Source: Lysobacterales bacterium PRO7 (GTDB lineage: Bacteria > Pseudomonadota > Gammaproteobacteria > Xanthomonadales > Rhodanobacteraceae). From it: 64,000 nucleotides of DNA. Below, piece after piece: positions 1 to 64,000 of the stretch. The stretch covers positions 1-64,000 of the forward strand of contig QWHH01000016.1 of the NCBI GenBank assembly GCA_021404785.1. Direction: 5' to 3'. Both the position numbers and the translations under genes were made by a program. Under the pieces are notes generated by a model. That model was not told where the DNA came from and made no database searches. It was given only the letters and a program-made list of their open reading frames with translations. Numbering within the stretch: position 1 is the stretch's first letter; every line of letters starts with the position of its first letter.

Positions 1-98
1 TGATCCACCCGATCGCGATGGAAGAAGGCCTGCGTTTCGCGATCCGCGAAGGCGGCCGCACCGTCGGCGCCGGCGTGGTGGCGAAGATCATTAAATAA
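1..98 (+). CDS. tuf: Elongation factor Tu, C-terminal end (partial)
   Basis: Only the last 31 codons are inside the window; the first full codon begins at base 3 and the TAA stop is at 96-98. The residues end in [13 protein letters not shown], the classic closing segment of EF-Tu domain III, which helps bind aminoacyl-tRNA and EF-Ts. EF-Tu delivers aminoacyl-tRNA to the ribosome as a GTP complex. Its place just ahead of rpsJ matches the str-S10 order of gammaproteobacteria, so this is probably the copy next to fusA and rpsL. The upstream part cannot be judged here. Confidence 0.97.
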
Positions 99-109
99 GT
101 AACCAAGTT

Positions 110-132
110 GGCGCGCCGGAAAACGGCGCGCC
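110..132 (+). terminator. Perfect 9-bp GC hairpin between tuf and rpsJ
   Basis: GGCGCGCCG at 110-118 pairs perfectly with CGGCGCGCC at 124-132 around the loop GAAAA, and is followed by GTTTC. The T-run is short, so this may be a weak intrinsic terminator or attenuator of the tuf transcript. It could also be part of the S10 leader. The rpsJ ribosome-binding site begins about 17 bases downstream. Confidence 0.55.
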
Positions 133-162
133 GTTTCAAAACGTTCTTTGAGGAATACGGCA

Positions 163-474
163 ATGGCGGACCAGAAGATTCGGATTCGGCTCAAGGCGTT
201 CGATCATCGTTTGATCGATCGTTCCGCGAGCGAGATCGTCGAGACGGCGAAGCGTACCGGCGCGCAAGTGCGCGGTCCGATTCCGCTGCCGACCAAGATC
301 GAGCGCTACACGATCCTGACTTCGCCGCACGCCGACAAGGACGCGCGCGACCAGTACGAAACGCGCACCCACAAGCGCGTCCTCGACATTGTCGATCCCA
401 ACGACAAGACCGTGGACGCACTGATGAAGCTCGACCTCGCCGCCGGCGTGGACGTGCAAATCAAGTTGTATTGA
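163..474 (+). CDS. rpsJ: 30S ribosomal protein S10 (NusE)
   Basis: 103 residues, the usual S10 length, beginning [16 protein letters not shown]10 sits in the head of the small subunit and also works as NusE in transcription antitermination with NusB. The ATG at 163 is chosen because GAGG lies about nine bases upstream and the protein then aligns with the family start; an in-frame start at 148 would add five unsupported residues. It is the first gene of the S10 operon and is followed by rplC after 10 bases. Confidence 0.97.
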
Positions 475-484
475 GACGACGATC

Positions 485-1126
485 ATGAGCATCGGATTGG
501 TTGGAAAAAAATGCGGCATGTCGCGAATCTTCACCGAAGCCGGTGAATCGATTCCGGTCACGCTGATCGAAGCGACGCCGAACCGCATCACCCAGGTGAA
601 GACGGTCGAGACGGACGGTTACAGCGCGGTGCAGGTCACCACGGGTGCCAAGCGCGCCGCGCTGGTGCGCAAGCCGCTTGCCGGTCACTACGCCAAGGCC
701 AAGGTCGAGGCGGGTCGTGGCCTGTGGGAGTTCCGCGTCGACGCCAAGGATCTGGGCAAGTACCAGGTTGGCGGCGAAATCAAGGCCGACGAAGTGTTCA
801 AGGCTGGCCAGATCGTCGACGTCGCCGGCGTCAGCAAGGGCAAGGGCTTCCAGGGCACGATCAAGCGCTGGAACTTCACCATGGGCGATGCGACGCACGG
901 CAACTCGCTGTCGCACCGCGCGCCGGGCTCGATCGGCCAGCGCCAGACGCCGGGCCGCGTGTTCCCGGGCAAGAAGATGTCGGGCCACATGGGCGCGACG
1001 CGTCAGTCGATGATGAATCTGGAAGTCGTGCAGATCGACGCCGAGCGTCACCTGATCGCGATCAAGGGCTCCGTGCCCGGCGCGCCGGGTGGCAACGTCG
1101 TGATCAGCCCGGCGTCCAAGGCGTAA
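485..1126 (+). CDS. rplC: 50S ribosomal protein L3
   Basis: 213 residues, matching bacterial L3, an early assembly protein near the peptidyl-transferase centre. The KGKGFQG loop is present, as is the long basic extension with [21 protein letters not shown], which reaches into 23S rRNA and holds the glutamine methylated by PrmB in Escherichia coli. It lies between rpsJ and rplD in the standard S10 order. The start ATG has only a weak purine-rich region upstream, so it may be partly coupled to rpsJ translation. Confidence 0.98.
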
Positions 1127-1137
1127 GGAGCAACATC

Positions 1138-1737
1138 ATGGAATTGCAAATCGTCGGCGCGAAGAAGGGTCTGTCGGTTTCCGACGCGATCTTCGGTCGT
1201 GAATTCTCAGAAGGCCTGGTGCACCAGGTCGTCGTCGCCTACCGCAACGCGGGCCGCGCCGGCACCAAGGCGCAGAAGTCGCGTTCGGACCTGTCCGGCA
1301 CGACCAAGAAGTTCAAGAAGCAGAAGGGCGGCGGTGCACGTCACGGCGACTACCGCGCTCCGATCTTCGTCGGCGGCGGTCGCACGTTTGCCGCACGCCC
1401 GCGCAGCTTCGCGCAGAAGGTCAACAAGAAGATGTACCGCGGCGCGATCCAGACGATCCTGTCCGAACTCAACCGCCAAGGCCGCTTGCAGGTGGTCGAG
1501 GCATTCGGCATGGACAAGGCCAGCACCAAGGGCCTGAGCGCCAAGCTCAAGGACTTCACCGGCCGCACCTTGATCGTTACCGAAAACGTCGACCAGAACC
1601 TGTTCCTGTCCGCGCGCAACCTGCCGCATGTCGCGGTGGTCGATGTCGCCGCGATGGATCCGGTCAGTCTGGTCGACGCGCACAACGTCGTCATGACCGT
1701 CGATTCGGTCAAGAAGATCGAGGAGTGGCTGGCATGA
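1138..1737 (+). CDS. rplD: 50S ribosomal protein L4
   Basis: 199 residues, close to the usual 200. L4 lines the peptide exit tunnel; the tunnel loop shows the basic [13 protein letters not shown] and QKGGGARHG segments. The start is the ATG at 1138, preceded by AAGGAG at 1126-1131, an excellent ribosome-binding site. In Escherichia coli L4 also represses the S10 operon by binding the leader; the leader in this window is short, so such control cannot be shown. Its stop overlaps the rplW start as ATGA. Confidence 0.98.
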
Positions 1738-2039
1738 ACGACCAAGTCAAGAACGAAAAGCTGTTCGGCGTGATTCGCGCGCCGCACATTTCGGAAAAAA
1801 CCGCGCGCCTGGGCGAGCACAACCAGTACGTGTTCGAAGTGGCTGGCGATGCCGACAAGGCGAACGTCAAGGCCGCGGTCGAGGCGATGTTCAACGTCAA
1901 GGTCGTTGCGGTCAACCTCGTGAATGTCCACAGCAAGACCAAGTCGTTCCGTTCTCGCGTCGGCGCCCGCAAGGGCTGGCGCAAGGCGTATGTCCGCCTT
2001 TCCGAAGGCCAGACCATCGACGTGACGGCAAAACCGTAA
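1734..2039 (+). CDS. rplW: 50S ribosomal protein L23
   Basis: 101 residues beginning [20 protein letters not shown]23 sits at the tunnel exit and docks trigger factor and SRP. The ATG at 1734 overlaps the rplD stop (ATGA), so the two genes are probably translationally coupled. An earlier in-frame start at 1725 would add MAG and lacks its own ribosome-binding site. The [13 protein letters not shown] segment is typical of the family. Confidence 0.97.
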
Positions 2040-2067
2040 GCGCCGTACCCATCGGGAAATCAAGACC

Positions 2068-2895
2068 ATGGCACTGATTACAGTCAAGCCCACTTCCGCC
2101 GGACGCCGCGCCATGGTGCGCGTGTCGACGCCGGGATTGTACAAGGGCGATCCGTATGCACCGCTGACCGAGGCCCAGGCCAAGACCGGTGGACGCAACC
2201 ACTACGGCCGCATCACCACCCGGCACAAGGGCGGCGGTTCCAAGCAGAACTACCGCATCATCGACTTCAAGCGTGACAAGGAAGGCATCGCCTGCCGCGT
2301 CGAGCGTCTGGAGTACGACCCGAACCGCACCGCGCATATCGCGTTGTTGTGCTACGTCGATGGCGAGCGCCGTTACATCATCGCGCCGAAGGGCGTGGCG
2401 ATCGGCGACCAGCTCATGGCCGGACGCGACGCGCCGATCAAGGCGGGCAACACGCTGCCGCTGCGCAATATTCCGATCGGTTCCACGATTCATTGCATCG
2501 AGATGAAGCCCGGCAAGGGCGCGCAGATGGCGCGCAGTGCCGGCGCGTCGGTGCAGCTGGTCGCGCGCGAGGGCGGTTATGCCACGCTGCGCCTGCGTTC
2601 GGGCGAAATGCGCAAGGTGCCGGCCGACTGCCGCGCTACCATCGGCGAAGTCGGCAATTCCGAACATAACCTGCGCAAGCTCGGCAAGGCCGGCGCGAAG
2701 CGCTGGCGCGGCATCCGCCCGACCGTTCGTGGCGCGGCGATGAACCCGGTCGACCATCCGCACGGCGGTGGCGAGGGTCGCGCCGGACAAGGCAACCCGC
2801 ATCCGGTGTCGCCGTGGGGCCAGCCGTCCAAGGGTTACAAGACGCGCAAGAACAAGCGCACCACCCAGTTCATCGTGCGCGACCGGAGAGGCTGA
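2068..2895 (+). CDS. rplB: 50S ribosomal protein L2
   Basis: 275 residues, the normal L2 length. L2 is needed for subunit association and peptidyl-transferase activity. The conserved [13 protein letters not shown] segment near the C-terminus, with its functionally important histidine, is intact. Its TGA stop is the first three bases of a perfect 26-base palindrome that fills most of the gap to rpsS. Confidence 0.98.
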
Positions 2896-2918
2896 TGTCG
2901 CGTCTCGACGCGACATCA
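2893..2918 (+). repeat. Perfect 26-base palindrome at the rplB stop codon
   Basis: Bases 2893-2904 are exactly complementary to 2907-2918, giving 12-base arms around two bases. In RNA this would fold as about 10 bp closed by a six-base loop. The left arm contains the rplB stop codon, and AATTT follows the right arm. It resembles a weak terminator or an RNA processing site in the middle of the S10 operon. The role is not known. Confidence 0.7.
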
Positions 2919-2934
2919 AATTTAGGAAACTAAT

Positions 2935-3219
2935 ATGGCACGTTCATTGAAAAAGGGCCCGTTCATCGACCTGCACCTGCTCAAGAAGGTCGAGGCCGCG
3001 GCGTCCAGCAACAGCAAGAAGCCGATCAAGACCTGGTCGCGCCGTTCGATGATCCTGCCGGAAATGGTGGGCCTGACGATCGCCGTGCACAACGGCAAGG
3101 CGCACGTTCCGGTTCTGGTCAACGAGAACATGGTCGGACACAAACTCGGCGAATTCGCCGCCACGCGCACCTTCAAGGGCCACTCGGCGGACAAGAAAGC
3201 CGCCGAGGAAAAGAAGTAA
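2935..3219 (+). CDS. rpsS: 30S ribosomal protein S19
   Basis: 94 residues, starting [15 protein letters not shown], the signature opening of S19, a small-subunit head protein that contacts the A-site region. AGGA about ten bases before the ATG is the ribosome-binding site. It is the first gene after the rplB hairpin, so its expression could be separately tuned. The tail is lysine-rich and ends KKAAEEKK. Confidence 0.97.
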
Positions 3220-3231
3220 CAGGTGAATACG

Positions 3232-3588
3232 ATGCAAGCCAAAGCCACCGAAAACGCACAGCAGGCCAAAGCGATCCTGCGTGGCGTGCGTATCTCGCCG
3301 CAGAAAGCCCGCCTGGTCGCCGATCAGGTGCGCGGTCTGCCGGTCGGACGCGCCGCCGACCTGCTCAAGTTCAGCGACAAGAAGGCCGCGCACCTGGTCA
3401 AGAAGGTGCTGCTGTCGGCGGTCGCCAATGCCGAGAACAACCTCGGCGCCGACGTGGACGAACTGAAAGTCGCCACGATCATGGTCGACGAAGGTCCGCG
3501 CCTGAAGCGCATGCACGCACGCGCCAAGGGCCGTGGCTCGCAAATCATCAAGCGTACCAGCCACATCACCGTGGTCGTGGGCTCTTAA
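3232..3588 (+). CDS. rplV: 50S ribosomal protein L22
   Basis: 118 residues from the ATG at 3232. AGGTGA five bases upstream (3221-3226) decides this start; a GTG at 3223 lies inside that site and is less likely. L22 has a long beta-hairpin in the exit tunnel; the hairpin tip sequence [16 protein letters not shown] is present, where macrolide-resistance changes occur in other species. Its N-terminus ([11 protein letters not shown]) is slightly extended relative to Escherichia coli. Confidence 0.96.
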
Positions 3589-3598
3589 GGAAATCACG

Positions 3599-4360
3599 AT
3601 GGGTCATAAAGTTCATCCAACCGGCATCCGCCTTGGCATTTCCAAGGACTGGAACTCGAAGTGGTTTGCGACCAAGCGCGAATACGCGCAGTACCTGGCC
3701 GCCGACCTGAAGGTGCGCGAACTGCTGCACGCCAAGCTGGCCCAGGCCGGCGTATCGCGCATCCAGATCGAGCGTCCGGCCAAGACCGCGCGCATCACCA
3801 TCCACACGGCGCGTCCGGGCGTGGTGATCGGCAAGAAGGGCGAGGACATCGAGAAGCTGCGCCTTGAAGTGACCAAGATGATGGGCGTCCCGGCGCACAT
3901 CAACGTCAGCGAAGTGCGCAAGCCCGAACTCGACGCGCAACTGGTCGCCGAATCCATCGCCCAGCAGCTCGAGCGCCGCATCATGTTCCGCCGCGCGATG
4001 AAGCGCGCAGTGGGCAATGCGATGCGCCTGGGCGCGCTCGGCATCAAGGTCAACGTCGGTGGCCGCCTGAACGGTGCCGAGATCGCGCGTTCGGAGTGGT
4101 ACCGCGAAGGCCGCGTGCCGCTGCATACCCTGCGCGCGGACATCGATTACGGCTTCGCTCAGGCCAAGACGACCTACGGAATCATTGGCGTCAAGGTATG
4201 GGTGTACAAGGGCGAGGTGTTCGACCTGCACGCCGCCAGCCAGGAAACCAAAGAAGAAGCCCGCGAGTCGGCGCCGCCTTCGCGCGAACGTCGCGATCGG
4301 ACCGATCGGGATCAGCGCGAGCACCGCGAGCCCCGCGCTGGCCGTGAAGCAAGGAACTAA
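3599..4360 (+). CDS. rpsC: 30S ribosomal protein S3
   Basis: 253 residues from ATG 3599, with AAGGAAA upstream. The KH domain carries GKKG at residues 78-81 and the C-terminal domain follows. S3 lines the mRNA entry channel and has helicase-related basic residues. The protein is about 20 residues longer than the 233-residue Escherichia coli S3; the surplus is a highly charged Arg/Glu/Asp tail after residue 220. Such low-complexity tails vary between species and are not expected to be essential. Confidence 0.97.
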
Positions 4361-4363
4361 GCC

Positions 4364-4777
4364 ATGCTGCAACCCAAACGCACAAAATTCCGCAAAGTCC
4401 AGAAGCAGCGCAATCGCGGCCTGAGCTTCGTGGCCAACAAGGTCAGCTTCGGCGAGTACGGCCTGAAGGCGACCACCCACGGTCATCTGACCGCGCGCCA
4501 GATCGAAGCTGCGCGCCGTTGCGTGACGCGCTTCGTCAAGCGCGGCGGCAAGCTGTGGATTCGCGTCTATCCGGACAAGCCGATCAGCAAGAAGCCCATC
4601 GAAGTCCGCATGGGCAACGGCAAGGGCAATGTCGAGTTCTGGGTCGCCGTCGTGCAGCCCGGTCGCATGCTCTATGAAATCGAGGGCGTGACCGAAGCCG
4701 AGGCGCGCGAGGCATTTCGCCTGGCCGCGGCCAAGCTGTCGGTGCAAACCTCATTCGTGAATCGTACGGTGCTGTGA
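4364..4777 (+). CDS. rplP: 50S ribosomal protein L16
   Basis: 137 residues starting [19 protein letters not shown], the standard L16 opening. L16 contacts the A- and P-site tRNA elbows and is assembled late. The conserved RIFPDKP-type segment appears as RVYPDKP, and the EVRMGNGKG motif is present, including the arginine that is hydroxylated in Escherichia coli. AAGGAAC lies before the start. The stop overlaps the rpmC start. Confidence 0.98.
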
Positions 4778-4974
4778 TGGAACTCAAAGAGCTTCGCAAG
4801 CAATCCGCGCAGGACCTCAACGAGCAGTTGCTCGAACTGCGCCGCGAACAATTCAACCTGCGCATGCAAAAGGGCGCGGGCAATCAGGCGCAGACGCACC
4901 ATTTCAAGCGCGTACGCCGCGAGATCGCGCAGATCAAGACGCTGTTGACCGCAAAACCGGCGGCCGGGAAATAA
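4777..4974 (+). CDS. rpmC: 50S ribosomal protein L29
   Basis: 65 residues, normal for L29, a two-helix protein at the exit tunnel next to L23. The chosen ATG at 4777 shares its A with the rplP stop; a GTG at 4774 would add only one methionine-like residue. The pattern [18 protein letters not shown] matches the family core. There is no independent ribosome-binding site, so translation is probably coupled to rplP. Confidence 0.95.
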
Positions 4975-4976
4975 TC

Positions 4977-5240
4977 ATGAGCGAACAGAACAAGACCCAG
5001 CGCACGATCGAAGGTCGCGTCGTCAGCAACAAGATGCACAAGACCGTCACCGTGCTGCTCGAACGCCAGGTGCAGCATCCGCTGTACGGCAAGATCGTGC
5101 GCCGCTCCACCAAGGTGCATGCGCATGACGAGAACGGCCAGTGCAAGGAAGGCGACACCGTGCGCATCGTCGAATGCCGCCCGCTGTCCAAGACCAAGAA
5201 CTGGCGCGTCGTGGAAGTCGTCGCGCACGCGGCGGGTTAA
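4977..5240 (+). CDS. rpsQ: 30S ribosomal protein S17
   Basis: 87 residues with the OB-fold core [17 protein letters not shown] typical of S17, an early-binding 16S rRNA protein. GGGA lies about eight bases ahead of the ATG, inside the end of rpmC. The gene follows rpmC after two bases and precedes rplN. Confidence 0.97.
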
Positions 5241-5261
5241 GGACGAGGCCAGGAGAATCCC

Positions 5262-5630
5262 ATGATCCAGATGCAATCCACGCTGGCCGCGGCCGACAAC
5301 AGCGGCGCCAAGGAACTGATGTGCATCAAGGTGCTCGGTGGCTCCAAGCGCCGTTACGCCGGCATCGGCGACGTCATCAAGGTCTCGATCCGCGACGCGA
5401 TTCCGCGTGGCAAGGTCAAGAAAGGCGAGGTCTACGACGCCGTCGTGGTGCGCACCCGCAAGGGCGTGCGACGCGCGGACGGATCCCTGATCCGCTTCGA
5501 CGGCAATGCCGCCGTCTTGCTGAACAACAAGCTCGAGCCGATCGGTACCCGCATTTTCGGGCCGGTCACGCGCGAGCTGCGCAGCGAGCGCTTCATGAAG
5601 ATTGTCTCGCTCGCGCCCGAAGTGCTGTAA
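5262..5630 (+). CDS. rplN: 50S ribosomal protein L14
   Basis: 122 residues beginning [17 protein letters not shown], the canonical L14 start, with CAGGAGAA just upstream. L14 forms the subunit bridge with 16S rRNA and is the target of the silencing factor RsfS. This is the first gene of the spc cluster. No clear promoter was found in the 21-base gap before it, so it is most likely read through from the S10 genes. Confidence 0.98.
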
Positions 5631-5653
5631 GTATTTTATTTGGAACCCATGCC

Positions 5654-5968
5654 ATGAATCGTATCCGCAAAGGTGATCAAGTCATCGTGACCACCGGCAA
5701 ATACAAGGGCCAGAAGGGCGAAGTTCTGCGCGTCGCGGCTGACCGCGTGTTCGTGCAGAACATCAACCTGGTCAAGCGCCACACCAAGCCGAATCCGCAG
5801 GCCAACCAGCCCGGCGGCATCGTCGAGCGCGAGGCTTCCATCAACCTGTCGAACGTGATGCTGTTCAACCCGGCCTCGGGCAAGGGTGAGCGCGTCGGTT
5901 TCAAGACCCTGGACGACGGCCGCAAGGTGCGCGTATATCGCGCCAGCGGCGAAGTCGTGGACGCCTGA
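5654..5968 (+). CDS. rplX: 50S ribosomal protein L24
   Basis: 104 residues, the usual size. L24 is an assembly initiator; its KOW motif is at the N-terminus ([19 protein letters not shown]). The start at 5654 gives the standard MNRIRKGD opening. The residues [19 protein letters not shown] are typical of the family. It is separated from rplN by 23 bases. Confidence 0.97.
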
Positions 5969-5978
5969 GGACACGATC

Positions 5979-6518
5979 ATGGTACGCCTGGAAAAATTCT
6001 ACAAAGACGAAGTGGTGCCGAAGCTGATGCAGCGTTTCGGCTACAAGAACGTGATGCAGGTGCCGCGCCTGACGAAGATCACGCTCAATATGGGCGTGGG
6101 CGAGGCCACCGGCAACAAGAAGATTCTCGAGAACGCGCTCGCGGACATGACCAAGATCGCCGGCCAGAAGCCGGTGGCGACGCTGGCGCGCAAGTCGATC
6201 GCGACGTTCAAGATCCGCGACGGCTGGCCGATCGGCTGCAAGGTAACGTTGCGCCGCGCCAAGATGTACGAATTCCTCGATCGCCTGATCAACATCTCGC
6301 TGCCACGCGTACGCGACTTCCGTGGCGTGTCCGGCCGCGCGTTCGACGGTCGCGGCAACTACAACATGGGCGTCAAGGAACAGATCATCTTCCCGGAAAT
6401 CGATTTCGACCAGGTCGACGCGATGCGCGGCATGGACATCGCGGTCACGACCACGGCCAAGAACGACGCGGAAGCCAAGGCGCTGCTCGAGGCATTTGGT
6501 TTCCCCTTCCGCAACTGA
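5979..6518 (+). CDS. rplE: 50S ribosomal protein L5
   Basis: 179 residues, identical in length to the family norm. L5 binds 5S rRNA and contacts the P-site tRNA. GAGGACA ahead of ATG 5979 supports the start. The conserved LPRVRDFRG segment and the [17 protein letters not shown] segment near the C-terminus are present. Confidence 0.98.
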
Positions 6519-6551
6519 TTCGCTGTAACCGATTTACAAGAGACGATAGCA

Positions 6552-6857
6552 ATGGCCAAAACCTGCATGATCGAGCGCGAAGTCAAACGCGCCAAACTGG
6601 TGAAGCGTCACGCCGCCAAGCGCAAGGAGCTGAAGGCGATTGTGCTGAGCCCGAAATCCTCGTACGAGGAAAAACTGGCCGCGCAGACCAAGCTGCAGAA
6701 GCTGCCGCGTGACGCGAGTCCCACGCGCCAGCGCAACCGCTGCGAGCTGACCGGCCGTTCACGCGGCGTCTACCGCAAGTTTGCGCTGGGCCGCCACAAA
6801 CTGCGTGAAGCGACCATGCGCGGCGACGTGCCGGGCCTGCGCAAGGCCAGCTGGTAA
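6552..6857 (+). CDS. rpsN: 30S ribosomal protein S14 (long, zinc-free type)
   Basis: 101 residues, the length of the long S14 form. It lacks the CxxC-x-CxxC zinc ribbon of short S14, so it is the C-minus type. The C-terminal half ([19 protein letters not shown]) matches the 16S rRNA-binding core. No second, short S14 is in the window. It lies between rplE and rpsH as expected. Confidence 0.97.
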
Positions 6858-6910
6858 GAGAAGAATCAAACGAAATCCATTTCGGATATCGATGCCAAGG
6901 AAACGAATCA

Positions 6911-7306
6911 ATGAGCATGACTGATCCCATCGCCGACATGTTTACGCGCATCCGCAACGCCCAGGCCACGGCCCGGCCGACGGTGCGCATGCCGGCTTCC
7001 AACGTCAAGGTCGCCATCGTCAAGGTGCTGAAGGACGAAGGTTATGTGCGCGACTTCCAGGTCAGCCGCGACGGCGCCAAGTCGGTGCTTGAAATCGCGC
7101 TGAAGTATTTCGAGGGCCGGCCGGCGATCGACAAGCTCGCGCGCGTCAGCCGCTCGGGTTTGCGCGTGTACCGCGGCAAAGACAAGTTGCCGAAAGTGAT
7201 GGCTGGCCTCGGCATCGCCATCATCTCGACGCCCGACGGCATCATGAGCGACGCCCAGGCGCGCGCGAAGGGTGTCGGCGGCGAAGTCATCGGCACGGTT
7301 GCTTGA
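6911..7306 (+). CDS. rpsH: 30S ribosomal protein S8
   Basis: 131 residues beginning [19 protein letters not shown]8 binds helix 21 of 16S rRNA and in Escherichia coli is the repressor of the spc operon, binding a mimic near the rplE start. No attempt to fold such a mimic was possible here. AAGGAAA upstream supports ATG 6911. The C-terminal [21 protein letters not shown] is conserved. Confidence 0.97.
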
Positions 7307-7316
7307 GGAAATTCCT

Positions 7317-7841
7317 ATGTCTCGTGTAGCAAAAAAACCGATTGCGCTGCCCAAGGGTGTCGAGTGCACCGTGGCCAAGGACGCGATCACCGTCAAGGGC
7401 CCGAAGGGCACGCTGAAGATGGCGGCGATTGCCGGCGTCCAGATCGCGATCGACAAGGACAATGTCACCTGCGCCGACGGCACCGCCGAAACCAAGTTCG
7501 CAGGCACCACGCGCGCGCTGCTGGCCAACATGGTCAAGGGCGTGAGCGAGGGTTACCAGAAGAAGCTCGAACTGGTCGGCGTGGGTTACCGCGCCGCATT
7601 GCAGGGCAAGGATCTGAACCTGACCCTGGGCTTTTCGCATCCGGTCGTGTTCAAGGCGCCGGAAGGCATCACCTTGAGCGTGCCGACCCAGACCGAAATC
7701 CTGATTGCCGGCGCCGACAAACAGCGCGTCGGCGAAGTTGCCGCGAAGATCCGCGGGTTCCGCCCGCCCGAGCCCTACAAGGGCAAGGGCGTACGTTACT
7801 CGGGTGAACACATCAGCCTGAAGGAAGCCAAGAAGGCATAG
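7317..7841 (+). CDS. rplF: 50S ribosomal protein L6
   Basis: 174 residues in two similar half-domains, as expected for L6 near the factor-binding site. GAGGAAA just after the rpsH stop gives a good ribosome-binding site for ATG 7317. The C-terminal [16 protein letters not shown] signature is intact. It is followed by two tandem hairpins before rplR. Confidence 0.98.
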
Positions 7842-7842
7842 T

Positions 7843-7881
7843 GCGCAGTCCCTGCGCGAAGCAGCAGCCATCCCTGGCTGC
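7843..7881 (+). repeat. Two tandem perfect hairpins between rplF and rplR
   Basis: Hairpin one pairs GCGCAG (7843-7848) with CTGCGC (7852-7857). Hairpin two pairs GCAGCCA (7864-7870) with TGGCTGC (7875-7881) and is followed by ACTTTC. They fill most of the 78-base gap. Neither has a strong T-run, so they look more like transcript-stabilising or pausing structures than full terminators. Confidence 0.6.
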
Positions 7882-7919
7882 ACTTTCAATAGATGCTTTC
7901 AGTTTCTGGAGTAAATGAA

Positions 7920-8276
7920 ATGAGTGAGAAGAACATTGCCCGACTGCGCCGCGCGAAAACCACGCGCGTCCACATCCGCAAGCTCGGCGTGCCGCGCCTG
8001 ACCGTGCACCGCACCGACCAGCATATCTACGCCCAGGTCATCTCGGCCGAAGGCGACAAGGTGCTGGCAGCGGCTTCGACCGTGCAGAAGGACCTTGCAA
8101 AGGGCCTGAAGGGCACCAAGAACAAGGACGCCGCCGCGGCGGTGGGCAAAGCGATTGCGCAGAAGGCCAAGGCCGCTGGCGTGGAAGCGGTGGCATTCGA
8201 CCGCTCCGGTTTCCGTTACCACGGCCGCATCGCCGCTTTGGCGGATGCCGCGCGCGAAGCCGGTTTGAAATTCTGA
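7920..8276 (+). CDS. rplR: 50S ribosomal protein L18
   Basis: 118 residues starting [17 protein letters not shown]18 binds 5S rRNA together with L5. The ATG at 7920 is chosen because GGAG sits eight bases upstream and the length then matches the family; an in-frame ATG at 7893 would add nine residues and overlap that site. The C-terminal [24 protein letters not shown] is the family signature. Confidence 0.97.
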
Positions 8277-8301
8277 TTTACCGCAGTACCCACAACTACA
8301 A

Positions 8302-8339
8302 GCGGCAATGCCGCAAGCAAAAGTCCTCCGCGCATGCGG
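8302..8339 (+). repeat. Short hairpins between rplR and rpsE
   Basis: GCGGCA (8302-8307) is followed after one base by its complement TGCCGC (8309-8314), and CCGC (8328-8331) pairs with GCGG (8336-8339). They are short and lack a T-run. They precede the strong rpsE ribosome-binding site (GAGGTG). Confidence 0.4.
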
Positions 8340-8358
8340 CGGCATGAGGTGAAAACAG

Positions 8359-8877
8359 ATGGCAAACAACAACGAACGTGAAAACAGCGACGGCATGCTG
8401 GAAAAACTCATCGCCGTCAACCGCGTGGCCAAGACGGTCAAGGGCGGTCGGCAGATGAGCTTCACCGCGCTGACCGTGGTCGGCGACGGCGAAGGTCGCG
8501 TCGGTTTTGGTTATGGCAAGGCGCGTGAAGTGCCGGTCGCAATTTCCAAGGCAATGGAACGCGCACGCCGCGGCATGGCCCACATCAAGCTCAACAATGG
8601 CACGCTGTGGCATGCAGTCAAGGCCAATCATGGCGCCGCGCGTGTGTACATGCAGCCGGCCTCCGAGGGTACCGGCGTGATCGCCGGCGGTGCGATGCGC
8701 GCCGTGCTCGAAGTGGTCGGGGTGAAAAACGTGCTGGCCAAGGCGGTCGGTTCGCGCAATCCGATCAACCTGGTGCGCGCCACGATCAAGGGCTTGCAGT
8801 TGATGGCGACGCCGGAACGCATTGCGGCCAAGCGCGGCAAGAAAGTGAACGAGGTGGGTGGTTATGGCCAAGGCTAA
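8359..8877 (+). CDS. rpsE: 30S ribosomal protein S5
   Basis: 172 residues, the usual size for S5, which affects decoding fidelity and the mRNA channel. The N-terminal double-stranded RNA-binding fold contains [20 protein letters not shown], and the C-terminal domain has the [13 protein letters not shown] segment. GAGGTGAAAACAG precedes ATG 8359. The 3' end overlaps rpmD by 14 bases. Confidence 0.98.
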
Positions 8878-9088
8878 ATCTTCAAGCAAAGCCGCAACGA
8901 AGGCGGCGGGCACGATCCGCGTGCGCTTGTACAAGAGCATGAACAGTTGCCAGTGGAATCACCGGCTCAGCGTCAAGGCGCTGGGGCTGAACAAGCTCAA
9001 TGATGTGCGCGAGTTGAAGGACTCGCCGCAAGTACGTGGCCTGGTCGCGAAGATCAACTACCTCGTCCGCATCGAAGAATCCGCGTAA
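8864..9088 (+). CDS. rpmD: 50S ribosomal protein L30
   Basis: 74 residues; Escherichia coli L30 has 59. The extra length is an Ala/Lys/Ser-rich N-terminal tail of about 15 residues before the conserved core. The segment [19 protein letters not shown] is the style found in Xanthomonas L30. ATG 8864 is preceded by GAGGTGGG inside rpsE, so this start is preferred over a GTG six bases upstream. The overlap with rpsE suggests coupled translation. Confidence 0.95.
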
Positions 9089-9113
9089 GCGCAAAAAATC
9101 TGGAGTTCGCATC

Positions 9114-9548
9114 ATGCGTCTGAATACACTCAAACCGGCCAAGGGATCGCGTAAGGTACGCGTGCGCGTGGGTCGCGGCATGGGCTCGGGTCTTGGCAAG
9201 ACCGCAGGTCGCGGCCACAAGGGCCAGTTCGCGCGTACCGGCAAGGGCAAGGTCAAGCCGGGATTCGAGGGCGGCCAGATGCCGATGCAGCGCCGTCTGC
9301 CGAAAGTCGGCTTCCGCTCGAAGCTCGCGCGCGATACGTCCGCAGTGCTGCTGTACAAGCTCGATTCGATCAAGGGCGATGCGATTGATTTCGCCGCACT
9401 GAAGACGGCCGGTCTCATCGACACGCGCGCGATCCGCGCCAAGGTCGTCAAGAAGGGCGAGATCAAGCGCGCGGTCAAGCTCAAGGGCGTGGCCGCCACC
9501 GCCGGCGCCAAGGCGGCGATCATTGCCGCCGGCGGCAGCGTGGAGTAA
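9114..9548 (+). CDS. rplO: 50S ribosomal protein L15
   Basis: 144 residues starting MRLNTLKPAKGSRK, with the glycine- and arginine-rich stretch GRGMGSGLGKTAGRGHKGQ that is the hallmark of L15. It is a late-assembly protein of the large subunit. TGGAG about eight bases before ATG 9114 is the ribosome-binding site. secY follows three bases after the stop. Confidence 0.97.
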   Translation: MRLNTLKPAKGSRKVRVRVGRGMGSGLGKTAGRGHKGQFARTGKGKVKPGFEGGQMPMQRRLPKVGFRSKLARDTSAVLLYKLDSIKGDAIDFAALKTAGLIDTRAIRAKVVKKGEIKRAVKLKGVAATAGAKAAIIAAGGSVE

Positions 9549-9551
9549 TCA

Positions 9552-10895
9552 GTGGCAACGCCTACCCAGTCGTCCTCCGGCGGTTTGCTTGGCAATCTTG
9601 GCAAGCTGACCGAGCTCAAGCAGCGCATCCTGTTCGTGATTGGCGCGCTGTTCGTGTTTCGACTCGGTTCGTTCATTCCGGTTCCGGGCGTCAACTCGGA
9701 CGCCATGACGAAGCTGATCGAAGGACAAGGTGGCGGCCTGGTGGACATGTTCAACATGTTCTCCGGTGGCGCTCTGGCGCGCTTCTCGCTGTTTGCCCTC
9801 GGCGTCGTGCCCTATATTTCTGCATCGATCATCGTGCAGATGTTCGGCTCGGTCATTCCGAGCTGGGCGGCGATGCGCAAGGAAGGCGAGTCCGGCCGGC
9901 GCAAGCTCACCCAGTACACCCGCTTCGGCACGATCGGTCTGGCTGCATTCCAGGCATTTGGCATCGCCACCATGTTGCAGCACCAGGCTGGCGTGGTTTA
10001 TGCGCCGGGCCCAAGTTTCATCTTCACCGCGATGGTAGGCCTCACCGCCGGCACCATGTTCCTGATGTGGCTGGGTGAGCAGATCACCGAGCGCGGCATC
10101 GGCAACGGCATCTCGCTGTTGATCTTCGCCGGCATCGTCGCCGGCCTGCCGAGCGCGGTCACGCGCACGCTGGAAATGTCGCAGCAGGGTGAAATCAGCC
10201 CGATGCGCGTGTTGGTCATTCTCGTGCTTGTGCTCGCGGTCACCGCATTCGTCGTGTTCATGGAGCGCGGCCAACGCCGCATTACGGTGAACTACGCACG
10301 CCGCCAGGGCGGTTCGCGCGCCTACATGAACCAGAGTTCGCACCTGCCGCTGAAGATCAACATGTCGGGCGTGATCCCGCCGATCTTCGCCTCGTCGCTG
10401 ATCCTGTTCCCGGCCACCGCCTCGTCGTGGTTTTCCAACGGCGCGGACATCCGCTGGCTGCAGCAGATCACCGCGGCGCTGAATCCGGGTGAGCCGCTGT
10501 ATGAAATCCTGTACGGCGCGATGATCATCATCTTCGCGTTCTTCTATACCGCATTGGTGTTCAACTCGAACGAGACGGCGGACAATCTGAAGAAGTCCGG
10601 CGCCCTGGTGCCAGGCATCCGCCCGGGCCGCGCCACCGCCGAGTACATCGACGGCGTGTTGACCCGGTTGACTGGCGCTGGCGCGATCTACCTCGTCGCA
10701 GTGTGCCTGATTCCGACCCTGTTGCAGCAGAACTGGCATGTCCCGTTCTATTTCGGCGGGACCTCGCTTCTGATCGTGGTCGTGGTGGTTATGGATTTCA
10801 CCGCCCAGGTTCAGGCGCACCTGGTGTCGCATCAGTACGAAAGCCTGCTCAAGAAGGCCAACCTCAAGGGGTATGGCCGAGGTGGCGGTCGCTGA
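9552..10895 (+). CDS. secY: Protein translocase subunit SecY
   Basis: 447 residues, predicted to span the inner membrane ten times as the channel of the Sec translocon with SecE and SecG. The plug and first-helix region ([12 protein letters not shown]) and the [15 protein letters not shown] segment are family signatures. The start codon is GTG at 9552 with GGAG six bases upstream, inside the end of rplO. It is the last gene of the spc cluster here; the usual next gene rpmJ is absent. Confidence 0.98.
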
Positions 10896-10918
10896 GGCCG
10901 CCCGGGTTGCTGGACGCT

Positions 10919-10946
10919 TTGATAACGTTGCAAATAAGGTTATAAT
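10919..10946 (+). promoter_or_regulatory. Strong sigma-70-like promoter for the alpha cluster (rpsM)
   Basis: TTGATA at 10919-10924 and TATAAT at 10941-10946 are 16 bases apart, close to consensus. A start near 10953 would give a leader of about 45 bases before rpsM. That leader holds a small hairpin, GCGCA (10959-10963) with TGCGC (10968-10972). In Escherichia coli S4 represses this operon through its leader; whether this leader does the same cannot be seen. Confidence 0.7.
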
Positions 10947-10997
10947 TCACGGTTCACTGCGCATTTTTGCGCGGAAGCCGCTTTCGGAGACAACAAG

Positions 10998-11357
10998 ATG
11001 GCGCGTATTGCGGGTGTCAATTTGCCGGTGCAGAAGCATGTCGTGATCGGCTTGCAGAGCATTTTCGGCATCGGGCGTGCTCGATCCAGGCACGTGTGCG
11101 TGGCGGCGGGAGTCGATCCCGCGACCAAGATCAAGGAGCTGACCGAAGGCCAGATTGAAAAGCTGCGCACTGAAGTCGCCAAGTACACGGTCGAGGGCGA
11201 CCTGCGCCGCGAGAACGGCATGGCGATCAAGCGCCTGATCGACCTTGGCACCTATCGCGGCCTGCGTCATCGCCGCGGCCTGCCGGTGCGCGGCCAGCGC
11301 ACGCGCACGAACGCACGCACCCGCAAGGGTCCGCGCCGCGCGATCAAGAAGAACTGA
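10998..11357 (+). CDS. rpsM: 30S ribosomal protein S13
   Basis: 119 residues beginning [20 protein letters not shown]13 forms intersubunit bridges from the 30S head. The C-terminal [21 protein letters not shown] basic tail contacts P-site tRNA. CGGAG about nine bases ahead of ATG 10998 is the ribosome-binding site. It is the first gene of the alpha cluster and directly follows a strong promoter rather than rpmJ. Confidence 0.98.
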
Positions 11358-11415
11358 CGTATTTATTTTGCCGGAACGCGAGGTGCATCCCGGCAGATCA
11401 CCTAAGCTCCACATT

Positions 11416-11429
11416 TTCGGAAATCCGAA
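11416..11429 (+). repeat. Small hairpin just ahead of rpsK
   Basis: TTCGGA (11416-11421) and TCCGAA (11424-11429) form a perfect six-base stem ending three bases before the rpsK ATG. The only purine-rich run that could act as a ribosome-binding site (GGAAA) lies within this stem. Folding could therefore reduce rpsK initiation, but this is inference only. Confidence 0.4.
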
Positions 11430-11432
11430 CTC

Positions 11433-11828
11433 ATGAATAAACCGGTCGCTGCCGTAAAGACCAAGAAGAAGGCCAAGCGCGTCGTCACTGACGGCGTCGT
11501 GCATGTGCAGGCTTCGTTCAACAACACCGTCGTGACGATCACCGATCGCCAGGGCAACGCGCTGTCGTGGGCGACTGCCGGCGGCGCGGGGTTCCGCGGT
11601 TCGCGCAAGTCCACCCCGTTCGCGGCTCAGGTCGCGGCCGAGAAAGCCGGGCGCGTGGCCGCCGAATACGGCGTCAAGACCGTGGAAGTTCGCATCAAGG
11701 GTCCGGGCCCGGGCCGCGAATCGGCCGTGCGTTCGTTGAACGCGCTGGGCATCAAGGTCACCAACATCATCGACGTCACGCCGATTCCGCACAACGGCTG
11801 CCGTCCGCCGAAGCGTCGTAGAGTCTAA
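11433..11828 (+). CDS. rpsK: 30S ribosomal protein S11
   Basis: 131 residues with the core [19 protein letters not shown] and the C-terminal [17 protein letters not shown]11 lines the platform near the E site and mRNA exit. The N-terminus carries a short lysine-rich extension (KTKKKAKR). The gene sits between rpsM and rpsD in the normal alpha order. Confidence 0.98.
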
Positions 11829-11862
11829 TTTTTGCAATCGTCCTGATCGCTTGAATCACAAA

Positions 11863-11880
11863 CCGGCCATCCGTGGCCGG
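11863..11880 (+). repeat. Hairpin between rpsK and rpsD
   Basis: CCGGCCA (11863-11869) pairs with TGGCCGG (11874-11880) around TCCG. It lies 17 bases ahead of the rpsD start. No T-run follows, so a terminator is unlikely; pausing or mRNA protection is possible. Confidence 0.45.
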
Positions 11881-11897
11881 ACTTCTGGAAAGAGAAC

Positions 11898-12539
11898 ATG
11901 GCTCGTTATATTGGTCCCAAACTCAAGCTGTCCTGCCGCGAAGGCGCCGACCTGTCCCTGAAGAGCCCGGCGCGCGCGATCGAATCCAAGTGCAAGAAAT
12001 TCGAGAAGCTGCAGAAACCTGGCCAGCATGGCGCCGCCGCCGGCAAGAAAGGACGCCTGTCCGATTACGCCGTGCAGTTGCGCGAGAAGCAGAAGGTCAA
12101 GCGCATCTACGGTCTGCTCGAACGCCAGTTTGGCAATTACTACGTCAAGGCGTCGCGCCTGAAGGGCAACACCGGCGAGAACCTGTTGCGCATGCTCGAA
12201 GGGCGCCTGGACAACATCGTCTATCGCATGGGCTTCGCGGTCACGCGCGCGCAGGCGCGCCAGCTGGTCTCGCACAAGGCGATCGAGGTCAACGGCAAGA
12301 AGGTCAACCTGCCGTCGTACCAGGTCAAGGCTGGCGACCAGATCGTCATCGCCGAGAAATCACGCGGCCAGTTGCGCGTCACCGAAGCGCTGAACCTTTC
12401 GCAACAGATGGATCTGGCGCCGAGCTGGATCGAAGTCGACGCGAAAAAGTTCGTCGGCACGCTGAAAGCGTTGCCGGAGCGCTCGGATCTACCCAGCGAC
12501 ATCAACGAAAGCCTGATCGTCGAGTTGTATTCGAAGTAA
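11898..12539 (+). CDS. rpsD: 30S ribosomal protein S4
   Basis: 213 residues, slightly longer than the 206 of Escherichia coli. S4 starts 16S rRNA folding and in many bacteria represses the alpha operon. The N-terminal zinc-type cysteines are not kept (LKLSCRE), so this is a zinc-free S4. The S4 RNA-binding domain includes [32 protein letters not shown] before ATG 11898 is the ribosome-binding site. Confidence 0.97.
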
Positions 12540-12549
12540 TCGTTCCGCT

Positions 12550-12574
12550 GCGCCGGCAGGGATTTTGCCGGCGC
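12550..12574 (+). repeat. Perfect 9-bp hairpin between rpsD and rpoA
   Basis: GCGCCGGCA (12550-12558) pairs with TGCCGGCGC (12566-12574) around a seven-base loop. It lies in a 134-base gap that is otherwise featureless to my eye apart from the rpoA ribosome-binding site (TTGGAGAG) near 12660. No T-run follows, so complete termination is unlikely; it may set the S4-to-alpha ratio or mark an RNA processing site. Confidence 0.5.
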
Positions 12575-12673
12575 GTCAATCGTGGCGCGGCCCGACCGCG
12601 ACCGGTGGCGAAAAAAACCGTGGCAGGATGCCCGGCCTTGCACCTCATCACACAACTTTGGAGAGCGTAGTCC

Positions 12674-13672
12674 ATGGCACAGTCGCCTACTACCATCCTG
12701 CGTCCGCGCGGCCTGAATGTCGAACGTACCGGCGCCAATCGCGCCCGCGTCGTCGTCGAGCCGCTCGAGCGTGGTTTCGGCCATACCCTCGGCAATGCGC
12801 TGCGGCGCGTACTGCTGTCGTCGATACCCGGCGCCGCGGTCATCGAAGTCGAAATCGACGGCGTGTTGCACGAATACACGACGCTTGAAGGCTTGCAGGA
12901 GGACGTGATCGAAGTCCTGCTCAACTTCAAGGATGTCGCGATCCGCCTGCACAACCTTGACGAGACCACTGTCACCTTGTCGAAGAAGGGCAAGGGCGTG
13001 GTTACCGCCGGCGACATCAAGGTCGATCACAACGTCGAGATCCTGAACCCGGATCACGTGCTGTGCCACCTGACCAAGGACATCGCGCTGAACATGCGCA
13101 TCAAGATCGCGCGTGGCGTCGGTTACGTGCCGGCCACCGCTCGTCGTCGTCCGGACGAGGAATCGCGTCCGATCGGCCGCCTGCAGCTTGACGCGTCGTT
13201 CTGCCCGGTGCGCCGCGTGGCGTATGAAGTAGACAGTGCGCGCGTCGAACAGCGCACCGACCTGGACAAGCTCATTCTCGACATTGAGACGAACGGCACG
13301 ATCGACGCCGAGGAAGCGGTGCGCAAGTCTGCCGAAATTCTTATGGATCAGCTGACCGTGTTCGGCGATTTCAGCCGTCGCGAAACCACCGATGCGAAAG
13401 CCGAGAAGTCTGGCGTGGATCCGGTGCTGCTGCGCCCGATCGACGATCTCGAACTGACCGTGCGTTCGGCGAATTGCCTGAAGGCCGAGAGCATCTATTA
13501 CATCGGCGACCTGGTGCAGCGCACCGAGGTCGAATTGCTCAAGACCCCGAACCTGGGCAAGAAGTCGCTCACCGAGATCAAGGACGTACTCGGCGCGCGT
13601 GGCTTGTCGCTCGGCACGAAGCTGGAAAACTGGCCGCCGACAGGGCTGTCTTCCGGCATGCAGATGAATTGA
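12674..13672 (+). CDS. rpoA: DNA-directed RNA polymerase alpha subunit
   Basis: 332 residues. The N-terminal domain (about 1-235) assembles RNA polymerase, shown by [18 protein letters not shown]. After a linker the C-terminal domain (about 250-325) binds UP elements and activators; the key helix is visible as [17 protein letters not shown], with the equivalent of Arg265. TTGGAG precedes ATG 12674. A terminator-like hairpin follows the stop, so most transcription may end before rplQ. Confidence 0.98.
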
Positions 13673-13689
13673 TCGTCTTGTTGAAAAGT

Positions 13690-13711
13690 GCAGGCAGGAT
13701 GCCCGCTTTTT
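13690..13711 (+). terminator. Intrinsic terminator after rpoA
   Basis: GCAGGCA (13690-13696) and TGCCCGC (13700-13706) form a seven-pair stem with one mismatch around GGA, followed directly by TTTTT. It would end most of the alpha transcript ahead of rplQ. Confidence 0.6.
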
Positions 13712-13718
13712 GATCCTC

Positions 13719-13736
13719 GCGATCATGGATGATCGC
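13719..13736 (+). repeat. Short perfect palindrome in the rpoA-rplQ gap
   Basis: GCGATCAT (13719-13726) and ATGATCGC (13729-13736) are perfect complements separated by GG. The site lies between the rpoA terminator and the larger operator-like palindrome. It could be a protein-binding site or a hairpin; nothing identifies its partner. Confidence 0.4.
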
Positions 13737-13780
13737 AAAGGCAACTAACGAGGGCACTGTCCTCGCGAACTGAAAGTTCA

Positions 13781-13806
13781 CGTTTTCCGGAATTGTCCGG
13801 AAAACG
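13781..13806 (+). promoter_or_regulatory. Perfect 11-bp inverted repeat overlapping the rplQ promoter
   Basis: CGTTTTCCGGA (13781-13791) and TCCGGAAAACG (13796-13806) are exact complements around ATTG. Candidate -10 boxes, TACAAT (13808-13813) and TATAAA (13814-13819), lie immediately downstream, so the repeat covers the -35 region. It looks like an operator, or a hairpin if transcribed from further upstream. No T-run follows. Confidence 0.55.
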
Positions 13807-13839
13807 CTACAATTATAAAGTTATACAAAGGAATTACCT

Positions 13840-14223
13840 ATGCGTCACATGAAATCCGGGCGTGCCTTGAGCCGCACATCGAGCCACCGTGAAGCCATGT
13901 TCAAGAACATGGCGGCGTCGCTGATCAAGCACGAACTGATCCGCACCACCCTGCCAAAAGCCAAGGAATTGCGCCGCGTCGCCGAGCCGCTGATCACGCT
14001 GGCCAAGGCCGATTCCGTTGCCAACCGCCGCCTCGCGTTTGCGCGCCTGCGCGACAAGGTCGCGGTTGGCAAGCTGTTCGTCGAACTCGGTCCGCGTTAC
14101 CGCGAACGCAAGGGCGGTTACCTGCGCATCCTCAAGTGCGGCATGCGTGACGGCGACAATGCGCCGATGGCCTATGTCGAACTGGTGGATCGTCCGAAGC
14201 TCGAAACCGAAGCGACGGAGTAA
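13840..14223 (+). CDS. rplQ: 50S ribosomal protein L17
   Basis: 127 residues, the Escherichia coli length, beginning [21 protein letters not shown]17 sits near the exit tunnel. AAAGGAATT precedes ATG 13840. Unlike the usual arrangement a 167-base gap with a terminator-like hairpin, an operator-like palindrome and an AT-rich promoter region separates it from rpoA, so it may be transcribed on its own. A good terminator follows. Confidence 0.97.
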
Positions 14224-14246
14224 TCCGCCTCGCAGAACCGAACACC

Positions 14247-14282
14247 AGGCCTCGGCGGGCGACTGCCGGGGCCTTTGTTTTT
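14247..14282 (+). terminator. Intrinsic terminator closing the ribosomal superoperon
   Basis: AGGCCTCGGC (14247-14256) pairs with GCCGGGGCCT (14265-14274) with one G-T wobble around an eight-base loop. A T-rich run interrupted by one G (TTGTTTTT) follows. This ends the rplQ transcript. Confidence 0.85.
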
Positions 14283-14325
14283 GGAACGCAGGCGCTTGCG
14301 CGCTGTCTGAGCTGCACCGTCCGAG

Positions 14326-14853
14326 ATGGGGTATCGCATGTTTAATCCGTTCCGCTGGCCGTTCCGCGCGCAATACTTCGCCGGATTCATTGCCTGCATT
14401 GCATTGCTCGCCTATGCGTATTTCGTGCAATTCCAGCTCGGCATTGAGCCGTGTCCGCTGTGCATTTTCCAGCGCCTGGCGTTCATCGCCATGGGCCTCG
14501 TCTTTCTCGCCGGCGCCATCCACGGCCCGCGCGCAACCGGGCGCCGGGGCTATGGCCTGTTTGTGCTGCTTGCGGCGGCGGTGGGCGCGGGTATCGCGAT
14601 CTACCACATGTGGGTGCAGCACGTGGGCCCGGATCCGATGGCCGGCTGCACGCCGGGCTGGAATTACATGGTCGAGAATTATTCGCTCAAGTACGCGTGG
14701 TCAAAGACGATCGAGCATGCCTTTACCGGCCACGCCGATTGCGGCCAGGTCAACTGGACGTTCCTCGGTCTGGCCATGCCATTCTGGACGCTTGTCAGTT
14801 ACGTCGTGCTCGGCGCGGGCGCGGTGTGGGCGGGATTCCGTCGGCGCAATTGA
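14326..14853 (+). CDS. dsbB: Disulfide bond formation protein DsbB
   Basis: 175 residues with four predicted membrane helices. DsbB re-oxidises periplasmic DsbA and passes electrons to quinone. The two periplasmic cysteine pairs are present: C43 and C46 (PCPLC) and C108 and C139. The arginine following the first pair (IFQR) is the usual quinone-site residue. Start is ATG 14326; an in-frame ATG at 14338 is possible. It stands alone after the rplQ terminator. Confidence 0.95.
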   Translation: MGYRMFNPFRWPFRAQYFAGFIACIALLAYAYFVQFQLGIEPCPLCIFQRLAFIAMGLVFLAGAIHGPRATGRRGYGLFVLLAAAVGAGIAIYHMWVQHVGPDPMAGCTPGWNYMVENYSLKYAWSKTIEHAFTGHADCGQVNWTFLGLAMPFWTLVSYVVLGAGAVWAGFRRRN

Positions 14854-14864
14854 CGCCCCTGCGC

Positions 14865-14892
14865 TTGCAAGCCGGCACCGCTGTGGCATGAT
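14865..14892 (+). promoter_or_regulatory. Putative promoter for aroG
   Basis: TTGCAA (14865-14870) and CATGAT (14887-14892) are 16 bases apart. They lie just after the dsbB stop and about 25 bases ahead of the aroG start. A short inverted repeat GGCAT/ATGCC overlaps the -10 (14885-14900). Confidence 0.5.
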
Positions 14893-14917
14893 GGAATGCC
14901 GCAGCGCAGCATGAACG

Positions 14918-16309
14918 ATGCCGATGCAAGCCGACCCGCGCAACCTGACCGCCGTCCGCGAACCCTGTGACTGGGCGCCGGATTCGTGGCAACGCAAGCC
15001 GGCGGTGCAGCAGCCATCGTATCCGGACGCCGATGCGCTTGCCGCCGCACTCAAGCAGTTGCATGCACTGCCGCCGCTGGTGACTTCGTGGGAAGTCCTC
15101 GCGCTCAAACGCAAGCTGGCTGACGCCGCCGAGGGCCGTTGCTTCCTGCTGCAGGGTGGCGATTGCGCCGAAAGTTTTGCGGACTGCACGTCGCCCATCA
15201 TCTCCAACCGCTTGAAGGTTCTGTTGCAGATGAGCCTGGTGCTGGTGCACGGGCTCAAGCTGCCGGTAGTGCGCATCGGCCGTTTCGCCGGCCAGTACGC
15301 CAAACCGCGTTCGACCGACACTGAAACCCGCGCTGGCGAAACCCTGCCTTGCTACCGCGGCGATATCGTCAATGCGCCGGAATTCACCGCCGACGCGCGG
15401 CGCCCCGATCCACGGCGTCTCATCGAAGCGCATTCGAAATCCGCGCTGACCATGAATTTCACCCGCGCCCTGATCGACGGCGGCTTCGCCGATCTGCATC
15501 ACCCGGAATACTGGGACCTGGCCTGGGTCGAGCATTCGCCGTTGCAGGACGAATACCGGCGCATGGTCGAGGCGATCGGCGATTCGGTGCGTTTCATGGA
15601 AACCCTGGCCGGTCAGATTGGCAGCTTCGGCAAAGTGGATTTCTATACTTCGCACGAGGCATTGCTGCTGCATTACGAACAGGCGCAGACGCGACAAGTG
15701 CCGCGTCAGTGGGGTTGGTTCAACCTGTCCACGCATTTCCCGTGGGTCGGCATGCGCACCGCGCAACTCGACGGCGCGCATGTCGAATATTGCCGTGGCA
15801 TCCGCAATCCGCTCGGACTCAAGGTCGGCCCCGGCGTGACGCCCGATGCGCTGCTGCGCACGCTCGACGCGCTCGATCCGGACAACGAGCCGGGCCGCAT
15901 CACCCTGATCCATCGCATGGGTGCGGCCGGCATTGAAGCCGCGTTGCCGCCGTTGCTGCAAGCCGTCAAGGCCCAAGGACGGCGCGTGTTATGGTGCTGC
16001 GATCCCATGCACGGCAACACCGAGGCGCTGACGAACGGCGTCAAGACGCGGCGGTTCGCAAACATCCGCGCCGAACTCGATGCCGCGTTCGACATCCACG
16101 CCGCGCAGGGTACACGTCTGGGTGGCGTGCATCTGGAACTGACCGGTGAGAACGTCACCGAATGCCTCGGCGGCGCGCGCGACCTGGCCGAATCCGATCT
16201 CGTCCGTGCTTACAAATCCACGGTCGATCCGCGCCTGAACTACGAACAGTCCCTGGAGCTGGCGATGCTGATCGTGCGCAAGCGCGGTTGTGCGACGTTG
16301 CACGCCTGA
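14918..16309 (+). CDS. aroG: 3-deoxy-D-arabino-heptulosonate 7-phosphate synthase, class II
   Basis: 463 residues. The enzyme condenses phosphoenolpyruvate and erythrose 4-phosphate, the first step of the shikimate pathway. It is the plant-type (class II) family: the metal cysteine C83 lies in LLQGGDCAESF, and RIGRFAGQYAKPRS, VLWCCDPMHGNT, GVHLELTGENVTECLGG and DPRLNYEQSLELA are all present. The start at 14918 has no strong ribosome-binding site; MQADPRN six bases later is an alternative. It converges with the next gene with one base between the stops. Confidence 0.95.
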   Translation: MPMQADPRNLTAVREPCDWAPDSWQRKPAVQQPSYPDADALAAALKQLHALPPLVTSWEVLALKRKLADAAEGRCFLLQGGDCAESFADCTSPIISNRLKVLLQMSLVLVHGLKLPVVRIGRFAGQYAKPRSTDTETRAGETLPCYRGDIVNAPEFTADARRPDPRRLIEAHSKSALTMNFTRALIDGGFADLHHPEYWDLAWVEHSPLQDEYRRMVEAIGDSVRFMETLAGQIGSFGKVDFYTSHEALLLHYEQAQTRQVPRQWGWFNLSTHFPWVGMRTAQLDGAHVEYCRGIRNPLGLKVGPGVTPDALLRTLDALDPDNEPGRITLIHRMGAAGIEAALPPLLQAVKAQGRRVLWCCDPMHGNTEALTNGVKTRRFANIRAELDAAFDIHAAQGTRLGGVHLELTGENVTECLGGARDLAESDLVRAYKSTVDPRLNYEQSLELAMLIVRKRGCATLHA

Positions 16310-16310
16310 G

Positions 16311-16871
16311 TCAGTGCGGCCATAACCAGCCGAACGTACCGGCCGTGATCAGCGCGTAGATCAGCCCGTCGATCATGTCCTTGGCCACCGCGCCCCACGG
16401 CTGGCCCCACCAGATACCCATGGGCAATGAGCCGAGACTGAAACCCATGAACGCTGCCGTGCCGACGATCTGGAAGGTGTGCAAATAGGGTGCGCCGGAT
16501 GGCAAGGCATGGATGCCGATGTATCCGGCGAACAACGCGATGATCAGGCAGAACACGAACCACAGTCCGAGCGACTTGCCCATGTTCGGCATGCCGCTTG
16601 CGCGCAGGATGATGAAGCCGACCGGGCCTTCCGTGAACCTGGCCTGCGCCGCGGGCTGTTTCATCTCCTCCATCTTGCACCACGGCAGCATGTACATGCC
16701 CGGCGCCGGATTGCCCTTGCGCACGGCCGCGCGGACCTCGTCCTCATTGGCAAAGCCATGGTAATCGGGCATGTGCCAGAATTTGAGCAGCATGTGCAGG
16801 ATGCTGCTGGCGATGAACACGAACACGCCGGACAGCAGGATCGGCAGCCACAATTGCGCGAGTGACACCAT
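16311..16871 (-). CDS. Conserved membrane protein of unknown function
   Basis: 186 residues. I do not recognise a named family. An N-terminal helix (LWLPILLSGVFVFIASSILH) is followed by a soluble loop with MPDYHGFANEDEVRAAVRKG and PGMYMLPWCK, then three further predicted helices up to the C-terminus (TFGWLWPH). The start ATG at 16871 has GGGGAG eight bases upstream. It is downstream of the EF-G paralogue on the same strand (53-base gap), so co-transcription is possible but a functional link is not shown. Confidence 0.8.
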   Translation of the reverse strand: MVSLAQLWLPILLSGVFVFIASSILHMLLKFWHMPDYHGFANEDEVRAAVRKGNPAPGMYMLPWCKMEEMKQPAAQARFTEGPVGFIILRASGMPNMGKSLGLWFVFCLIIALFAGYIGIHALPSGAPYLHTFQIVGTAAFMGFSLGSLPMGIWWGQPWGAVAKDMIDGLIYALITAGTFGWLWPH

Positions 16872-16924
16872 GACGTTTCTCCCCTTCGATTGGTTGGTAC
16901 GACGCGACTAAGACTTCGCTGACA

Positions 16925-19000
16925 TCATTCTTCTTCGATTTTCGGTTTGTAAGCCTCCGCCAATTGCTTCTGCACCTGCGCCGGCACCGCATCGTAGTGG
17001 CTGAACTCGATGGCGTAACGGCCCTTGCCGCCGGTCATCGCCTTTAGCTCGGTCTGGTAATCGGTGACTTCCGCCAACGGGACTTGCGCCTTGATCACGA
17101 TTTCGCCGCCGCGCAGTGAATCGGTGCCGCTGATGCGCGCGCGCTTGCCGGCAAGGCCGCCGGTGACGTCGCCCATGTAGGCATCGGGCACGAACACATC
17201 GAGATTGACGATGGGTTCGAGCACCTGCGGCTTGGCCTTGGCGATCGCTTCCAGGAACGCCTTCTTGCCGGCGCTGACGAAGGCGACTTCCTTGGAATCG
17301 ACCGGATGGTACTTGCCGTCGTAGACCACGACTTTCACGTCCTGCATCTGGTAGCCGGCGATCGCGCCGTGTTCGAGCACCTGGCGCACGCCTTTTTCCA
17401 CCGCCGGGATGAACTGGTTCGGGATCGTGCCGCCCTTGACCTCGTCGGCGAACTCGAAGCCCGCGCCGCGCGGCAGCGGCTCGACGCGCAGGAAGACTTC
17501 GCCGAACTGGCCGGCGCCGCCGGTCTGCTTCTTGTGTCGATGGTGGCCCTCGGCTCGTCCTCCCACGGTCTCGCGATAGGCGATCCTGGGTGGACGCGTC
17601 TTTACCTCGACCTCGTAGCGCTGCTTCATGCGCTCGAGCATGAGTTTCAGGTGCAGGTCGGACAGTCCGCGCACAACCGATTCGTTCAATTCCTTGTTGT
17701 GCTCGAAACGGAAACACGGATCTTCCTCGCTGAGCTTGTGCAGCGAGGTGGCGAGCTTCTGTTCCTGGCCCTTGTGCGCCGGTTCCACGGCAAGCCCGAA
17801 CATCGGTTGCGGAAAGTCCAGCGGCTTGAGATGGATATGGTCCTCGTCGTGCGAATCGTGCAGCACCGCGTCGAAATGGATTTCCTCGACCTTGGCCACC
17901 GCGGCGATGTCGCCGGGTATCGCGCTGTCGATCTCGATGTGCTCCTTGCCGCGCAGCTTGAACAGATGCCCGACCTTGAATGGTTTCTTGCCGTCGTCAA
18001 TGAACAGTTGCGTATCCTTTTTCAGCGTGCCCTGGTAGACGCGGAACACGCTGAGCTTGCCGACGAACGGGTCGTTGACGATCTTGAACACATCGGCGAT
18101 GACATGTTGTTTCGGATCCGGTACGGCTACGATCGGCGTGGCATTTGCGCCGGCGCCCTTGCGGAACGGCGGCGGGTTGCCCTCGGCGGGATTCGGCAGC
18201 AGATGTTCAAAGAGATTGAGCAGTTCCTTCACGCCCGCGCCGGTACGCGCGGACACGAAGCAGATCGGCACCAGATGCCCTTCGCGCAGGCACTGTTCGA
18301 AGGCATCGTGCAGTTCCTGTCCGGAAAGCCCGCTCTCGCCGACATCGAGGAAATGGTTCATCACGGTTTCATTGATCTCGACGACCTGGTCGATGATGCG
18401 CTGGTGCGCTTCGGCGACCGATGAAAAATCCGCCACGCCTTCCGGTTTGAAGAAGCAGTCGACCACGCTCTTGCCGTCCTGCGCCGGCAGGTTGATCGGC
18501 AGGCATTCCGGCCCGAAGGCTTCGCGCAACTGCTCGACCAGCGCGCGGCAGTTGCCGCCATCCATCTTGTTGACGATCAACGCCCGCGCCAGTCCGCGCG
18601 CCTTGGCGTGGTGCATCATGCGTTGGGTACCGTATTCGATGCCGTTGTGCGCGTTGACGACGATCGCGCAGGTTTCCACCGCGGCGAGCGCAGACAGCGT
18701 CGGCCCGCGAAAATCCGCCGCCCCCGGCGTGTCGATCAGGTTGATATGGCAATCGCCATGGTCGATGGAGGCGATCGCAGTGTTCAGCGATTGCTTGCGC
18801 TCTTTTTCCATCGGGTCGTAGTCGGAAACCGTGGTACCGCGCTCGACCGATCCGGGAGTTCCGATCACACCGCCCGCATGCAGCAGGGCTTCGAACAGCG
18901 TGGTCTTGCCCGCGGCGGAATGTCCGGCGAGCGCGATGTTTCGGATGCCATCGGTGGTGTAGGCCATGAGCCGCTCCGGCGATTCGGGTTGGGCCGTCAA
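16925..19000 (-). CDS. EF-G-like translational GTPase (FusA paralogue)
   Basis: 691 residues. The GTPase domain has GHSAAGKTT (26-34), DTPG (90-93) and NKMD (144-147), followed by domains II-V as in EF-G, ending KIEEE. It matches the EF-G-like family that accompanies true FusA in many bacteria; the role of that family is unclear, and translocation is not assured. The start is a TTG at 19000 with AAGGAG six bases upstream; an in-frame ATG at 18967 with GGAG is the alternative and would remove 11 residues. The main fusA is expected next to tuf, outside the window. Confidence 0.88.
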   Translation of the reverse strand: MTAQPESPERLMAYTTDGIRNIALAGHSAAGKTTLFEALLHAGGVIGTPGSVERGTTVSDYDPMEKERKQSLNTAIASIDHGDCHINLIDTPGAADFRGPTLSALAAVETCAIVVNAHNGIEYGTQRMMHHAKARGLARALIVNKMDGGNCRALVEQLREAFGPECLPINLPAQDGKSVVDCFFKPEGVADFSSVAEAHQRIIDQVVEINETVMNHFLDVGESGLSGQELHDAFEQCLREGHLVPICFVSARTGAGVKELLNLFEHLLPNPAEGNPPPFRKGAGANATPIVAVPDPKQHVIADVFKIVNDPFVGKLSVFRVYQGTLKKDTQLFIDDGKKPFKVGHLFKLRGKEHIEIDSAIPGDIAAVAKVEEIHFDAVLHDSHDEDHIHLKPLDFPQPMFGLAVEPAHKGQEQKLATSLHKLSEEDPCFRFEHNKELNESVVRGLSDLHLKLMLERMKQRYEVEVKTRPPRIAYRETVGGRAEGHHRHKKQTGGAGQFGEVFLRVEPLPRGAGFEFADEVKGGTIPNQFIPAVEKGVRQVLEHGAIAGYQMQDVKVVVYDGKYHPVDSKEVAFVSAGKKAFLEAIAKAKPQVLEPIVNLDVFVPDAYMGDVTGGLAGKRARISGTDSLRGGEIVIKAQVPLAEVTDYQTELKAMTGGKGRYAIEFSHYDAVPAQVQKQLAEAYKPKIEEE

Positions 19001-19077
19001 GCGTTCTCCTTTCGACGCGGCAGGTCAAGTGGCGTTGCGGCAGGGCCCTAACGAACCGGTAACCGCGCATTTACACC

Positions 19078-19821
19078 GTGCTGGCTAGGCTTGCCGCCAA
19101 TTGCCGCCGTGATGCCAAGGGAATCCGATTGCTCAGGGAAGATGCACTGATCGCATTGCCGACCGATGCCTGGCATGCGGATGTCCGTGTACGCGCGTTG
19201 GAACGCCTCACGCCTGCGCACGCGCCACGCACGTCGCGAATTGTCGCAATGGCCCTGCTGCTGGCACTGCACGCCCTGATCTTTGCGCTGTGGTATGCCA
19301 GCCGGTTCACGTCGCCGCCGCGCAACCCGGACGTCGTGCAGGTGCGATTGATCGACGAATCGAACCTTCCAGCGCCCGCGCTGCCGCAGCCCGTCGCATT
19401 GCAGCGGTCGCGGCGGGGCTCGTCGGTTGTTGCAACCATGCCGCCGACTGAGCCATCGTCGATGGCGGCAGCGCTGATTCCCGCTACGCCGCCGCAGCCA
19501 GAGTTGTTCAACCGAGATGGTTCGGTGCGATTGCCGCCGGCGACGCGATTCACCGGGCCGTTGCAAGCCGGCATCGCGCGTGGCCGCGAACTGCTCGCGC
19601 GCGGCCACAACCGCATCCATTGCCGGCGCAGCCGCTTCAATGACGCGCCAACGCCGGCACAGGCTGCCGCTGCGGCGGCCAGTCAGGCGCACATGGCGCA
19701 TTTGATCATGGGCAATCCGCTCGATCCGCTGAACGATGTCGGCCAAGGCCAGGCCGAGAACGCCGCTGGCGAGCATGCCGCGGAAATGCGCAGGATCGAG
19801 GAACAGGCTTGCGACTTTTGA
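19078..19821 (+). CDS. Unrecognised single-pass membrane protein
   Basis: 247 residues from a GTG at 19078; a TTG at 19129 preceded by AAGGGA is an equally plausible start. One transmembrane helix (IVAMALLLALHALIFALWYA) lies near residues 55-76 and is followed by a proline- and alanine-rich periplasmic part. This is TonB-like architecture, but no TonB C-terminal domain or YP motif is visible. The residues near the C-terminus are alanine-rich and end EEQACDF. It diverges from the EF-G paralogue and converges on iorB. Confidence 0.7.
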   Translation: MLARLAANCRRDAKGIRLLREDALIALPTDAWHADVRVRALERLTPAHAPRTSRIVAMALLLALHALIFALWYASRFTSPPRNPDVVQVRLIDESNLPAPALPQPVALQRSRRGSSVVATMPPTEPSSMAAALIPATPPQPELFNRDGSVRLPPATRFTGPLQAGIARGRELLARGHNRIHCRRSRFNDAPTPAQAAAAAASQAHMAHLIMGNPLDPLNDVGQGQAENAAGEHAAEMRRIEEQACDF

Positions 19822-19825
19822 CGGG

Positions 19826-22057
19826 TCACAAAAGGCGCAACAGCTCCGGCATCAACGGCAACTTGCGCACGCGTACCGTAGTCGCGGCGAATACCGCATT
19901 GACCAACGCGGGCGCGGCGCTGGCCGCGACAATATCGTGGAAATCGGTCGGGTCGGCGCCGGTGTCGACGCTGTGAACGTCCACACTGTGCGGCGCCTGA
20001 GCCATGCGCAGCAGCGGATAATCCGGCAAATTGCGTTGTTGCACCTGGCCGTTCCTGAGCGTGATCGCTTCGTGCAGTGTGGCGGATACTGCGATCAGCG
20101 TTGCTGCACTTGCCTGCGCTTGCAGGTTGAGCGGATTGAGCACGCGTCCGGCGTCGATTGCGCATACCGCGCGGTGGATGACGAGATCGTTGCCTTCCAC
20201 CGAAACCTCGAACGCATGCGCGGCATAGGCGCCGTCGCCGGCGTGGCAGGCAATGCCCAGACCATGGCCGTCCTTTGGCTTGTGCTGCCAGTCGATCTTG
20301 CCGGCGGCGATGCGCAACACGCCGGCAAGCCGGCCGGTCTCGAATCCCGGACGCAGCATGCGTGGCGCGCCGAGCAGATCCATGCGCAGCACGACCGGAT
20401 CCTGGTGCGTGGCGTGGGCGATCTCGTCGAGGAAACATTGTGCGGCGAAGGCCTGGAACGCATGCGCGCCGCCGAGGAAATCGCCGCGCGGCAGTCCACA
20501 GGGCAGGGCATGAAACAGTTGCTGGAAGTTCGGCAGCAGGCCGGCGGGAAACGCGTCGGCATCGAGCAGCCCTGTGAACACCGGCTTCCCGGCCAGTTGC
20601 GCGTCACGCCAGTTGCGCGGCGTTGCGGCAATGCGATGCGACCAGCCGGTGAGATGCTGCTTGCGATCCAGGGTTGCGGTCAATTCATGTACGCCGAACG
20701 GCCGGTAGAAATCGTGGCTCAAGTCATCCTCGCGCAACCATACGAGTTTGACCGGCACGCCGGCTGCCTTCGCGATGAGTGCGGCCTCGGCGACGAAATC
20801 GTTGTGCAGGCGCCGACCCAGGTCGCCGCCCGCGCGCGGCAGGCGGATATCGATGGCCTCTCGTGGAACATTGGTCAGCGTATGCAACAGGTGTGAAGCT
20901 CCAGCCGGGTCGTGCACGCCGGCGATCAGCACGACCTTGTCGCTCGTCACGGCGATCGTCGCGCTCGGCGGTTCGGCCGTGGCGTGTGCGAGAAACGGCA
21001 ACTGGTAACGCGCCGAGAGCGTCGTCGTGCGTGGCGCCTTCTTCGCCTTGGCAAAGTCGCCGTCGTTGCGCACCACGGTCGCGTTCGCGTCGTCGTCGAG
21101 CAACGCGTTCGCGCTGGCTTCCAGCGCGGCGCTGGAGTCTTTCGCCCAGGCGGGATCCGCTTTCCACGCAATCTTGAGCTTGTCGCGCCCGCGCAGCGCA
21201 GACCAGGTGTCGTCGGCAAGCACGACGACGCCGGCGGCGAGCACGCCATCGAACGCGGCGTCGGATTTCGGCCCAGGCAAAACGATGATGCAATGCACGC
21301 CGGTCACCTGGCGTGCCTGTGTATCGTCGAGCGTGTCCAGCGCCCCGCCGGGATACGGACAGCGCGCGATCACGGCGACGAGCGCATTGCCGAGGTAGCT
21401 GTCGATGCCGTACTCGGTACGCCCGAGCACGACCTCACGCGCATCGACGGTGCGCGCCGGCTTGCCGATGATGCGGAACTGCGATACGTCTTTCAGCGCT
21501 GGCGGACTCGCCGGCGCATCCAGTGTGGCCGCATTGGCGGCCAGATCGCCGTAAGCGAGCTTGCGGCCGTCGGCGGCAATCACGAATCCGGATTCGGTGC
21601 GCAATGTCGTGGCATCGAGATTCCACTGTTGCGCCGCGGACTGGACCAGCAGCCAACGCGCGACCGCTCCGGCCTGGCGCAGTTGCGTCCACGCCGTCGG
21701 GCCGGCGTCACCGCTTGCGCCCTGATCGCCGTAACGATCGCCGGGACCACTGTCGGCTTCGATGTAACCGTAGGACAACTGTTCGACGCGTACGCGGCTC
21801 CAGTCGGCGTCGAGTTCCTCGGCGATGAGCATGGGCAACCCGGTCTTGACGCCCTGGCCGACTTCGCAGCCGCGCGCACCGATCACGACGGCGCCATCGG
21901 CTTCGATGCGCACGAAATCCGTAAGCTGCTGCGGCGCAAAACGCGCTCCCAGATAGGGCAGGTCGTCTTGCGCTTGCGCACGCCAGCCGACCAGCAACGC
22001 GCCAGCCGCGCCGGCACTGGTGACAAGGAATCGGCGTCGCGACCGATCGAAACTCAT
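19826..22057 (-). CDS. iorB: Molybdenum hydroxylase large subunit (isoquinoline 1-oxidoreductase beta type)
   Basis: 743 residues. It has a Tat signal (SRRRFLVTSAGAAGALL) and the molybdopterin-binding domains of the xanthine dehydrogenase superfamily, including GCEVGQG. Proteins of this type oxidise N-heterocycles or aldehydes in the periplasm; the substrate here is unknown. The start ATG 22057 overlaps the stop of the 2Fe-2S subunit as ATGA. A longer reading adds 25 residues ahead of the Tat signal and is rejected. No cofactor-insertion chaperone (XdhC type) or cytochrome subunit is adjacent. Confidence 0.9.
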   Translation of the reverse strand: MSFDRSRRRFLVTSAGAAGALLVGWRAQAQDDLPYLGARFAPQQLTDFVRIEADGAVVIGARGCEVGQGVKTGLPMLIAEELDADWSRVRVEQLSYGYIEADSGPGDRYGDQGASGDAGPTAWTQLRQAGAVARWLLVQSAAQQWNLDATTLRTESGFVIAADGRKLAYGDLAANAATLDAPASPPALKDVSQFRIIGKPARTVDAREVVLGRTEYGIDSYLGNALVAVIARCPYPGGALDTLDDTQARQVTGVHCIIVLPGPKSDAAFDGVLAAGVVVLADDTWSALRGRDKLKIAWKADPAWAKDSSAALEASANALLDDDANATVVRNDGDFAKAKKAPRTTTLSARYQLPFLAHATAEPPSATIAVTSDKVVLIAGVHDPAGASHLLHTLTNVPREAIDIRLPRAGGDLGRRLHNDFVAEAALIAKAAGVPVKLVWLREDDLSHDFYRPFGVHELTATLDRKQHLTGWSHRIAATPRNWRDAQLAGKPVFTGLLDADAFPAGLLPNFQQLFHALPCGLPRGDFLGGAHAFQAFAAQCFLDEIAHATHQDPVVLRMDLLGAPRMLRPGFETGRLAGVLRIAAGKIDWQHKPKDGHGLGIACHAGDGAYAAHAFEVSVEGNDLVIHRAVCAIDAGRVLNPLNLQAQASAATLIAVSATLHEAITLRNGQVQQRNLPDYPLLRMAQAPHSVDVHSVDTGADPTDFHDIVAASAAPALVNAVFAATTVRVRKLPLMPELLRLL

Positions 22058-22590
22058 TTCTTGCCCTCGACCGGCGCGCTGGCGGCGCGCGCGATTGCCG
22101 CGCGGACGCGCGGATAGGTGCCACATCGACACAGGTTCGGCAGCGCGTCGATGTCGGCGTCATCCGGATGCGGCTTGCGCTTGAGTAACGCCGCCGCCGC
22201 CATGATCATGCCAGGCTGGCAGTAACCGCAGCCGATCGCATCCTCGGCAATCCACGATTCCTGCAGCGGATGCAACGCGTCCTTGCCGGCCAGGCCTTCG
22301 ATCGTCGTGACCTCCCGCTGCGCCAGGGATTTTACCGGCAGCATGCAGGCGTGTTCGGCCTTGCCGTCGACCAGAACCGTGCAGGCGCCGCAGGCGCCGA
22401 TGCCGCAACCGTACTTGGTTCCGGTCAGGCGCAGCACGTCGCGCAGGTACCACAGCAGCGGCATCTCGGGGTCGCCGTTGTGGAAAAACGCCTTGCCGTT
22501 GATGCGCAGCGGCAGGGTCTTTTCGCGGGCACTGGCCGCGACCGGTGGAACCGGCTCAGGTTTGGTACGGCGAAAAGGATTGTCGGGCAT
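22054..22590 (-). CDS. iorA: 2Fe-2S subunit of molybdenum hydroxylase (IorA type)
   Basis: 178 residues with both iron-sulfur clusters of the family. The plant-type cluster uses C62, C67, C70 and C82, and the second uses C121, C124, C154 and C156 (CGYCQPGM and LCRCGTY). It passes electrons from the molybdenum subunit to an acceptor. The roughly 25-residue N-terminal extension has no signal, so it is probably exported with the Tat-tagged large subunit. It precedes iorB with a four-base overlap. Confidence 0.93.
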   Translation of the reverse strand: MPDNPFRRTKPEPVPPVAASAREKTLPLRINGKAFFHNGDPEMPLLWYLRDVLRLTGTKYGCGIGACGACTVLVDGKAEHACMLPVKSLAQREVTTIEGLAGKDALHPLQESWIAEDAIGCGYCQPGMIMAAAALLKRKPHPDDADIDALPNLCRCGTYPRVRAAIARAASAPVEGKK

Positions 22591-22650
22591 GCATGCGATC
22601 TCCTCCGCCCAATTTTCGCACTAATGCCGGATTTGCGCTTGCCGAATGAA

Positions 22651-22672
22651 AACGGCGCCTCGCGGCGCCGTC
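22651..22672 (-). terminator. Terminator after the TonB-dependent receptor gene
   Basis: ACGGCGCC (22652-22659) and GGCGCCGT (22664-22671) pair perfectly around TCGC. Read on the minus strand the stem is followed by TTTTC. It separates the receptor gene (upstream on this strand) from iorA. Confidence 0.8.
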
Positions 22673-22696
22673 TTCAAATCGCGTATCCGCGTGCGT

Positions 22697-25600
22697 TCAG
22701 AACTTGTAACGCAGCGTCACCATGACCGACCAGCGCGAAACCACGCGGCTGGGATCGTAGAAACCGCCGTCGTAGAACGCCAGCGCCTGTGGCTGGTAGT
22801 TGCCGTTCTTGTCGGTCGGCAGCGTGTACACGTACTGGCCATTCGCGTTGACGCCGCCGTAACCGACCAGGTTGCGCGTGTTGTACAGGCCGGCAACCTG
22901 CTGCTCGCCCCACTTGTTGTTGAGCAGGTTCAGGAAATTGAAGATGTCGAAGCGGACCTCCCCCTTGCCCCAGATGCCCGGCACTTCCTGCGCAAAACTC
23001 AGGTCGAGCTGGTTGGCCCATGCCAGGTGCGCGCTGTTGCGTCCGGCGATCATGCCGCGATGGCCGCTCAGGTATTTGTCGTGGGCGAGGAAGTCCTCGA
23101 ACTGCTGGATGACCGCGGGCGAGGTGCCGGCGGCGAATGCCACCTTGGGGTCGTTCGCGGCCGGGATATAGGCCGGGTCGAACCCCGAGATGCTGTCGCC
23201 GTTCGCGTCGTTGCTGAAGGTCCAGGTGTACGGGTTGCCGGTGCGGCCGCTGTAGAACACCGACGCCTGCGTGCGCAGGTTGTCGATGAAATTGTGCTGC
23301 CAGTTCAGCGACAACTTGATGCTGCGCGGGACGTTGTAATTCGACGTGCCGGGGATGTCCGCATTCGGATTCAGGCGTGCGGTGCGCTGGTAACCGCTGT
23401 AGGCGATTGTGTCGAGTCCGGGATCGACATCCGTGGCGTGCGAGAAGGTGATGCTGGCGTCACCGGACAAGCTGCTGTTGAACGGCTTGTTGACGCCGAG
23501 AGTGAACGTGTCGGACTTGCCGTTGTGCGTATTCGTCAGCAAGGTCGATTGCGTGCTGAACGCGCGGTTTTGGTTGGCCAGCGCATCGGACGATTTCGGC
23601 GCTTCACCCGGCGTCTTCCAGAACTGCTGGCGGCCGTCGGGCAACAGTCCGGTCGGCGCACCGAAGTTGATCGCCTGGTAGAGGATGCCGTCGATCACCT
23701 GGACGTGCACATATTCGGCGCTGGCGATCAGGCCCCACCACGGCAGCTCGCGATCCAGCGCGAGGCTGAACTTCAGCGAGTTCGGCAGCTTGAAATCCTT
23801 CGCGATGGTGTCCACCGCGAACGGCGGCGGACCGCTGCTCGGGATGTTCTGGTGGAACGGATCGGGACTGAACGGAACCTTGGACGGATCGAACGACGTA
23901 TACGACGCCAGGGTCACGCCGTTGTTCGCGTACGGGTTCGACAGCCACACGGCCGGCGGTGAGGACTGGAAGATGCCGACGCCGCCGCGCAGTTGCGTCT
24001 TGTAGTCGCTGTCGAAGTTGTAGTTGAACGATACGCGCGGCTCCAGCACCATGTTGTGCGAACCGACCGTGTAATTGTTCGGATAGCCGAACACCTGCTG
24101 GAACATGGGATTCAGCGGCAGCTTGCCGTCGGAACTGGGGATGTCCGCGCGCAATCCGTATTGCAGCGACAGGTTTTGCGTGGCCTGCCAGGTATCCTGG
24201 ATAAACGGGCTGTACTGCGTGTAGGTCCAGGCGGCGGCGATGTCGGCCAGCGAATATCCGGGCGCCGGGTGCATCAGGTTGTAGCTGTTGTAGATGCCGT
24301 TGGCAAAATTGGTGATGCCCCAGAACGTGTATTGGCCGAACTGGGTGCGGCCGAACAGGTTGAAGATGTCGGTGCTGGTGTAATCGAAGCCGGCCTTGAT
24401 CGCGTGATCACCAGCCGTGTACGTGCCGGCGAAAAACAAACTGGTCTTCTTCGTGTCGATGTGGTTGTAGTGGCGGAACTGTTCTTCGCCGAGGTTGATG
24501 GTCGGGCCATTGCCGGTGGGGGACAGGTTCACCGCGATCGCCGGCTGCTGCCACGGCGCGGTCGTGTCCTGGGTGAATTTCTGGTAACCGACCTTGGTCT
24601 CGGTCGAGAAGTTGTCGCTCCAGTCGTCGAAGATGCTGGCGACGTAGTTGTCGGTCCTGATCGCCTTCGTGTACGTGTAACTGGACAGGCCGATGCTGTT
24701 GGTGGAATTGCCGCCAACCGCCGGCAACTGCTCGTCGGTGCGTTGATAGGTAAAGTTGGCGCGGTGGCCGTTGGCGATATTCCAGTCGACCTTCGCGAGA
24801 TAACGCTTGTCGTCATAGGTCAAGCCGCCGGCGCCGGCGCCGAACACGCCCGGGTGCAGGCCCAGCGCATTCGCGGCATCGATGACTTTCTGCACGTCCC
24901 CCGGGGAAATCTTGTTGCTCGTCGAGGGGCCGTTGCCGAGGCTGAAGTCCAGGCCGTTGACCGAATCGGCGCCGATTCCGGTCGTGCGCTCATGCTCGGC
25001 GGCAATGAAGAAGAACAGTGTGTCCTTGATGATCGGACCGCCGAGGTTGAAGCCGCCAGTCCAGTCCAGGTGATAGCCGTTGTACTTGTATCCCGGGGTG
25101 CCGCTGCTCAGCCAGCCCGCGTCGCCGACCAGGTGCTTGGCGTTGCGGTAGGAATAGTAGGCCGAGCCATGGAATTCGTTCGTGCCCGATTTGGTCACCG
25201 CATTGACGTCTGCGCCGACGGAATCGGAAATCACGTCATAGTTTGCCGTGGCGATGTTGTACTCCGCGATCGATTCCGGCGAGATAGGCGACTTCTGGTA
25301 GGGCAGGCCGTTCGCGTTGAGTCCGAAAGGGTCACCCTGGCTCACGCCATCGACGGCGATGTTGTTGTAGCGGTTGTTCTGGCCGTTTGCCGAAATCGAG
25401 CCGATGCCCTGGTCCATTACCGTAATGCGCGGATCCAGGCGCAGCACGTCGTCCATCGAGCGGTTGCCGGTCGGCGTGGCCTGCAGTTGGCGCTGCGAAA
25501 TGTTCGTCGACAGGCCCTTGTTGTCGGAGGCGAACATCAGTGCGGTCGACGAGGCGTTGACGGTGATCGTATCCAGCGATTTCGCGGCTGCTGCCGCAAG

Positions 25601-25930
25601 GTTGATCGATGCCGGCTGGCCGAGTTGCAGGAAGACATTGTCCTGTTCGGCAACGGTTGCGCCGCCCTTGTCCGCGCGAACATCGAATGGACCGCCCACG
25701 CGCAGCCCTTGTGCGGAATAACGGCCCGTGGCATCGGTCGTGGTCTCGACAACGGTTCCGGTCGGACGGTGCCGGATCACCACCGTGGCGCCGGCGACCG
25801 GCTGGCCCGTGGCGTCAAGAACGCGGCCGTTGATGCCGGACGTGGTGATGTTCTGGGCGTTTGCGACGGCGACGGCAAGCAGGCTGCCGGCCAGTAGCGA
25901 GAGCGTATTCACGAAAAGGATGCGAGACAT
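22697..25930 (-). CDS. TonB-dependent outer-membrane receptor with regulatory-like N-terminal domain (Oar type)
   Basis: 1077 residues with a signal peptide (about 1-25, ending VANAQ). A carboxypeptidase-regulatory-like domain (GRVLDATGQPVAGATVVIRH) at about 32-110 precedes the plug, which contains DDVLRLDPRITVMDQG, and a large beta-barrel that ends in phenylalanine (VTLRYKF), as barrels inserted by BamA do. Such receptors import large or scarce substrates using TonB energy; Oar homologues are linked to peptides and surface functions. No TonB, ExbB or regulator is next to it. GGAG seven bases before ATG 25930 supports the start. Confidence 0.92.
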   Translation of the reverse strand: MSRILFVNTLSLLAGSLLAVAVANAQNITTSGINGRVLDATGQPVAGATVVIRHRPTGTVVETTTDATGRYSAQGLRVGGPFDVRADKGGATVAEQDNVFLQLGQPASINLAAAAAKSLDTITVNASSTALMFASDNKGLSTNISQRQLQATPTGNRSMDDVLRLDPRITVMDQGIGSISANGQNNRYNNIAVDGVSQGDPFGLNANGLPYQKSPISPESIAEYNIATANYDVISDSVGADVNAVTKSGTNEFHGSAYYSYRNAKHLVGDAGWLSSGTPGYKYNGYHLDWTGGFNLGGPIIKDTLFFFIAAEHERTTGIGADSVNGLDFSLGNGPSTSNKISPGDVQKVIDAANALGLHPGVFGAGAGGLTYDDKRYLAKVDWNIANGHRANFTYQRTDEQLPAVGGNSTNSIGLSSYTYTKAIRTDNYVASIFDDWSDNFSTETKVGYQKFTQDTTAPWQQPAIAVNLSPTGNGPTINLGEEQFRHYNHIDTKKTSLFFAGTYTAGDHAIKAGFDYTSTDIFNLFGRTQFGQYTFWGITNFANGIYNSYNLMHPAPGYSLADIAAAWTYTQYSPFIQDTWQATQNLSLQYGLRADIPSSDGKLPLNPMFQQVFGYPNNYTVGSHNMVLEPRVSFNYNFDSDYKTQLRGGVGIFQSSPPAVWLSNPYANNGVTLASYTSFDPSKVPFSPDPFHQNIPSSGPPPFAVDTIAKDFKLPNSLKFSLALDRELPWWGLIASAEYVHVQVIDGILYQAINFGAPTGLLPDGRQQFWKTPGEAPKSSDALANQNRAFSTQSTLLTNTHNGKSDTFTLGVNKPFNSSLSGDASITFSHATDVDPGLDTIAYSGYQRTARLNPNADIPGTSNYNVPRSIKLSLNWQHNFIDNLRTQASVFYSGRTGNPYTWTFSNDANGDSISGFDPAYIPAANDPKVAFAAGTSPAVIQQFEDFLAHDKYLSGHRGMIAGRNSAHLAWANQLDLSFAQEVPGIWGKGEVRFDIFNFLNLLNNKWGEQQVAGLYNTRNLVGYGGVNANGQYVYTLPTDKNGNYQPQALAFYDGGFYDPSRVVSRWSVMVTLRYKF

Positions 25931-26185
25931 GTGCGGCTCCAGTTATTGGTGTTTTGGAAGGTCTGGGTGCGCAAAAAATGATGTACCCCTGTGCCGCATG
26001 GGCGAGGTTGTTCCCGAATGCATCGGGATGGCCACCCCGGCGGCTGGCGCATCATAGCGGAAAAAAGTGAAGCGACTATTGCGACTGCCGCAATCGGCGA
26101 AAAGCCACGGATTGGCCGCATGCTTGGCTTGTTTTTTTGCGCTGCACAAGGACAATGGCGGTTCCCTCGCCGCCAGCGCCTTTTA
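25931..26185. other. Divergent intergenic region between the receptor gene and lysAC
   Basis: About 255 bases. On the minus strand a TATGAT box near 26050-26056 could serve the receptor gene, giving a leader of about 120 bases, but no good -35 was seen. On the plus strand I found no clear promoter and no lysine-riboswitch-like fold by eye. A run of seven T residues lies at about 26131-26138. Confidence 0.4.
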
Positions 26186-28771
26186 ATGTCCCACAAACGC
26201 GCCGCACCCTGGATCGTGCTGAAATTCGGTGGCACCAGCGTGTCCGCGCGCGCGCGCTGGGACAAGATCGCTGCGATCGCGCGTGGCTGGCGCGAGCGCG
26301 GCAAGCAGGTGTTGATCGTGGTGTCGGCGCTGTCCGGCGTCACCGACAAGCTCAAGGCGCTGGGTGAGGCGTCAGGCGACGTGGCGAAGCGGCAAACGCT
26401 GCGCGACGAGGTTCGCGCGCGCCACGAGGCGATGTTCGTCGAATTGGAATTGACGGACCACGCGCCGCTGCAATACTGGCTCGAACGCCTCGACGCGTTG
26501 GTCGCCAGCGCGCGCGCCGATGCTGGCGGCTTGCCGTGGCAGGCGGAAGTGCTGGCGTTGGGCGAACAGCTGTCGAGCACGCTGGGCGTCGCGTATTTGA
26601 ATCGGCTTGGCTTGCCGGCACAGTGGCTGGATGCGCGCGAATATCTCGCCGCTTCCGCGCTGCCGAATCAGAATGCCTGGGGACGTTATTTTTCTGCCTC
26701 GGTGCCGACTACGCCAAATCCCGCGTTGAGCGAGTCGCTGATCCGTCGCGGCGCGCTGTATGTCACGCAGGGCTTCATGGCCCGCAACGATGCGGGCGAA
26801 ACCGTGATCCTCGGTCGCGGCGGATCGGACACTTCGGCGAGCTATTTCGGCGCGTTGTTGCAAGCGGAAAAGGTGGAAATCTGGACGGACGTCGCCGGTA
26901 TGTTCAGCGCCGATCCGCGGCGCGTGCCGAACGCGCGTCTGCTCGCGCGGCTCGACTATGAAGAAGCGCAGGAAATCGCCACCACCGGGGCCAAGGTGCT
27001 GCATCCGCGCTGCATCAATCCGGTGCGCGATGCCCGCGTGCTGCTGGCGATCAAGGACACGAATTTCCCGGATCTGGCCGGAACCGAAATTGGCGTCGCC
27101 GCTCCCGACACTGCGCCCAGCGTCAAGGCGATAAGCTCGCGCGGCGGCATCACCCTGATCGCGATGGAATCCATCGGCATGTGGCAACAGGTCGGCTTCC
27201 TCGCCGACGTGTTCGAGTACTTCAAGCGCCACGGTCTTTCGATCGACCTGGTGGGTACATCTGAAACGAACGTCACCGTGTCGCTCGATCCCACCGAGAA
27301 TCTGGTCAATTCCGACGTGATTTCGGCGCTGTGCGCGGATCTGGCGAAAGTCTGCCGCGTCAAGGTGATCGCGCCGTGCGCGGCGATCACCCTGGTCGGG
27401 CGCGGCATGCGCTCGATGCTGCACAAGCTTTCGAGCGTGCTCGCCGAGTTCGGGCCGCAGCGCGTGCACCTGATTTCGCAGTCGTCGAACAACCTCAACC
27501 TCACCTTCGTCGTGGACGAGGACATTGCCGCCGACATGGTGCCGGCCCTGCACGCGCTGCTGATCCGTGCCGAGGCGATGCGGGTCGAGGATCGAGCCGT
27601 GTTCGGGCCGAGCTGGCGCGAGCTGTATCAGGACGGACAAGGCGCGCAGGTTGCGCCGTGGTGGCGCACCCGCCGCGCCGAATTATTGGCGCTGGCGCAG
27701 TCCGGAACGCCACGCTACGTCTACGATGTGGCCACCGTGCGCGCGCGGGCGCAGGCGCTGCGAGCGATCGCTGCGGTGGATCGCTGGTTTTACGCGATCA
27801 AGGCCAATGCGCATCCGGCACTGTTGCAGGAAATCGCCGCACAAGGTTTCGGCCTGGAATGCGTCTCACCCGGCGAACTCGAATGCGCCGCGCAGGCTGC
27901 GCCGGATGCCGCGCGTCTGTTCACGCCGAACTTCGCGCCGCGCGCCGAATACGCAGCGGCACTGGCCAGCGGCGTGCCGGTGACGTTGGACAACCTGCAT
28001 CCGCTCGCGCAGTGGGGCGCGGATTTTTCCAACCGCGAAATTTTCCTGCGACTGGATCTCGGCACCGGACGCGGCCATCACGACAAGGTCAAGACCGGCG
28101 GTGCGAAATCCAAGTTCGGACTCGCGCTGGACGAGTTGCCGGAATTCCTGCGCCTCGCCGCACGACACGGCGTGCGCATCGTTGGACTGCATGCGCACCT
28201 GGGCTCGGGCATTCTCGACGCCGCGCATTGGCGTGACGTCTATGTGCAACTCGCCAGCCTCGGCGAAAAAATCGGCAGCGTGCAAGTGCTGAACATCGGC
28301 GGCGGACTCGGCGTGCCGGCGCGTGGAGATGAAGTTCCGCTCGATCTTGCGGCGCTTGGCGCTGCACTGGCCGAGGTGAAAGCGGCCTATCCGCAATTCG
28401 AGCTGTGGGCCGAACCCGGGCGCTATCTCGTCGCCGACGCCGGCGTGCTGCTCGCGCGCGTGACCCAGACCAAGCGCAAGGGTGATGTCCGCTATGTCGG
28501 ATGCGATGCGGGCATGAATTCGCTGATCCGTCCGGCCCTGTATGACGCGTATCATGAAATCGTGAACCTGACACGCCTTCATGATGCGGCTACCGAACTC
28601 GTGCAAGTCGTGGGCCCGATCTGCGAATCCGGCGACGTGCTCGGCAGCAATCGACGCCTGCCGGAAACGCGCGAAGGCGACGTGCTGCTGATCGCGCAGG
28701 CCGGCGCCTACGGTGCAGTGATGGCATCGCATTACAACCTGCGTGATCCTGCGCCAGTGGTGGTGTTGTGA
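26186..28771 (+). CDS. lysAC: Bifunctional aspartate kinase / diaminopimelate decarboxylase
   Basis: 861 residues. The N-terminal aspartokinase starts with KFGGTSV (13-19); ACT-type regulatory repeats follow at about 320-460. The C-terminal half is the PLP-dependent decarboxylase, with the Schiff-base lysine K539 in FYAIKANAHP, the glycine loop GGGLGVP and the EPGRYLVADAG segment. The fusion joins the first and last enzymes of lysine synthesis, as known in Xanthomonas and Xylella. The start at 26186 has no obvious ribosome-binding site. Its stop overlaps the murL GTG start. Confidence 0.95.
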   Translation: MSHKRAAPWIVLKFGGTSVSARARWDKIAAIARGWRERGKQVLIVVSALSGVTDKLKALGEASGDVAKRQTLRDEVRARHEAMFVELELTDHAPLQYWLERLDALVASARADAGGLPWQAEVLALGEQLSSTLGVAYLNRLGLPAQWLDAREYLAASALPNQNAWGRYFSASVPTTPNPALSESLIRRGALYVTQGFMARNDAGETVILGRGGSDTSASYFGALLQAEKVEIWTDVAGMFSADPRRVPNARLLARLDYEEAQEIATTGAKVLHPRCINPVRDARVLLAIKDTNFPDLAGTEIGVAAPDTAPSVKAISSRGGITLIAMESIGMWQQVGFLADVFEYFKRHGLSIDLVGTSETNVTVSLDPTENLVNSDVISALCADLAKVCRVKVIAPCAAITLVGRGMRSMLHKLSSVLAEFGPQRVHLISQSSNNLNLTFVVDEDIAADMVPALHALLIRAEAMRVEDRAVFGPSWRELYQDGQGAQVAPWWRTRRAELLALAQSGTPRYVYDVATVRARAQALRAIAAVDRWFYAIKANAHPALLQEIAAQGFGLECVSPGELECAAQAAPDAARLFTPNFAPRAEYAAALASGVPVTLDNLHPLAQWGADFSNREIFLRLDLGTGRGHHDKVKTGGAKSKFGLALDELPEFLRLAARHGVRIVGLHAHLGSGILDAAHWRDVYVQLASLGEKIGSVQVLNIGGGLGVPARGDEVPLDLAALGAALAEVKAAYPQFELWAEPGRYLVADAGVLLARVTQTKRKGDVRYVGCDAGMNSLIRPALYDAYHEIVNLTRLHDAATELVQVVGPICESGDVLGSNRRLPETREGDVLLIAQAGAYGAVMASHYNLRDPAPVVVL

Positions 28772-30111
28772 CTGCCTTGACCGATCCGCGTCAAGCAAAG
28801 GTTTTTCGCTTCGTGCGTTGCACGTACGCGAATGGCGAAGCGCAACTCGTGTATGCGCTGGATGACGGCCCGGAACTGATCGAACGCATCGGCTTTCCGG
28901 ATGCACCGGCGTTGCCGCATGAACGCGAAGCGGCGTTTGCGGCGGCGTTGCGCCTGCTGCACCTGATCGCCGGTACCAGCTACTACAAGGCCGGTGTGCC
29001 TAAGGACATCGTCGTCGTCGGCGAGCCGCTGGATGTGGCGACGGCGCGGTTTCTCGATCAGGTCTATTTGCACGGATTGGCGGAATTCGCGTATCAGAAC
29101 AAACTGGATTTGCGTGGTCGCATTCGCTTCCCGCATGGTGCGGTCGAAGCCGCGTCCGCACCGGCATTGAAACTCTCGCGCCGCACGTTGGTCCCCATTG
29201 GCGGCGGCAAGGATTCGCTGGTCAGCGTGGAGATGCTCAAGCGCATGGGCGAACCGGCGACGGCGGTGTGGGTCGGCGATTCGGCGCTGATAGCCGCCTG
29301 CGCACAGCGCACCAGGTTGCCGATGTTGAATCTCAAGCGGCGCCTCGCGCCGGAATTGTTCGAGTACAACCGGCTCGGTGCCTACAACGGCCATATTCCG
29401 GTCACCGCGATCAATTCGGCGATCGCGTTGTGCGCGGCGATTCTTTACGACTTTGACGCGATTGCGTTCTCGAACGAGCGCTCGGCATCGGAAGCTACGC
29501 TCGAATACGACGGCCAGCCGGTCAATCACCAGTGGAGCAAGTCGTTCGAATTCGAGCGTGCCTTGCGCGAGCATGTCGCGTCGCATATCGCCACGGACCT
29601 GGACTATTTCTCGTTGCTGCGGCCATGGTCGGAACTCGCCGTCGCCAGCGCGTTTGCGCGCGAATCGCGCTACGACGATGTGTTTTCGAGCTGCAATCGT
29701 AATTTCCGCATTCGTGGCGAGCGTCCCGCGGATCGCTGGTGTGGGCAATGCCCGAAATGCCATTTCGTGTTCCTTGCGCTGGCTCCGTTTGTAGCCAAAC
29801 CGCGGTTGCTGAACATCTTCGGGCGCAATCTGCTGGACGACTTGGCGCTGGCGCCAGGTTTCGATGCCCTGCTTGAATATCGCGAACACAAGCCGTTCGA
29901 ATGCGTGGGCGAAGGCCGCGAATCGCGTGCAGCCATGTTCTCGCTGACGCAGCGCGCGGAGTGGCGCGAAGATGCGCTGGTCGCGCGCTTTGCCGAGGAT
30001 ATTGCTCCGCAACTGGATCGTGCCGAATTGGAGCTGGCAACACTGTTGCACCCGGCTTCCACGCATTTCCTGCCGTTCCGTTTGCGGGGCCTGTTGCATG
30101 CGCATGGCTGA
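28768..30111 (+). CDS. murL: UDP-MurNAc-L-Ala-L-Glu epimerase
   Basis: 447 residues. In Xanthomonas, MurL flips the terminal L-Glu of UDP-MurNAc-L-Ala-L-Glu to D-Glu, replacing the MurI route. Visible features are the PP-loop GGGKDS (145-150), pointing to ATP use, and a cysteine cluster C325, C328, C331 (CGQCPKC). The GTG start at 28768 overlaps the lysAC stop (GTGA), and the 3' end overlaps murD2 by about 14 bases, so all three are probably translated together. Assignment is by recognised sequence style and by its neighbour murD2. Confidence 0.9.
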   Translation: MTALTDPRQAKVFRFVRCTYANGEAQLVYALDDGPELIERIGFPDAPALPHEREAAFAAALRLLHLIAGTSYYKAGVPKDIVVVGEPLDVATARFLDQVYLHGLAEFAYQNKLDLRGRIRFPHGAVEAASAPALKLSRRTLVPIGGGKDSLVSVEMLKRMGEPATAVWVGDSALIAACAQRTRLPMLNLKRRLAPELFEYNRLGAYNGHIPVTAINSAIALCAAILYDFDAIAFSNERSASEATLEYDGQPVNHQWSKSFEFERALREHVASHIATDLDYFSLLRPWSELAVASAFARESRYDDVFSSCNRNFRIRGERPADRWCGQCPKCHFVFLALAPFVAKPRLLNIFGRNLLDDLALAPGFDALLEYREHKPFECVGEGRESRAAMFSLTQRAEWREDALVARFAEDIAPQLDRAELELATLLHPASTHFLPFRLRGLLHAHG

Positions 30112-31519
30112 TCTCGGGCACGCGCGCGTCGCGGTCTGGGGCTACGGACGCGAGGGTCGCGCAGCGCTGGCGGTGTTGCGCAGGCGCTTTCCGCAAAAAG
30201 CATTGACGCTGTTTTGTAGCGATGAAGAGGCCCAGTCTTTTGCTCGTCATCCCAGCGAAGGCTGGGATCCAGCTCTTCGCCACCCAAGACAAGGACTGGA
30301 TTCCGGCTTCCGCCGGAATGACGAGCTTTGTGTGATCACTCCACCTCCGAGCGTCGATGTGCTCAAGCGCTTCGACATCGTCATCAAATCCCCCGGCATC
30401 AGTCCCTACAAATCGCCGGTGCCGGACGCGATGGCGGCGGGCGTGAAATTCACTTCCGGCACGGCGCTGTGGTTTGCGGAGAATCCCACCGCGCGCGTCA
30501 TTGGCGTCACCGGCACCAAGGGCAAGAGCACCACCAGCGCGATGATTGCGCATCTCGCGCGCGGATTGGACGTGCGCACGGCACTGGCCGGAAACATCGG
30601 CATGCCGTTGCTGGATTTGCTCGGGCAGGAAGCGGCTTTGTGGGTGGTCGAGTTGTCGAGTTTCCAGACCGGCGATGCGGGGCCGCTCGATGTTGGCGTG
30701 ATCACGAACCTGTACGAGGAACATCTCGACTGGCATGGCACGCGCGAGCGTTACGCGGCGGACAAGCTCAAGATCGTCGATGTTGCGCGCACGCTTGTCG
30801 TGAACGCCGAGCAGCCAGAACTGCTCGCACGCACGGCGGCACACACGCACCGCGCGACCTTTGGCGACGCTGCCGGCTGGCATATTCGTGATGGTGCAAT
30901 CTGGCGTGGCAATGAGCCGGTTCTGCCGCTGGTACAGATTCCGCTATCTGGCGAGCACAATGCGAGCAATGTCTGCGCCGCGCTGGCGGCGATTGAATGT
31001 GCGGGTCTCGATTCCTTCGCTGCTGCCAGATACGTCGCCAGCTTCATACCCTTGCCGCATCGGCTGCAATCGCTGGGTATGCGCGACGGTATCGAATACA
31101 TCAACGACAGCATTTCGACCACGCCGTATGCGACGGTCGAGGCGCTGCGCAGTCTCGATGGTCGCGCCGTCAGCGTGATTGTCGGCGGTTTCGATCGGGG
31201 CGTGGACTGGAGCGGATTCGTCAAATATGTCGCCGCGCATCCGCCGCACACGATCATCGCGACAGGTGCGAACGGCGCGCGCATCGCCGAGTCCTTGGGC
31301 GGCGTGCGTGGATTCGAATTGACGCAAGCGGCAACAATGGCCGAGGCCGTGTCGCGCGCACGCGCGCAGGCGCCCGCGGGAAGCGTCATCCTGCTTTCAC
31401 CCGGCGCGCCGAGTTTCGATCAATTCAGGGACTACGCCGAGCGCGGCCGTGAGTTCGTGCGTCTGGCCGGATTCGATCCGGCGGCAATGGCACAAATCGA
31501 AGGCCTGGGAATCGCATGA
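30098..31519 (+). CDS. murD2: UDP-N-acetylmuramoyl-L-alanine--L-glutamate ligase
   Basis: 473 residues from ATG 30098 (ATG 30104 is also possible). It is a Mur ligase: the ATP loop GVTGTKGKSTT is near residues 135-146, and NLYEEHLDWHG, NDSISTTPYATVEAL and the C-terminal domain follow. With MurL it forms the alternative path to D-Glu in peptidoglycan: MurD2 adds L-Glu and MurL inverts it. Codons 49-76 are an in-frame palindromic repeat inserted in the N-terminal domain; the rest of the protein looks intact. Confidence 0.92.
   Translation: MRMADLGHARVAVWGYGREGRAALAVLRRRFPQKALTLFCSDEEAQSFARHPSEGWDPALRHPRQGLDSGFRRNDELCVITPPPSVDVLKRFDIVIKSPGISPYKSPVPDAMAAGVKFTSGTALWFAENPTARVIGVTGTKGKSTTSAMIAHLARGLDVRTALAGNIGMPLLDLLGQEAALWVVELSSFQTGDAGPLDVGVITNLYEEHLDWHGTRERYAADKLKIVDVARTLVVNAEQPELLARTAAHTHRATFGDAAGWHIRDGAIWRGNEPVLPLVQIPLSGEHNASNVCAALAAIECAGLDSFAAARYVASFIPLPHRLQSLGMRDGIEYINDSISTTPYATVEALRSLDGRAVSVIVGGFDRGVDWSGFVKYVAAHPPHTIIATGANGARIAESLGGVRGFELTQAATMAEAVSRARAQAPAGSVILLSPGAPSFDQFRDYAERGREFVRLAGFDPAAMAQIEGLGIA
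30242..30325 (+). repeat. 84-bp palindromic repeat inserted in frame in murD2
   Basis: The ends are near-perfect inverted repeats: GCTCGTCAT at 30242-30250 and ATGACGAGC at 30317-30325, with further matches inward to about 30 bases. The length is 28 codons with no stop, coding for HPSEGWDP...GFRRNDE. This is the common GTCATCCC...GGGATGAC type of dispersed repeat of proteobacteria. It resembles the in-frame palindromic elements described in Rickettsia genes. Confidence 0.85.
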
Positions 31520-32178
31520 ACTCGATCGTTCAACGTGTTTGGGATTTGCCCACGCGTCTTTTCCACTGGACGCTTGTCGTTTTGATCGCGCTGCAATACG
31601 CGACCGGCGAATTCAACCTGCTCGACATGCGCTGGCACTTCTGGTTTGGCTACGCCACGCTCGCGTTGATCGTTTTTCGCGTGCTGTGGGGATTCTTCGG
31701 CTCGCAGACCAGCCGCTTTTCCGATTTCCTGCGCGGGCCGCGCGCGGTATTGCGCTATCTGTGCGATTCGATGTCCACAAATCCACAAGCGCGCGTTGGC
31801 CACAACCCGCTCGGCGGCTGGTCGGTGCTGGCCTTGCTCGCCAGCGTCGCCGCGCAGGCGGTCAGCGGGTTGTTTTCCAGCGACGACATCGACACCGACG
31901 GCCCGCTCGTCGCGCATGTTTCAGACGCTACCGTGAAGCTGATGACGCGCGTGCATCACTGGAACGAGAACGTGCTGCTCGCTCTGGTCTGCCTGCATGT
32001 CGCGGCGGTGCTGCTGTATCTCATCGTCAAGCACGACAACTTGATCGCGCCGATGATTCAGGGGTTCAAACGTGCGCCATCGGCGCAGTCATTGCGCTTT
32101 TCCAGCAGTTGGCTGGCGCTCCTGCTGTTTGTGCTTTGTGCGGGCGCGGTTGGGATGCTGGTGTGGTGGGCCGGCTAG
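31516..32178 (+). CDS. Diheme-type cytochrome b membrane protein
   Basis: 220 residues with a cytochrome b561 / Ni-hydrogenase b-subunit fold. The opening VWDLPTRLFHWTLV contains a typical helix-1 histidine (His17), other histidines lie in later helices (for example RVHHWNEN and CLHVAAV), and four or five membrane helices are predicted. It would carry electrons between quinones and a periplasmic partner, perhaps a c-type cytochrome. ATG 31516 overlaps the murD2 stop (ATGA). Its stop overlaps the stop of the opposing small gene at a CTAG. Confidence 0.88.
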   Translation: MNSIVQRVWDLPTRLFHWTLVVLIALQYATGEFNLLDMRWHFWFGYATLALIVFRVLWGFFGSQTSRFSDFLRGPRAVLRYLCDSMSTNPQARVGHNPLGGWSVLALLASVAAQAVSGLFSSDDIDTDGPLVAHVSDATVKLMTRVHHWNENVLLALVCLHVAAVLLYLIVKHDNLIAPMIQGFKRAPSAQSLRFSSSWLALLLFVLCAGAVGMLVWWAG

Positions 32179-32489
32179 GAAATTGCGCCGGCGATGAAGT
32201 GCGCGAGTTGGCTGATTCCTCCCACCGCGAGTTCGACCCAGATGGCGAGCACCGCGCTCAGGATTGCAACGCCAAGCGCCAATCGACGCTTGCGGGTACC
32301 GAGCTTTCTCGCGAAGAACTCGTAGCACAATCCGGCGCCGAAAAGCAGCGCACCCATGACGCAAAAATCGAAAAAGTCCCAGTGCCAGCCGTCGCCGGCG
32401 CTCGCGTTGCGATCAATGACGGACATGACGAGCGGGATCAGGAGCAGCAGGCAGGTTCCGATGAATGGTCGAATCGCAAGGCTTTTCAT
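32175..32489 (-). CDS. Small unrecognised membrane protein
   Basis: 104 residues with three predicted membrane helices (about 8-26, 42-60 and 68-90). The N-terminus MKSLAIRPFIGTCLLLLIPLVM could be a signal anchor. There is no motif I recognise. It converges on the cytochrome b gene with a four-base overlap of stop codons, and lies downstream of the cytochrome c' gene, separated by a 181-base gap containing an inverted repeat. Confidence 0.55.
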   Translation of the reverse strand: MKSLAIRPFIGTCLLLLIPLVMSVIDRNASAGDGWHWDFFDFCVMGALLFGAGLCYEFFARKLGTRKRRLALGVAILSAVLAIWVELAVGGISQLAHFIAGAIS

Positions 32490-32599
32490 GGCGCCGTTCT
32501 GGGAGTAGGGGACGGGCAGGATGTTGCGGCCGGTCCGTGGAAATATCCGGGCGCCGACATGGCAATCCGCGGGAGGCGCAGGGGGCTAGCCGTGTAGCG

Positions 32600-32645
32600 G
32601 CGCATCCCGCCGTTGTCGCTGCGTGACCAGGACGGCGGGATGCGC
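32600..32645. repeat. 14-bp perfect inverted repeat
   Basis: GCGCATCCCGCCGT (32600-32613) is exactly complementary to ACGGCGGGATGCGC (32632-32645) around an 18-base loop. It lies in the 181-base gap between the cytochrome c' gene and the small membrane protein gene. It could be a minus-strand terminator for cytochrome c' or a dispersed repeat; no long T-run is present. The rest of the gap shows nothing clear. Confidence 0.65.
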
Positions 32646-32670
32646 TTCGCCTCTCCCGTCCTGAGAGCAT

Positions 32671-33117
32671 TCAATCTTCCTTGTACTTGTCGTGGCAATC
32701 CTTGCAGGCCTGCGCGGTTTTCTTGAACTGTGCCTTCATCGCCGCTTCGTCGCCGGTGTGCGCGACGTCGGCCAGCGCCTTGGTCTGATCGACGAGATTC
32801 GAATCCTTGGACTTGAAATCATCGAAATTCGTCCAGATGCCGGGCTTGGCCTCGGTCTTTGCGCCCTTGTCCGAACCCGGGGCGAAGCCTTCCAGCACCT
32901 GTGGCGCGAGGCTGGCGAGACGGTCGGCGCGCATCGCGAATTCCTTCGCGTCCCAAGTGGTCTTGCCCTTCACCATTGCGCTGAGCGCGCCGAAATTCCA
33001 GCCGATCAGGGTCATCGCCGATTGGCGATAGTGGATGACTTGTTCGGGCTTGTGCTGGGCGAGGGCCGGCACCGCAATGGTGGCAAGTATCGCGGTGGCG
33101 AGGAAAGCGGATTTCAT
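32671..33117 (-). CDS. Cytochrome c', class II (secreted)
   Basis: 148 residues with a signal peptide (MKSAFLATAILATIAVPALAQ). The four-helix bundle ends in a CxxCH heme motif at C138, C141, H142 (CKDCHDKYKED), as in class II cytochromes c. These bind heme in the periplasm and are linked to nitric oxide binding or electron transfer. ATG 33117 has GGAG eight bases upstream. It is divergent from the dienelactone hydrolase gene, with a 105-base gap between them. Confidence 0.93.
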   Translation of the reverse strand: MKSAFLATAILATIAVPALAQHKPEQVIHYRQSAMTLIGWNFGALSAMVKGKTTWDAKEFAMRADRLASLAPQVLEGFAPGSDKGAKTEAKPGIWTNFDDFKSKDSNLVDQTKALADVAHTGDEAAMKAQFKKTAQACKDCHDKYKED

Positions 33118-33222
33118 GCTCGAATCTCCGAGGAAGGATTGCCAAAGTGTAGCGCAGCCGGGAATGACCCGGGCGTGGTGCGGCAGTATGATCGGTTTCC
33201 CATTTCCGGCGGAGGGTTGGTC

Positions 33223-34014
33223 ATGAAGCGTTGGCTGGCGGCGTGTGCGGTGGCAGGACTTGGCATCGGTTCGGCGCAGGCGGCGATGGTCGCGCGCAAC
33301 ATCGACTACACGGTCGATGGCGCGAAGATGCAAAGCGTGCTGGTCTACGACGACGCGGTGAAAACGCCGCGTCCGGGCCTGGTGATGGCGCCGGACTGGT
33401 ACGGCATGAATCCGGACCAGATTGCTCTGGCGAAACAGATCGCCGGCAAGGATTACGTGATCCTCGTCGCTGACATGTATGGCACGAAGGTACGTCCGAA
33501 GAATGCCGACGAGGCGGGCAAGGCGTCCGGCAACATGTACAAGCATCGCGACGAGTTGCGCGCGCGCGTCAAGGCGGCGCTGGCGCAGCTTGTCGCGCAA
33601 CAAGGCAAGGCGCCGCTGGATGGCAAGCACTGGGGTGCGATCGGATTTTGTTTTGGCGGCGCGGTCGCGCTGGATCTGGCGCGCAGCGGCGCCGACATCG
33701 CCGGCACCGCGACGTTCCACGGCAATCTTTCCACCGACGACCCGGCTGCGGCAAAAAACATAAAGGGCATGGTGCTGGCGATGAACGGCGCCGACGACAG
33801 CTTCACGCCGGAATCGGAAATCGTCTCGTTCGAAAAGGAGATGCGCGACGCTGGCGTGGACTGGCAATTCGTCAACTACGGCGGCGCCGTGCACTGCTTC
33901 GCGATCCCGACCGCAGACGGTTCGATGAAAGGCTGCAAATACGACGCGAAGGTCGCGCATCGCGCGTTTGCGTTGATGCATAGTTTTTTTGCGGAAGCTT
34001 TTGCACAGAAGTAA
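33223..34014 (+). CDS. Secreted dienelactone hydrolase-family protein
   Basis: 263 residues with a signal peptide (about 1-20, ending AQA). It has an alpha/beta-hydrolase fold with cysteine nucleophile C143 (GFCFGG), an acidic residue near D191 and H224 (GAVHCF), the arrangement of dienelactone hydrolase. The substrate is not predictable. GGAGGG lies before ATG 33223. A convergent 109-bp repeat separates it from the next gene cluster. Confidence 0.9.
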   Translation: MKRWLAACAVAGLGIGSAQAAMVARNIDYTVDGAKMQSVLVYDDAVKTPRPGLVMAPDWYGMNPDQIALAKQIAGKDYVILVADMYGTKVRPKNADEAGKASGNMYKHRDELRARVKAALAQLVAQQGKAPLDGKHWGAIGFCFGGAVALDLARSGADIAGTATFHGNLSTDDPAAAKNIKGMVLAMNGADDSFTPESEIVSFEKEMRDAGVDWQFVNYGGAVHCFAIPTADGSMKGCKYDAKVAHRAFALMHSFFAEAFAQK

Positions 34015-34044
34015 CCCTGTTGCGCTGAGAGACCGCTTTAGCCC

Positions 34045-34153
34045 TCTCTCCCGCTTGCGGGAGAGGGTTGGGGTGAGGGGAAGATTTGGAAAGATGCTTC
34101 GATTTTCCCCTCACCCGCGCCTTCGGCGCGACCTCTCCCGCAGGCGGGAGAGG
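34045..34153. repeat. Nested palindromic intergenic repeat
   Basis: Three hairpins lie in 109 bases. CTCTCCCGC (34046-34054) pairs with GCGGGAGAG (34057-34065); CGCGCC (34116-34121) with GGCGCG (34125-34130); CCTCTCCCGC (34132-34141) with GCGGGAGAGG (34144-34153). Outer arms GGGTGAGGGGAA (34071-34082) and TTCCCCTCACCC (34105-34116) match exactly. It sits between two convergent genes and may act as a two-way terminator. Repeats of this kind are scattered through many proteobacterial genomes. Confidence 0.85.
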
Positions 34154-34179
34154 TGAGAATATCTAACGTCGGGAATTCC

Positions 34180-35076
34180 TTACTTCGCCTTGAAGCGCAC
34201 CTGCACGCGCTGACCGACGCGCAGTTCGTCGCTGTCGAGCGTAAGGATGCAGATCACGTCGCGCGTGTCCGATGCTTCCTGCGGATCCTCGGTAAGCGTA
34301 CTCGGCCCGAACACGTCGCCGATGCGCGTCACCGTGGCGGAATAAGCCTTGTCGGCGCCATCCTGGGTGACGACCTCGGCGCGCATGCCGACATGAACCT
34401 TGCCGAGGAAGGCTTCGTTCAATTCGGCGCGCACGATGCGTGGCGCGTCGGGCAGCAAGGTGAAAAGCGCGGTTCCGGATTGCGCCGACACGACATCGCC
34501 CGGATGCGCGTTGCGCGCGACCACGCGCCCATTCACCGGCGCGCGGATGGTGAGCACGGCGACTTCATGTTGCGCCTGCTTCAGGTGCGCGCGCGCGGCT
34601 TCGACGGCCGCATCGGCCTCGCCGAGCTGTGCATTCGCCTCGGCTAGCGCCTGCTGCGCATCATCGGCGGATTGCTCCGTCGCGGCGCCGGCCTTGGCAG
34701 CCTCCACCGCACGCTCGGCGCGAGGCTTGAGTCCGGTTGCCTGGGTGCGCAAAGCGGCGGCGCGCGCGGTCGCCTGATCCAGTTGCGCCTTGGCGATCCC
34801 GGCGGATAGTTCCGCCTGGCGTGATTCGAGCTGGGCGAGCACGTCGCCGGCCTTAACGTCGGTGGCCGGCTCGCCGTGCAACTGCGCGATGACGCCGTCG
34901 CGCGGAGTGGCGATTCGGATCAATCCGCCCTGCACGTCGACCTGGCCGCGTGCCATGGCCGTGAACGCAGGCGTGGCCGGCGCGTCGGCGGTTTGTGCGT
35001 CCTTGTGCGAACACGCGACGAGCATGGCACTGGCAGCGAATGCAAGAATCGCGCGGTAGGCGGGATGGCGTTTCAT
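34180..35076 (-). CDS. Periplasmic adaptor protein, HlyD/DevB-like lipoprotein
   Basis: 298 residues with a lipobox (LVAC, C22). The coiled-coil region (about 85-175, rich in Ala/Gln) and the flanking lipoyl halves are typical of membrane-fusion proteins that join an inner-membrane pump to an outer-membrane channel. It is the last gene of the cluster and its start overlaps the ABC ATPase stop (ATGA), so it most likely serves the ABC exporter. Confidence 0.88.
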   Translation of the reverse strand: MKRHPAYRAILAFAASAMLVACSHKDAQTADAPATPAFTAMARGQVDVQGGLIRIATPRDGVIAQLHGEPATDVKAGDVLAQLESRQAELSAGIAKAQLDQATARAAALRTQATGLKPRAERAVEAAKAGAATEQSADDAQQALAEANAQLGEADAAVEAARAHLKQAQHEVAVLTIRAPVNGRVVARNAHPGDVVSAQSGTALFTLLPDAPRIVRAELNEAFLGKVHVGMRAEVVTQDGADKAYSATVTRIGDVFGPSTLTEDPQEASDTRDVICILTLDSDELRVGQRVQVRFKAK

Positions 35077-35840
35077 GCAGCGGATTCCGGTTGGGCGGCA
35101 TCCACCGAAGCGGTGCCGTTGCGTAGTCTATCCGATCGTGCCGACTCGGATTGGACGATGTCGGACAGGATCAGGCCGTCCTGGATGGTGATGATGCGGT
35201 CGGCGCTGGCGGCAAGGCGATGGTCGTGGCTGACGCAGACCACGGTGGTGCCAAACGTTCGCGCAATGCGGTGCAGCGAGTCGATCACGATCTTGCCGTT
35301 GACACTGTCCAGCGCGCTGGTCGGCTCGTCGGCGAACAGCAACTGCGGTTTCTTGGCCAGCGCGCGCGCGATCGCCACGCGCTGCTTTTCGCCGCCGGAC
35401 ATCTCCAGCGGACGCAGGTGCACGCGTGAGCCAAGTCCCACTTCTTCAAGTGCCGCCAACGCGCGGTTTTGCGCGCTGCGTTTGTCCAGTCCAAGGTAGC
35501 CCAGCGGCAACATCACCTGTTCGACCGCGCTCAACGCGGGAAACAGATTGAAGCCCTGGAACACGAATCCGGTGTGTTGCAGGCGGAAGCGTTCGAGTTC
35601 CGTGCGCGACAATTTCCACAATTCTTCGCCGAGCGCGAACACGCGGCCGCGATCCGGGCGCAGCAGACCGGACAAGATCGCGAGCAGCGTGCTCTTGCCG
35701 GAACCCGACGGCCCGAGTACGAGCGCCAGTTCGCGTTCTTCCAGCGCGATCGACAGGCCATCGAGCACGGACGTGCCGATCTTGCCCGTGGTGTAGGCCT
35801 TGGCGATGTCGTCGGCGGCGAGGGCGTGAGTCGTGGCCAT
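35073..35840 (-). CDS. ABC transporter ATP-binding protein (MacB/DevA-like)
   Basis: 255 residues. Walker A GPSGSGKST (43-51), Q-loop in FVFQGFNLF, signature MSGGEKQR (147-154), Walker B LLFADEP (167-173) and H205 are all present. The FQGFNLF and lack of a fused membrane domain match LolD/DevA-type exporters. ATG 35840 is used; the upstream reading overlaps the permease end and is rejected. It follows the permease gene by four bases. Confidence 0.94.
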   Translation of the reverse strand: MATTHALAADDIAKAYTTGKIGTSVLDGLSIALEERELALVLGPSGSGKSTLLAILSGLLRPDRGRVFALGEELWKLSRTELERFRLQHTGFVFQGFNLFPALSAVEQVMLPLGYLGLDKRSAQNRALAALEEVGLGSRVHLRPLEMSGGEKQRVAIARALAKKPQLLFADEPTSALDSVNGKIVIDSLHRIARTFGTTVVCVSHDHRLAASADRIITIQDGLILSDIVQSESARSDRLRNGTASVDAAQPESAA

Positions 35841-35844
35841 CGGA

Positions 35845-36984
35845 TTAACGCAGCAGGTTGGCCGGTTCCAGGTGCGCGATCGTGCGCACCGCCATCGCGC
35901 CGGAAACCAGCGCAATCGTCAAAACGAGAATGCCGCAGCCGATCGCGGCAGTGGCATCGAATGCGACCGGGACGTTCTGGCTGTGTGCCAGCAGCATCAA
36001 CGCGGCGCTGACCACGGCGCCGGCGACGATGCCGAAACCGCCGACGATCAGGGCCTGCTCCAGCACGACGCGGCGCAACGCGCCGTGGCCGGCGCCGAGC
36101 GCGTTGAGCATTGCGTATTCGCGCACGTGGCTGGCCACCGCCGCCATCAGGGTCTGGCTGGTGATGACGGTGCCGACGAGAAAGACGATGAAGGTGAAGA
36201 ACACGAAACCCAGGCCTGCGCCGGTTTCGAACATCCAGTAGTTCGCCGCGGTGTGCGCGAACTCGGCTTTGGTCCACACCGTGAAACGGCGTTGCGGCCA
36301 GGCCTTCTCGATGCGGTCACGCACCGTGTCCGCGTTCGCGCCGGGCTTGAGCTTGGCGACGTAGTACGCGACGCGATCGGTCATGGTCGGGTCGCTGTTC
36401 AGGCGCCGCGCGGTGGAAATCGAGGTCACGATGTTGACGCCGCCGAGCGCGCGCAAGCCGTTGCAGGCAGCGACGATTTTCACGTGGTGTCCGTTCAACG
36501 TGGCGCTGCCGCCGATCGCAAGTCCCAGCTTGGGCAGATCGGCGGCGTCGACGATGACGCTGTCGGGCTCGAGCAGCGACGCCCGCGTCGCCGGCGGAAT
36601 GGCCTGGGTGAACATCAGGCCATCCGGCGACGGATCGATGCCGGAAACAAACACCGACAGACTGCCGTGACTGGCCGGGCCGCGCCAGTCGCCGTCGATC
36701 CAGTAGAACGGTTCCACGCGCGTCACCGCCGCATCCATGCGCAGCGCCATTTCGGTGTCGCGAGGAATCGGCCGGCCGAGTTCGATCGTCTGCGTGCCCG
36801 GATAACCGGCCCACAGGTCGGCCGACGACTTGCTGACATACACGCTGGCGCTGTCGAAGATGCCGAACATCAGCGCCGCCTGCATCAGCAGCAGCAGGCC
36901 CGAGAACGCGACCGCGAGCGCGGCCGGCAGGAACTTGCGCCATTCGTAGAACAGGGTCTTGCGGGCGAGCGCGACGACGCTCAT
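35845..36984 (-). CDS. ABC transporter permease, FtsX/DevC-like
   Basis: 379 residues: an N-terminal helix (about 18-40), a large periplasmic domain, then three C-terminal helices containing ITSQTLMAAVASHVREYAMLNALGAGHG. The opening TLFYEWRKFLPAALAVAF resembles DevC-family exporters. Such permeases push substrates through a periplasmic adaptor and outer-membrane channel instead of across a simple channel. ATG 36984 overlaps the outer-membrane channel stop by four bases. The substrate is unknown. Confidence 0.87.
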   Translation of the reverse strand: MSVVALARKTLFYEWRKFLPAALAVAFSGLLLLMQAALMFGIFDSASVYVSKSSADLWAGYPGTQTIELGRPIPRDTEMALRMDAAVTRVEPFYWIDGDWRGPASHGSLSVFVSGIDPSPDGLMFTQAIPPATRASLLEPDSVIVDAADLPKLGLAIGGSATLNGHHVKIVAACNGLRALGGVNIVTSISTARRLNSDPTMTDRVAYYVAKLKPGANADTVRDRIEKAWPQRRFTVWTKAEFAHTAANYWMFETGAGLGFVFFTFIVFLVGTVITSQTLMAAVASHVREYAMLNALGAGHGALRRVVLEQALIVGGFGIVAGAVVSAALMLLAHSQNVPVAFDATAAIGCGILVLTIALVSGAMAVRTIAHLEPANLLR

Positions 36985-38366
36985 TGCATGACCAGCGGGG
37001 GCAGGGCGCCGCCGAGGGACTTGTACACGGCGATGAAGGCAATCGCGGCATCGCGCTGCGCGACCGATGCCTGCAATTGCGCCTGTGCCTGGGCTATGGA
37101 CGACTGCACGTCGTCGGATTTGTCGGCAAGACCGATGTGCTGCAACTTGTCCGCGCGCGCCTTCGCGTCGTTGGCTAACGCCAGTTGCGCATGCGCGGCA
37201 GCCGCGCGCGCGTGGTCGCGTTGCCATTGAGCGAGCGCACTTTCGGCCTCGGCCACGCCTTCGAGCACGGCCTGGCGATAGCCGAGCACGGCGGCCTGCA
37301 ACTGTGCATCGCGCGCGGTCACGGTGTCGCGGCGCGCGCCCCAGTCGAACAGCGGAATATCGATGATCGGGCCGGCCGAGGGAACGGCCTTGTTCGGATG
37401 GTCCAGGTCGCCGTTCACGCGCGTGGCCGAGATCAGGGTGCCGCCGAGGCCGAGCTTGGGCCACAGGTCGGCGCGCGCGATGCCCAGTTCGCCAGTCGCG
37501 TTCAGTACTTCAAGTTCGGCGACGCGGATTTCGGGCCGCGTGCGCAGCAGGTCGGCTGGCGCTTGCGTGAATTGCACGTCGCGCAAACTCGGCTGCGGAC
37601 CCGGCGCCTGGAGACTGGCATCGGGTTGCGCTTGCGCCAGCAGCACATCCAGCGCCTGCTGCGCCTGCGCGATCGCCGCGGCGGGCTCGGCGGCATCGGC
37701 TTGCGCCTGCACCAGTTCGCCCGCGGCCTTGTCAACGTCGTCGCGCGATGCCAACTTCAGGCGCAGGCGCACCTGGGTCAATTCCAGGACCTGTTCGCGC
37801 AGCGCGACGATGCGATCGAACTGGGCGGCACGCGTTTGCGCGGCGCGCAGATCGACATAGTTGCGCGCGACTTCCGCGGTGATGCTCACGCGCGCGGCGG
37901 AAATCTGCGTCGCGGCCGTTTGTGCGTCGGCGGCGGCGACGCGCGCGGTACCGGCGCCGCGGCCGAACAACGGCAGTTCCCACAGCGCATCGAATCCGAC
38001 TTCGTAATAACTGGTGGTTGCGGCGGGATCGGGTTGCGAGAACGTGCGGAAGCTCAACTGCGGCGCGAATTGCGTGCCGGCCAGGTGTTCGCGCGCGCGC
38101 GCCGCGCGCATGCGCAGTTGCGCCTGCTGCAAGGTCAGGTTCTGCGCCAGCGCGCGCTGGATAAGCGCGTCGAGCTGGGCATCGTCGAACGCCTTCCACC
38201 ACGAATCCAGGTTCGGTTGCGGACCGAGCTTTGCCGATTCCGGTGGCGCGTTGTGCCAATGCGCGGGCAGGTCGGCGTGCAGGTCGGGCAGCGGCGTACT
38301 CACCGCGCACGCTCCCAGCAGGGAACAAGCCGCCGCGGCGAGCAGGATCCTGGTGCGCGCGATCAT
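36981..38366 (-). CDS. Outer-membrane efflux lipoprotein, NodT family
   Basis: 461 residues with a lipobox (LLGAC, C20) and two OEP repeats rich in coiled-coil Ala/Gln heptads. It would form a TolC-like trimer. The start ATG 38366 overlaps the RND pump stop, and the end overlaps the ABC permease start. It is the second of two channels in the cluster; its position between the RND and the ABC genes makes it the likely partner of either pump. Confidence 0.92.
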   Translation of the reverse strand: MIARTRILLAAAACSLLGACAVSTPLPDLHADLPAHWHNAPPESAKLGPQPNLDSWWKAFDDAQLDALIQRALAQNLTLQQAQLRMRAARAREHLAGTQFAPQLSFRTFSQPDPAATTSYYEVGFDALWELPLFGRGAGTARVAAADAQTAATQISAARVSITAEVARNYVDLRAAQTRAAQFDRIVALREQVLELTQVRLRLKLASRDDVDKAAGELVQAQADAAEPAAAIAQAQQALDVLLAQAQPDASLQAPGPQPSLRDVQFTQAPADLLRTRPEIRVAELEVLNATGELGIARADLWPKLGLGGTLISATRVNGDLDHPNKAVPSAGPIIDIPLFDWGARRDTVTARDAQLQAAVLGYRQAVLEGVAEAESALAQWQRDHARAAAAHAQLALANDAKARADKLQHIGLADKSDDVQSSIAQAQAQLQASVAQRDAAIAFIAVYKSLGGALPPLVMQ

Positions 38367-41300
38367 GCGCTGGCCTCGCGCGGCATGCGCGCCAGCAGCG
38401 CATAAACCGCCGGCATCAGGATCAGCACGATCGGCACCGCGGCGATCAAGCCGGCGACGATCGCGATCGCCAGTGGCTGCTGCATCGCGGCGCCAGTGCC
38501 GATGCCGAGCGCGAGCGGCGACAGCGCGAGGATGGCGATCAAGGACGTCATCAGGATCGGGCGCATGCGCATCGTGCCGGCTTCGATCAGGGCATGGCGA
38601 TCGAGCGCGCGCGAAAAATCGATTTCGGCAAAATAGAAGATCGCGATTTCGGTGACGATGCCCAGGATCATGGTCAGGCCCATAATCGAGGACAGGTCCA
38701 GTTCGGTGTTCGTCAGCCACAATCCGGCAAACACGCCGGCCAGCGAACAGAAAGTCGCAATCAGGATGCTCGCGACCACGGCGATGTTTTCGTACAGGAA
38801 CATGAGCAAGGTCACGATCAGCAGCAGCGCGCCGGCGAACACCAGCGCCATCGCGCGGAACGAATCCTGCTGCTGGCCGTACAGGCCGCCATATTCGACC
38901 TGCACGCCAACCGGCAATTTCATTTGCGCCACGCTGGCCTTCACGTCATTCATCGCCGACCCCAGATCCCGTCCTTCCAGCCGCGCCGTCACCGCCACCA
39001 TCGGCCGCTGGTCCTCGCGGTTGGCCTCAGCCTGGCCTTGCGCGATCGAAATATCCGCCACCCGACCCAGCGGCACCACATGGCCATCCGCCGCGCGCAA
39101 CGGCAGCGCGCCGAGCTGGGCGATACGCGAGCGCAGGTCTGCTGGCGTCCACACGCGGATGCCGATCAGTTTTTCGCCAAGCCGGATCGTTCCGGCGAGG
39201 CTGCCGCCCAATTCGGTTTCGAGCTGGCGCGTCACGGCATCCGGATCGAGCCCGTCGATGGCCGCGCGCACACGATCCACGCGCACCTCGATGGCGTCGC
39301 CGGCGATCTTGACTCCGTCGAAAACCTCGACCACGCCGGGTATTTTAGCAATGGATGCGGCGACTTTGCCCGCCGTGTCGCGATCGACCGCCGGATCCTG
39401 GCCAAAAACCTTGACTTCGATGGGCTGCGGCGTGGCGACGAGATCGCCGATCAGGTCTTCCATCAATTGCGCGGTTTCAATGCGCAGGCCCGGCACCTGC
39501 GCGGCGATTTTCGCGCGCACCTCGCTCATGACGTCTTCAATGCCGCGCCGAGGCGGTGGTTTCAGGTGCACGAAGAAATCGCCCTCGTTCGCTTCGGTCA
39601 GGCCGCCGCCGAGCTGCAAGCCGGTGCGACGCGAGTAGTTGTCGACTTCCGGCGTGGCCTTGATGATGGCCTCGACTTGGCGCAACAGGCGATCGGTTTC
39701 GGTCAGTGATGTCCCCGGTGGACTGACGTAGTCGATCACGAAGCCGCCTTCGTCCATGTGCGGCATGAAACCCGTGCCCAGACGCCAGTAGCACAGGGCC
39801 ACGACGACGACGCATGCCGCGATGGCGGGCAGCGTCCAGCGCGGCTGCGCCAGCGCGCGATGCATGCGCCGCGCATAGTTTCGTTGCGCGCCTGCGATCC
39901 AGCGGTCGGCCTGTTCCATGCGCTGCGCATCGGCAACGCGGATCAGGCGTGCGGCGACCAAAGGCAGGGCGAGCGCGGCCAGCGCCCACGACACCACCAA
40001 TCCGGATGCCATGGTCAGCGCCAGCGCCTTGAAAAAGCCGCCGGCGACACCGCCGAGGAAGGCGAGCGGCGCGAACACGACGATGGTGGCGAGCGAGGAA
40101 CCGGTCAGCGGGCGCAGCATTTCCTGCGCGGCGCGCAATACGGTCGCGTCGTCCGCCGCACGCTGCGTGCCGGCGCGGCGCATGATGTGCTCGATCATCA
40201 CCACCGCATCGTCGACGATCAATCCGACCGCTGCGGCCATGCCGCCAAGCGTCATGATGTTGAAACTCATGCCGAACACGTCGAGCAGCAGCACGGTGAT
40301 CGCGATGACGATCGGCAAGACCAATGCGGTGATCAGGGTCACGCGCGTGCTGCGCAGGAACCCGAACAGGATCAGGGCCGCGAACAGGGCGCCGATGATG
40401 ATCGCGTCGCGCACGCTCGCGGCCGATGCGACGATCAGGTCGGATTGGTCGTAGTAGGTGCCGATGCGGATGTCAGCCGGAATCTGCGCGCGCAGCTCGG
40501 CCAGGCGCGCACGCACGTCCTGGACCAGCTTCACCGTGTTCGCGCCGCGCTGCTGGCGGATGTTGATCAGCACCGCGTCGCCGCCGTTCGCGGTCACACG
40601 CGTGAATTGCGGTTGCTGGCCGAGTTGCACGCTGCCGAGGTCGCCGACCGTCACCGGCTGGCCGTTCACCGTTTTGACCACGGTGTGACGGATGTCATCG
40701 ATGTCACGCAGGCGCGAGTCGGCGATGGTCAGGTACAGGCGATAGCGATCCTCGATGCGGCCGACCGCGGCGACTGTGTTGCCGGCATTGAGCGCCTGCA
40801 TCACGTCGGCGGCGGCGAGTCCGTAGGCGCGCAATCTGGCCGGGTCGAGCAAGACCTGAAACTCGGCGCTGCGTCCGCCGAGGATCTCGATCGCGGCAAC
40901 GCCGTGCACGGCGCTCAATGCGGGCGCGAGTTCCAGCGTGGCGAAATCGCGCAGGCCGACCGCGCCGCGCGTGGGTGTGGTCAGGGTGATGCCGAGCACG
41001 GGAAACACGGTCGGGTCACGGCGTTGCGCGCTGAACGACACGCCCGGCGGCAGCGAGGGAAGCGCACTGTTCATTGCCGCCTGGACTTGTAGCAGCGCCT
41101 GCGCCATGTTCGCGTTCCAGGGAAACGTGAGTGCGATTTCGGCCGAGCCGCGGCTCGTGGTCGAACGCACGCGCTCTACATCCGGGACACTGCGCAAGAT
41201 ACGCTCCAGCGGACGCGTGATTTCGGCTTGCATGCGCTCGATCGGACGGTCGCCTGCGTCGATCGCGATCACCACGCGCGGGAAGTCCATGTTCGGAAAC

Positions 41301-41404
41301 AGGCCGACCGGCAGGTTCCACGCCGCGGCAATGCCGCCGGCGGCGAGAATCAGGATCAGCAGCAGCAACGAACGCTGGTGCCGGGTCAGCCAGGCGCCGG
41401 TCAT
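38363..41404 (-). CDS. RND efflux pump permease
   Basis: 1013 residues with the twelve-helix RND plan and two large periplasmic loops. The helix-4 motif with two Asp residues is present (GLIVDDAVVMIEHI), showing a proton pathway. The GGMAAAVG and GPxTG-like segments fit the HAE/HME superfamily, but I cannot tell drugs from metals. ATG 41404 overlaps the adaptor stop (ATGA) and the end overlaps the channel start. It is the central component of this cluster. Confidence 0.94.
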   Translation of the reverse strand: MTGAWLTRHQRSLLLLILILAAGGIAAAWNLPVGLFPNMDFPRVVIAIDAGDRPIERMQAEITRPLERILRSVPDVERVRSTTSRGSAEIALTFPWNANMAQALLQVQAAMNSALPSLPPGVSFSAQRRDPTVFPVLGITLTTPTRGAVGLRDFATLELAPALSAVHGVAAIEILGGRSAEFQVLLDPARLRAYGLAAADVMQALNAGNTVAAVGRIEDRYRLYLTIADSRLRDIDDIRHTVVKTVNGQPVTVGDLGSVQLGQQPQFTRVTANGGDAVLINIRQQRGANTVKLVQDVRARLAELRAQIPADIRIGTYYDQSDLIVASAASVRDAIIIGALFAALILFGFLRSTRVTLITALVLPIVIAITVLLLDVFGMSFNIMTLGGMAAAVGLIVDDAVVMIEHIMRRAGTQRAADDATVLRAAQEMLRPLTGSSLATIVVFAPLAFLGGVAGGFFKALALTMASGLVVSWALAALALPLVAARLIRVADAQRMEQADRWIAGAQRNYARRMHRALAQPRWTLPAIAACVVVVALCYWRLGTGFMPHMDEGGFVIDYVSPPGTSLTETDRLLRQVEAIIKATPEVDNYSRRTGLQLGGGLTEANEGDFFVHLKPPPRRGIEDVMSEVRAKIAAQVPGLRIETAQLMEDLIGDLVATPQPIEVKVFGQDPAVDRDTAGKVAASIAKIPGVVEVFDGVKIAGDAIEVRVDRVRAAIDGLDPDAVTRQLETELGGSLAGTIRLGEKLIGIRVWTPADLRSRIAQLGALPLRAADGHVVPLGRVADISIAQGQAEANREDQRPMVAVTARLEGRDLGSAMNDVKASVAQMKLPVGVQVEYGGLYGQQQDSFRAMALVFAGALLLIVTLLMFLYENIAVVASILIATFCSLAGVFAGLWLTNTELDLSSIMGLTMILGIVTEIAIFYFAEIDFSRALDRHALIEAGTMRMRPILMTSLIAILALSPLALGIGTGAAMQQPLAIAIVAGLIAAVPIVLILMPAVYALLARMPREASA

Positions 41405-42456
41405 TGCGCCTTGACCGCCATGCCGTCCTCGAGTTCGTAGTTGCCGAGCACGACGACGGATTCGTTCGCGGCGAGGCCGGAACGGATTTCGACGCGCTCG
41501 CCGTCGTCCTCGCCCGCGTCGACCCATAGGCGCACGGCCTTGCCCGACTTGACCACGAACACGTAGGCTTTGTCGCCCTGCCAGAGCACGGCCGTGCGCG
41601 GCACGCCGAGTACGGGCTTGCCGGATCCGGTTTCGATCTGTGCGCTGACCGCGGAACCGGGCGTCAATCGCGCCGCGTCGACGGGTTTGGCAATGACCGG
41701 AATCAGACGCGTCTGCGCATCGATTTGACTGCCGACGCGTTCGACGCTGGCGGTGAATTGCGCCGCGCCATCCTGCAAAAGGTGGAATCTCACGGTCGCG
41801 CCGATGCGAACTTGCGCGATTGCCGACGGTTCGACACCCAGTTCCAGATGCAAGCCGGCGCTGTCGCCGATATGCGCGAATACCGTGTCGGTGGCGATGA
41901 CGTCGCCGGCGCGGGCGCTTATGTCGGCGACCACGCCATCATGATCGGCATGCAGGCTGCGCTCGCCCGTATTGCCGAAGCGCGCGCGCGCCGAAGCCTG
42001 CGCGGCGATGGCGTTGTGCGCGGCCTGTTCGGCGGCGGCCAGATCCGTATTCGTCGCCATATGCTGATCGAACAATTCGCGCGTGCGCGTCAGTTGCGAG
42101 CGCGCGAATTGCGCATCGTTGTCGGCGCGCTGCAATTCCAGCGCGGACGCAGCGGTCGGTTGCAACGCGATGATCGCGTCGCCCTTGCGCACGGCTTGTC
42201 CGGCGACGACATCGACTTTTTCGACGCGCGCCTGGTACGGCACCGAGATCGCGTGCAGCGCGTCCGCGGAATAGGCGAGCGTGCCGTATGCCGTCAGGTA
42301 CTGCTGCATCGGCGCCAGCGTTGCGGGCGCGACGTGTACGGTCGCGACCGTGGCGGCCTGGGGTGCGGTGTCGTCTGCGTCGGCGTGCACGGTTGGCGTG
42401 ATGGCGAGTGCCAATGCACAGGTCAGCGCGCACGCGATGCGATACGTCACTTCCAT
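41401..42456 (-). CDS. RND periplasmic adaptor (membrane-fusion) protein
   Basis: 351 residues with a signal peptide (about 1-25). Typical features are the lipoyl-like segment (VVAGQAVRKGDAIIALQP), the second half near residue 165 (HADHDGVVADISARAGDVI) and a C-terminal beta-barrel domain. It bridges the RND pump to a TolC-type channel. It overlaps the TolC-type gene upstream by ten bases and the pump gene downstream by four. Confidence 0.92.
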   Translation of the reverse strand: MEVTYRIACALTCALALAITPTVHADADDTAPQAATVATVHVAPATLAPMQQYLTAYGTLAYSADALHAISVPYQARVEKVDVVAGQAVRKGDAIIALQPTAASALELQRADNDAQFARSQLTRTRELFDQHMATNTDLAAAEQAAHNAIAAQASARARFGNTGERSLHADHDGVVADISARAGDVIATDTVFAHIGDSAGLHLELGVEPSAIAQVRIGATVRFHLLQDGAAQFTASVERVGSQIDAQTRLIPVIAKPVDAARLTPGSAVSAQIETGSGKPVLGVPRTAVLWQGDKAYVFVVKSGKAVRLWVDAGEDDGERVEIRSGLAANESVVVLGNYELEDGMAVKAQ

Positions 42457-43811
42457 ATCAATTCCCCCACATTGATCGCCAACGCAACCTCGCCTTCGGA
42501 CTGTGCTTGCGCCAGCGCGAGGCTGGCAATTTCCTTGTCGAGCAGTGTCGCGCGTGCGGTTTCAAAGGTTACCAGACCCACGTCGCGGCGTTCGGCGGCG
42601 TGCTCCAGCGGCTGCAACTCCGCGCGCAGTTGGTCGAGTTGCGTATCCAGCTCCTTGCGTTGCGCGGCGATCTGCTTGAGCGCTTCGACTTGCGCGGCGA
42701 TGGCCGATTGCGCATCGAACACGCGCGCGGCGTATTCGGCATGCAATTGTTCACGCGTCGCCTTGGCCACGGCGATGCCGCCGCGATTGCGGTTCCACAG
42801 CGGCAAGCTGAAACTCAGCGACGCGCCTTTCGTGTAGATCGGCGTGGTGTCGCGCGCGCGCGACAGCGTGATCGTGGGCAATGGATATTGCTGCAGGATC
42901 GCGCCGCGTACGGCAGCTTCCTGCGCTGCGTAACCGGCGCGCAGGGCGGCGAGGTCGAGGCGTTTGTCCAAGGCCTGCTTTTCCAGCGCGGCCACATCGA
43001 GCGTAGACGGATCATGCAGCGCGGCGGCATCGGCAAGCGGCAGGCGTGTGTCCGGCGTCACGCCGACGGCCTGGTTCAATTGCAATCGTGCGGCTTCGAC
43101 GTCGCGTGCGAGCTGGCCTTCGCGCGAACGCGCATCGAGTACGGCGATGCGGCGCAAGGCGAGATCGTCCAATCGCGCATTGTGCTGATCGACAGCGGCC
43201 TGCGTCAGCGCGAGAAGTTTTTCGGCGGCATCCGCGGCGCGCGCGGCGACTGCGTGCTGGCGTTCGAGGAATTGATAGCGCCGCGCAAGCAGGCGCACCT
43301 GATTTGCCGCCAGCCATTCCTGCCAGGCGATGTCGCGGCGCACCTGTTCGGCATTCGCCTGCGCGGCGGCGATGCGGCTATGGCGCGTGAGCAGCGCGGC
43401 AAGGTCGAGTCCTGCGCTGAGCGAGTACGCATTGACCGCGCCCGAACCATCCGGCCGGTCCGCACTGATGCCGATGCCCGGATCCGGCAACAGGCCGGCC
43501 GCGAACACCTGCGCGCCGGCGACCTGTTCTTGCGCGCGCAGCGCCCGCAAATCAGGGCTGGCGACGATCGCGATATCCGCCAGTTGCAGATCGTTCCACG
43601 GTCCGTCCGGCGGAATCGGCAGCGGCGACAGCAGTGGCTTGTTGCTGTCCTGCACGGTCTGCGCGAGCGTCGCCGCATCCGCAGGCGACGCTTCCTGCAA
43701 CGGACGCGGATGGTAGAGCGCGCAGCCACTCAGCAAAATTCCACACAGACAGGCCGCGACGGCGAAGTACGCGGCCCGCTGCTCATCGCTGGCGGATTCA
43801 GTGCTGTGCAT
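42447..43811 (-). CDS. Outer-membrane efflux protein, TolC/CusC-like lipoprotein
   Basis: 454 residues from ATG 43811, with lipobox LLSGC (C30). Two OEP repeats with strong Ala/Gln coiled coil are present. It overlaps the PepSY gene by 14 bases. A longer reading from 43913 lies entirely inside that gene and is rejected. It is the first of two outer-membrane channels in the cluster. Confidence 0.9.
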   Translation of the reverse strand: MHSTESASDEQRAAYFAVAACLCGILLSGCALYHPRPLQEASPADAATLAQTVQDSNKPLLSPLPIPPDGPWNDLQLADIAIVASPDLRALRAQEQVAGAQVFAAGLLPDPGIGISADRPDGSGAVNAYSLSAGLDLAALLTRHSRIAAAQANAEQVRRDIAWQEWLAANQVRLLARRYQFLERQHAVAARAADAAEKLLALTQAAVDQHNARLDDLALRRIAVLDARSREGQLARDVEAARLQLNQAVGVTPDTRLPLADAAALHDPSTLDVAALEKQALDKRLDLAALRAGYAAQEAAVRGAILQQYPLPTITLSRARDTTPIYTKGASLSFSLPLWNRNRGGIAVAKATREQLHAEYAARVFDAQSAIAAQVEALKQIAAQRKELDTQLDQLRAELQPLEHAAERRDVGLVTFETARATLLDKEIASLALAQAQSEGEVALAINVGELIWK

Positions 43812-44187
43812 TGCCTGGTTGCGAATCGTTTCTGGCTTCAATGGCTTCCTGCGCAGGCGTCTCGCTGGTGACGGAGAGTACCTTACCATTGCCCGCATCG
43901 ATTGCGACTTCATGCGTCGTCGTCGACCCGGCGATGGCGATGTCGAACGACCAGATCAGGCAGCCGTGCTCGGCTTCGAGTTCGGCGCTCTTGATGGACG
44001 GCTTGCCGGCTTGCTTGATCGATCGCAGTGCGGTTGCCTGCGCGGAATTCTTCGACACTTTGGCGAGTGCGGCGAGCTGCGCATAGGTGGCATGTGCGGG
44101 CGGAGCAATTGAGCACTTCAATCCATGGGCGCTGGTGGAAATGGCGAAGGTTGCGGCGACGAAACCGGCGAGCAGGGACATTTTCAT
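43798..44187 (-). CDS. Secreted PepSY-domain protein
   Basis: 129 residues with a signal peptide (about 1-20). A short cysteine-containing part (HGLKCSIAPPAH) is followed by a PepSY-like segment (SAELEAEHGCLIWSFDI and HEVAIDAGNGKVLSV). PepSY proteins often bind or shield peptides or proteases in the periplasm and are common next to metal or redox genes. Here it lies between a beta-propeller and an efflux channel; a sensor or accessory role is plausible but unproven. Confidence 0.82.
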   Translation of the reverse strand: MKMSLLAGFVAATFAISTSAHGLKCSIAPPAHATYAQLAALAKVSKNSAQATALRSIKQAGKPSIKSAELEAEHGCLIWSFDIAIAGSTTTHEVAIDAGNGKVLSVTSETPAQEAIEARNDSQPGNAQH

Positions 44188-44197
44188 TCGAAATTCC

Positions 44198-45226
44198 TCA
44201 GTGATTTGCGATGACAAGGATGGTGAAGCTGCCCTCGACGACGGCGGGCCACGGATGCGGATTCGCTTTCGTCGGCTCAGGGCGCGGGCCGAATTGCGCC
44301 GCGACGGTGAAGATGCGGTTGCCTTGCGTATCCAGCGCGAGGGTGCGTGCGCTCTTCTGCGTGGGCACATTCGCGATCACGCTGTAATGATCGGGAGCAT
44401 CCTCGTGCACGACGGTGAGCGTGCCGTCGTGACCATTCGTGCTGTAGACAAGCCCGCGCGTCGCATCGAAACCGGCGGCATCGGGCCCTTCGCCGATCGC
44501 GACGGTTGCGATGGACTTGCCCGACCGGGAATCCGTTACGGCCATATGCTTGTTCTGGCACACCGAGAACAAACGGTGATGTGCGATGTCGATGGCGAGA
44601 CCCGATGGCTCTTCGCAATCGGCGAGTTTCCACACGGCGGTCACCTTGTTCTTGGCCGTGTCGATGCGCGCCAGTTGGGCGGTGTCTTCGATGTTGACGT
44701 AGACGTTGCCCGCTTCGTCGCTCGCTGCGAACTCGGGTTTGCCCGGCAGTGCAATTTTTGCCAGCTGGTTGCCGGCGACCGGATCGACGACGCTGGCTTC
44801 GTTGCTGCGGCCGGCGAAGGCGAACAAATGGCCAGAGGCCGGATCGTAAATCAACGCATCCGGATTCTTGCCGTCGACTGGAATCGTGCGCAATACCTTT
44901 GACGTGGCCAGGTCGAACTCGGTCAACGTGTTCGCGTGGCCATTGCTGGTGAAGCCGCGGCCGAGCTTGGGTACCAGCGCGACGCCGTGTACGCCATCGG
45001 TGCCGGGAATCGTCGCTTCGATCTTGCCGTTGTCGGCATCGACCACGAGCACGCGGTCGGAGCGGCTGATGTACAGCCGGTGGCCGTCGGCGGAATACGT
45101 CAGATAATCCCAACCGCCGGACTGGCCGATGGCGTGGCGTTGCACGACAGCGTAATTCGGCGCGGACGCGAAGGCGGCGACAGGGACGATGAGGCCGAGC
45201 GCAAGCACGAGCGGGTTGCGATGCAC
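44198..45226 (-). CDS. Secreted YncE-like beta-propeller protein
   Basis: 342 residues from a GTG at 45226 with GGAG seven bases upstream. It has a signal peptide (MHRNPLVLALGLIVPVAAFA) and repeated blades (SADGHRLYISRSDRVLVVDADNG; DPASGHLFAFAG), a seven-bladed propeller like YncE. YncE in Escherichia coli is linked to iron/DNA; many relatives sit beside metal-efflux genes. It is the first gene of the cluster and is followed by the PepSY gene after 10 bases. Confidence 0.85.
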   Translation of the reverse strand: MHRNPLVLALGLIVPVAAFASAPNYAVVQRHAIGQSGGWDYLTYSADGHRLYISRSDRVLVVDADNGKIEATIPGTDGVHGVALVPKLGRGFTSNGHANTLTEFDLATSKVLRTIPVDGKNPDALIYDPASGHLFAFAGRSNEASVVDPVAGNQLAKIALPGKPEFAASDEAGNVYVNIEDTAQLARIDTAKNKVTAVWKLADCEEPSGLAIDIAHHRLFSVCQNKHMAVTDSRSGKSIATVAIGEGPDAAGFDATRGLVYSTNGHDGTLTVVHEDAPDHYSVIANVPTQKSARTLALDTQGNRIFTVAAQFGPRPEPTKANPHPWPAVVEGSFTILVIANH

Positions 45227-45303
45227 GGGGAACTCCGGGTTTTTTTGCTCTACGGGCGGCCAGTGTAGCCATCCCGCGTTACGGAATTCCAAAACCGCGC
45301 GGG

Positions 45304-46308
45304 TCAGTGATCGCGCTGCAGGGCGTAGTCGGCCAGCGCAGCCAGCGCGTCGCGCGCGGAGGAATGCGGCAAAGTGCACAATGCCGCTTTTGCCGCATTG
45401 GCGTAATCCTGCGCACGCGCGCTGGCGCGTGCCACCGCACCGGAATCGCGGATGGCGGCAAGAATCGTCTCGAGCGCGTCCAGCCCGCCGCTTTGGATGG
45501 CGTGGCGCAGGACTTGTGCGCGTTCCGGAGTCGCGCGTTCCAGCGCGTAAATCAGCGGCAAGGTGACTTTGCCTTCGGCGATGTCGTCGCCGATGTTCTT
45601 GCCGAGCGTGCCGGCGTCAGACACGTAATCGAGCACGTCGTCGGCGATCTGGAAGGCGAAACCCAGGTTCAAGCCGTAATCCGCGAGTGCTTCTTCCTGC
45701 GTTATCGGTAATCCGCCGAGCAGGCCGCCGAGGCGCGTGGCGGCCGCGAACAGCACCGCGGTCTTGCGCTCGATCACACGCAAATACGCGGCTTCATCCA
45801 CATCCGGATTGTGGATATTGAGCAGTTGCAGCACCTCGCCTTCGGCAATGCGGTTGGTGGTGTCGGCAAGGATGCGCATCACGCGCATGTCATTTGCCTC
45901 GACCATCATCTGGAACGCGCGCGAATATAAAAAATCGCCGACCAGCACGCTGGCCGCATTGCCCCACAGCGCGTTCGCGGTCTTGCGCCCGCGGCGCAGG
46001 TCGGACTCGTCGACGACGTCGTCGTGCAGAAGGGTTGCGGTGTGGATGAACTCGACCACCGCCGCGAGCAAGGTGTCGTGGTTGCCGCGATAGCCGGCGG
46101 CCTGCGCGGCGAGCAGCACCAACATCGGGCGCAGGCGCTTGCCGCCGGCGCCGACGATGTGCTCGGCGATCTGGTTGACCAGGACCACGTCGGACGCGAG
46201 CCGCGCGCGGATCAGCGCGTCGACTTGTCCCATGCCGGGCGCAGCCAACGCCTGCGCGTCGGCAAAGCGCGGGGGCGGCGAGCTCAGATCGGGCGAGGCA
46301 ATGACCAT
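45304..46308 (-). CDS. ispB: Octaprenyl diphosphate synthase-type prenyltransferase
   Basis: 334 residues. Both aspartate-rich motifs, DDVVD (96-100) and DDVLD (223-227), are present, and the FARM-region length fits a long-chain polyprenyl synthase. It makes the side chain of ubiquinone. The ATG at 46308 has no ribosome-binding site; a perfect TATAAT at 46317-46322 on the minus strand lies only eight bases ahead, so the mRNA may be leaderless. It stands alone between the efflux cluster and ssb. Confidence 0.93.
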   Translation of the reverse strand: MVIASPDLSSPPPRFADAQALAAPGMGQVDALIRARLASDVVLVNQIAEHIVGAGGKRLRPMLVLLAAQAAGYRGNHDTLLAAVVEFIHTATLLHDDVVDESDLRRGRKTANALWGNAASVLVGDFLYSRAFQMMVEANDMRVMRILADTTNRIAEGEVLQLLNIHNPDVDEAAYLRVIERKTAVLFAAATRLGGLLGGLPITQEEALADYGLNLGFAFQIADDVLDYVSDAGTLGKNIGDDIAEGKVTLPLIYALERATPERAQVLRHAIQSGGLDALETILAAIRDSGAVARASARAQDYANAAKAALCTLPHSSARDALAALADYALQRDH

Positions 46309-46316
46309 GAGACGCG

Positions 46317-46322
46317 ATTATA
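46317..46322 (-). promoter_or_regulatory. Perfect -10 box touching the ispB start
   Basis: TATAAT on the minus strand lies eight bases before the ispB ATG. Transcription would then begin 0-3 bases before the start codon, consistent with a leaderless message. No good -35 was found at 16-18 bases. Confidence 0.5.
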
Positions 46323-46392
46323 GCGGGCCGTAATCGGTGTTTTCCTACAATGCGCCACGACGCGTTCCGGCAGCGGCCGCGCGGTGCGCGCA

Positions 46393-46430
46393 TGTTATGC
46401 TTTCGGCCACGCGAAACGGCGCACATAACA
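46393..46430 (+). promoter_or_regulatory. Inverted repeat next to the ssb start
   Basis: TGTTATG (46393-46399) and CATAACA (46424-46430) are perfect complements, 24 bases apart. They flank the area before the ssb ribosome-binding site (AAGGTG) and could be an operator or a leader stem. No LexA-type box was recognised. Confidence 0.35.
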
Positions 46431-46440
46431 AGGTGAAGTC

Positions 46441-46926
46441 ATGGCACGCGGCATCAACAAAGTCATCCTCGTCGGCAATCTCGGCGGCGATCCGGAAACC
46501 CGCTACACGCCCAGCGGCACGGCGATCACCAGCATCCGCCTCGCCACCAGCGAATCGTGGAAGGACAAGCAGACCGGCGAAGCGCAGGAGCGCACCGAAT
46601 GGCATCGCGTGGATTTCTTCGGTCGCCTGGCCGAAATCGCCGGCGAATACCTGAAGAAGGGCCGCCAGGTCTACATCGAAGGCAAGCTGCGCACCGACGA
46701 ATACGAAAAGGACGGCGTCAAGCGCTGGTCGACCAAGATCATCGCCGATGAAATGCAGATGCTCGGCGGCAAGGAAGGCGGAGGTGGCGAAGGCGGCGGT
46801 TCCGGCAGCGGCTATGGCCGCGAACGCGGGCCCGCGCGCGGCCCGCAATCCGCGCCCGCGCGCAACGCTCCGGCTGCGCCAGCAGCTGGCGGCGACAATT
46901 TCGACGAGGATGAGATTCCGTTTTAG
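46441..46926 (+). CDS. ssb: Single-stranded DNA-binding protein
   Basis: 161 residues. The OB-fold (about 1-110, [19 protein letters not shown]) binds ssDNA as a tetramer. A glycine-rich linker follows and the tail ends DEDEIPF, the acidic tip that recruits replication and repair proteins. AAGGTG is the ribosome-binding site. It has its own terminator. Confidence 0.98.
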
Positions 46927-46951
46927 TAACCGCTGTAACCGGATGAAAACC

Positions 46952-46980
46952 GATGCCCTCGCCTGAGGGCGTCTTTGTTT
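46952..46980 (+). terminator. Terminator after ssb
   Basis: GATGCCCTC (46952-46960) pairs with GAGGGCGTC (46965-46973), including one wobble, around GCCT; TTTGTTT follows. Confidence 0.85.
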
Positions 46981-47107
46981 CGGCCGCGCCAATTCGTCGG
47001 TCGCGCCCATTCGACCGCCTTGCACCGCCGCGTGCCTCTCGTCGGAATTGGCGCTAGGCTCGCGCAGGTAACGTGCAGTCGTTGGGCCAGCAACTGGGAA
47101 GATTGCC

Positions 47108-48715
47108 ATGTCCGATTTGTCCGCAAGGTTTTCGCCAAGTCGTCGCGAGGTATTGCGCGGCATAGGCTTGGTCGCCGGTGGCGCGGCGATGTACCGCGCA
47201 ATGACCGCGCTCGGGGTAACGCGCGGATCGAAATACACGGGACCCGTCGACCTGTCCGGTGCGCCGCGTGGCGCGTCGGTGCTGGTTCTCGGCGCTGGCC
47301 TGGCGGGCATGACCGCGGCCTACGAATTGCGCAACGCCGGTTATCGCGTGCAGGTGCTCGAATACAACGCGCGTCCGGGCGGTCGCAACTGGACGCTGCG
47401 CGGCGGAGATACGTACACCGAACTCGGCGGCGAGCGTCAGCATTGTGAATTCGACAAGGGTCTGTACCTGAATCCCGGGCCCTGGCGCATTCCCTATCAT
47501 CACGAAAACCTGCTGCACTATTGTCGCGAACTTGGCGTCGCGCTCGAGCCGTTCGTGCAGGTCAACTACAACGCCTACCTGCACAGCCCGGCCGCATTCG
47601 GCGGCAAGCCGCAGCGCTACCGTAGCTACAAGGCCGACTACCAGGGCATGGTTGCCGAACAACTGGCCAAGGTTGTCGGACAGGGCGCATTGGATAAGGA
47701 GTTTGACAAGCAGGATCGCGAGATGCTGCTCGAATCCTTGCGCGAATGGGGATACCTCGACGGCCAGTTGCGCTACACGCGCAATGATGGCACCAGCGAC
47801 ACGCGCGGTTATGACAAGGATCCCGGCGGTGGACTCTCGGGCAAACCGGTGTGGTCGCAGCCGTTGTCCGCGAAGGATGTGCTCAACTCGCAATTGTGGC
47901 ACGCCTTGCCGATCGGCGACGTCTACGAGTTCCAGACCACGCTGTTCCAGCCGGTTGGCGGCATGGGCCGCATCGGCGAAGCGTTCGGGCGCGAACTGGG
48001 CGACCTGATCCGCTACAACGCCAAGGTCACGCGCATCGTGCAGGATGAGCACGGCGTCAGCGCACACTATGAAGATGCGGCGCATCCCGGTGTCACGCGC
48101 CAGGTTCGCGCCGACTGGTGTCTATGCACGATCCCGCTGTCGATCCTTGGCCAGATCCCGATGAACGTCGGCTCGGCGATGGCCGATGCGATATCCGCGG
48201 TCTCGTATGCGGCATCGGTGAAGATCGGCCTGCAGTTCAAGCGCCGCTTCTGGGAGGAAGACGAACGCATCTATGGCGGCATAACCTATACCGATTTGCC
48301 GATCTTCACGATCGGTTATCCGTCCACGGATTTCTTCAGCCGCGGCAAGGGCGTGCTGCTTGGCGCGTATACCTGGGGCGCAAGTGCGTTCCAGTTCACC
48401 GCGATGAGTCCGGCCGAGCGCGTGCGCGAGGCGGTGCGCCAGGGCAGCCAGATTCATCCGCAATACGCGAACGAGTTCGAGAACGGCATCGCCGTGGCCT
48501 GGCACCGCGTGCCATTCGCGATGGGTTGTTTTGGCGAATGGTCGGATGAATTGCGTGCGAAGCACTATGACAACCTGTGCCAGATCGACGGCCGAATCGC
48601 GTTGGCTGGCGAACATGCTTCGTATCTGCCGGCATGGCAGGAAGGTGCCATCACCTCGGCGCTGGATGCGATCGGTCGCCTGCATCAACGCGCGGTGGCG
48701 GGAGCAAAATCATGA
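47108..48715 (+). CDS. Tat-exported flavin monoamine oxidase
   Basis: 535 residues. A twin-arginine signal (SRREVLRGIGLVAGG, RR at 12-13) precedes the FAD-binding fold VLGAGLAGMTAAYEL and the C-terminal LAGEHASYLPAWQEG segment of amine oxidases. It would oxidise an amine in the periplasm. The following cytochrome c starts inside its stop codon, suggesting electrons go to the respiratory chain instead of to oxygen. The substrate is unknown. Confidence 0.92.
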   Translation: MSDLSARFSPSRREVLRGIGLVAGGAAMYRAMTALGVTRGSKYTGPVDLSGAPRGASVLVLGAGLAGMTAAYELRNAGYRVQVLEYNARPGGRNWTLRGGDTYTELGGERQHCEFDKGLYLNPGPWRIPYHHENLLHYCRELGVALEPFVQVNYNAYLHSPAAFGGKPQRYRSYKADYQGMVAEQLAKVVGQGALDKEFDKQDREMLLESLREWGYLDGQLRYTRNDGTSDTRGYDKDPGGGLSGKPVWSQPLSAKDVLNSQLWHALPIGDVYEFQTTLFQPVGGMGRIGEAFGRELGDLIRYNAKVTRIVQDEHGVSAHYEDAAHPGVTRQVRADWCLCTIPLSILGQIPMNVGSAMADAISAVSYAASVKIGLQFKRRFWEEDERIYGGITYTDLPIFTIGYPSTDFFSRGKGVLLGAYTWGASAFQFTAMSPAERVREAVRQGSQIHPQYANEFENGIAVAWHRVPFAMGCFGEWSDELRAKHYDNLCQIDGRIALAGEHASYLPAWQEGAITSALDAIGRLHQRAVAGAKS

Positions 48716-49170
48716 AACGCACAGCCCGTTGCGGGATCATAGCAGCCATGCTTCTGGCAGCATCCGCCCATGCACAGTCGCCGGCCGCTGACGAAGCAGT
48801 ACTGCCACCGGCTGTGCTCGCCCATGCCAGCGGCGAACAGATTTTCCAGCACATCTGCCAGGGCTGCCACATGCCCGATGCGCGCGGCGCCACGGGAGCG
48901 GGAACTTATCCGGCGCTGGCGAAGGATGCGAATCTGGAGTCGGCCGCCTTTGCCGCAGCGACGGTGCTGTCCGGCCGCCGTGACATGCCGGCGTTCGGCC
49001 CGCGCACCGACTTGCAGGGCTTCGAAGCGATGTTGCATGTGGATCTCGATGACGCGCAGATCGCCGCCGTGGTCAATTACATCCGCAGCCATTTTGGCAA
49101 TCACTACGCCGATACGCTTTCCGCCGCCGACGTGGCCGCGCTGCACCCGCCGACGCCGCACAAGCCCTGA
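48712..49170 (+). CDS. Secreted monoheme cytochrome c
   Basis: 152 residues with a signal peptide (about 1-22) and the heme motif CQGCH (C49, C52, H53); M92 (DMPAFG) is the likely axial ligand. ATG 48712 overlaps the amine oxidase stop (ATGA), so the two are translated together. It is probably the electron acceptor of that enzyme. TAGAAT at 49197-49202 downstream suggests that a new transcript starts for rmlB. Confidence 0.93.
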   Translation: MKRTARCGIIAAMLLAASAHAQSPAADEAVLPPAVLAHASGEQIFQHICQGCHMPDARGATGAGTYPALAKDANLESAAFAAATVLSGRRDMPAFGPRTDLQGFEAMLHVDLDDAQIAAVVNYIRSHFGNHYADTLSAADVAALHPPTPHKP

Positions 49171-49237
49171 TTCTGCGCGGCATTCGCCGCATCGGGTAGA
49201 ATTCGCCTTTTGCGGTCGTGCGAGGCGGATTCACCAA

Positions 49238-50296
49238 ATGAAAACCCTGCTCGTCACCGGCGGCGCCGGGTTCATCGGCGGCAACTTCGTGCTCGGTCTG
49301 CTGGCCGAGGGCGGTGTGCGCGTGGTGAATCTCGACAAGCTCACCTACGCCGGCAACCTCGACACGCTGGCCAGCCTGCGCGGCAATGCCGATCATGTGT
49401 TTGTGCAGGGCGACATCGGCGACCGCGCACTGGTGACCAAGTTGCTTGCAGAGCACAAGCCCTTTGCGATCGTGAACTTCGCCGCCGAATCGCATGTGGA
49501 TCGTTCCATCGACGGCCCGGCCGAGTTCGTGCAGACCAATGTCGTCGGCACGCTCGCCCTGCTCGAATGCGCGCTCGCGTACTGGCGCGCCGCGTCACTG
49601 GAAGTGCAGGACGGTTTCCGCTTCCTGCATGTATCCACTGACGAGGTCTACGGCTCGCTCGGGCCGGTCGGGCGCTTCCACGAAGAATCGCCGTACCAGC
49701 CGAATTCGCCGTACTCGGCGTCGAAGGCCGCGTCCGATCACCTGGTGCGCGCGTTCCACCACACCTACGGCCTGCCGACGCTGACCACGAACTGCTCGAA
49801 CAACTACGGGCCGTACCAGTTTCCGGAAAAGCTCATCCCGCTGATGATTCACAAGGCGCTGGTCGGCGATAAGCTGCCGGTCTATGGCGACGGCCGCAAT
49901 GTGCGCGACTGGTTGTATGTGGGTGACCACTGCAGTGCGATCCGGCGCGTGCTCGAGATCGGCCGCACCGGCGAGGTCTACAACGTCGGTGGCGACGCCG
50001 AGCGCGAGAACATCCACGTCGTGAAGACGATCTGCAAATTGCTCGATGAACGCCGGCCGATGAAGGACGGCACGAAGCGCGAGTCGCTGATCAGCTACGT
50101 CAAGGATCGTCCCGGCCACGACCGCCGCTACGCGATCGACGCGGGCAAGTTGAAATCGCAGCTCGGCTGGCGCCAGACCGAATCCTTCGAGAGCGGCATT
50201 GCCAAGACGGTGGATTGGTATCTGGACAATCAGGAATGGTGCGCACGCGTGCTCGATGGCAGTTATCGCGGCGAGCGTCTTGGCGTGTCTGGTTGA
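49238..50296 (+). CDS. rfbB: dTDP-glucose 4,6-dehydratase
   Basis: 352 residues; NAD-binding TGGAGFIG (7-14) and the catalytic YSASK (159-163), with STDEVYGS, identify RmlB. It turns dTDP-glucose into dTDP-4-keto-6-deoxyglucose, step two of dTDP-L-rhamnose synthesis. It begins the rmlBACD-xanB run; the start at 49238 follows a purine-poor region, so the ribosome-binding site (GAGGCGG) is weak. Confidence 0.97.
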   Translation: MKTLLVTGGAGFIGGNFVLGLLAEGGVRVVNLDKLTYAGNLDTLASLRGNADHVFVQGDIGDRALVTKLLAEHKPFAIVNFAAESHVDRSIDGPAEFVQTNVVGTLALLECALAYWRAASLEVQDGFRFLHVSTDEVYGSLGPVGRFHEESPYQPNSPYSASKAASDHLVRAFHHTYGLPTLTTNCSNNYGPYQFPEKLIPLMIHKALVGDKLPVYGDGRNVRDWLYVGDHCSAIRRVLEIGRTGEVYNVGGDAERENIHVVKTICKLLDERRPMKDGTKRESLISYVKDRPGHDRRYAIDAGKLKSQLGWRQTESFESGIAKTVDWYLDNQEWCARVLDGSYRGERLGVSG

Positions 50297-50314
50297 AGAT
50301 TGGATAATTCCACA

Positions 50315-51205
50315 ATGTCGCAAATTACAAAAGGCATCATCCTTGCCGGCGGTTCCGGCACGCGCCTGTATCCGCTGACCCAGGTGATCAGCAAGCAGCT
50401 GCTGCCGGTCTATGACAAGCCGATGATCTACTACCCGCTGTCGGCGCTGATGCTGGCTGGCATCCGCGAGGTGCTGGTGATCAACACGCCGCATGAGCAG
50501 GCGCTGTTCCGGCAGCTGCTTGGCGACGGTTCGCAGTGGGGCATTTCGATCCGCTATGCGGTGCAGCCGTCGCCGGACGGACTCGCGCAGGCCTTCATCA
50601 TCGGCCGCGAATTCGTGGACGGGCAGCCGAGTTGCCTGATCCTTGGCGACAACATCTTCTACGGGCACGGCCTGACCGACGTGCTGCGCCGTGCCGCGCA
50701 GCGCAGCCATGGCGCGACCGTGTTTGGCTACTGGGTGCGCGATCCGGAACGCTACGGCGTTGCCGAATTCGACGCGGCCGGCAAGGTGGTCGGGCTCGAG
50801 GAAAAACCGGCGCAGCCGCGCTCCAACTACGCGGTGACGGGTTTGTACTTCTACGACCAGCGCGCCTGCGATTTCGCCGCGAGTCTGAAGCCGTCGCCGC
50901 GCGGCGAACTGGAAATCACCGACCTGAACCGCTGCTACCTGCACGATTCCTCGCTGATGCTGGAAAAACTCGGCCGCGGCTTCGCCTGGCTCGATACCGG
51001 TACGCACGAGTCCCTGGTCGAGGCGTCGAACTACATCGAGACGATCGAAAACCGGCAGGGCCTGAAAGTGTGCTGCCCGGAAGAAATCGCGTATGTGAAT
51101 GGCTGGATCGATGCCGAGCAGGTGCTGCGCCTGGCCAAGCCGCTGGCCAAGAACGGCTACGGCCAATATCTGCAGCAGCTCGTCAAGCAAGGTCCGGTGG
51201 CATGA
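50315..51205 (+). CDS. rfbA: Glucose-1-phosphate thymidylyltransferase
   Basis: 296 residues. The nucleotidyltransferase loop [11 protein letters not shown] and the [10 protein letters not shown] segment identify RmlA. It activates glucose-1-phosphate with dTTP and is feedback-controlled by dTDP-rhamnose. The ATG at 50315 ([10 protein letters not shown]) is taken; an in-frame TTG at 50300 would add five residues. The stop overlaps the rfbC start. Confidence 0.97.
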
Positions 51206-51759
51206 AGATCGTCGAGACGATTCTGCCCGGATGCATCGTGATCGAGCCGCAGGTGCACGGCGATGCGCGCGGATTCTTCTACGAAAGCTTTCATGCCGAA
51301 AAGTATAAAAATGCCGGACTCGACCTGAGCTTCGTGCAGAGCAATGTCTCGCGCTCGGCGCATGGCGTACTGCGTGGCCTGCATTACCAGTGGCCGAATC
51401 CGCAGGGCAAGCTGGTGAGCGTGCTCGAAGGCGAAGTCTATGACGTGGCCGTGGACATCCGCGCCGGCTCGCCGACGTTCGGGCGCTGGGCAGCAGCCAT
51501 GCTCACCGCTGACAACAAGCGCCAGTTCTGGATTCCGGAAGGCTTCGCCCACGGCTTTGCGGTGGTGTCGGACAACGCCACATTCTGTTACCAGTGCACG
51601 GCGCTGTACGACCGTGCCGCCGACGCCGCGATCCGCTGGAACGATGCCGACATCGCGATCGACTGGCCGTTGTCGGCGCCGTTGCTGTCGCAGAAGGACA
51701 CAGGCGCGCCGTTCCTGCGCGACGTGCCGCGCGACAAGCTGCCGAAGTATACAAAGTGA
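51202..51759 (+). CDS. rfbC: dTDP-4-keto-6-deoxyglucose 3,5-epimerase
   Basis: 185 residues with the cupin fold; the catalytic histidine lies in VLRGLHYQ and the partner tyrosine in VYDVAVDIR. RmlC epimerises the sugar in the rhamnose route. The start overlaps rfbA as ATGA and the stop overlaps rfbD as GTGA, so three genes are coupled. Confidence 0.97.
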
Positions 51760-52664
51760 AAATCCTGCTGCTCGGCGCAAACGGTCAGGTCGGCTTCGAG
51801 CTGGCTCGCTCGCTCGCGCCGCTTGGCGAACTCGTCTGCGCCTCGCGCGACGGAAAGATGCCGGGCGGCGTGGCCTGCCTTGCCGCCGATCTTGCCAACC
51901 CGGGATCCTTGGCAGCCGCATTGGATTCCACGCAGGCCGACGTGATCGTCAACGCCGCGGCATACACGGCGGTCGATCGCGCCGAGGACGAGCCGCATCT
52001 CGCGCAACGCATCAATGCGCAGGCGCTGGCCGAAATCGGCGCGCACGCGGCAGCGCACAACGCGTTGGCCGTGCATTTCTCCACGGATTACGTTTTCGAC
52101 GGCGCCGGTTCGCGGCCGTATCACGAGAACGATGCCACCGCGCCGCTGGGCGTTTACGGGCGCAGCAAACTGGATGGCGAGAACGCGCTGCGCGCCTCCG
52201 GTTGCGATCATCTGATTCTGCGCACGGCCTGGGTCTATGCTGCGCGCGGGCACAACTTCCTGCGCACCATGTTGCGCCTCGCGCGCGACCGCGACGAATT
52301 GCGCATCGTCGCCGACCAACACGGTGCGCCGACGCCGGCGCGGCTGATTTCCGCGGCGACGGCGGCGGTGCTGGCGCAACACACGGACACGCGTGAAATG
52401 CAGCTCGGCACCTATCATCTTTGCGCGGCCGGGCAGTGCACCTGGTTCGACTTCGCCGGCGCGATTTTTGCGCGTGCGCAGGCGGCGGGACTCATCGAAC
52501 GCGTGCCACGGCTGGTACCGATTTCGACCGCCGAATATCCGACTCCAGCGCGCCGGCCGGCTTACTCGGTACTCGATTGCAGCAAGATCCGCGACGCGTT
52601 CGGCCTGCACTTGCCGTCGTGGAAAGAAGGGTTGGATAGCGTGATTGGCGAACTGGCCAGCTAG
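51756..52664 (+). CDS. rfbD: dTDP-4-dehydrorhamnose reductase
   Basis: 302 residues from a GTG at 51756. The NAD(P)-binding GANGQVG and the YGRSKLDGE (Y-x3-K) catalytic pair are present. RmlD makes dTDP-L-rhamnose, the final product of this set. The product feeds O-antigen or exopolysaccharide. xanB follows after nine bases. Confidence 0.96.
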   Translation: MKILLLGANGQVGFELARSLAPLGELVCASRDGKMPGGVACLAADLANPGSLAAALDSTQADVIVNAAAYTAVDRAEDEPHLAQRINAQALAEIGAHAAAHNALAVHFSTDYVFDGAGSRPYHENDATAPLGVYGRSKLDGENALRASGCDHLILRTAWVYAARGHNFLRTMLRLARDRDELRIVADQHGAPTPARLISAATAAVLAQHTDTREMQLGTYHLCAAGQCTWFDFAGAIFARAQAAGLIERVPRLVPISTAEYPTPARRPAYSVLDCSKIRDAFGLHLPSWKEGLDSVIGELAS

Positions 52665-52673
52665 AATGGCAGC

Positions 52674-54110
52674 ATGAGCCAGCTCGTTCCCGTAATCCTT
52701 TCCGGCGGCGCCGGCACGCGGCTGTGGCCGGTGTCGCGCAGCGCGTATCCGAAGCCGTTCATGGCGCTCGCAGACGGCGAATCGCTGCTGTACAAGACCC
52801 TGGATCGCGCCTTGCGCGCGGCGGATGGCGGGCCGCTGCTGACCGTGACCGGTCGCGACTATTATTTCCTCACCCGCGACGAATACGCGCGCCATCCAGC
52901 CGCCGACACGCAGCGCCTGCCGTTCCTGCTCGAACCGATGGGCCGCAACACCGCGCCGGCCATCGCGCTTGCAGCAATGTATACAATGGAGCATCTTGGC
53001 GCGGATGCGACGCTGCTGGTGCTGCCGGCCGATCACTTGATCCGCGACGTCGATGCGTTCGTGGCCGATGCGCGTCGCGCGCAGGCGCTTGCGCAGCATG
53101 GACTCCTCGTCACCTTCGGCATCAAGCCGGCGTCGCCCGAAACCGGATTCGGCTACATCCGCATGGGCGCCGCATTGGCGCAGGGCGGTCGCGAGATCGC
53201 CGCGTTCGTCGAAAAACCCGATCGCGCGACCGCGGAAAAATACTTGGCGTCCGGCGATTACGCGTGGAACTCCGGCATGTTCTGCTTCCGCGCCGACGCC
53301 TTGCTCGTCGCGATGCAGACGACCTGTCCGGATGTGCTTGCTGCCGCGCGTGCCTGTTATGCCGCCATGCACGGCAACACAAGTCCGGTCGAATTCGACA
53401 AGGACGCCTTCGCTGCGTTACCCGATATTTCCATCGACTATGCGGTGATGGAGCGCGCCACGCGCCGGGCCGTGGTGCCGGCCACGTTCGACTGGAGCGA
53501 CATCGGTTCGTGGAAGGCGGTCAGTGAAATCGGATCCGGCAGCGCGCCGGATGCCGCCGGCAACCGCGTGCAGGGCATGGCGGTGACGATCGACACGCAG
53601 AATTGCTTCATCCAGGGCGGCAAGCGCCTGATCGCCGCGGTCGGCGTGAAGGATCTCGTCATCGTCGACACCGCCGACGCCGTGCTCGTCGCCGACCGCG
53701 AACGCGCACAGCAGGTCAAGCAGGTCGTAGAGGAATTGCGCCGCAATGATCATGCCGCAGCGCGCTTTCACCAGACCGTGCACCGGCCGTGGGGCAGTTT
53801 CACCGTGCTCGAGGACGAGGCTGACTGCAAGGTCAAGCGCCTGACCGTGAAACCCGGCGGTGTGCTGAGCCTGCAGAAACATTCGCGCCGCAGCGAACAC
53901 TGGACCGTAGTCGATGGCACCGCCAAGGTGCGCGTGGGCGAGCGCGAATTCCTGCTCAACCGCAACGAATCCACGTTCATCCCGATGCAAACCCTGCACC
54001 GGCTGGAAAACCCCACGGAGCGGGACATCCACCTGATCGAAGTGCAGTGCGGCGATTACTTCGGCGAGGACGACATCGTGCGCCTGGAAGACGTGTACGG
54101 GCGTGCGTGA
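52674..54110 (+). CDS. xanB: Mannose-1-phosphate guanylyltransferase / mannose-6-phosphate isomerase
   Basis: 478 residues, the typical two-domain type. The pyrophosphorylase loop GGAGTRLWPVSR is at the N-terminus and FVEKP lies in the middle; the C-terminal cupin (about 345-478, HRPWGSF and KHSRRSEHW) is the isomerase. It supplies GDP-mannose for polysaccharide. Names used for relatives are xanB, manC and algA. Together with rml genes this marks the beginning or edge of a surface polysaccharide locus; no glycosyltransferases are in the window. Confidence 0.95.
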   Translation: MSQLVPVILSGGAGTRLWPVSRSAYPKPFMALADGESLLYKTLDRALRAADGGPLLTVTGRDYYFLTRDEYARHPAADTQRLPFLLEPMGRNTAPAIALAAMYTMEHLGADATLLVLPADHLIRDVDAFVADARRAQALAQHGLLVTFGIKPASPETGFGYIRMGAALAQGGREIAAFVEKPDRATAEKYLASGDYAWNSGMFCFRADALLVAMQTTCPDVLAAARACYAAMHGNTSPVEFDKDAFAALPDISIDYAVMERATRRAVVPATFDWSDIGSWKAVSEIGSGSAPDAAGNRVQGMAVTIDTQNCFIQGGKRLIAAVGVKDLVIVDTADAVLVADRERAQQVKQVVEELRRNDHAAARFHQTVHRPWGSFTVLEDEADCKVKRLTVKPGGVLSLQKHSRRSEHWTVVDGTAKVRVGEREFLLNRNESTFIPMQTLHRLENPTERDIHLIEVQCGDYFGEDDIVRLEDVYGRA

Positions 54111-54173
54111 AATCCGAAAAACGCGGCCGTTGTGGAATTCTCCTGATTTGGGATAATTCGGCCCCGAATGCTT

Positions 54174-54189
54174 TGTGACCGTCGTCACA
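54174..54189 (+). promoter_or_regulatory. Perfect CRP/Clp-type operator
   Basis: TGTGA (54174-54178), six bases, then TCACA (54185-54189) matches the palindromic CRP/Clp consensus exactly. A possible promoter follows: TTGGCA (54192-54197) and CATAAA (54216-54221), 18 bases apart. It sits in the gap before the DUF11 protein gene. In Xanthomonas, Clp uses this same site and controls polysaccharide and surface genes. Confidence 0.7.
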
Positions 54190-54242
54190 GATTGGCACGA
54201 TTCGAGCTTGGAAAGCATAAATCCGCCGTAGGGGAAGGAATA

Positions 54243-57200
54243 ATGCGTAATGGCGCTGGTGTAGCTGTGCTTTTGAGTCGCGGCTTGGCATGGGGATCCG
54301 CGTTGTTCCTGCTTGCGTTCGGCACGGCTACCGCTGCGCCGACCCCCTTCGTGTGTTCGAACAACTTTTATATCGTTCAGGGCAGCGCGGCTTCGGTCAC
54401 CCTGAACACGCTCAATATTGGCGCCAAGACGCTCACGCCAATCGGATCGGCTACCAGCACGCTGTACAACGGCATCGGTTTTCGGCCTCAAGACGGGTTT
54501 ATCTGGGGATCCGACGGTAACGTGGCCAACAAGATCGTCCAAGTCGACGCCACCGGAACATTGAATGTCTTGCCGCTCACCGGCGGCATCACGCTCAGCA
54601 ACAGTGGTGACGTGAATCCCGTGACCGGGCTCTATTACAACGGTGGCGGCGGCACGACGACCCTCAACGAAATCAACGTCGCTGCAGTGCCGAATCCCGC
54701 ACTGGTGCGCACGCTCACCTTGTCGCAAAAGATCGGTTTCGACATGGCGTTCAGCCCGTTGAGCGGCAAGGCCTATACCGTTTATCAGGGACAACTGTAC
54801 AGTTTCGCCATTCCAGCCTCCGGCACGGCGGTAACCGTCAACGGGCCGTTGCTGACGACCGGCGTGACCCTGCCTGCAGGGGATACCTACGGCGCCGCGT
54901 TTTTCGATCAAAACGGCATTTTCTATCCGTACGACAACAAGGGAACCTTGTACAGGGTCAACCTGAACACGTCCCCGGCGACGGTTTCGATCGCGGCCAG
55001 CGGTTTGCCGAACGTGGCCAACAACGACGGCGCCTGGTGCGCGGCCGCGCCGAACATGACCAAGGATGCCAACCCGCGCGCCCTCGTCCCGGGCGGTACA
55101 ACTACCTATACATTTGCCATCAACAATATTTTGGCTGCCACGAACGTGACATTCACGGACACGTTGCCAGCCGGGCTGACATTCGTTCCTGGTACGGTCA
55201 GTCCGACAACCGTCGCCGGCGGTACGCCCGTGCTGTCCGGCGGCAATGCCACGCTGACGATACCGAACATGACCCTGGCGGGGACAACAAGTTACACCTT
55301 CACGATTCAGGCGCAAGCGGCAATCTCGGCGAATGGCGATTATCCCAATCAGGCCAATCTGACCGGCACGATTTACGGCGGCAATGCACAAGTGTCCGCC
55401 GTTTCCAGCGATCCTACCCTGCTGGCTCCGTATCAGCCGACCGTGGTCGGCGTGGCGGTACCCCGCCTAGGCCTGACCAAGACATCCAATGGACCGTGGA
55501 CGGTGGGGCAGGCAGGGGCGACATTCACGTTGAGCGTCACGAACAGCGGCACGGCGGCGACAACCGGCACCATCACCGTGCTGGATACGTTGCCGGCCGG
55601 AATTTCGGCGGTGTCCGGCACGTACAGTGGATGGGCATGCACGGTGGCGGGTCAATCGGTGACGTGCACCAGCACGACCAGTATCGCTGCCACCAACGGA
55701 ACGAGTTCGATCACGCTCCCTGTGGCGGTGGCTGCTGCTGCCGCAGGCAGCGTGACCAACAATGCCTCGGTCGGTGGGGGCGGGGATCCGAACAACGGCG
55801 GTAGTCCACCGAGTCCCGGAAGCTGCGTGGGTGGCGACCCGCATTGCGCAAGCACGACGACGACAGTGAATTTGCCGCAGCTTACGGTGACGAAATCGGC
55901 AAGTCCCGTCGCATTTACTGTTGGCGGTACCGGAACGTATTCGCTTACGGTCGGCAATGCCGGAACGGCGAGTACGGCGGGAAACATCACCATAACCGAT
56001 GCGCTGCCGAGCGGGGTCACGACAACGGCCACGCCGAGCGGAGCCGGCTGGAATTGCAGCGCGAGCACGCCGACGAACGTGAGCTGCACGACCGCAGCAG
56101 TGTTGGCTGTAGGTGGCAGTGCACCGGTGATCAGCGTACCGGTGGCGATTGCGGTCGGGACGGCCTCGCCGGCCGTGAATACGGCAGCCGTGACCGGCGG
56201 CGGCGACACGACCTGCCCGGGATCGGCACATTGCTTCGCTCAGATCAGCACGACGGTGAATGCGCCGAGTCTGGGTATTGCCAAGACCGCGAACGGACCG
56301 TGGACGGCCGGCCAGTCAGGAGCGCAATACACGCTGACGGTAACGAACACGGGCACGGCGGCGACAACAGGGACAATCACGGTTCTGGACACGATGCCCA
56401 CAGGCGTTACACCGTCGCTGGCGTCGCCATTCACCAGCGGCAGTTGGACTTGCAACTTCGCCAGTCCCACACTGACCTGCACCAGCGCCGCTTCCATAGC
56501 TGCAACGAGCGGAACCAGCACGATCTCCGTGCCGGTCAATGTCACGGCTGCGGCGATTCCCAACGTTACCAACCAGGCCTCGGTCGGCGGCGGCGGGGAT
56601 CCGAACAATGGCGGCGCTCCGCCGGCACCTGGAAGCTGCGCCGGTGGCGATCCTCACTGTGGCAGCACGATGACGACGGTGAGCGCCCCCAGTGCGCCGA
56701 CGATCACCAAGGCATTCGGTGCGGCGAGCATTCCGTTGAATGGCACGACCAGTCTGAGTTTTACGGTCACGAATCCGAACGCGGCGACGACACTGACGGG
56801 AGTCGGGGTGACGGACACGTTGCCGGTGGGACTGGTGGTGTCGACACCGAACGGCCTGACGGGTTCGTGCGGTGGTGGCACGATCACGGCCACAGCGGGA
56901 TCGGGCAGCGTGAGCTTGTCCGGCGCGACGCTGGCGGCCAATGCTTCGTGCACGTTCTCCGTCAACGTGACCGGCGTCGTCGCCGGCGATCAGAACAACA
57001 CCACGGGCAATGTAACCTCGACCGAAGGCGGTAATGGCGGCACCGCGTCGGCCAACGTCACGATAGTCGCACCGCCTTCGATCGCGAAGGCGTTCAGTCC
57101 GACGACGATTGCGATCAACGGCACCACACAGTTGACGCTGACGATCACGAACCCGAATGCGGGTACGGCGTTGAATGGCGTAGCGGTGACGGATACGTTT

Positions 57201-58163
57201 CCGGCAAACCTGCTGGTGGCGACGCCGAACGCTTTGTCGAATACATGCGGTGGTACGGCGACCGCGGTCGCCGGAACGGGCAGCGTGAGTTTGAGCGGCG
57301 GCACGATAGCGGCGGGTGGCAGTTGCACGATCGTGTTGAACGTGACGGCGACTGCGAACGGCAGTTACACGAACACGACAGGCAATGTGCTCTCGACCAA
57401 TGGCGGCACGGGCAACACGGGTAGTGCCACACTGACAGTTGCCACGCCGAAGCTGAGTGTGGTCAAGTCGGGCCCGGCGAGTGCGACGGTGGGCGTGGCG
57501 TACAACTACACGATCACGGTGACGAACACGGGCACGGCGGCGACGATCAACTCGGTGACGCCGGGCAGTCCGACGTGCACGATTGCGAGCCAGGTGGTGA
57601 CGTGCACGATCGCCTCGGGCATGGGCACGGGTGCGGGCAACGCGGTGACGTACACGATCAATGTGACGCCGACGGCGAGTGCGACGAGTCCGGTGACGAA
57701 CACGGCGGACGTGGGCGGCGGTGGCGATCCGGGGTGTCCGGTGGCGACGCCGTGCGTGAGTCCGCCGGTGACGACGACGCTGAATGCCGATTACAGTCAC
57801 GAATATTGGCTCGGCCGCCGCGACCAACGCGATACTTGCCGATCCAGCGCCGGGTGGATTGACCTATGTGTCGTCCGGCGCGCCCTGCGCGAGCGGGTTC
57901 CCATGCGATCTGGGCATGATCGCGGTGGGTCAGACGATCACGATTCCGACGGTCACCTTTGCGATCGGCGCCAATGTAACCGGTTCAATCGTCAACATCG
58001 CCAGCGTCACGAGCGACCAGACGACGCAAACCAGTTCCAGTGCATCGACCGTGGTCAGATCTGCAGTAAAACCGATCAAAGTGCCAGCGCTGGATTGGCG
58101 TGGCATGTTGCTGCTGGCTCTGATGGTGGCGGTTGGTGGAAGCTACTGGCAACGCCAGCGTGA
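54243..58163 (+). CDS. Large DUF11-repeat surface protein, frame-disrupted near its end
   Basis: The frame has 1306 codons; about 1180 belong to the protein. A signal peptide (1-30) and a propeller-like N-terminal region (about 30-290) come first. Several DUF11 repeats follow (LGLTKTSNGPWT; LGIAKTANGPWTAGQ), with GGGGDPNNGG loops between them. After codon 1181 the reading turns into compositionally foreign Arg/Asp-rich sequence, while the true continuation lies one frame over. GGAAGGA precedes ATG 54243. Such proteins are surface adhesins or matrix proteins. Confidence 0.85.
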   Translation: MRNGAGVAVLLSRGLAWGSALFLLAFGTATAAPTPFVCSNNFYIVQGSAASVTLNTLNIGAKTLTPIGSATSTLYNGIGFRPQDGFIWGSDGNVANKIVQVDATGTLNVLPLTGGITLSNSGDVNPVTGLYYNGGGGTTTLNEINVAAVPNPALVRTLTLSQKIGFDMAFSPLSGKAYTVYQGQLYSFAIPASGTAVTVNGPLLTTGVTLPAGDTYGAAFFDQNGIFYPYDNKGTLYRVNLNTSPATVSIAASGLPNVANNDGAWCAAAPNMTKDANPRALVPGGTTTYTFAINNILAATNVTFTDTLPAGLTFVPGTVSPTTVAGGTPVLSGGNATLTIPNMTLAGTTSYTFTIQAQAAISANGDYPNQANLTGTIYGGNAQVSAVSSDPTLLAPYQPTVVGVAVPRLGLTKTSNGPWTVGQAGATFTLSVTNSGTAATTGTITVLDTLPAGISAVSGTYSGWACTVAGQSVTCTSTTSIAATNGTSSITLPVAVAAAAAGSVTNNASVGGGGDPNNGGSPPSPGSCVGGDPHCASTTTTVNLPQLTVTKSASPVAFTVGGTGTYSLTVGNAGTASTAGNITITDALPSGVTTTATPSGAGWNCSASTPTNVSCTTAAVLAVGGSAPVISVPVAIAVGTASPAVNTAAVTGGGDTTCPGSAHCFAQISTTVNAPSLGIAKTANGPWTAGQSGAQYTLTVTNTGTAATTGTITVLDTMPTGVTPSLASPFTSGSWTCNFASPTLTCTSAASIAATSGTSTISVPVNVTAAAIPNVTNQASVGGGGDPNNGGAPPAPGSCAGGDPHCGSTMTTVSAPSAPTITKAFGAASIPLNGTTSLSFTVTNPNAATTLTGVGVTDTLPVGLVVSTPNGLTGSCGGGTITATAGSGSVSLSGATLAANASCTFSVNVTGVVAGDQNNTTGNVTSTEGGNGGTASANVTIVAPPSIAKAFSPTTIAINGTTQLTLTITNPNAGTALNGVAVTDTFPANLLVATPNALSNTCGGTATAVAGTGSVSLSGGTIAAGGSCTIVLNVTATANGSYTNTTGNVLSTNGGTGNTGSATLTVATPKLSVVKSGPASATVGVAYNYTITVTNTGTAATINSVTPGSPTCTIASQVVTCTIASGMGTGAGNAVTYTINVTPTASATSPVTNTADVGGGGDPGCPVATPCVSPPVTTTLNADYSHEYWLGRRDQRDTCRSSAGWIDLCVVRRALRERVPMRSGHDRGGSDDHDSDGHLCDRRQCNRFNRQHRQRHERPDDANQFQCIDRGQICSKTDQSASAGLAWHVAAGSDGGGWWKLLATPA

Positions 58164-58179
58164 CCCGATGCGACGCTGA
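57784..58179 (+). pseudogene. Out-of-frame C-terminal part of the DUF11 protein with IPTL-CTERM-like anchor
   Basis: About 130 codons read in the +1 frame continue the DUF11 fold (PITVTNIGSAAATNAILADP) and end with a sorting tail: VPALDWRG, a hydrophobic helix and WQRQR. This is the IPTL/PEP-CTERM plan. The upstream protein frame lacks about 22 residues of the last repeat at the junction near 57786. So either about 65-68 bases were deleted or the assembly collapsed a repeat. As it stands the anchor is not attached. Confidence 0.7.
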
Positions 58180-58209
58180 ACCGGCGCGATTCGAAATCGT
58201 GTGATTCGA

Positions 58210-58236
58210 GGGCGGCTGGCAACAGCCGCCCTTTTT
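58210..58236 (+). terminator. Strong terminator after the DUF11 gene
   Basis: GGGCGGCTG (58210-58218) pairs perfectly with CAGCCGCCC (58223-58231) around a GCAA tetraloop, followed by TTTTT (58232-58236). Confidence 0.92.
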
Positions 58237-58310
58237 CGTGCGTTGCGGTATGCGCAAACGCGCCCGGGTCTGCAATACTTAGGGCCTCCCGTCTATCAGG
58301 AATTGCGATC

Positions 58311-60311
58311 GTGAATGGTCTGCCCTCCAATGCCGCCCCGCGCGCCGAATTCACCATCCGCGGCCTGATCATCGGCATCGTGATCACGATCGTGTTCACC
58401 GCGGCCAATGTGTATTTCGGATTGAAGGCAGGATTGACGTTCTCGACCTCGATTCCGGCGGCGGTGATCTCGATGGCGATCCTCAAGGCCATGCGCGATG
58501 CCACGATCCAGGAAAACAACATCGTGCAGACCGTGGCCTCGGCCGCTGGCACGCTGTCCTCGATCATCTTCGTGCTGCCCGGACTCATCATCGTTGGCTG
58601 GTGGACGGGATTCCCGTTCTGGGTCACGTTCGGCATCTGCGCGACCGGCGGCATCCTTGGCGTGATGTACACGATCCCCCTGCGCCGCGCGCTAGTCACC
58701 GATTCGGATCTGCCGTATCCGGAAGGCGTTGCCTGCGCCGAAGTGCTGAAGGTCGGCGCGGGGCAGGTGCAGGGCAACGCCGCCGAATCCGTGGATGCGA
58801 GCAGCGCCGGACTGAAAGCCGTGGTTTGGGGTTCCATCGTCTCGGCCGTCTTCTACATCGTCGTGCAGACGAAAATCTTCGCCAGCGACGTGGCGCAATA
58901 CTTCCGTCTCGGCAGCGATGAAAAATCCAGCGCCACCGGCTACGACTTCAATCTTTCCTTCGCGCTGTTCGCGGTCGGACATCTGGTCGGCTTGTGGGTG
59001 GGCGTGGCGATGGGGGTCGGCGCACTGATCGGTTGGGGCTGGGCGGTGCCGCATTTCACCGCGCTGCATGCGCAGGCCGGCGCGGCGGCGGATGTGGCGC
59101 AAGGAGCATGGAGCCACTACGTGCGCTTCGTCGGTGCCGGCACCATCGGCGTGGCGGCGATCTGGACGCTGGCCAAGCTGGTCAAGCCCGTCGTTGGAGG
59201 ATTGACCGGCGCGATGCGCGCCTCACGCGCGCGCAAGGAAGGCAGACTCGATACCCTGCCACGCACCGAACATGACATGCCGATCGGCACGGTCGGCCTG
59301 ATCATGCTGGCCTGCCTCGTCCCAGTCGGATACCTGCTGTGGCAATTCGCGGACGGCGCCGGACTCGGCGATCACGCTGCCTTGCTCGCCATCGGCGGTG
59401 TGGTCTTCGTGATCGTGTTGAGCTTTCTCGTTTCCGCCGTGTGCGGCTACATGGCCGGCTTGATCGGATCGAGCAACAGTCCGTTGTCGGGCATCGGCAT
59501 CCTCGTCGTCATCATCGCCGCGCTGCTGCTTGTGTTGTTCGTCAAATCGCTGGTGCCAGCCGAGGCCGGCAAGGCGCTGGTCGCGTTCGCCTTGTTCATC
59601 ACCTCGATTGTGTTCGCGGTTGCTTCGATCGCCAACAACAACCTGCAGGATCTGAAAACCGGCCAGCTTGTCGACGCGACGCCCTCGCTGCAGCAGTGGG
59701 CGCTGGTGATCGGCGTGATCGCTGGCGCGGTGGTGATTCCGCCAGTGCTGGACCTGTTGCAGCACGCTTATGGATTCGTCGGCGCACCGGGTGCGGACCC
59801 GGCGCACGCTCTGCCCGCGCCGCAGGCCGGGCTGATTTCCGCGCTGGCGCAGGGCGTGATCACGAACAATATCGACTGGAGCCTGATCGCGATCGGCGCC
59901 GGCATCGGCGTTGCGATCATCATCCTCGACGAAATTCTGGGCCTGGCGAAGAAAGGTCCCCGCCTGCCGCCGCTCGCCGTTGGTCTGGGCATCTACCTGC
60001 CGACATCGACCACGCTGATGGTCGTCGTCGGCGCCCTCGTCGGCGCGTGGTTCGACCGCCGAGCCGAACGCGGGCCGAACGGCGATGCGGTCAAGCAACT
60101 GGGCATTCTGCTCGCATCCGGTTTGATCGTCGGCGAAAGCCTGCTCGGCGTGATCATCGCCGCCGTCGTCGCGTTTTCCGGCAATACCGCACCGCTGGCC
60201 CTGGTCGGCGATGCCTTCGCCACGCCGTCGATCTGGATCGGCGGCATTGCCTTCGTCGCCGTCACAATTGTCTTGTATCGCTGGATCGGCCGCATGGGTC
60301 GCGCGGCCTGA
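58311..60311 (+). CDS. OPT-family oligopeptide transporter
   Basis: 666 residues, about 14 predicted helices. It matches the OPT family (ANVYFGLKAGLTFSTSIPAAV at the start; GESLLGVI near the end), importing oligopeptides or metal chelates with protons. The start is GTG 58311; AGGA lies nine bases upstream. It is followed by an S9 peptidase gene after 18 bases, so peptide uptake and cleavage may be linked. Confidence 0.93.
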   Translation: MNGLPSNAAPRAEFTIRGLIIGIVITIVFTAANVYFGLKAGLTFSTSIPAAVISMAILKAMRDATIQENNIVQTVASAAGTLSSIIFVLPGLIIVGWWTGFPFWVTFGICATGGILGVMYTIPLRRALVTDSDLPYPEGVACAEVLKVGAGQVQGNAAESVDASSAGLKAVVWGSIVSAVFYIVVQTKIFASDVAQYFRLGSDEKSSATGYDFNLSFALFAVGHLVGLWVGVAMGVGALIGWGWAVPHFTALHAQAGAAADVAQGAWSHYVRFVGAGTIGVAAIWTLAKLVKPVVGGLTGAMRASRARKEGRLDTLPRTEHDMPIGTVGLIMLACLVPVGYLLWQFADGAGLGDHAALLAIGGVVFVIVLSFLVSAVCGYMAGLIGSSNSPLSGIGILVVIIAALLLVLFVKSLVPAEAGKALVAFALFITSIVFAVASIANNNLQDLKTGQLVDATPSLQQWALVIGVIAGAVVIPPVLDLLQHAYGFVGAPGADPAHALPAPQAGLISALAQGVITNNIDWSLIAIGAGIGVAIIILDEILGLAKKGPRLPPLAVGLGIYLPTSTTLMVVVGALVGAWFDRRAERGPNGDAVKQLGILLASGLIVGESLLGVIIAAVVAFSGNTAPLALVGDAFATPSIWIGGIAFVAVTIVLYRWIGRMGRAA

Positions 60312-60329
60312 GTTGAGAGGAGTATCGAA

Positions 60330-62390
60330 ATGAAATTCGTCTTTGCTTTTTGTGCACTTGTCGCAGCGTCCGGTGTGTACGCCGCTTCGCATTCCTTCAA
60401 CGTGCATGACCTTGTCATGATGAACCGCGTGAGCGACCCGCAGTTGTCGCCCGATGGCCAGCATGTTCTTTTTTCGATGCGCGAAACCGATTACGCCGCG
60501 AACCGGGGCATCAATGGTATCTGGCTGCTGGATTTGTCGGCGAAAGATGCCAAGCCGATGCGATTGACAGACAAGGACATCAGCGCGTCCACTCCGCGCT
60601 GGTCGGCGGATGGCAAATCCGTGTATTACCTCGCGCAAGCCAAGGGCGACGAGTACACGCGCGTGTGGCGCATGGCCGCGACGCCGGGATCGGCGCCGCA
60701 AAGCGAAACGCCGTGGCCGGCAGACATCAACACGTTCAAGTTGTCGCCTGACGGCACGACGATGTTGTTGTCCGTCGACGTTTTCGAAGATTGCGCCGAA
60801 CGTCTTTGTACGAAGCGCGCGCCGCAGGAAGGGCTGGAAAAGGCCACCGGGCATCTTTACGACCGTCTGTTCGTGCGTCACTGGGACACCTGGTCCGACG
60901 GCCGCCGTTCCCAGCTCTACATCGCGCCCGCGTTGACGCCGCGTGGTGGCAAGGGCATGGCCGCACTGCCGCGCTTGCTCTCGAAGGGCATCGACGGCGA
61001 CGTTCCATCCAAGCCATTCGGCGACGACACCGAATTCGCGTTTTCGCCGGATGGGAAAACGGTTTACTTCGACGTGCGCATCGCGGGCAAGACCGAACCG
61101 TGGTCGACGAATTTCGATGTGTATTCCGTGCCTGCGGACGGTTCATCCGCACCGAAAAACCTCACCGCCGCGAACCTTGCATGGGATGCGTATCCGCTGC
61201 CCTCGCGCGACGGCAAGACGCTGTATTACCTGGCCATGAAGGTGCCCGGCTTCGAAGCCGACCGTTTCGGCATCATGGCGCTGGATCTCGCCAGCGGCAA
61301 AGCGCATGAACTGGATGCTGCGTGGGATCGTTCCGCAGGACCGCTGCAACTGTCCGCGGATGGCAAGACGCTTTACACCACGACCGATGACAACGGCGAT
61401 CACCCCCTGTTCGCCATCGACATCGCCAGCGGCAAGGCCACGCGCCTCGTCGGCGATGGCAACGTGTCGGCATTCGACGCCGGCACAAAAGGCCTGATCG
61501 TCGCGCGCGATGATTTCTCCCATCCCGTGGATTTGTACCGATATGCGGACGGCAAGCTCGCGCAGATCACCGACGTCAACGCGCAGCGTCTGGCCGATGT
61601 GCGCTTCAGCAAGGCGACCTGGTTCACGTTCAAGGGCTGGAACGGCGAAGTCGTGCACGGCTACGCCATGCCGCCGGTGGACGCGAAGCCCGGGCAGAAA
61701 TATCCGGTCGCGTTCCTCATTCACGGCGGCCCGCAGTCGCCGTGGACGAACGAGTTCCACTATCGCTGGACTCCCGAAACCTATGCCGGCGCCGGCTTCG
61801 GCGTGGTCGCGATCAATTTCCACGGCTCGCCCGGTTATGGCCAGTCCTTCACCGATTCGATCAGCCAGCATTGGGGCGACCGGCCGCTGGAGGACTTGCA
61901 GAAAGGTTGGGCGGCGGCGTTGAAGGAATTCCCCTATCTCGACGGTTCGCGTGCCTGTGCGCTCGGCGCGAGCTACGGCGGCTACATGACGTACTGGATC
62001 GCCGGCGTGTGGAACCAGCCGTGGAAATGCCTGATTGACCACGATGGCGTGTTCGATACGCGCATGATGTATTACGCGACCGAAGAGTTGTGGTTCGAGG
62101 AACACGAAAACGGCGGCACGCAGTACGAACATCCGCAGAATTACGAGAAGTTCAATCCCATCGATCACGTCAAGGATTGGCGCGTGCCGATGCTCGTGGT
62201 GCATTCCGATCACGATTACCGTATCCCGCTGTCGCAGGGATTGAGCGCGTTCACCGCGTTGCAGCGCCGTGGCATTCCGAGCGAATTCCTGCATTACCCG
62301 GATGAAAGCCATTGGGTGCAGAAGCCGCAGAACAGTGTGATGTGGCACGACACCGTCAATGCGTGGCTCAAGAAGTGGACCGCGCAATGA
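60330..62390 (+). CDS. Secreted S9-family dipeptidyl/oligopeptidase
   Basis: 686 residues with a signal peptide (MKFVFAFCALVAASGVYA). A beta-propeller (about 20-400) precedes the alpha/beta-hydrolase domain: nucleophile S548 (GASYGG), then Asp in VVHSDHDYRIP and His in DESHWV. It is of the S9C/DPP5 kind. It probably digests peptides in the periplasm, and the OPT transporter upstream could import the products. The start follows a GAGAGGAG-type site. Confidence 0.94.
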   Translation: MKFVFAFCALVAASGVYAASHSFNVHDLVMMNRVSDPQLSPDGQHVLFSMRETDYAANRGINGIWLLDLSAKDAKPMRLTDKDISASTPRWSADGKSVYYLAQAKGDEYTRVWRMAATPGSAPQSETPWPADINTFKLSPDGTTMLLSVDVFEDCAERLCTKRAPQEGLEKATGHLYDRLFVRHWDTWSDGRRSQLYIAPALTPRGGKGMAALPRLLSKGIDGDVPSKPFGDDTEFAFSPDGKTVYFDVRIAGKTEPWSTNFDVYSVPADGSSAPKNLTAANLAWDAYPLPSRDGKTLYYLAMKVPGFEADRFGIMALDLASGKAHELDAAWDRSAGPLQLSADGKTLYTTTDDNGDHPLFAIDIASGKATRLVGDGNVSAFDAGTKGLIVARDDFSHPVDLYRYADGKLAQITDVNAQRLADVRFSKATWFTFKGWNGEVVHGYAMPPVDAKPGQKYPVAFLIHGGPQSPWTNEFHYRWTPETYAGAGFGVVAINFHGSPGYGQSFTDSISQHWGDRPLEDLQKGWAAALKEFPYLDGSRACALGASYGGYMTYWIAGVWNQPWKCLIDHDGVFDTRMMYYATEELWFEEHENGGTQYEHPQNYEKFNPIDHVKDWRVPMLVVHSDHDYRIPLSQGLSAFTALQRRGIPSEFLHYPDESHWVQKPQNSVMWHDTVNAWLKKWTAQ

Positions 62391-62394
62391 GCGC

Positions 62395-63240
62395 ATGAGC
62401 ATGGTGCTGGAAACCCTTGCCGAGCACCGCTGCTTCGGCGGCGTGCAGGGTTTCTACCGGCATCGTTCATCGGCCTGCAACGGGCCGATGAACCTCGGTG
62501 TGTTCGTGCCGCCGCAGGCGGAACGCGGACGCGTGCCCGTGTTGTACTGGCTGTCTGGACTGGGCTGTACCGAACAGAACTTCACGCTCAAGGCCGGCGC
62601 GCAATGCGTGGCCGCGGAACTCGGGTTGATGCTGGTGGTGCCGGATACGAGTCCGCGCAATACCAGTATCCGCGGTGAAGCGGACGATGAGCACCTTGGC
62701 GTGGGTGCCTCATTGTATGTGGATGCGACGCGGGCGCCGTGGTCGCGGCATTTCCAAATGTATACCTATGTCACCGAGGAATTGCCGGTTCTGATCGCGG
62801 CACATTTTCCGGCCGATACGCAACGCGCGGGCATCTTTGGCCATTCGATGGGCGGACACGGCGCGTTGACCATCGCGCTGCGCAACCCGCAGCGTTACCG
62901 CAGCGTGTCCGCGCTCGCGCCGATTGCCTCGCCCATGCAAGTGGATTGGTGCGCGCGGGCGTTCGCCGAATACCTGGGTTCTGATCGCGAAACATGGAGT
63001 CCCTACGATGCCTGCGGACTGCTGGCGTCAGGGCATCGTTTCCCCGGCGAGATTCTCGTCGATCAGGGCGCGGCCGATCCGCACCTGTCGAATCTGAAAC
63101 CGGACTCGCTGCGCGCGGCCTGCGCGCGTGCAGGACAGGCGCTGAACCTGCGCCGGCAAGCCGGGTACGACCATTCGTATTTCTTCGTCGCGAGCTTCAT
63201 TGCCGAGCACCTGCGCCATCACGCACAGGCGCTGGTCTGA
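62395..63240 (+). CDS. fghA: S-formylglutathione hydrolase
   Basis: 281 residues. The triad is S151 (GHSMGG), D228 and H260 (GYDHSYFF), as in the esterase D family. It hydrolyses S-formylglutathione in formaldehyde detoxification. The partner formaldehyde dehydrogenase (AdhC) is not adjacent. ATG 62395 is used; ATG 62401 is an alternative. The next gene converges with a three-base gap. Confidence 0.93.
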   Translation: MSMVLETLAEHRCFGGVQGFYRHRSSACNGPMNLGVFVPPQAERGRVPVLYWLSGLGCTEQNFTLKAGAQCVAAELGLMLVVPDTSPRNTSIRGEADDEHLGVGASLYVDATRAPWSRHFQMYTYVTEELPVLIAAHFPADTQRAGIFGHSMGGHGALTIALRNPQRYRSVSALAPIASPMQVDWCARAFAEYLGSDRETWSPYDACGLLASGHRFPGEILVDQGAADPHLSNLKPDSLRAACARAGQALNLRRQAGYDHSYFFVASFIAEHLRHHAQALV

Positions 63241-63243
63241 GCT

Positions 63244-64000
63244 TCACATCCGCCCGTGTTCGAGCGGGCGCTGGCGGTGCATCATCGCCCATTCGGCGTG
63301 TTCGGCCAGCGCGGCCTCGCCGAGCGCGCGCAGGATTTCGCGCCGCTCGCCGTCGTCGCGTGCGCCTTGCAGCGCAGTGCGCGCGTCGGTGAACAGGCGG
63401 CGCATGAAACGGTATTGCTTGATCAATTCCTTGTCCGCCTTGCGGTAGGCATAGGCCTCGCGCACGGCTCCGGAAACCGAGAACACCGCCATCAGCACGA
63501 TCAGGTCGTTCTTCGCGTCCACGGACAGCCGGAACGCCAGCGCGGCGAGCACGATGCTGATCGCGATGCCGGCGTAAAGGCTCACCCTGCCGATATGCTC
63601 GGTCATGCGGTAGTTGCGCTCGCGCTGCTCAGCCTTGTGCGTGTAATAGGCGAGCTGGCCGGAATCCGCATTGCCGATCCATTCGCCGATGACGGCGTGC
63701 AGTTGTTCCGCGCGACGATCGGGCGCATCCGGCGCGCGGATCAGGTCGGCACTGCGCATCGCATTGCGTACCCAGTCCAGCGCGATGTCCTGCTTCTGCT
63801 GCAGGCTGTCCTGCGCGAATTCCGGATCGCCGGTCAGGGAAATCCCGGCGCGACGCCAGTAGCCCTGCACGCGCAGGCCTTCGGCGAGCGCGCGGTAGTC
63901 CAGGTATTTGCGATGCCATTCGCGGCGCGCGGCGATCGTGCTGATGATCACGCCACTGGCGAACAGCAGCAGGAACACATAGATGTAGGCGTCGGCATTG
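63244..64000 (-). CDS. Two-helix membrane protein, SLATT-like C-terminal part (partial)
   Basis: At least 251 codons; the frame is open to the window edge, so the N-terminal part is missing (GTG 63978 is only an internal codon). A helix (YVFLLLFASGVIISTI) is followed by YLDYRALAEGLRVQGYWRRAG, two helices near residues 145-185, and a tail ending in LEHGRM preceded by HRQRP. This matches the SLATT (DUF4231-like) module of proteins that often carry an N-terminal nucleotide-sensing SLOG or TRPM-like domain. No family was confirmed. Confidence 0.6.
   Translation of the reverse strand, partial: NADAYIYVFLLLFASGVIISTIAARREWHRKYLDYRALAEGLRVQGYWRRAGISLTGDPEFAQDSLQQKQDIALDWVRNAMRSADLIRAPDAPDRRAEQLHAVIGEWIGNADSGQLAYYTHKAEQRERNYRMTEHIGRVSLYAGIAISIVLAALAFRLSVDAKNDLIVLMAVFSVSGAVREAYAYRKADKELIKQYRFMRRLFTDARTALQGARDDGERREILRALGEAALAEHAEWAMMHRQRPLEHGRM

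Follow-up and report, generated by a model that had tools for sequence, protein, structure and literature searches.

A nine-gene operon in the window (the whole 64,000-nucleotide stretch of DNA that was analysed) encodes two tripartite exporters, one built on an RND permease and the other on a MacB-type ABC permease. The gene order recurs in relatives, one promoter-like element is conserved in front of it, its genes are under purifying selection and the two modules have been joined repeatedly. Judging from sequence, the operon arose by fusion of two modules, each of which is also found apart from the other. It is rather probable that it works as one unit, in which the two modules would be parallel pumps for one class of toxicant and the YncE-like and PepSY-like proteins would add a periplasmic step.

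Layout and borders of the operon

The nine genes form a string on the minus strand (45226-34180), and all nine frames are open and intact. From 5' to 3', the features are as follows.

45262..45290, minus strand: promoter-like element GGAAWTC-N2-TAAC-N9-CTASACT, 29 bases, its end 35 bases upstream of the start codon of yncE
44198..45226, minus strand: yncE-like gene, exported beta-propeller repeat protein (342 aa; GTG start; TIGR02276)
43798..44187, minus strand: pepSY-like gene, small exported protein (129 aa; profile comparison with a PepSY set)
42447..43811, minus strand: OMF1, outer-membrane channel 1 (OEP family, 69.7 bits, cut-off 22)
41401..42456, minus strand: adaptor1, periplasmic, RND_mfp family (TIGR01730, 161.8 bits, cut-off 94.9)
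38363..41404, minus strand: RND permease (1013 aa; ACR_tran, 716.7 bits; outside the curated HME and HAE models)
36981..38366, minus strand: OMF2, outer-membrane channel 2, NodT type (TIGR01845, 210.2 bits, cut-off 210.05, for a frame started upstream of the ATG at 38366)
35845..36984, minus strand: ABC permease, FtsX/MacB type, DevC-like (379 aa; FtsX and MacB_PCD)
35073..35840, minus strand: ABC ATPase, LolD/DevA-like (255 aa; ABC_tran, 109 bits)
34180..35076, minus strand: adaptor2, periplasmic, HlyD/DevB-like (298 aa; HlyD_3, 64.7 bits, cut-off 22.2)
34045..34153, no strand: inverted repeat in two copies (34132-34153 and 34045-34066), just past the last gene

All eight internal junctions are tight, with six overlaps (14, 10, 4, 4, 4 and 4 bases) and two gaps (10 and 4 bases). 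The initial annotation described nine co-directional, tightly packed genes in a single operon; apart from its count of nine junctions this is confirmed, by the junctions and by the order kept in close relatives. Seven of the nine proteins score above Pfam cut-offs, the exceptions being the yncE-like and PepSY-like ones, and lipobox-like N-termini were seen by eye on OMF1 and adaptor2. The family assignments agree with its further claim of two complete tripartite exporters, each with its own channel. The dN/dS values of the window genes against the related locus L004 are 0.12-0.32, and the highest value in the close joined relatives is 0.47 (pepSY of L009); all nine genes are under purifying selection.

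The promoter-like element is present in all five loci whose sequence covers the region before yncE, and its position is kept in L004, L006 (one mismatch), L009 and L128. A copy with three mismatches lies before omf1 in L005, where yncE and pepSY are missing. When up to three mismatches were allowed in 3.07 Mb of loci, the sole match other than the operon-locus copies was in L054. This 29-base element would be the promoter of the operon. A sigma-70 scan of both strands of 33500-46500, a weak test in a GC-rich genome, returned no site, while shuffles gave 1.6 on average. The next same-strand gene upstream (polyprenyl synthetase, 45304-46308) is 77 bases off. At the other end, the inverted repeat pair possibly marks the end of the transcript or may instead be an interspersed repeat; terminator calling did not call it.

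The pattern has one further match in the host genome, at two mismatches, just before the C12 RND operon, which is above the HME cut-off. Co-regulation with this heavy-metal operon was rejected, because upstream of the C12-type operon in L244-L246 the GGAATTC part is lost while the later part alone (near TAAC and TGATACATT) is kept, and because two-mismatch matches outside the window-type operon are no commoner than those of a reversed control pattern (four against four in 21 genomes).

The pumps and their periplasmic partners

The ABC permease passes FtsX with 46.8 bits (cut-off 25.5) and MacB_PCD narrowly (27.1 bits, cut-off 27). An FtsX permease, a MacB-like periplasmic core and a separate adaptor, with adaptor and OMF genes adjacent, place this pump in the MacB type. 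The DevBCA models were all missed (TIGR01185 (devC), 113 of 290 bits for the permease; TIGR02982, 192 of 296; TIGR02971, 68 of 129). LolD and DevA are the best NCBIfam models for the ATPase, both below cut-off, and its Walker A, signature and Walker B motifs were recognised by eye in the translation.

The RND permease reaches 492 bits against the HME model TIGR00914 (cut-off 701) and misses every NCBIfam RND cut-off listed, HAE included. Over 30 members of its clade A1, the best E-value with TIGR00914 was 9.9e-151, well below the cut-off. By these scores it represents a subfamily without a matching NCBIfam subfamily model, which, going by the titles of records, occurs in numerous Proteobacteria and a small number of other phyla. 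Two further RND pumps of the host genome are above the HME cut-off. The fold was tried as a discriminator between HME and HAE pumps and rejected: in a Foldseek search with an AlphaFold2 model (pLDDT 86), CusA (3ne5) was the first match with a TM-score of 0.92 and AcrB chains gave 0.86-0.91 among the 50 matches listed, so that the families were not separated.

In the clade, TM4 carries a DD pair and the TM10 Glu is invariant, compared with D-A/G in TM4 and Glu in TM10 for the HME pattern (the TM10 comparison used the host's own HME pumps, with Glu in C9 and Leu in C12, as the CusA sequence reached only residue 929). The HAE-1 relay D407, D408, K940 and R971 reads D, D, E and R in 88/88 members. 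Four acidic residues, D609, D650, D654 and E919, are invariant in the same 88 members. The first three positions are acidic in the host's second HME pump (C12), and that of E919 is Glu in its CusA-like pump (C9). AcrB and MdtB have none of these four clade-invariant residues. On this pattern the substrate is probably charged. At CusA M573, M623 and M672, the three-Met site, the 88 members have D558 (97%), E607 (64%) and D654 (100%). Counted on the alignment, ZneA E610, D654 and D658, presumably zinc ligands, align with D609, D650 and D654, and ZneA E136 and D602 with P135 and G601 of the window RND. The CusA Met cluster is absent, and of the five ZneA acids three are matched and two are not. 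As a first guess, the substrate may be a divalent metal, as the ion itself or in a complex. Against this stand the missed HME cut-off, the drug-pump DD pair of TM4 and the two HME pumps that the host already has.

The yncE-like protein passes the beta-propeller repeat model TIGR02276 (47 bits, cut-off 27.85) and misses the YncE equivalog model NF052280 (50 of 400 bits) and all Pfam cut-offs. Its nearest solved structures are the S-layer propeller 1l0q and YncE 3vgz, and a Sec signal was seen by eye. The PepSY-like protein alone scores 19.9 bits against PF03413 (gathering score 24). It is assigned to the PepSY family by profile match, as hhalign gave 99.2% against 12 PepSY proteins of related loci, among them the L072 member, which itself passes PF03413 with 41.4 bits. 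Cys 25 and Cys 76 are invariant in the four aligned subclade members.

Of 92 related RND loci, 46 were dropped for short flanks. Within 5 kb of the RND gene in the other 46, a regulator (RR) and a kinase (HK) were both found in 37, pepSY in 16, mostly alongside the kinase-regulator pair, yncE in seven and an ABC permease in four. Forty arbitrary 10-kb stretches of relatives contained RR in five, HK in five, and neither pepSY, yncE nor the ABC permease. Neither a kinase nor a regulator was detected among the nine operon genes or the flanking genes tested, the frames farther out being judged by eye only. The DbfQRS arrangement, with pepSY no more than four genes away from a kinase or regulator, occurs in related loci and not at the window operon. 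In the host genome, the L112 kinase had six matches, in the kinase core only and with up to 31% identity, and the L005 kinase had no match at E 1e-15 in a search run with no positive control. With no kinase-regulator pair beside the operon, its PepSY protein is one without a neighbouring kinase. The initial annotation took the first two genes as a hint of a periplasmic sensor or binding step; this is supported as far as pepSY belongs to a sensing-linked kind (the 16/46 loci; excerpt of PMC12714742). The literature search returned no account joining YncE and PepSY with RND efflux, or PepSY and QseBC with efflux.

For the substrate, the initial annotation named a toxic metal, heme or lipid. The residue patterns favour a cation or metal, but the RND scores below the heavy-metal family model, and neighbours of some related loci point to envelope damage instead. 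One gene family occurs in seven related loci, directly 3' of the RND gene in L077, L078, L120 and L122; its L078 member is a PMT_2 protein with a likeness to ArnT. A PAP2 gene follows yncE in L019 (Sphingomonas). These genes, together with the PepSY genes near kinase-regulator pairs, would fit an envelope-stress operon, whose two pumps clear amphiphiles, cationic peptides or misplaced lipids harming the outer membrane, with PepSY and YncE in a DbfQRS-like damage response. According to an excerpt of PMC12714742, a Vibrio sensor kinase is under the control of a PepSY protein, DbfQ, which binds it, and outer-membrane damage activates the pathway. An excerpt of PMC8277102 links pumps of the MacB/DevBCA kind to drugs and glycolipids. 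However, the PMT_2 and PAP2 genes are absent from the window operon, and the conserved porter residues are charged and nearer those of metal pumps than of drug pumps, which leaves an envelope-stress operon somewhat unlikely.

A further reading, equally doubtful, gives the driving role to a new metal or cation RND subfamily; the ABC pump would remove the same metal in complexed form, such as bound to a siderophore-like ligand. The acidic residues at the CusA three-Met positions and the three matched ZneA acids argue for it, and ABC and RND pumps have a precedent for one periplasmic iron ligand, pyoverdine, with PvdRT-OpmQ (ABC) and MdtABC-OpmB (RND) of Pseudomonas putida (excerpt of PMC10715066). 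Against it, the window RND misses the HME cut-off, the 30 A1 members stay well short of it, and proline and glycine face ZneA E136 and D602.

Repeated joining of the two modules

RND and ABC exporters are as a rule encoded apart, and the joint arrangement is as unusual as was first supposed. The initial annotation asked for the gene order in other genomes; it recurs in close relatives, with losses. The window, L004 and L009 each carry all nine genes on a single contig. L006 has the operon without pepSY and L005 without yncE and pepSY; the set is split over two contigs in the genomes G007 and G010, and in L002 and L003 it runs into contig ends. Elsewhere in the genus and family the ABC module is also found by itself. 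Of 21 stand-alone ABC loci, seven have a kinase-regulator pair close by, at times with a PepSY gene, and in 14 no kinase belonging to the shared cluster lies within 2.5 kb.

A single joined clade was rejected by the AU test for both the permease (p = 3.8e-6) and the RND (p = 5e-4), also after removing L072 (p = 7e-4 and 7e-56). Both trees thus reject one clade: RND and ABC modules were brought together head to tail on at least three occasions. The two were within 20 kb in 9/68 genomes holding both, compared with 0.65 expected when relatedness is left uncorrected. Five of the nine cases belong to genus g18 and have common flanking aminotransferase and HAD genes, and one inherited neighbourhood may account for part of the proximity. 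At the thresholds used, 10/78 genomes had the RND without the ABC pump and 39/107 the ABC without the RND pump, so the pumps are not obligate partners. The recurrent joining suggests a shared job.

In L254, RR-HK-omf1-mfp1-rnd is followed in tandem by RR-HK-omf2-perm-atp-mfp2. Sister two-component systems for the two pumps were considered and survive as no more than a hint: in G031 the kinase near an unlinked ABC pump (L157) has as its best match among the loci compared the kinase linked to that genome's RND (L112, 319 bits), but the two kinase-regulator pairs of L254 are not close to each other. The RND gene of G031 is probably intact despite a reported internal TGA, because a 1010-aa open frame holds the whole score.

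Two unrelated efflux operons could also have been joined by chance in one lineage, sharing a promoter and no function. Each module is also found alone, and operons can join by drift. But this is quite unlikely given at least three separate joinings, the excess of 20-kb proximity and the purifying selection on all genes; in addition, yncE relatives lie beside RND genes without an ABC pump (L112-L114, L124), and also near ABC genes where no RND was seen (in L155 the contig starts within yncE, and in L158 the distance is 1.9 kb).

The preferred reading is of one unit with two modules, each independently conserved and here fused behind one promoter. Module one (OMF1-adaptor1-RND) would be proton-driven, and module two (OMF2, the FtsX/MacB-type permease, ATPase and adaptor2) ATP-driven. 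Most likely, both would pick up one and the same class of toxicant, either in the periplasm or in the inner membrane's outer leaflet, and expel it in parallel, with the YncE-like propeller and the PepSY protein providing a binding or sensing step. Parallel action, a common substrate, its nature and the roles of these two proteins are what we infer. MacB-type ABC pumps load from the periplasm, as do RND pumps, and for this reason the pumps look parallel rather than serial. The two-stage export first proposed for the two pumps of this single operon, in which the ABC pump would bring the substrate from the cytoplasm into the periplasm for the RND pump to export, is highly improbable, since the permease is of the FtsX/MacB type, which acts on periplasmic substrates, and both pumps come with an adaptor and a channel of their own.

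More tentatively, the uncurated RND subfamily and a MacB-type pump may form a recurrent functional pair within one PepSY/YncE-linked periplasmic stress programme and export the same charged toxicant through two energy sources, and the self-contained nine-gene operon of the host genus may have dropped the two-component system and kept PepSY, possibly to carry a periplasmic ligand to the pumps. That such a unit was assembled from RND and ABC pumps on three or more occasions points to a substrate needing both. The operon offers a testable way into an RND subfamily that lacks a curated NCBIfam model, and its PepSY protein, with no kinase beside it, raises the question whether proteins of this family take part in export as well as in signalling.

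Comparison with known systems

The window RND shares with the HME-RND systems (CusCBA, CzcCBA, ZneCAB) the tripartite make-up, the TM10 Glu, a DE pair and acidic porter residues; E. coli cusCFBA adjoins cusRS. It differs in scoring below TIGR00914, in the TM4 DD pair, in having no CusA Met cluster and in being joined to an ABC pump. With the HAE pumps (AcrB, MdtBC) it shares the TM4 DD pair and the TM11 Arg, and MdtB is its second-best PDB sequence match (300 bits), whereas the TM10 Lys is replaced by Glu in 88/88 members, the model cut-offs are missed and the porter residues are unlike those of AcrB and MdtB.

Module two resembles MacAB-TolC and DevBCA-HgdD in its FtsX and MacB_PCD domains, separate ATPase and adaptor, and an OMF. 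In contrast to both, it has its own OMF gene in the operon and an RND operon fused on; its proteins also miss the DevC, DevA and DevB cut-offs. DbfQRS and BqsRS, as described in the PMC12714742 excerpt, likewise have a small exported PepSY protein, and in related loci of both pump modules such a gene lies near a kinase-regulator pair, whereas the window operon has no adjoining kinase or regulator. PvdRT-OpmQ and MdtABC-OpmB are the likeness for the pairing itself, ABC and RND tripartite pumps with one periplasmic substrate, although the excerpt of PMC10715066 treats them as two separate systems.

Structure and conservation of the nine-gene operon

The genome carrying the window is 2.8 Mb in 19 contigs. 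The operon runs in the order yncE-like, pepSY-like, omf1, mfp1 (adaptor 1), rnd, omf2, permease, ATPase and mfp2 (adaptor 2), where omf1-mfp1-rnd is the RND module and the last four genes are the FtsX/MacB-type ABC module. All nine genes are intact on the minus strand, and at 8/8 internal junctions the neighbouring genes overlap or lie no more than 10 bases apart, bearing out the tight one-direction cluster described in the initial annotation. The operon and the features downstream of it are as follows.

45226-34180, minus strand: nine-gene operon, with two copies of an inverted repeat 3' of the last gene
about 33200-34014, plus strand: dienelactone hydrolase gene
about 32671-33110, minus strand: cytochrome c-prime gene
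about 30150-30300, inside the plus-strand frame 29972-31519: stretch that, by eye, we take to resemble a common interspersed repeat

The closest RND relatives come from MAGs, including one of a Lysobacteraceae bacterium at 88% and another, with the title Rudaea sp., at 76%, which makes Rudaea the probable genus. The same gene order, which the initial annotation proposed to look for elsewhere, is complete on a single contig in the window and in two related loci, L004 (genome G014) and L009 (G006). L006 (G012) lacks only pepSY, and L005 lacks both yncE and pepSY and carries a kinase-regulator pair 3' of mfp2. The gene set is split over two contigs each in G007 and G010, and in L002 and L003 contig ends cut the operon, with identical order as far as the sequence reaches. 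Against L004, dN/dS of the nine genes is 0.12-0.32, with the weakest constraint on pepSY. The operon is a real, selected, composite efflux operon assembled from components of known kinds.

The same-strand upstream neighbour, a polyprenyl synthetase gene, lies 77 bases off, and this gap holds a 29-base element whose position is kept in L004, L006, L009 and L128. In L005 a copy with three mismatches stands before omf1. Only one further match with up to 3 mismatches (L054) was found in 3.07 Mb of scanned loci, copies of element-bearing loci excluded. Because this upstream element is conserved in relatives, the nine genes probably have one common promoter.

Joining of the RND and ABC modules

Head-to-tail RND and ABC modules were found in the window subclade, in genome G001 (L123) and in L072, from a MAG titled Betaproteobacteria. 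The order in L123 is omf1-mfp1-rnd-omf2-permease-ATPase-mfp2-yncE (RND identity 46-47%), and in L072 PepSY, regulator and kinase genes are followed by the same seven genes from omf1 to mfp2. The three lie apart in both quick trees, built on a chosen set of 32 permeases and 43 of the RNDs. A single joined clade was rejected by the AU test on the permease tree (p 3.8e-6; 7e-4 without L072) and on the RND tree (p 5e-4; 7e-56 without L072), and each tree requires at least three state changes.

Other arrangements also occur. In G294 (L254), regulator-kinase-omf1-mfp1-rnd and regulator-kinase-omf2-permease-ATPase-mfp2 follow each other on one strand, each module behind its own pair. Behind rnd in L029 come a DUF347 gene, assigned through the match of its L031 counterpart, and another FtsX/MacB-type ABC, assigned by Pfam in L029 itself; L040 likewise has a DUF347-cluster gene and a different FtsX/MacB-type ABC after rnd (Hydrogenovibrio/Thiomicrospira loci).

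Among 399 evenly sampled genomes of the order (RND E 1e-180, ABC E 1e-90), RND was found in 78 and ABC in 107; 68 had both, 10 RND only and 39 ABC only. The two were within 20 kb in 9/68, own genome included, versus 0.65 expected for random placement in 4.2 Mb, uncorrected for relatedness; five of these nine cases belong to genus g18, with flanking genes in common, and two to g40.

Five other genomes of the genus (L150-L154) carry the ABC module away from RND, as do further family members and L155, where the contig starts inside a yncE directly before the module. In 7/21 stand-alone ABC loci (L152, L157, L159, L162, L164, L168 and L169), a shared-cluster histidine kinase was found within 2.5 kb. 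L152 reads PepSY protein (35.4 bits, above the Pfam cut-off), regulator, kinase and then ABC module.

Regulators, PepSY and YncE near the RND pump

By record titles, the RND module is spread across several Proteobacteria classes and a few other phyla. In the 46 loci where some 5 kb of sequence was available to either side (46/92 were left out for short flanks), both regulator and kinase were found within 5 kb of RND in 37, PepSY in 16, YncE family in 7 and ABC permease in 4. Of 40 arbitrary 10-kb control stretches of relatives, 5 contained a regulator, 5 a kinase and none any of the other three. All five are absent from three of the 46 (L027, L032, L033). A gene cluster whose tested member (L032) is a P-type cation ATPase occurs in the RND flanks covered for L011, L014, L032, L033, L045 and L061.

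RND of this clade is present in 23/61 genomes (own and relatives; E 4e-180 or better). A yncE relative lies within 5 kb of it in 12 of these and only elsewhere in six (G002, G011, G015, G028, G034, G036). No yncE match was found in G005, G027 and G032, nor in G009 and G016, but in these last two the RND contig stops short of where yncE would lie.

The window PepSY aligns with PepSY proteins of related loci at 99.2% by profile, and has an additional cysteine pair, invariant in 4/4 subclade sequences. Acidic, partly His-containing C-terminal tails occur in PepSY of L062, L076, L152 and L038 and are absent from the window type. According to PMC12714742, Vibrio cholerae DbfQ (PepSY) binds its own kinase and turns it towards phosphatase activity, outer-membrane damage having the opposite effect, and PepSY genes lie near such kinases more than 60-fold above chance; a review (PMC8963506) has uranyl bound by UipA, a PepSY protein. 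The own genome has one other PepSY match, a weak one. Because kinases of related loci gave only kinase-core matches (L112) or none (L005) there, the window PepSY may, judged from sequence, partner another kinase or act directly in export.

The RND pump, its substrate and known systems

The window RND falls below all NCBIfam RND cut-offs listed, and the best E-values of 30 diverse clade members are far short of the cut-off of the heavy-metal (HME) model, TIGR00914. AcrB D407, D408, K940 and R971 correspond to D398, D399, E919 and R946, all invariant in 88 clade members. At the three methionines of CusA, which we take to be its metal site, the clade has D558 (97%), E607 (64%) and D654 (100%). 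D609, D650 and D654 are likewise invariant and are Glu, Asp and Glu in the HME pump of own-genome contig C12; they align with ZneA E610, D654 and D658, whereas AcrB and MdtB have no acids there. ZneA E136 and D602, with the former three presumably its zinc-binding residues, have no match. The AlphaFold2 model (mean pLDDT 86) matches CusA slightly better than AcrB. Given the missed cut-offs, this residue pattern and the model match, the window RND belongs to a distinct clade with mixed features, whose basal support in the tree is a low 0.72. These residues favour a charged compound or a metal as the putative RND cargo; for the substrate of the system, a metal and an amphiphile that damages the envelope are about equally likely.

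FtsX/MacB-type ABC pumps and RND pumps alike take up their substrates from the periplasm or a leaflet of the membrane. Because of this, and because each pump here has its own adaptor and channel, the two would act in parallel. A precedent, described in PMC10715066, is one periplasmic ligand common to PvdRT-OpmQ (ABC) and MdtABC-OpmB (RND).
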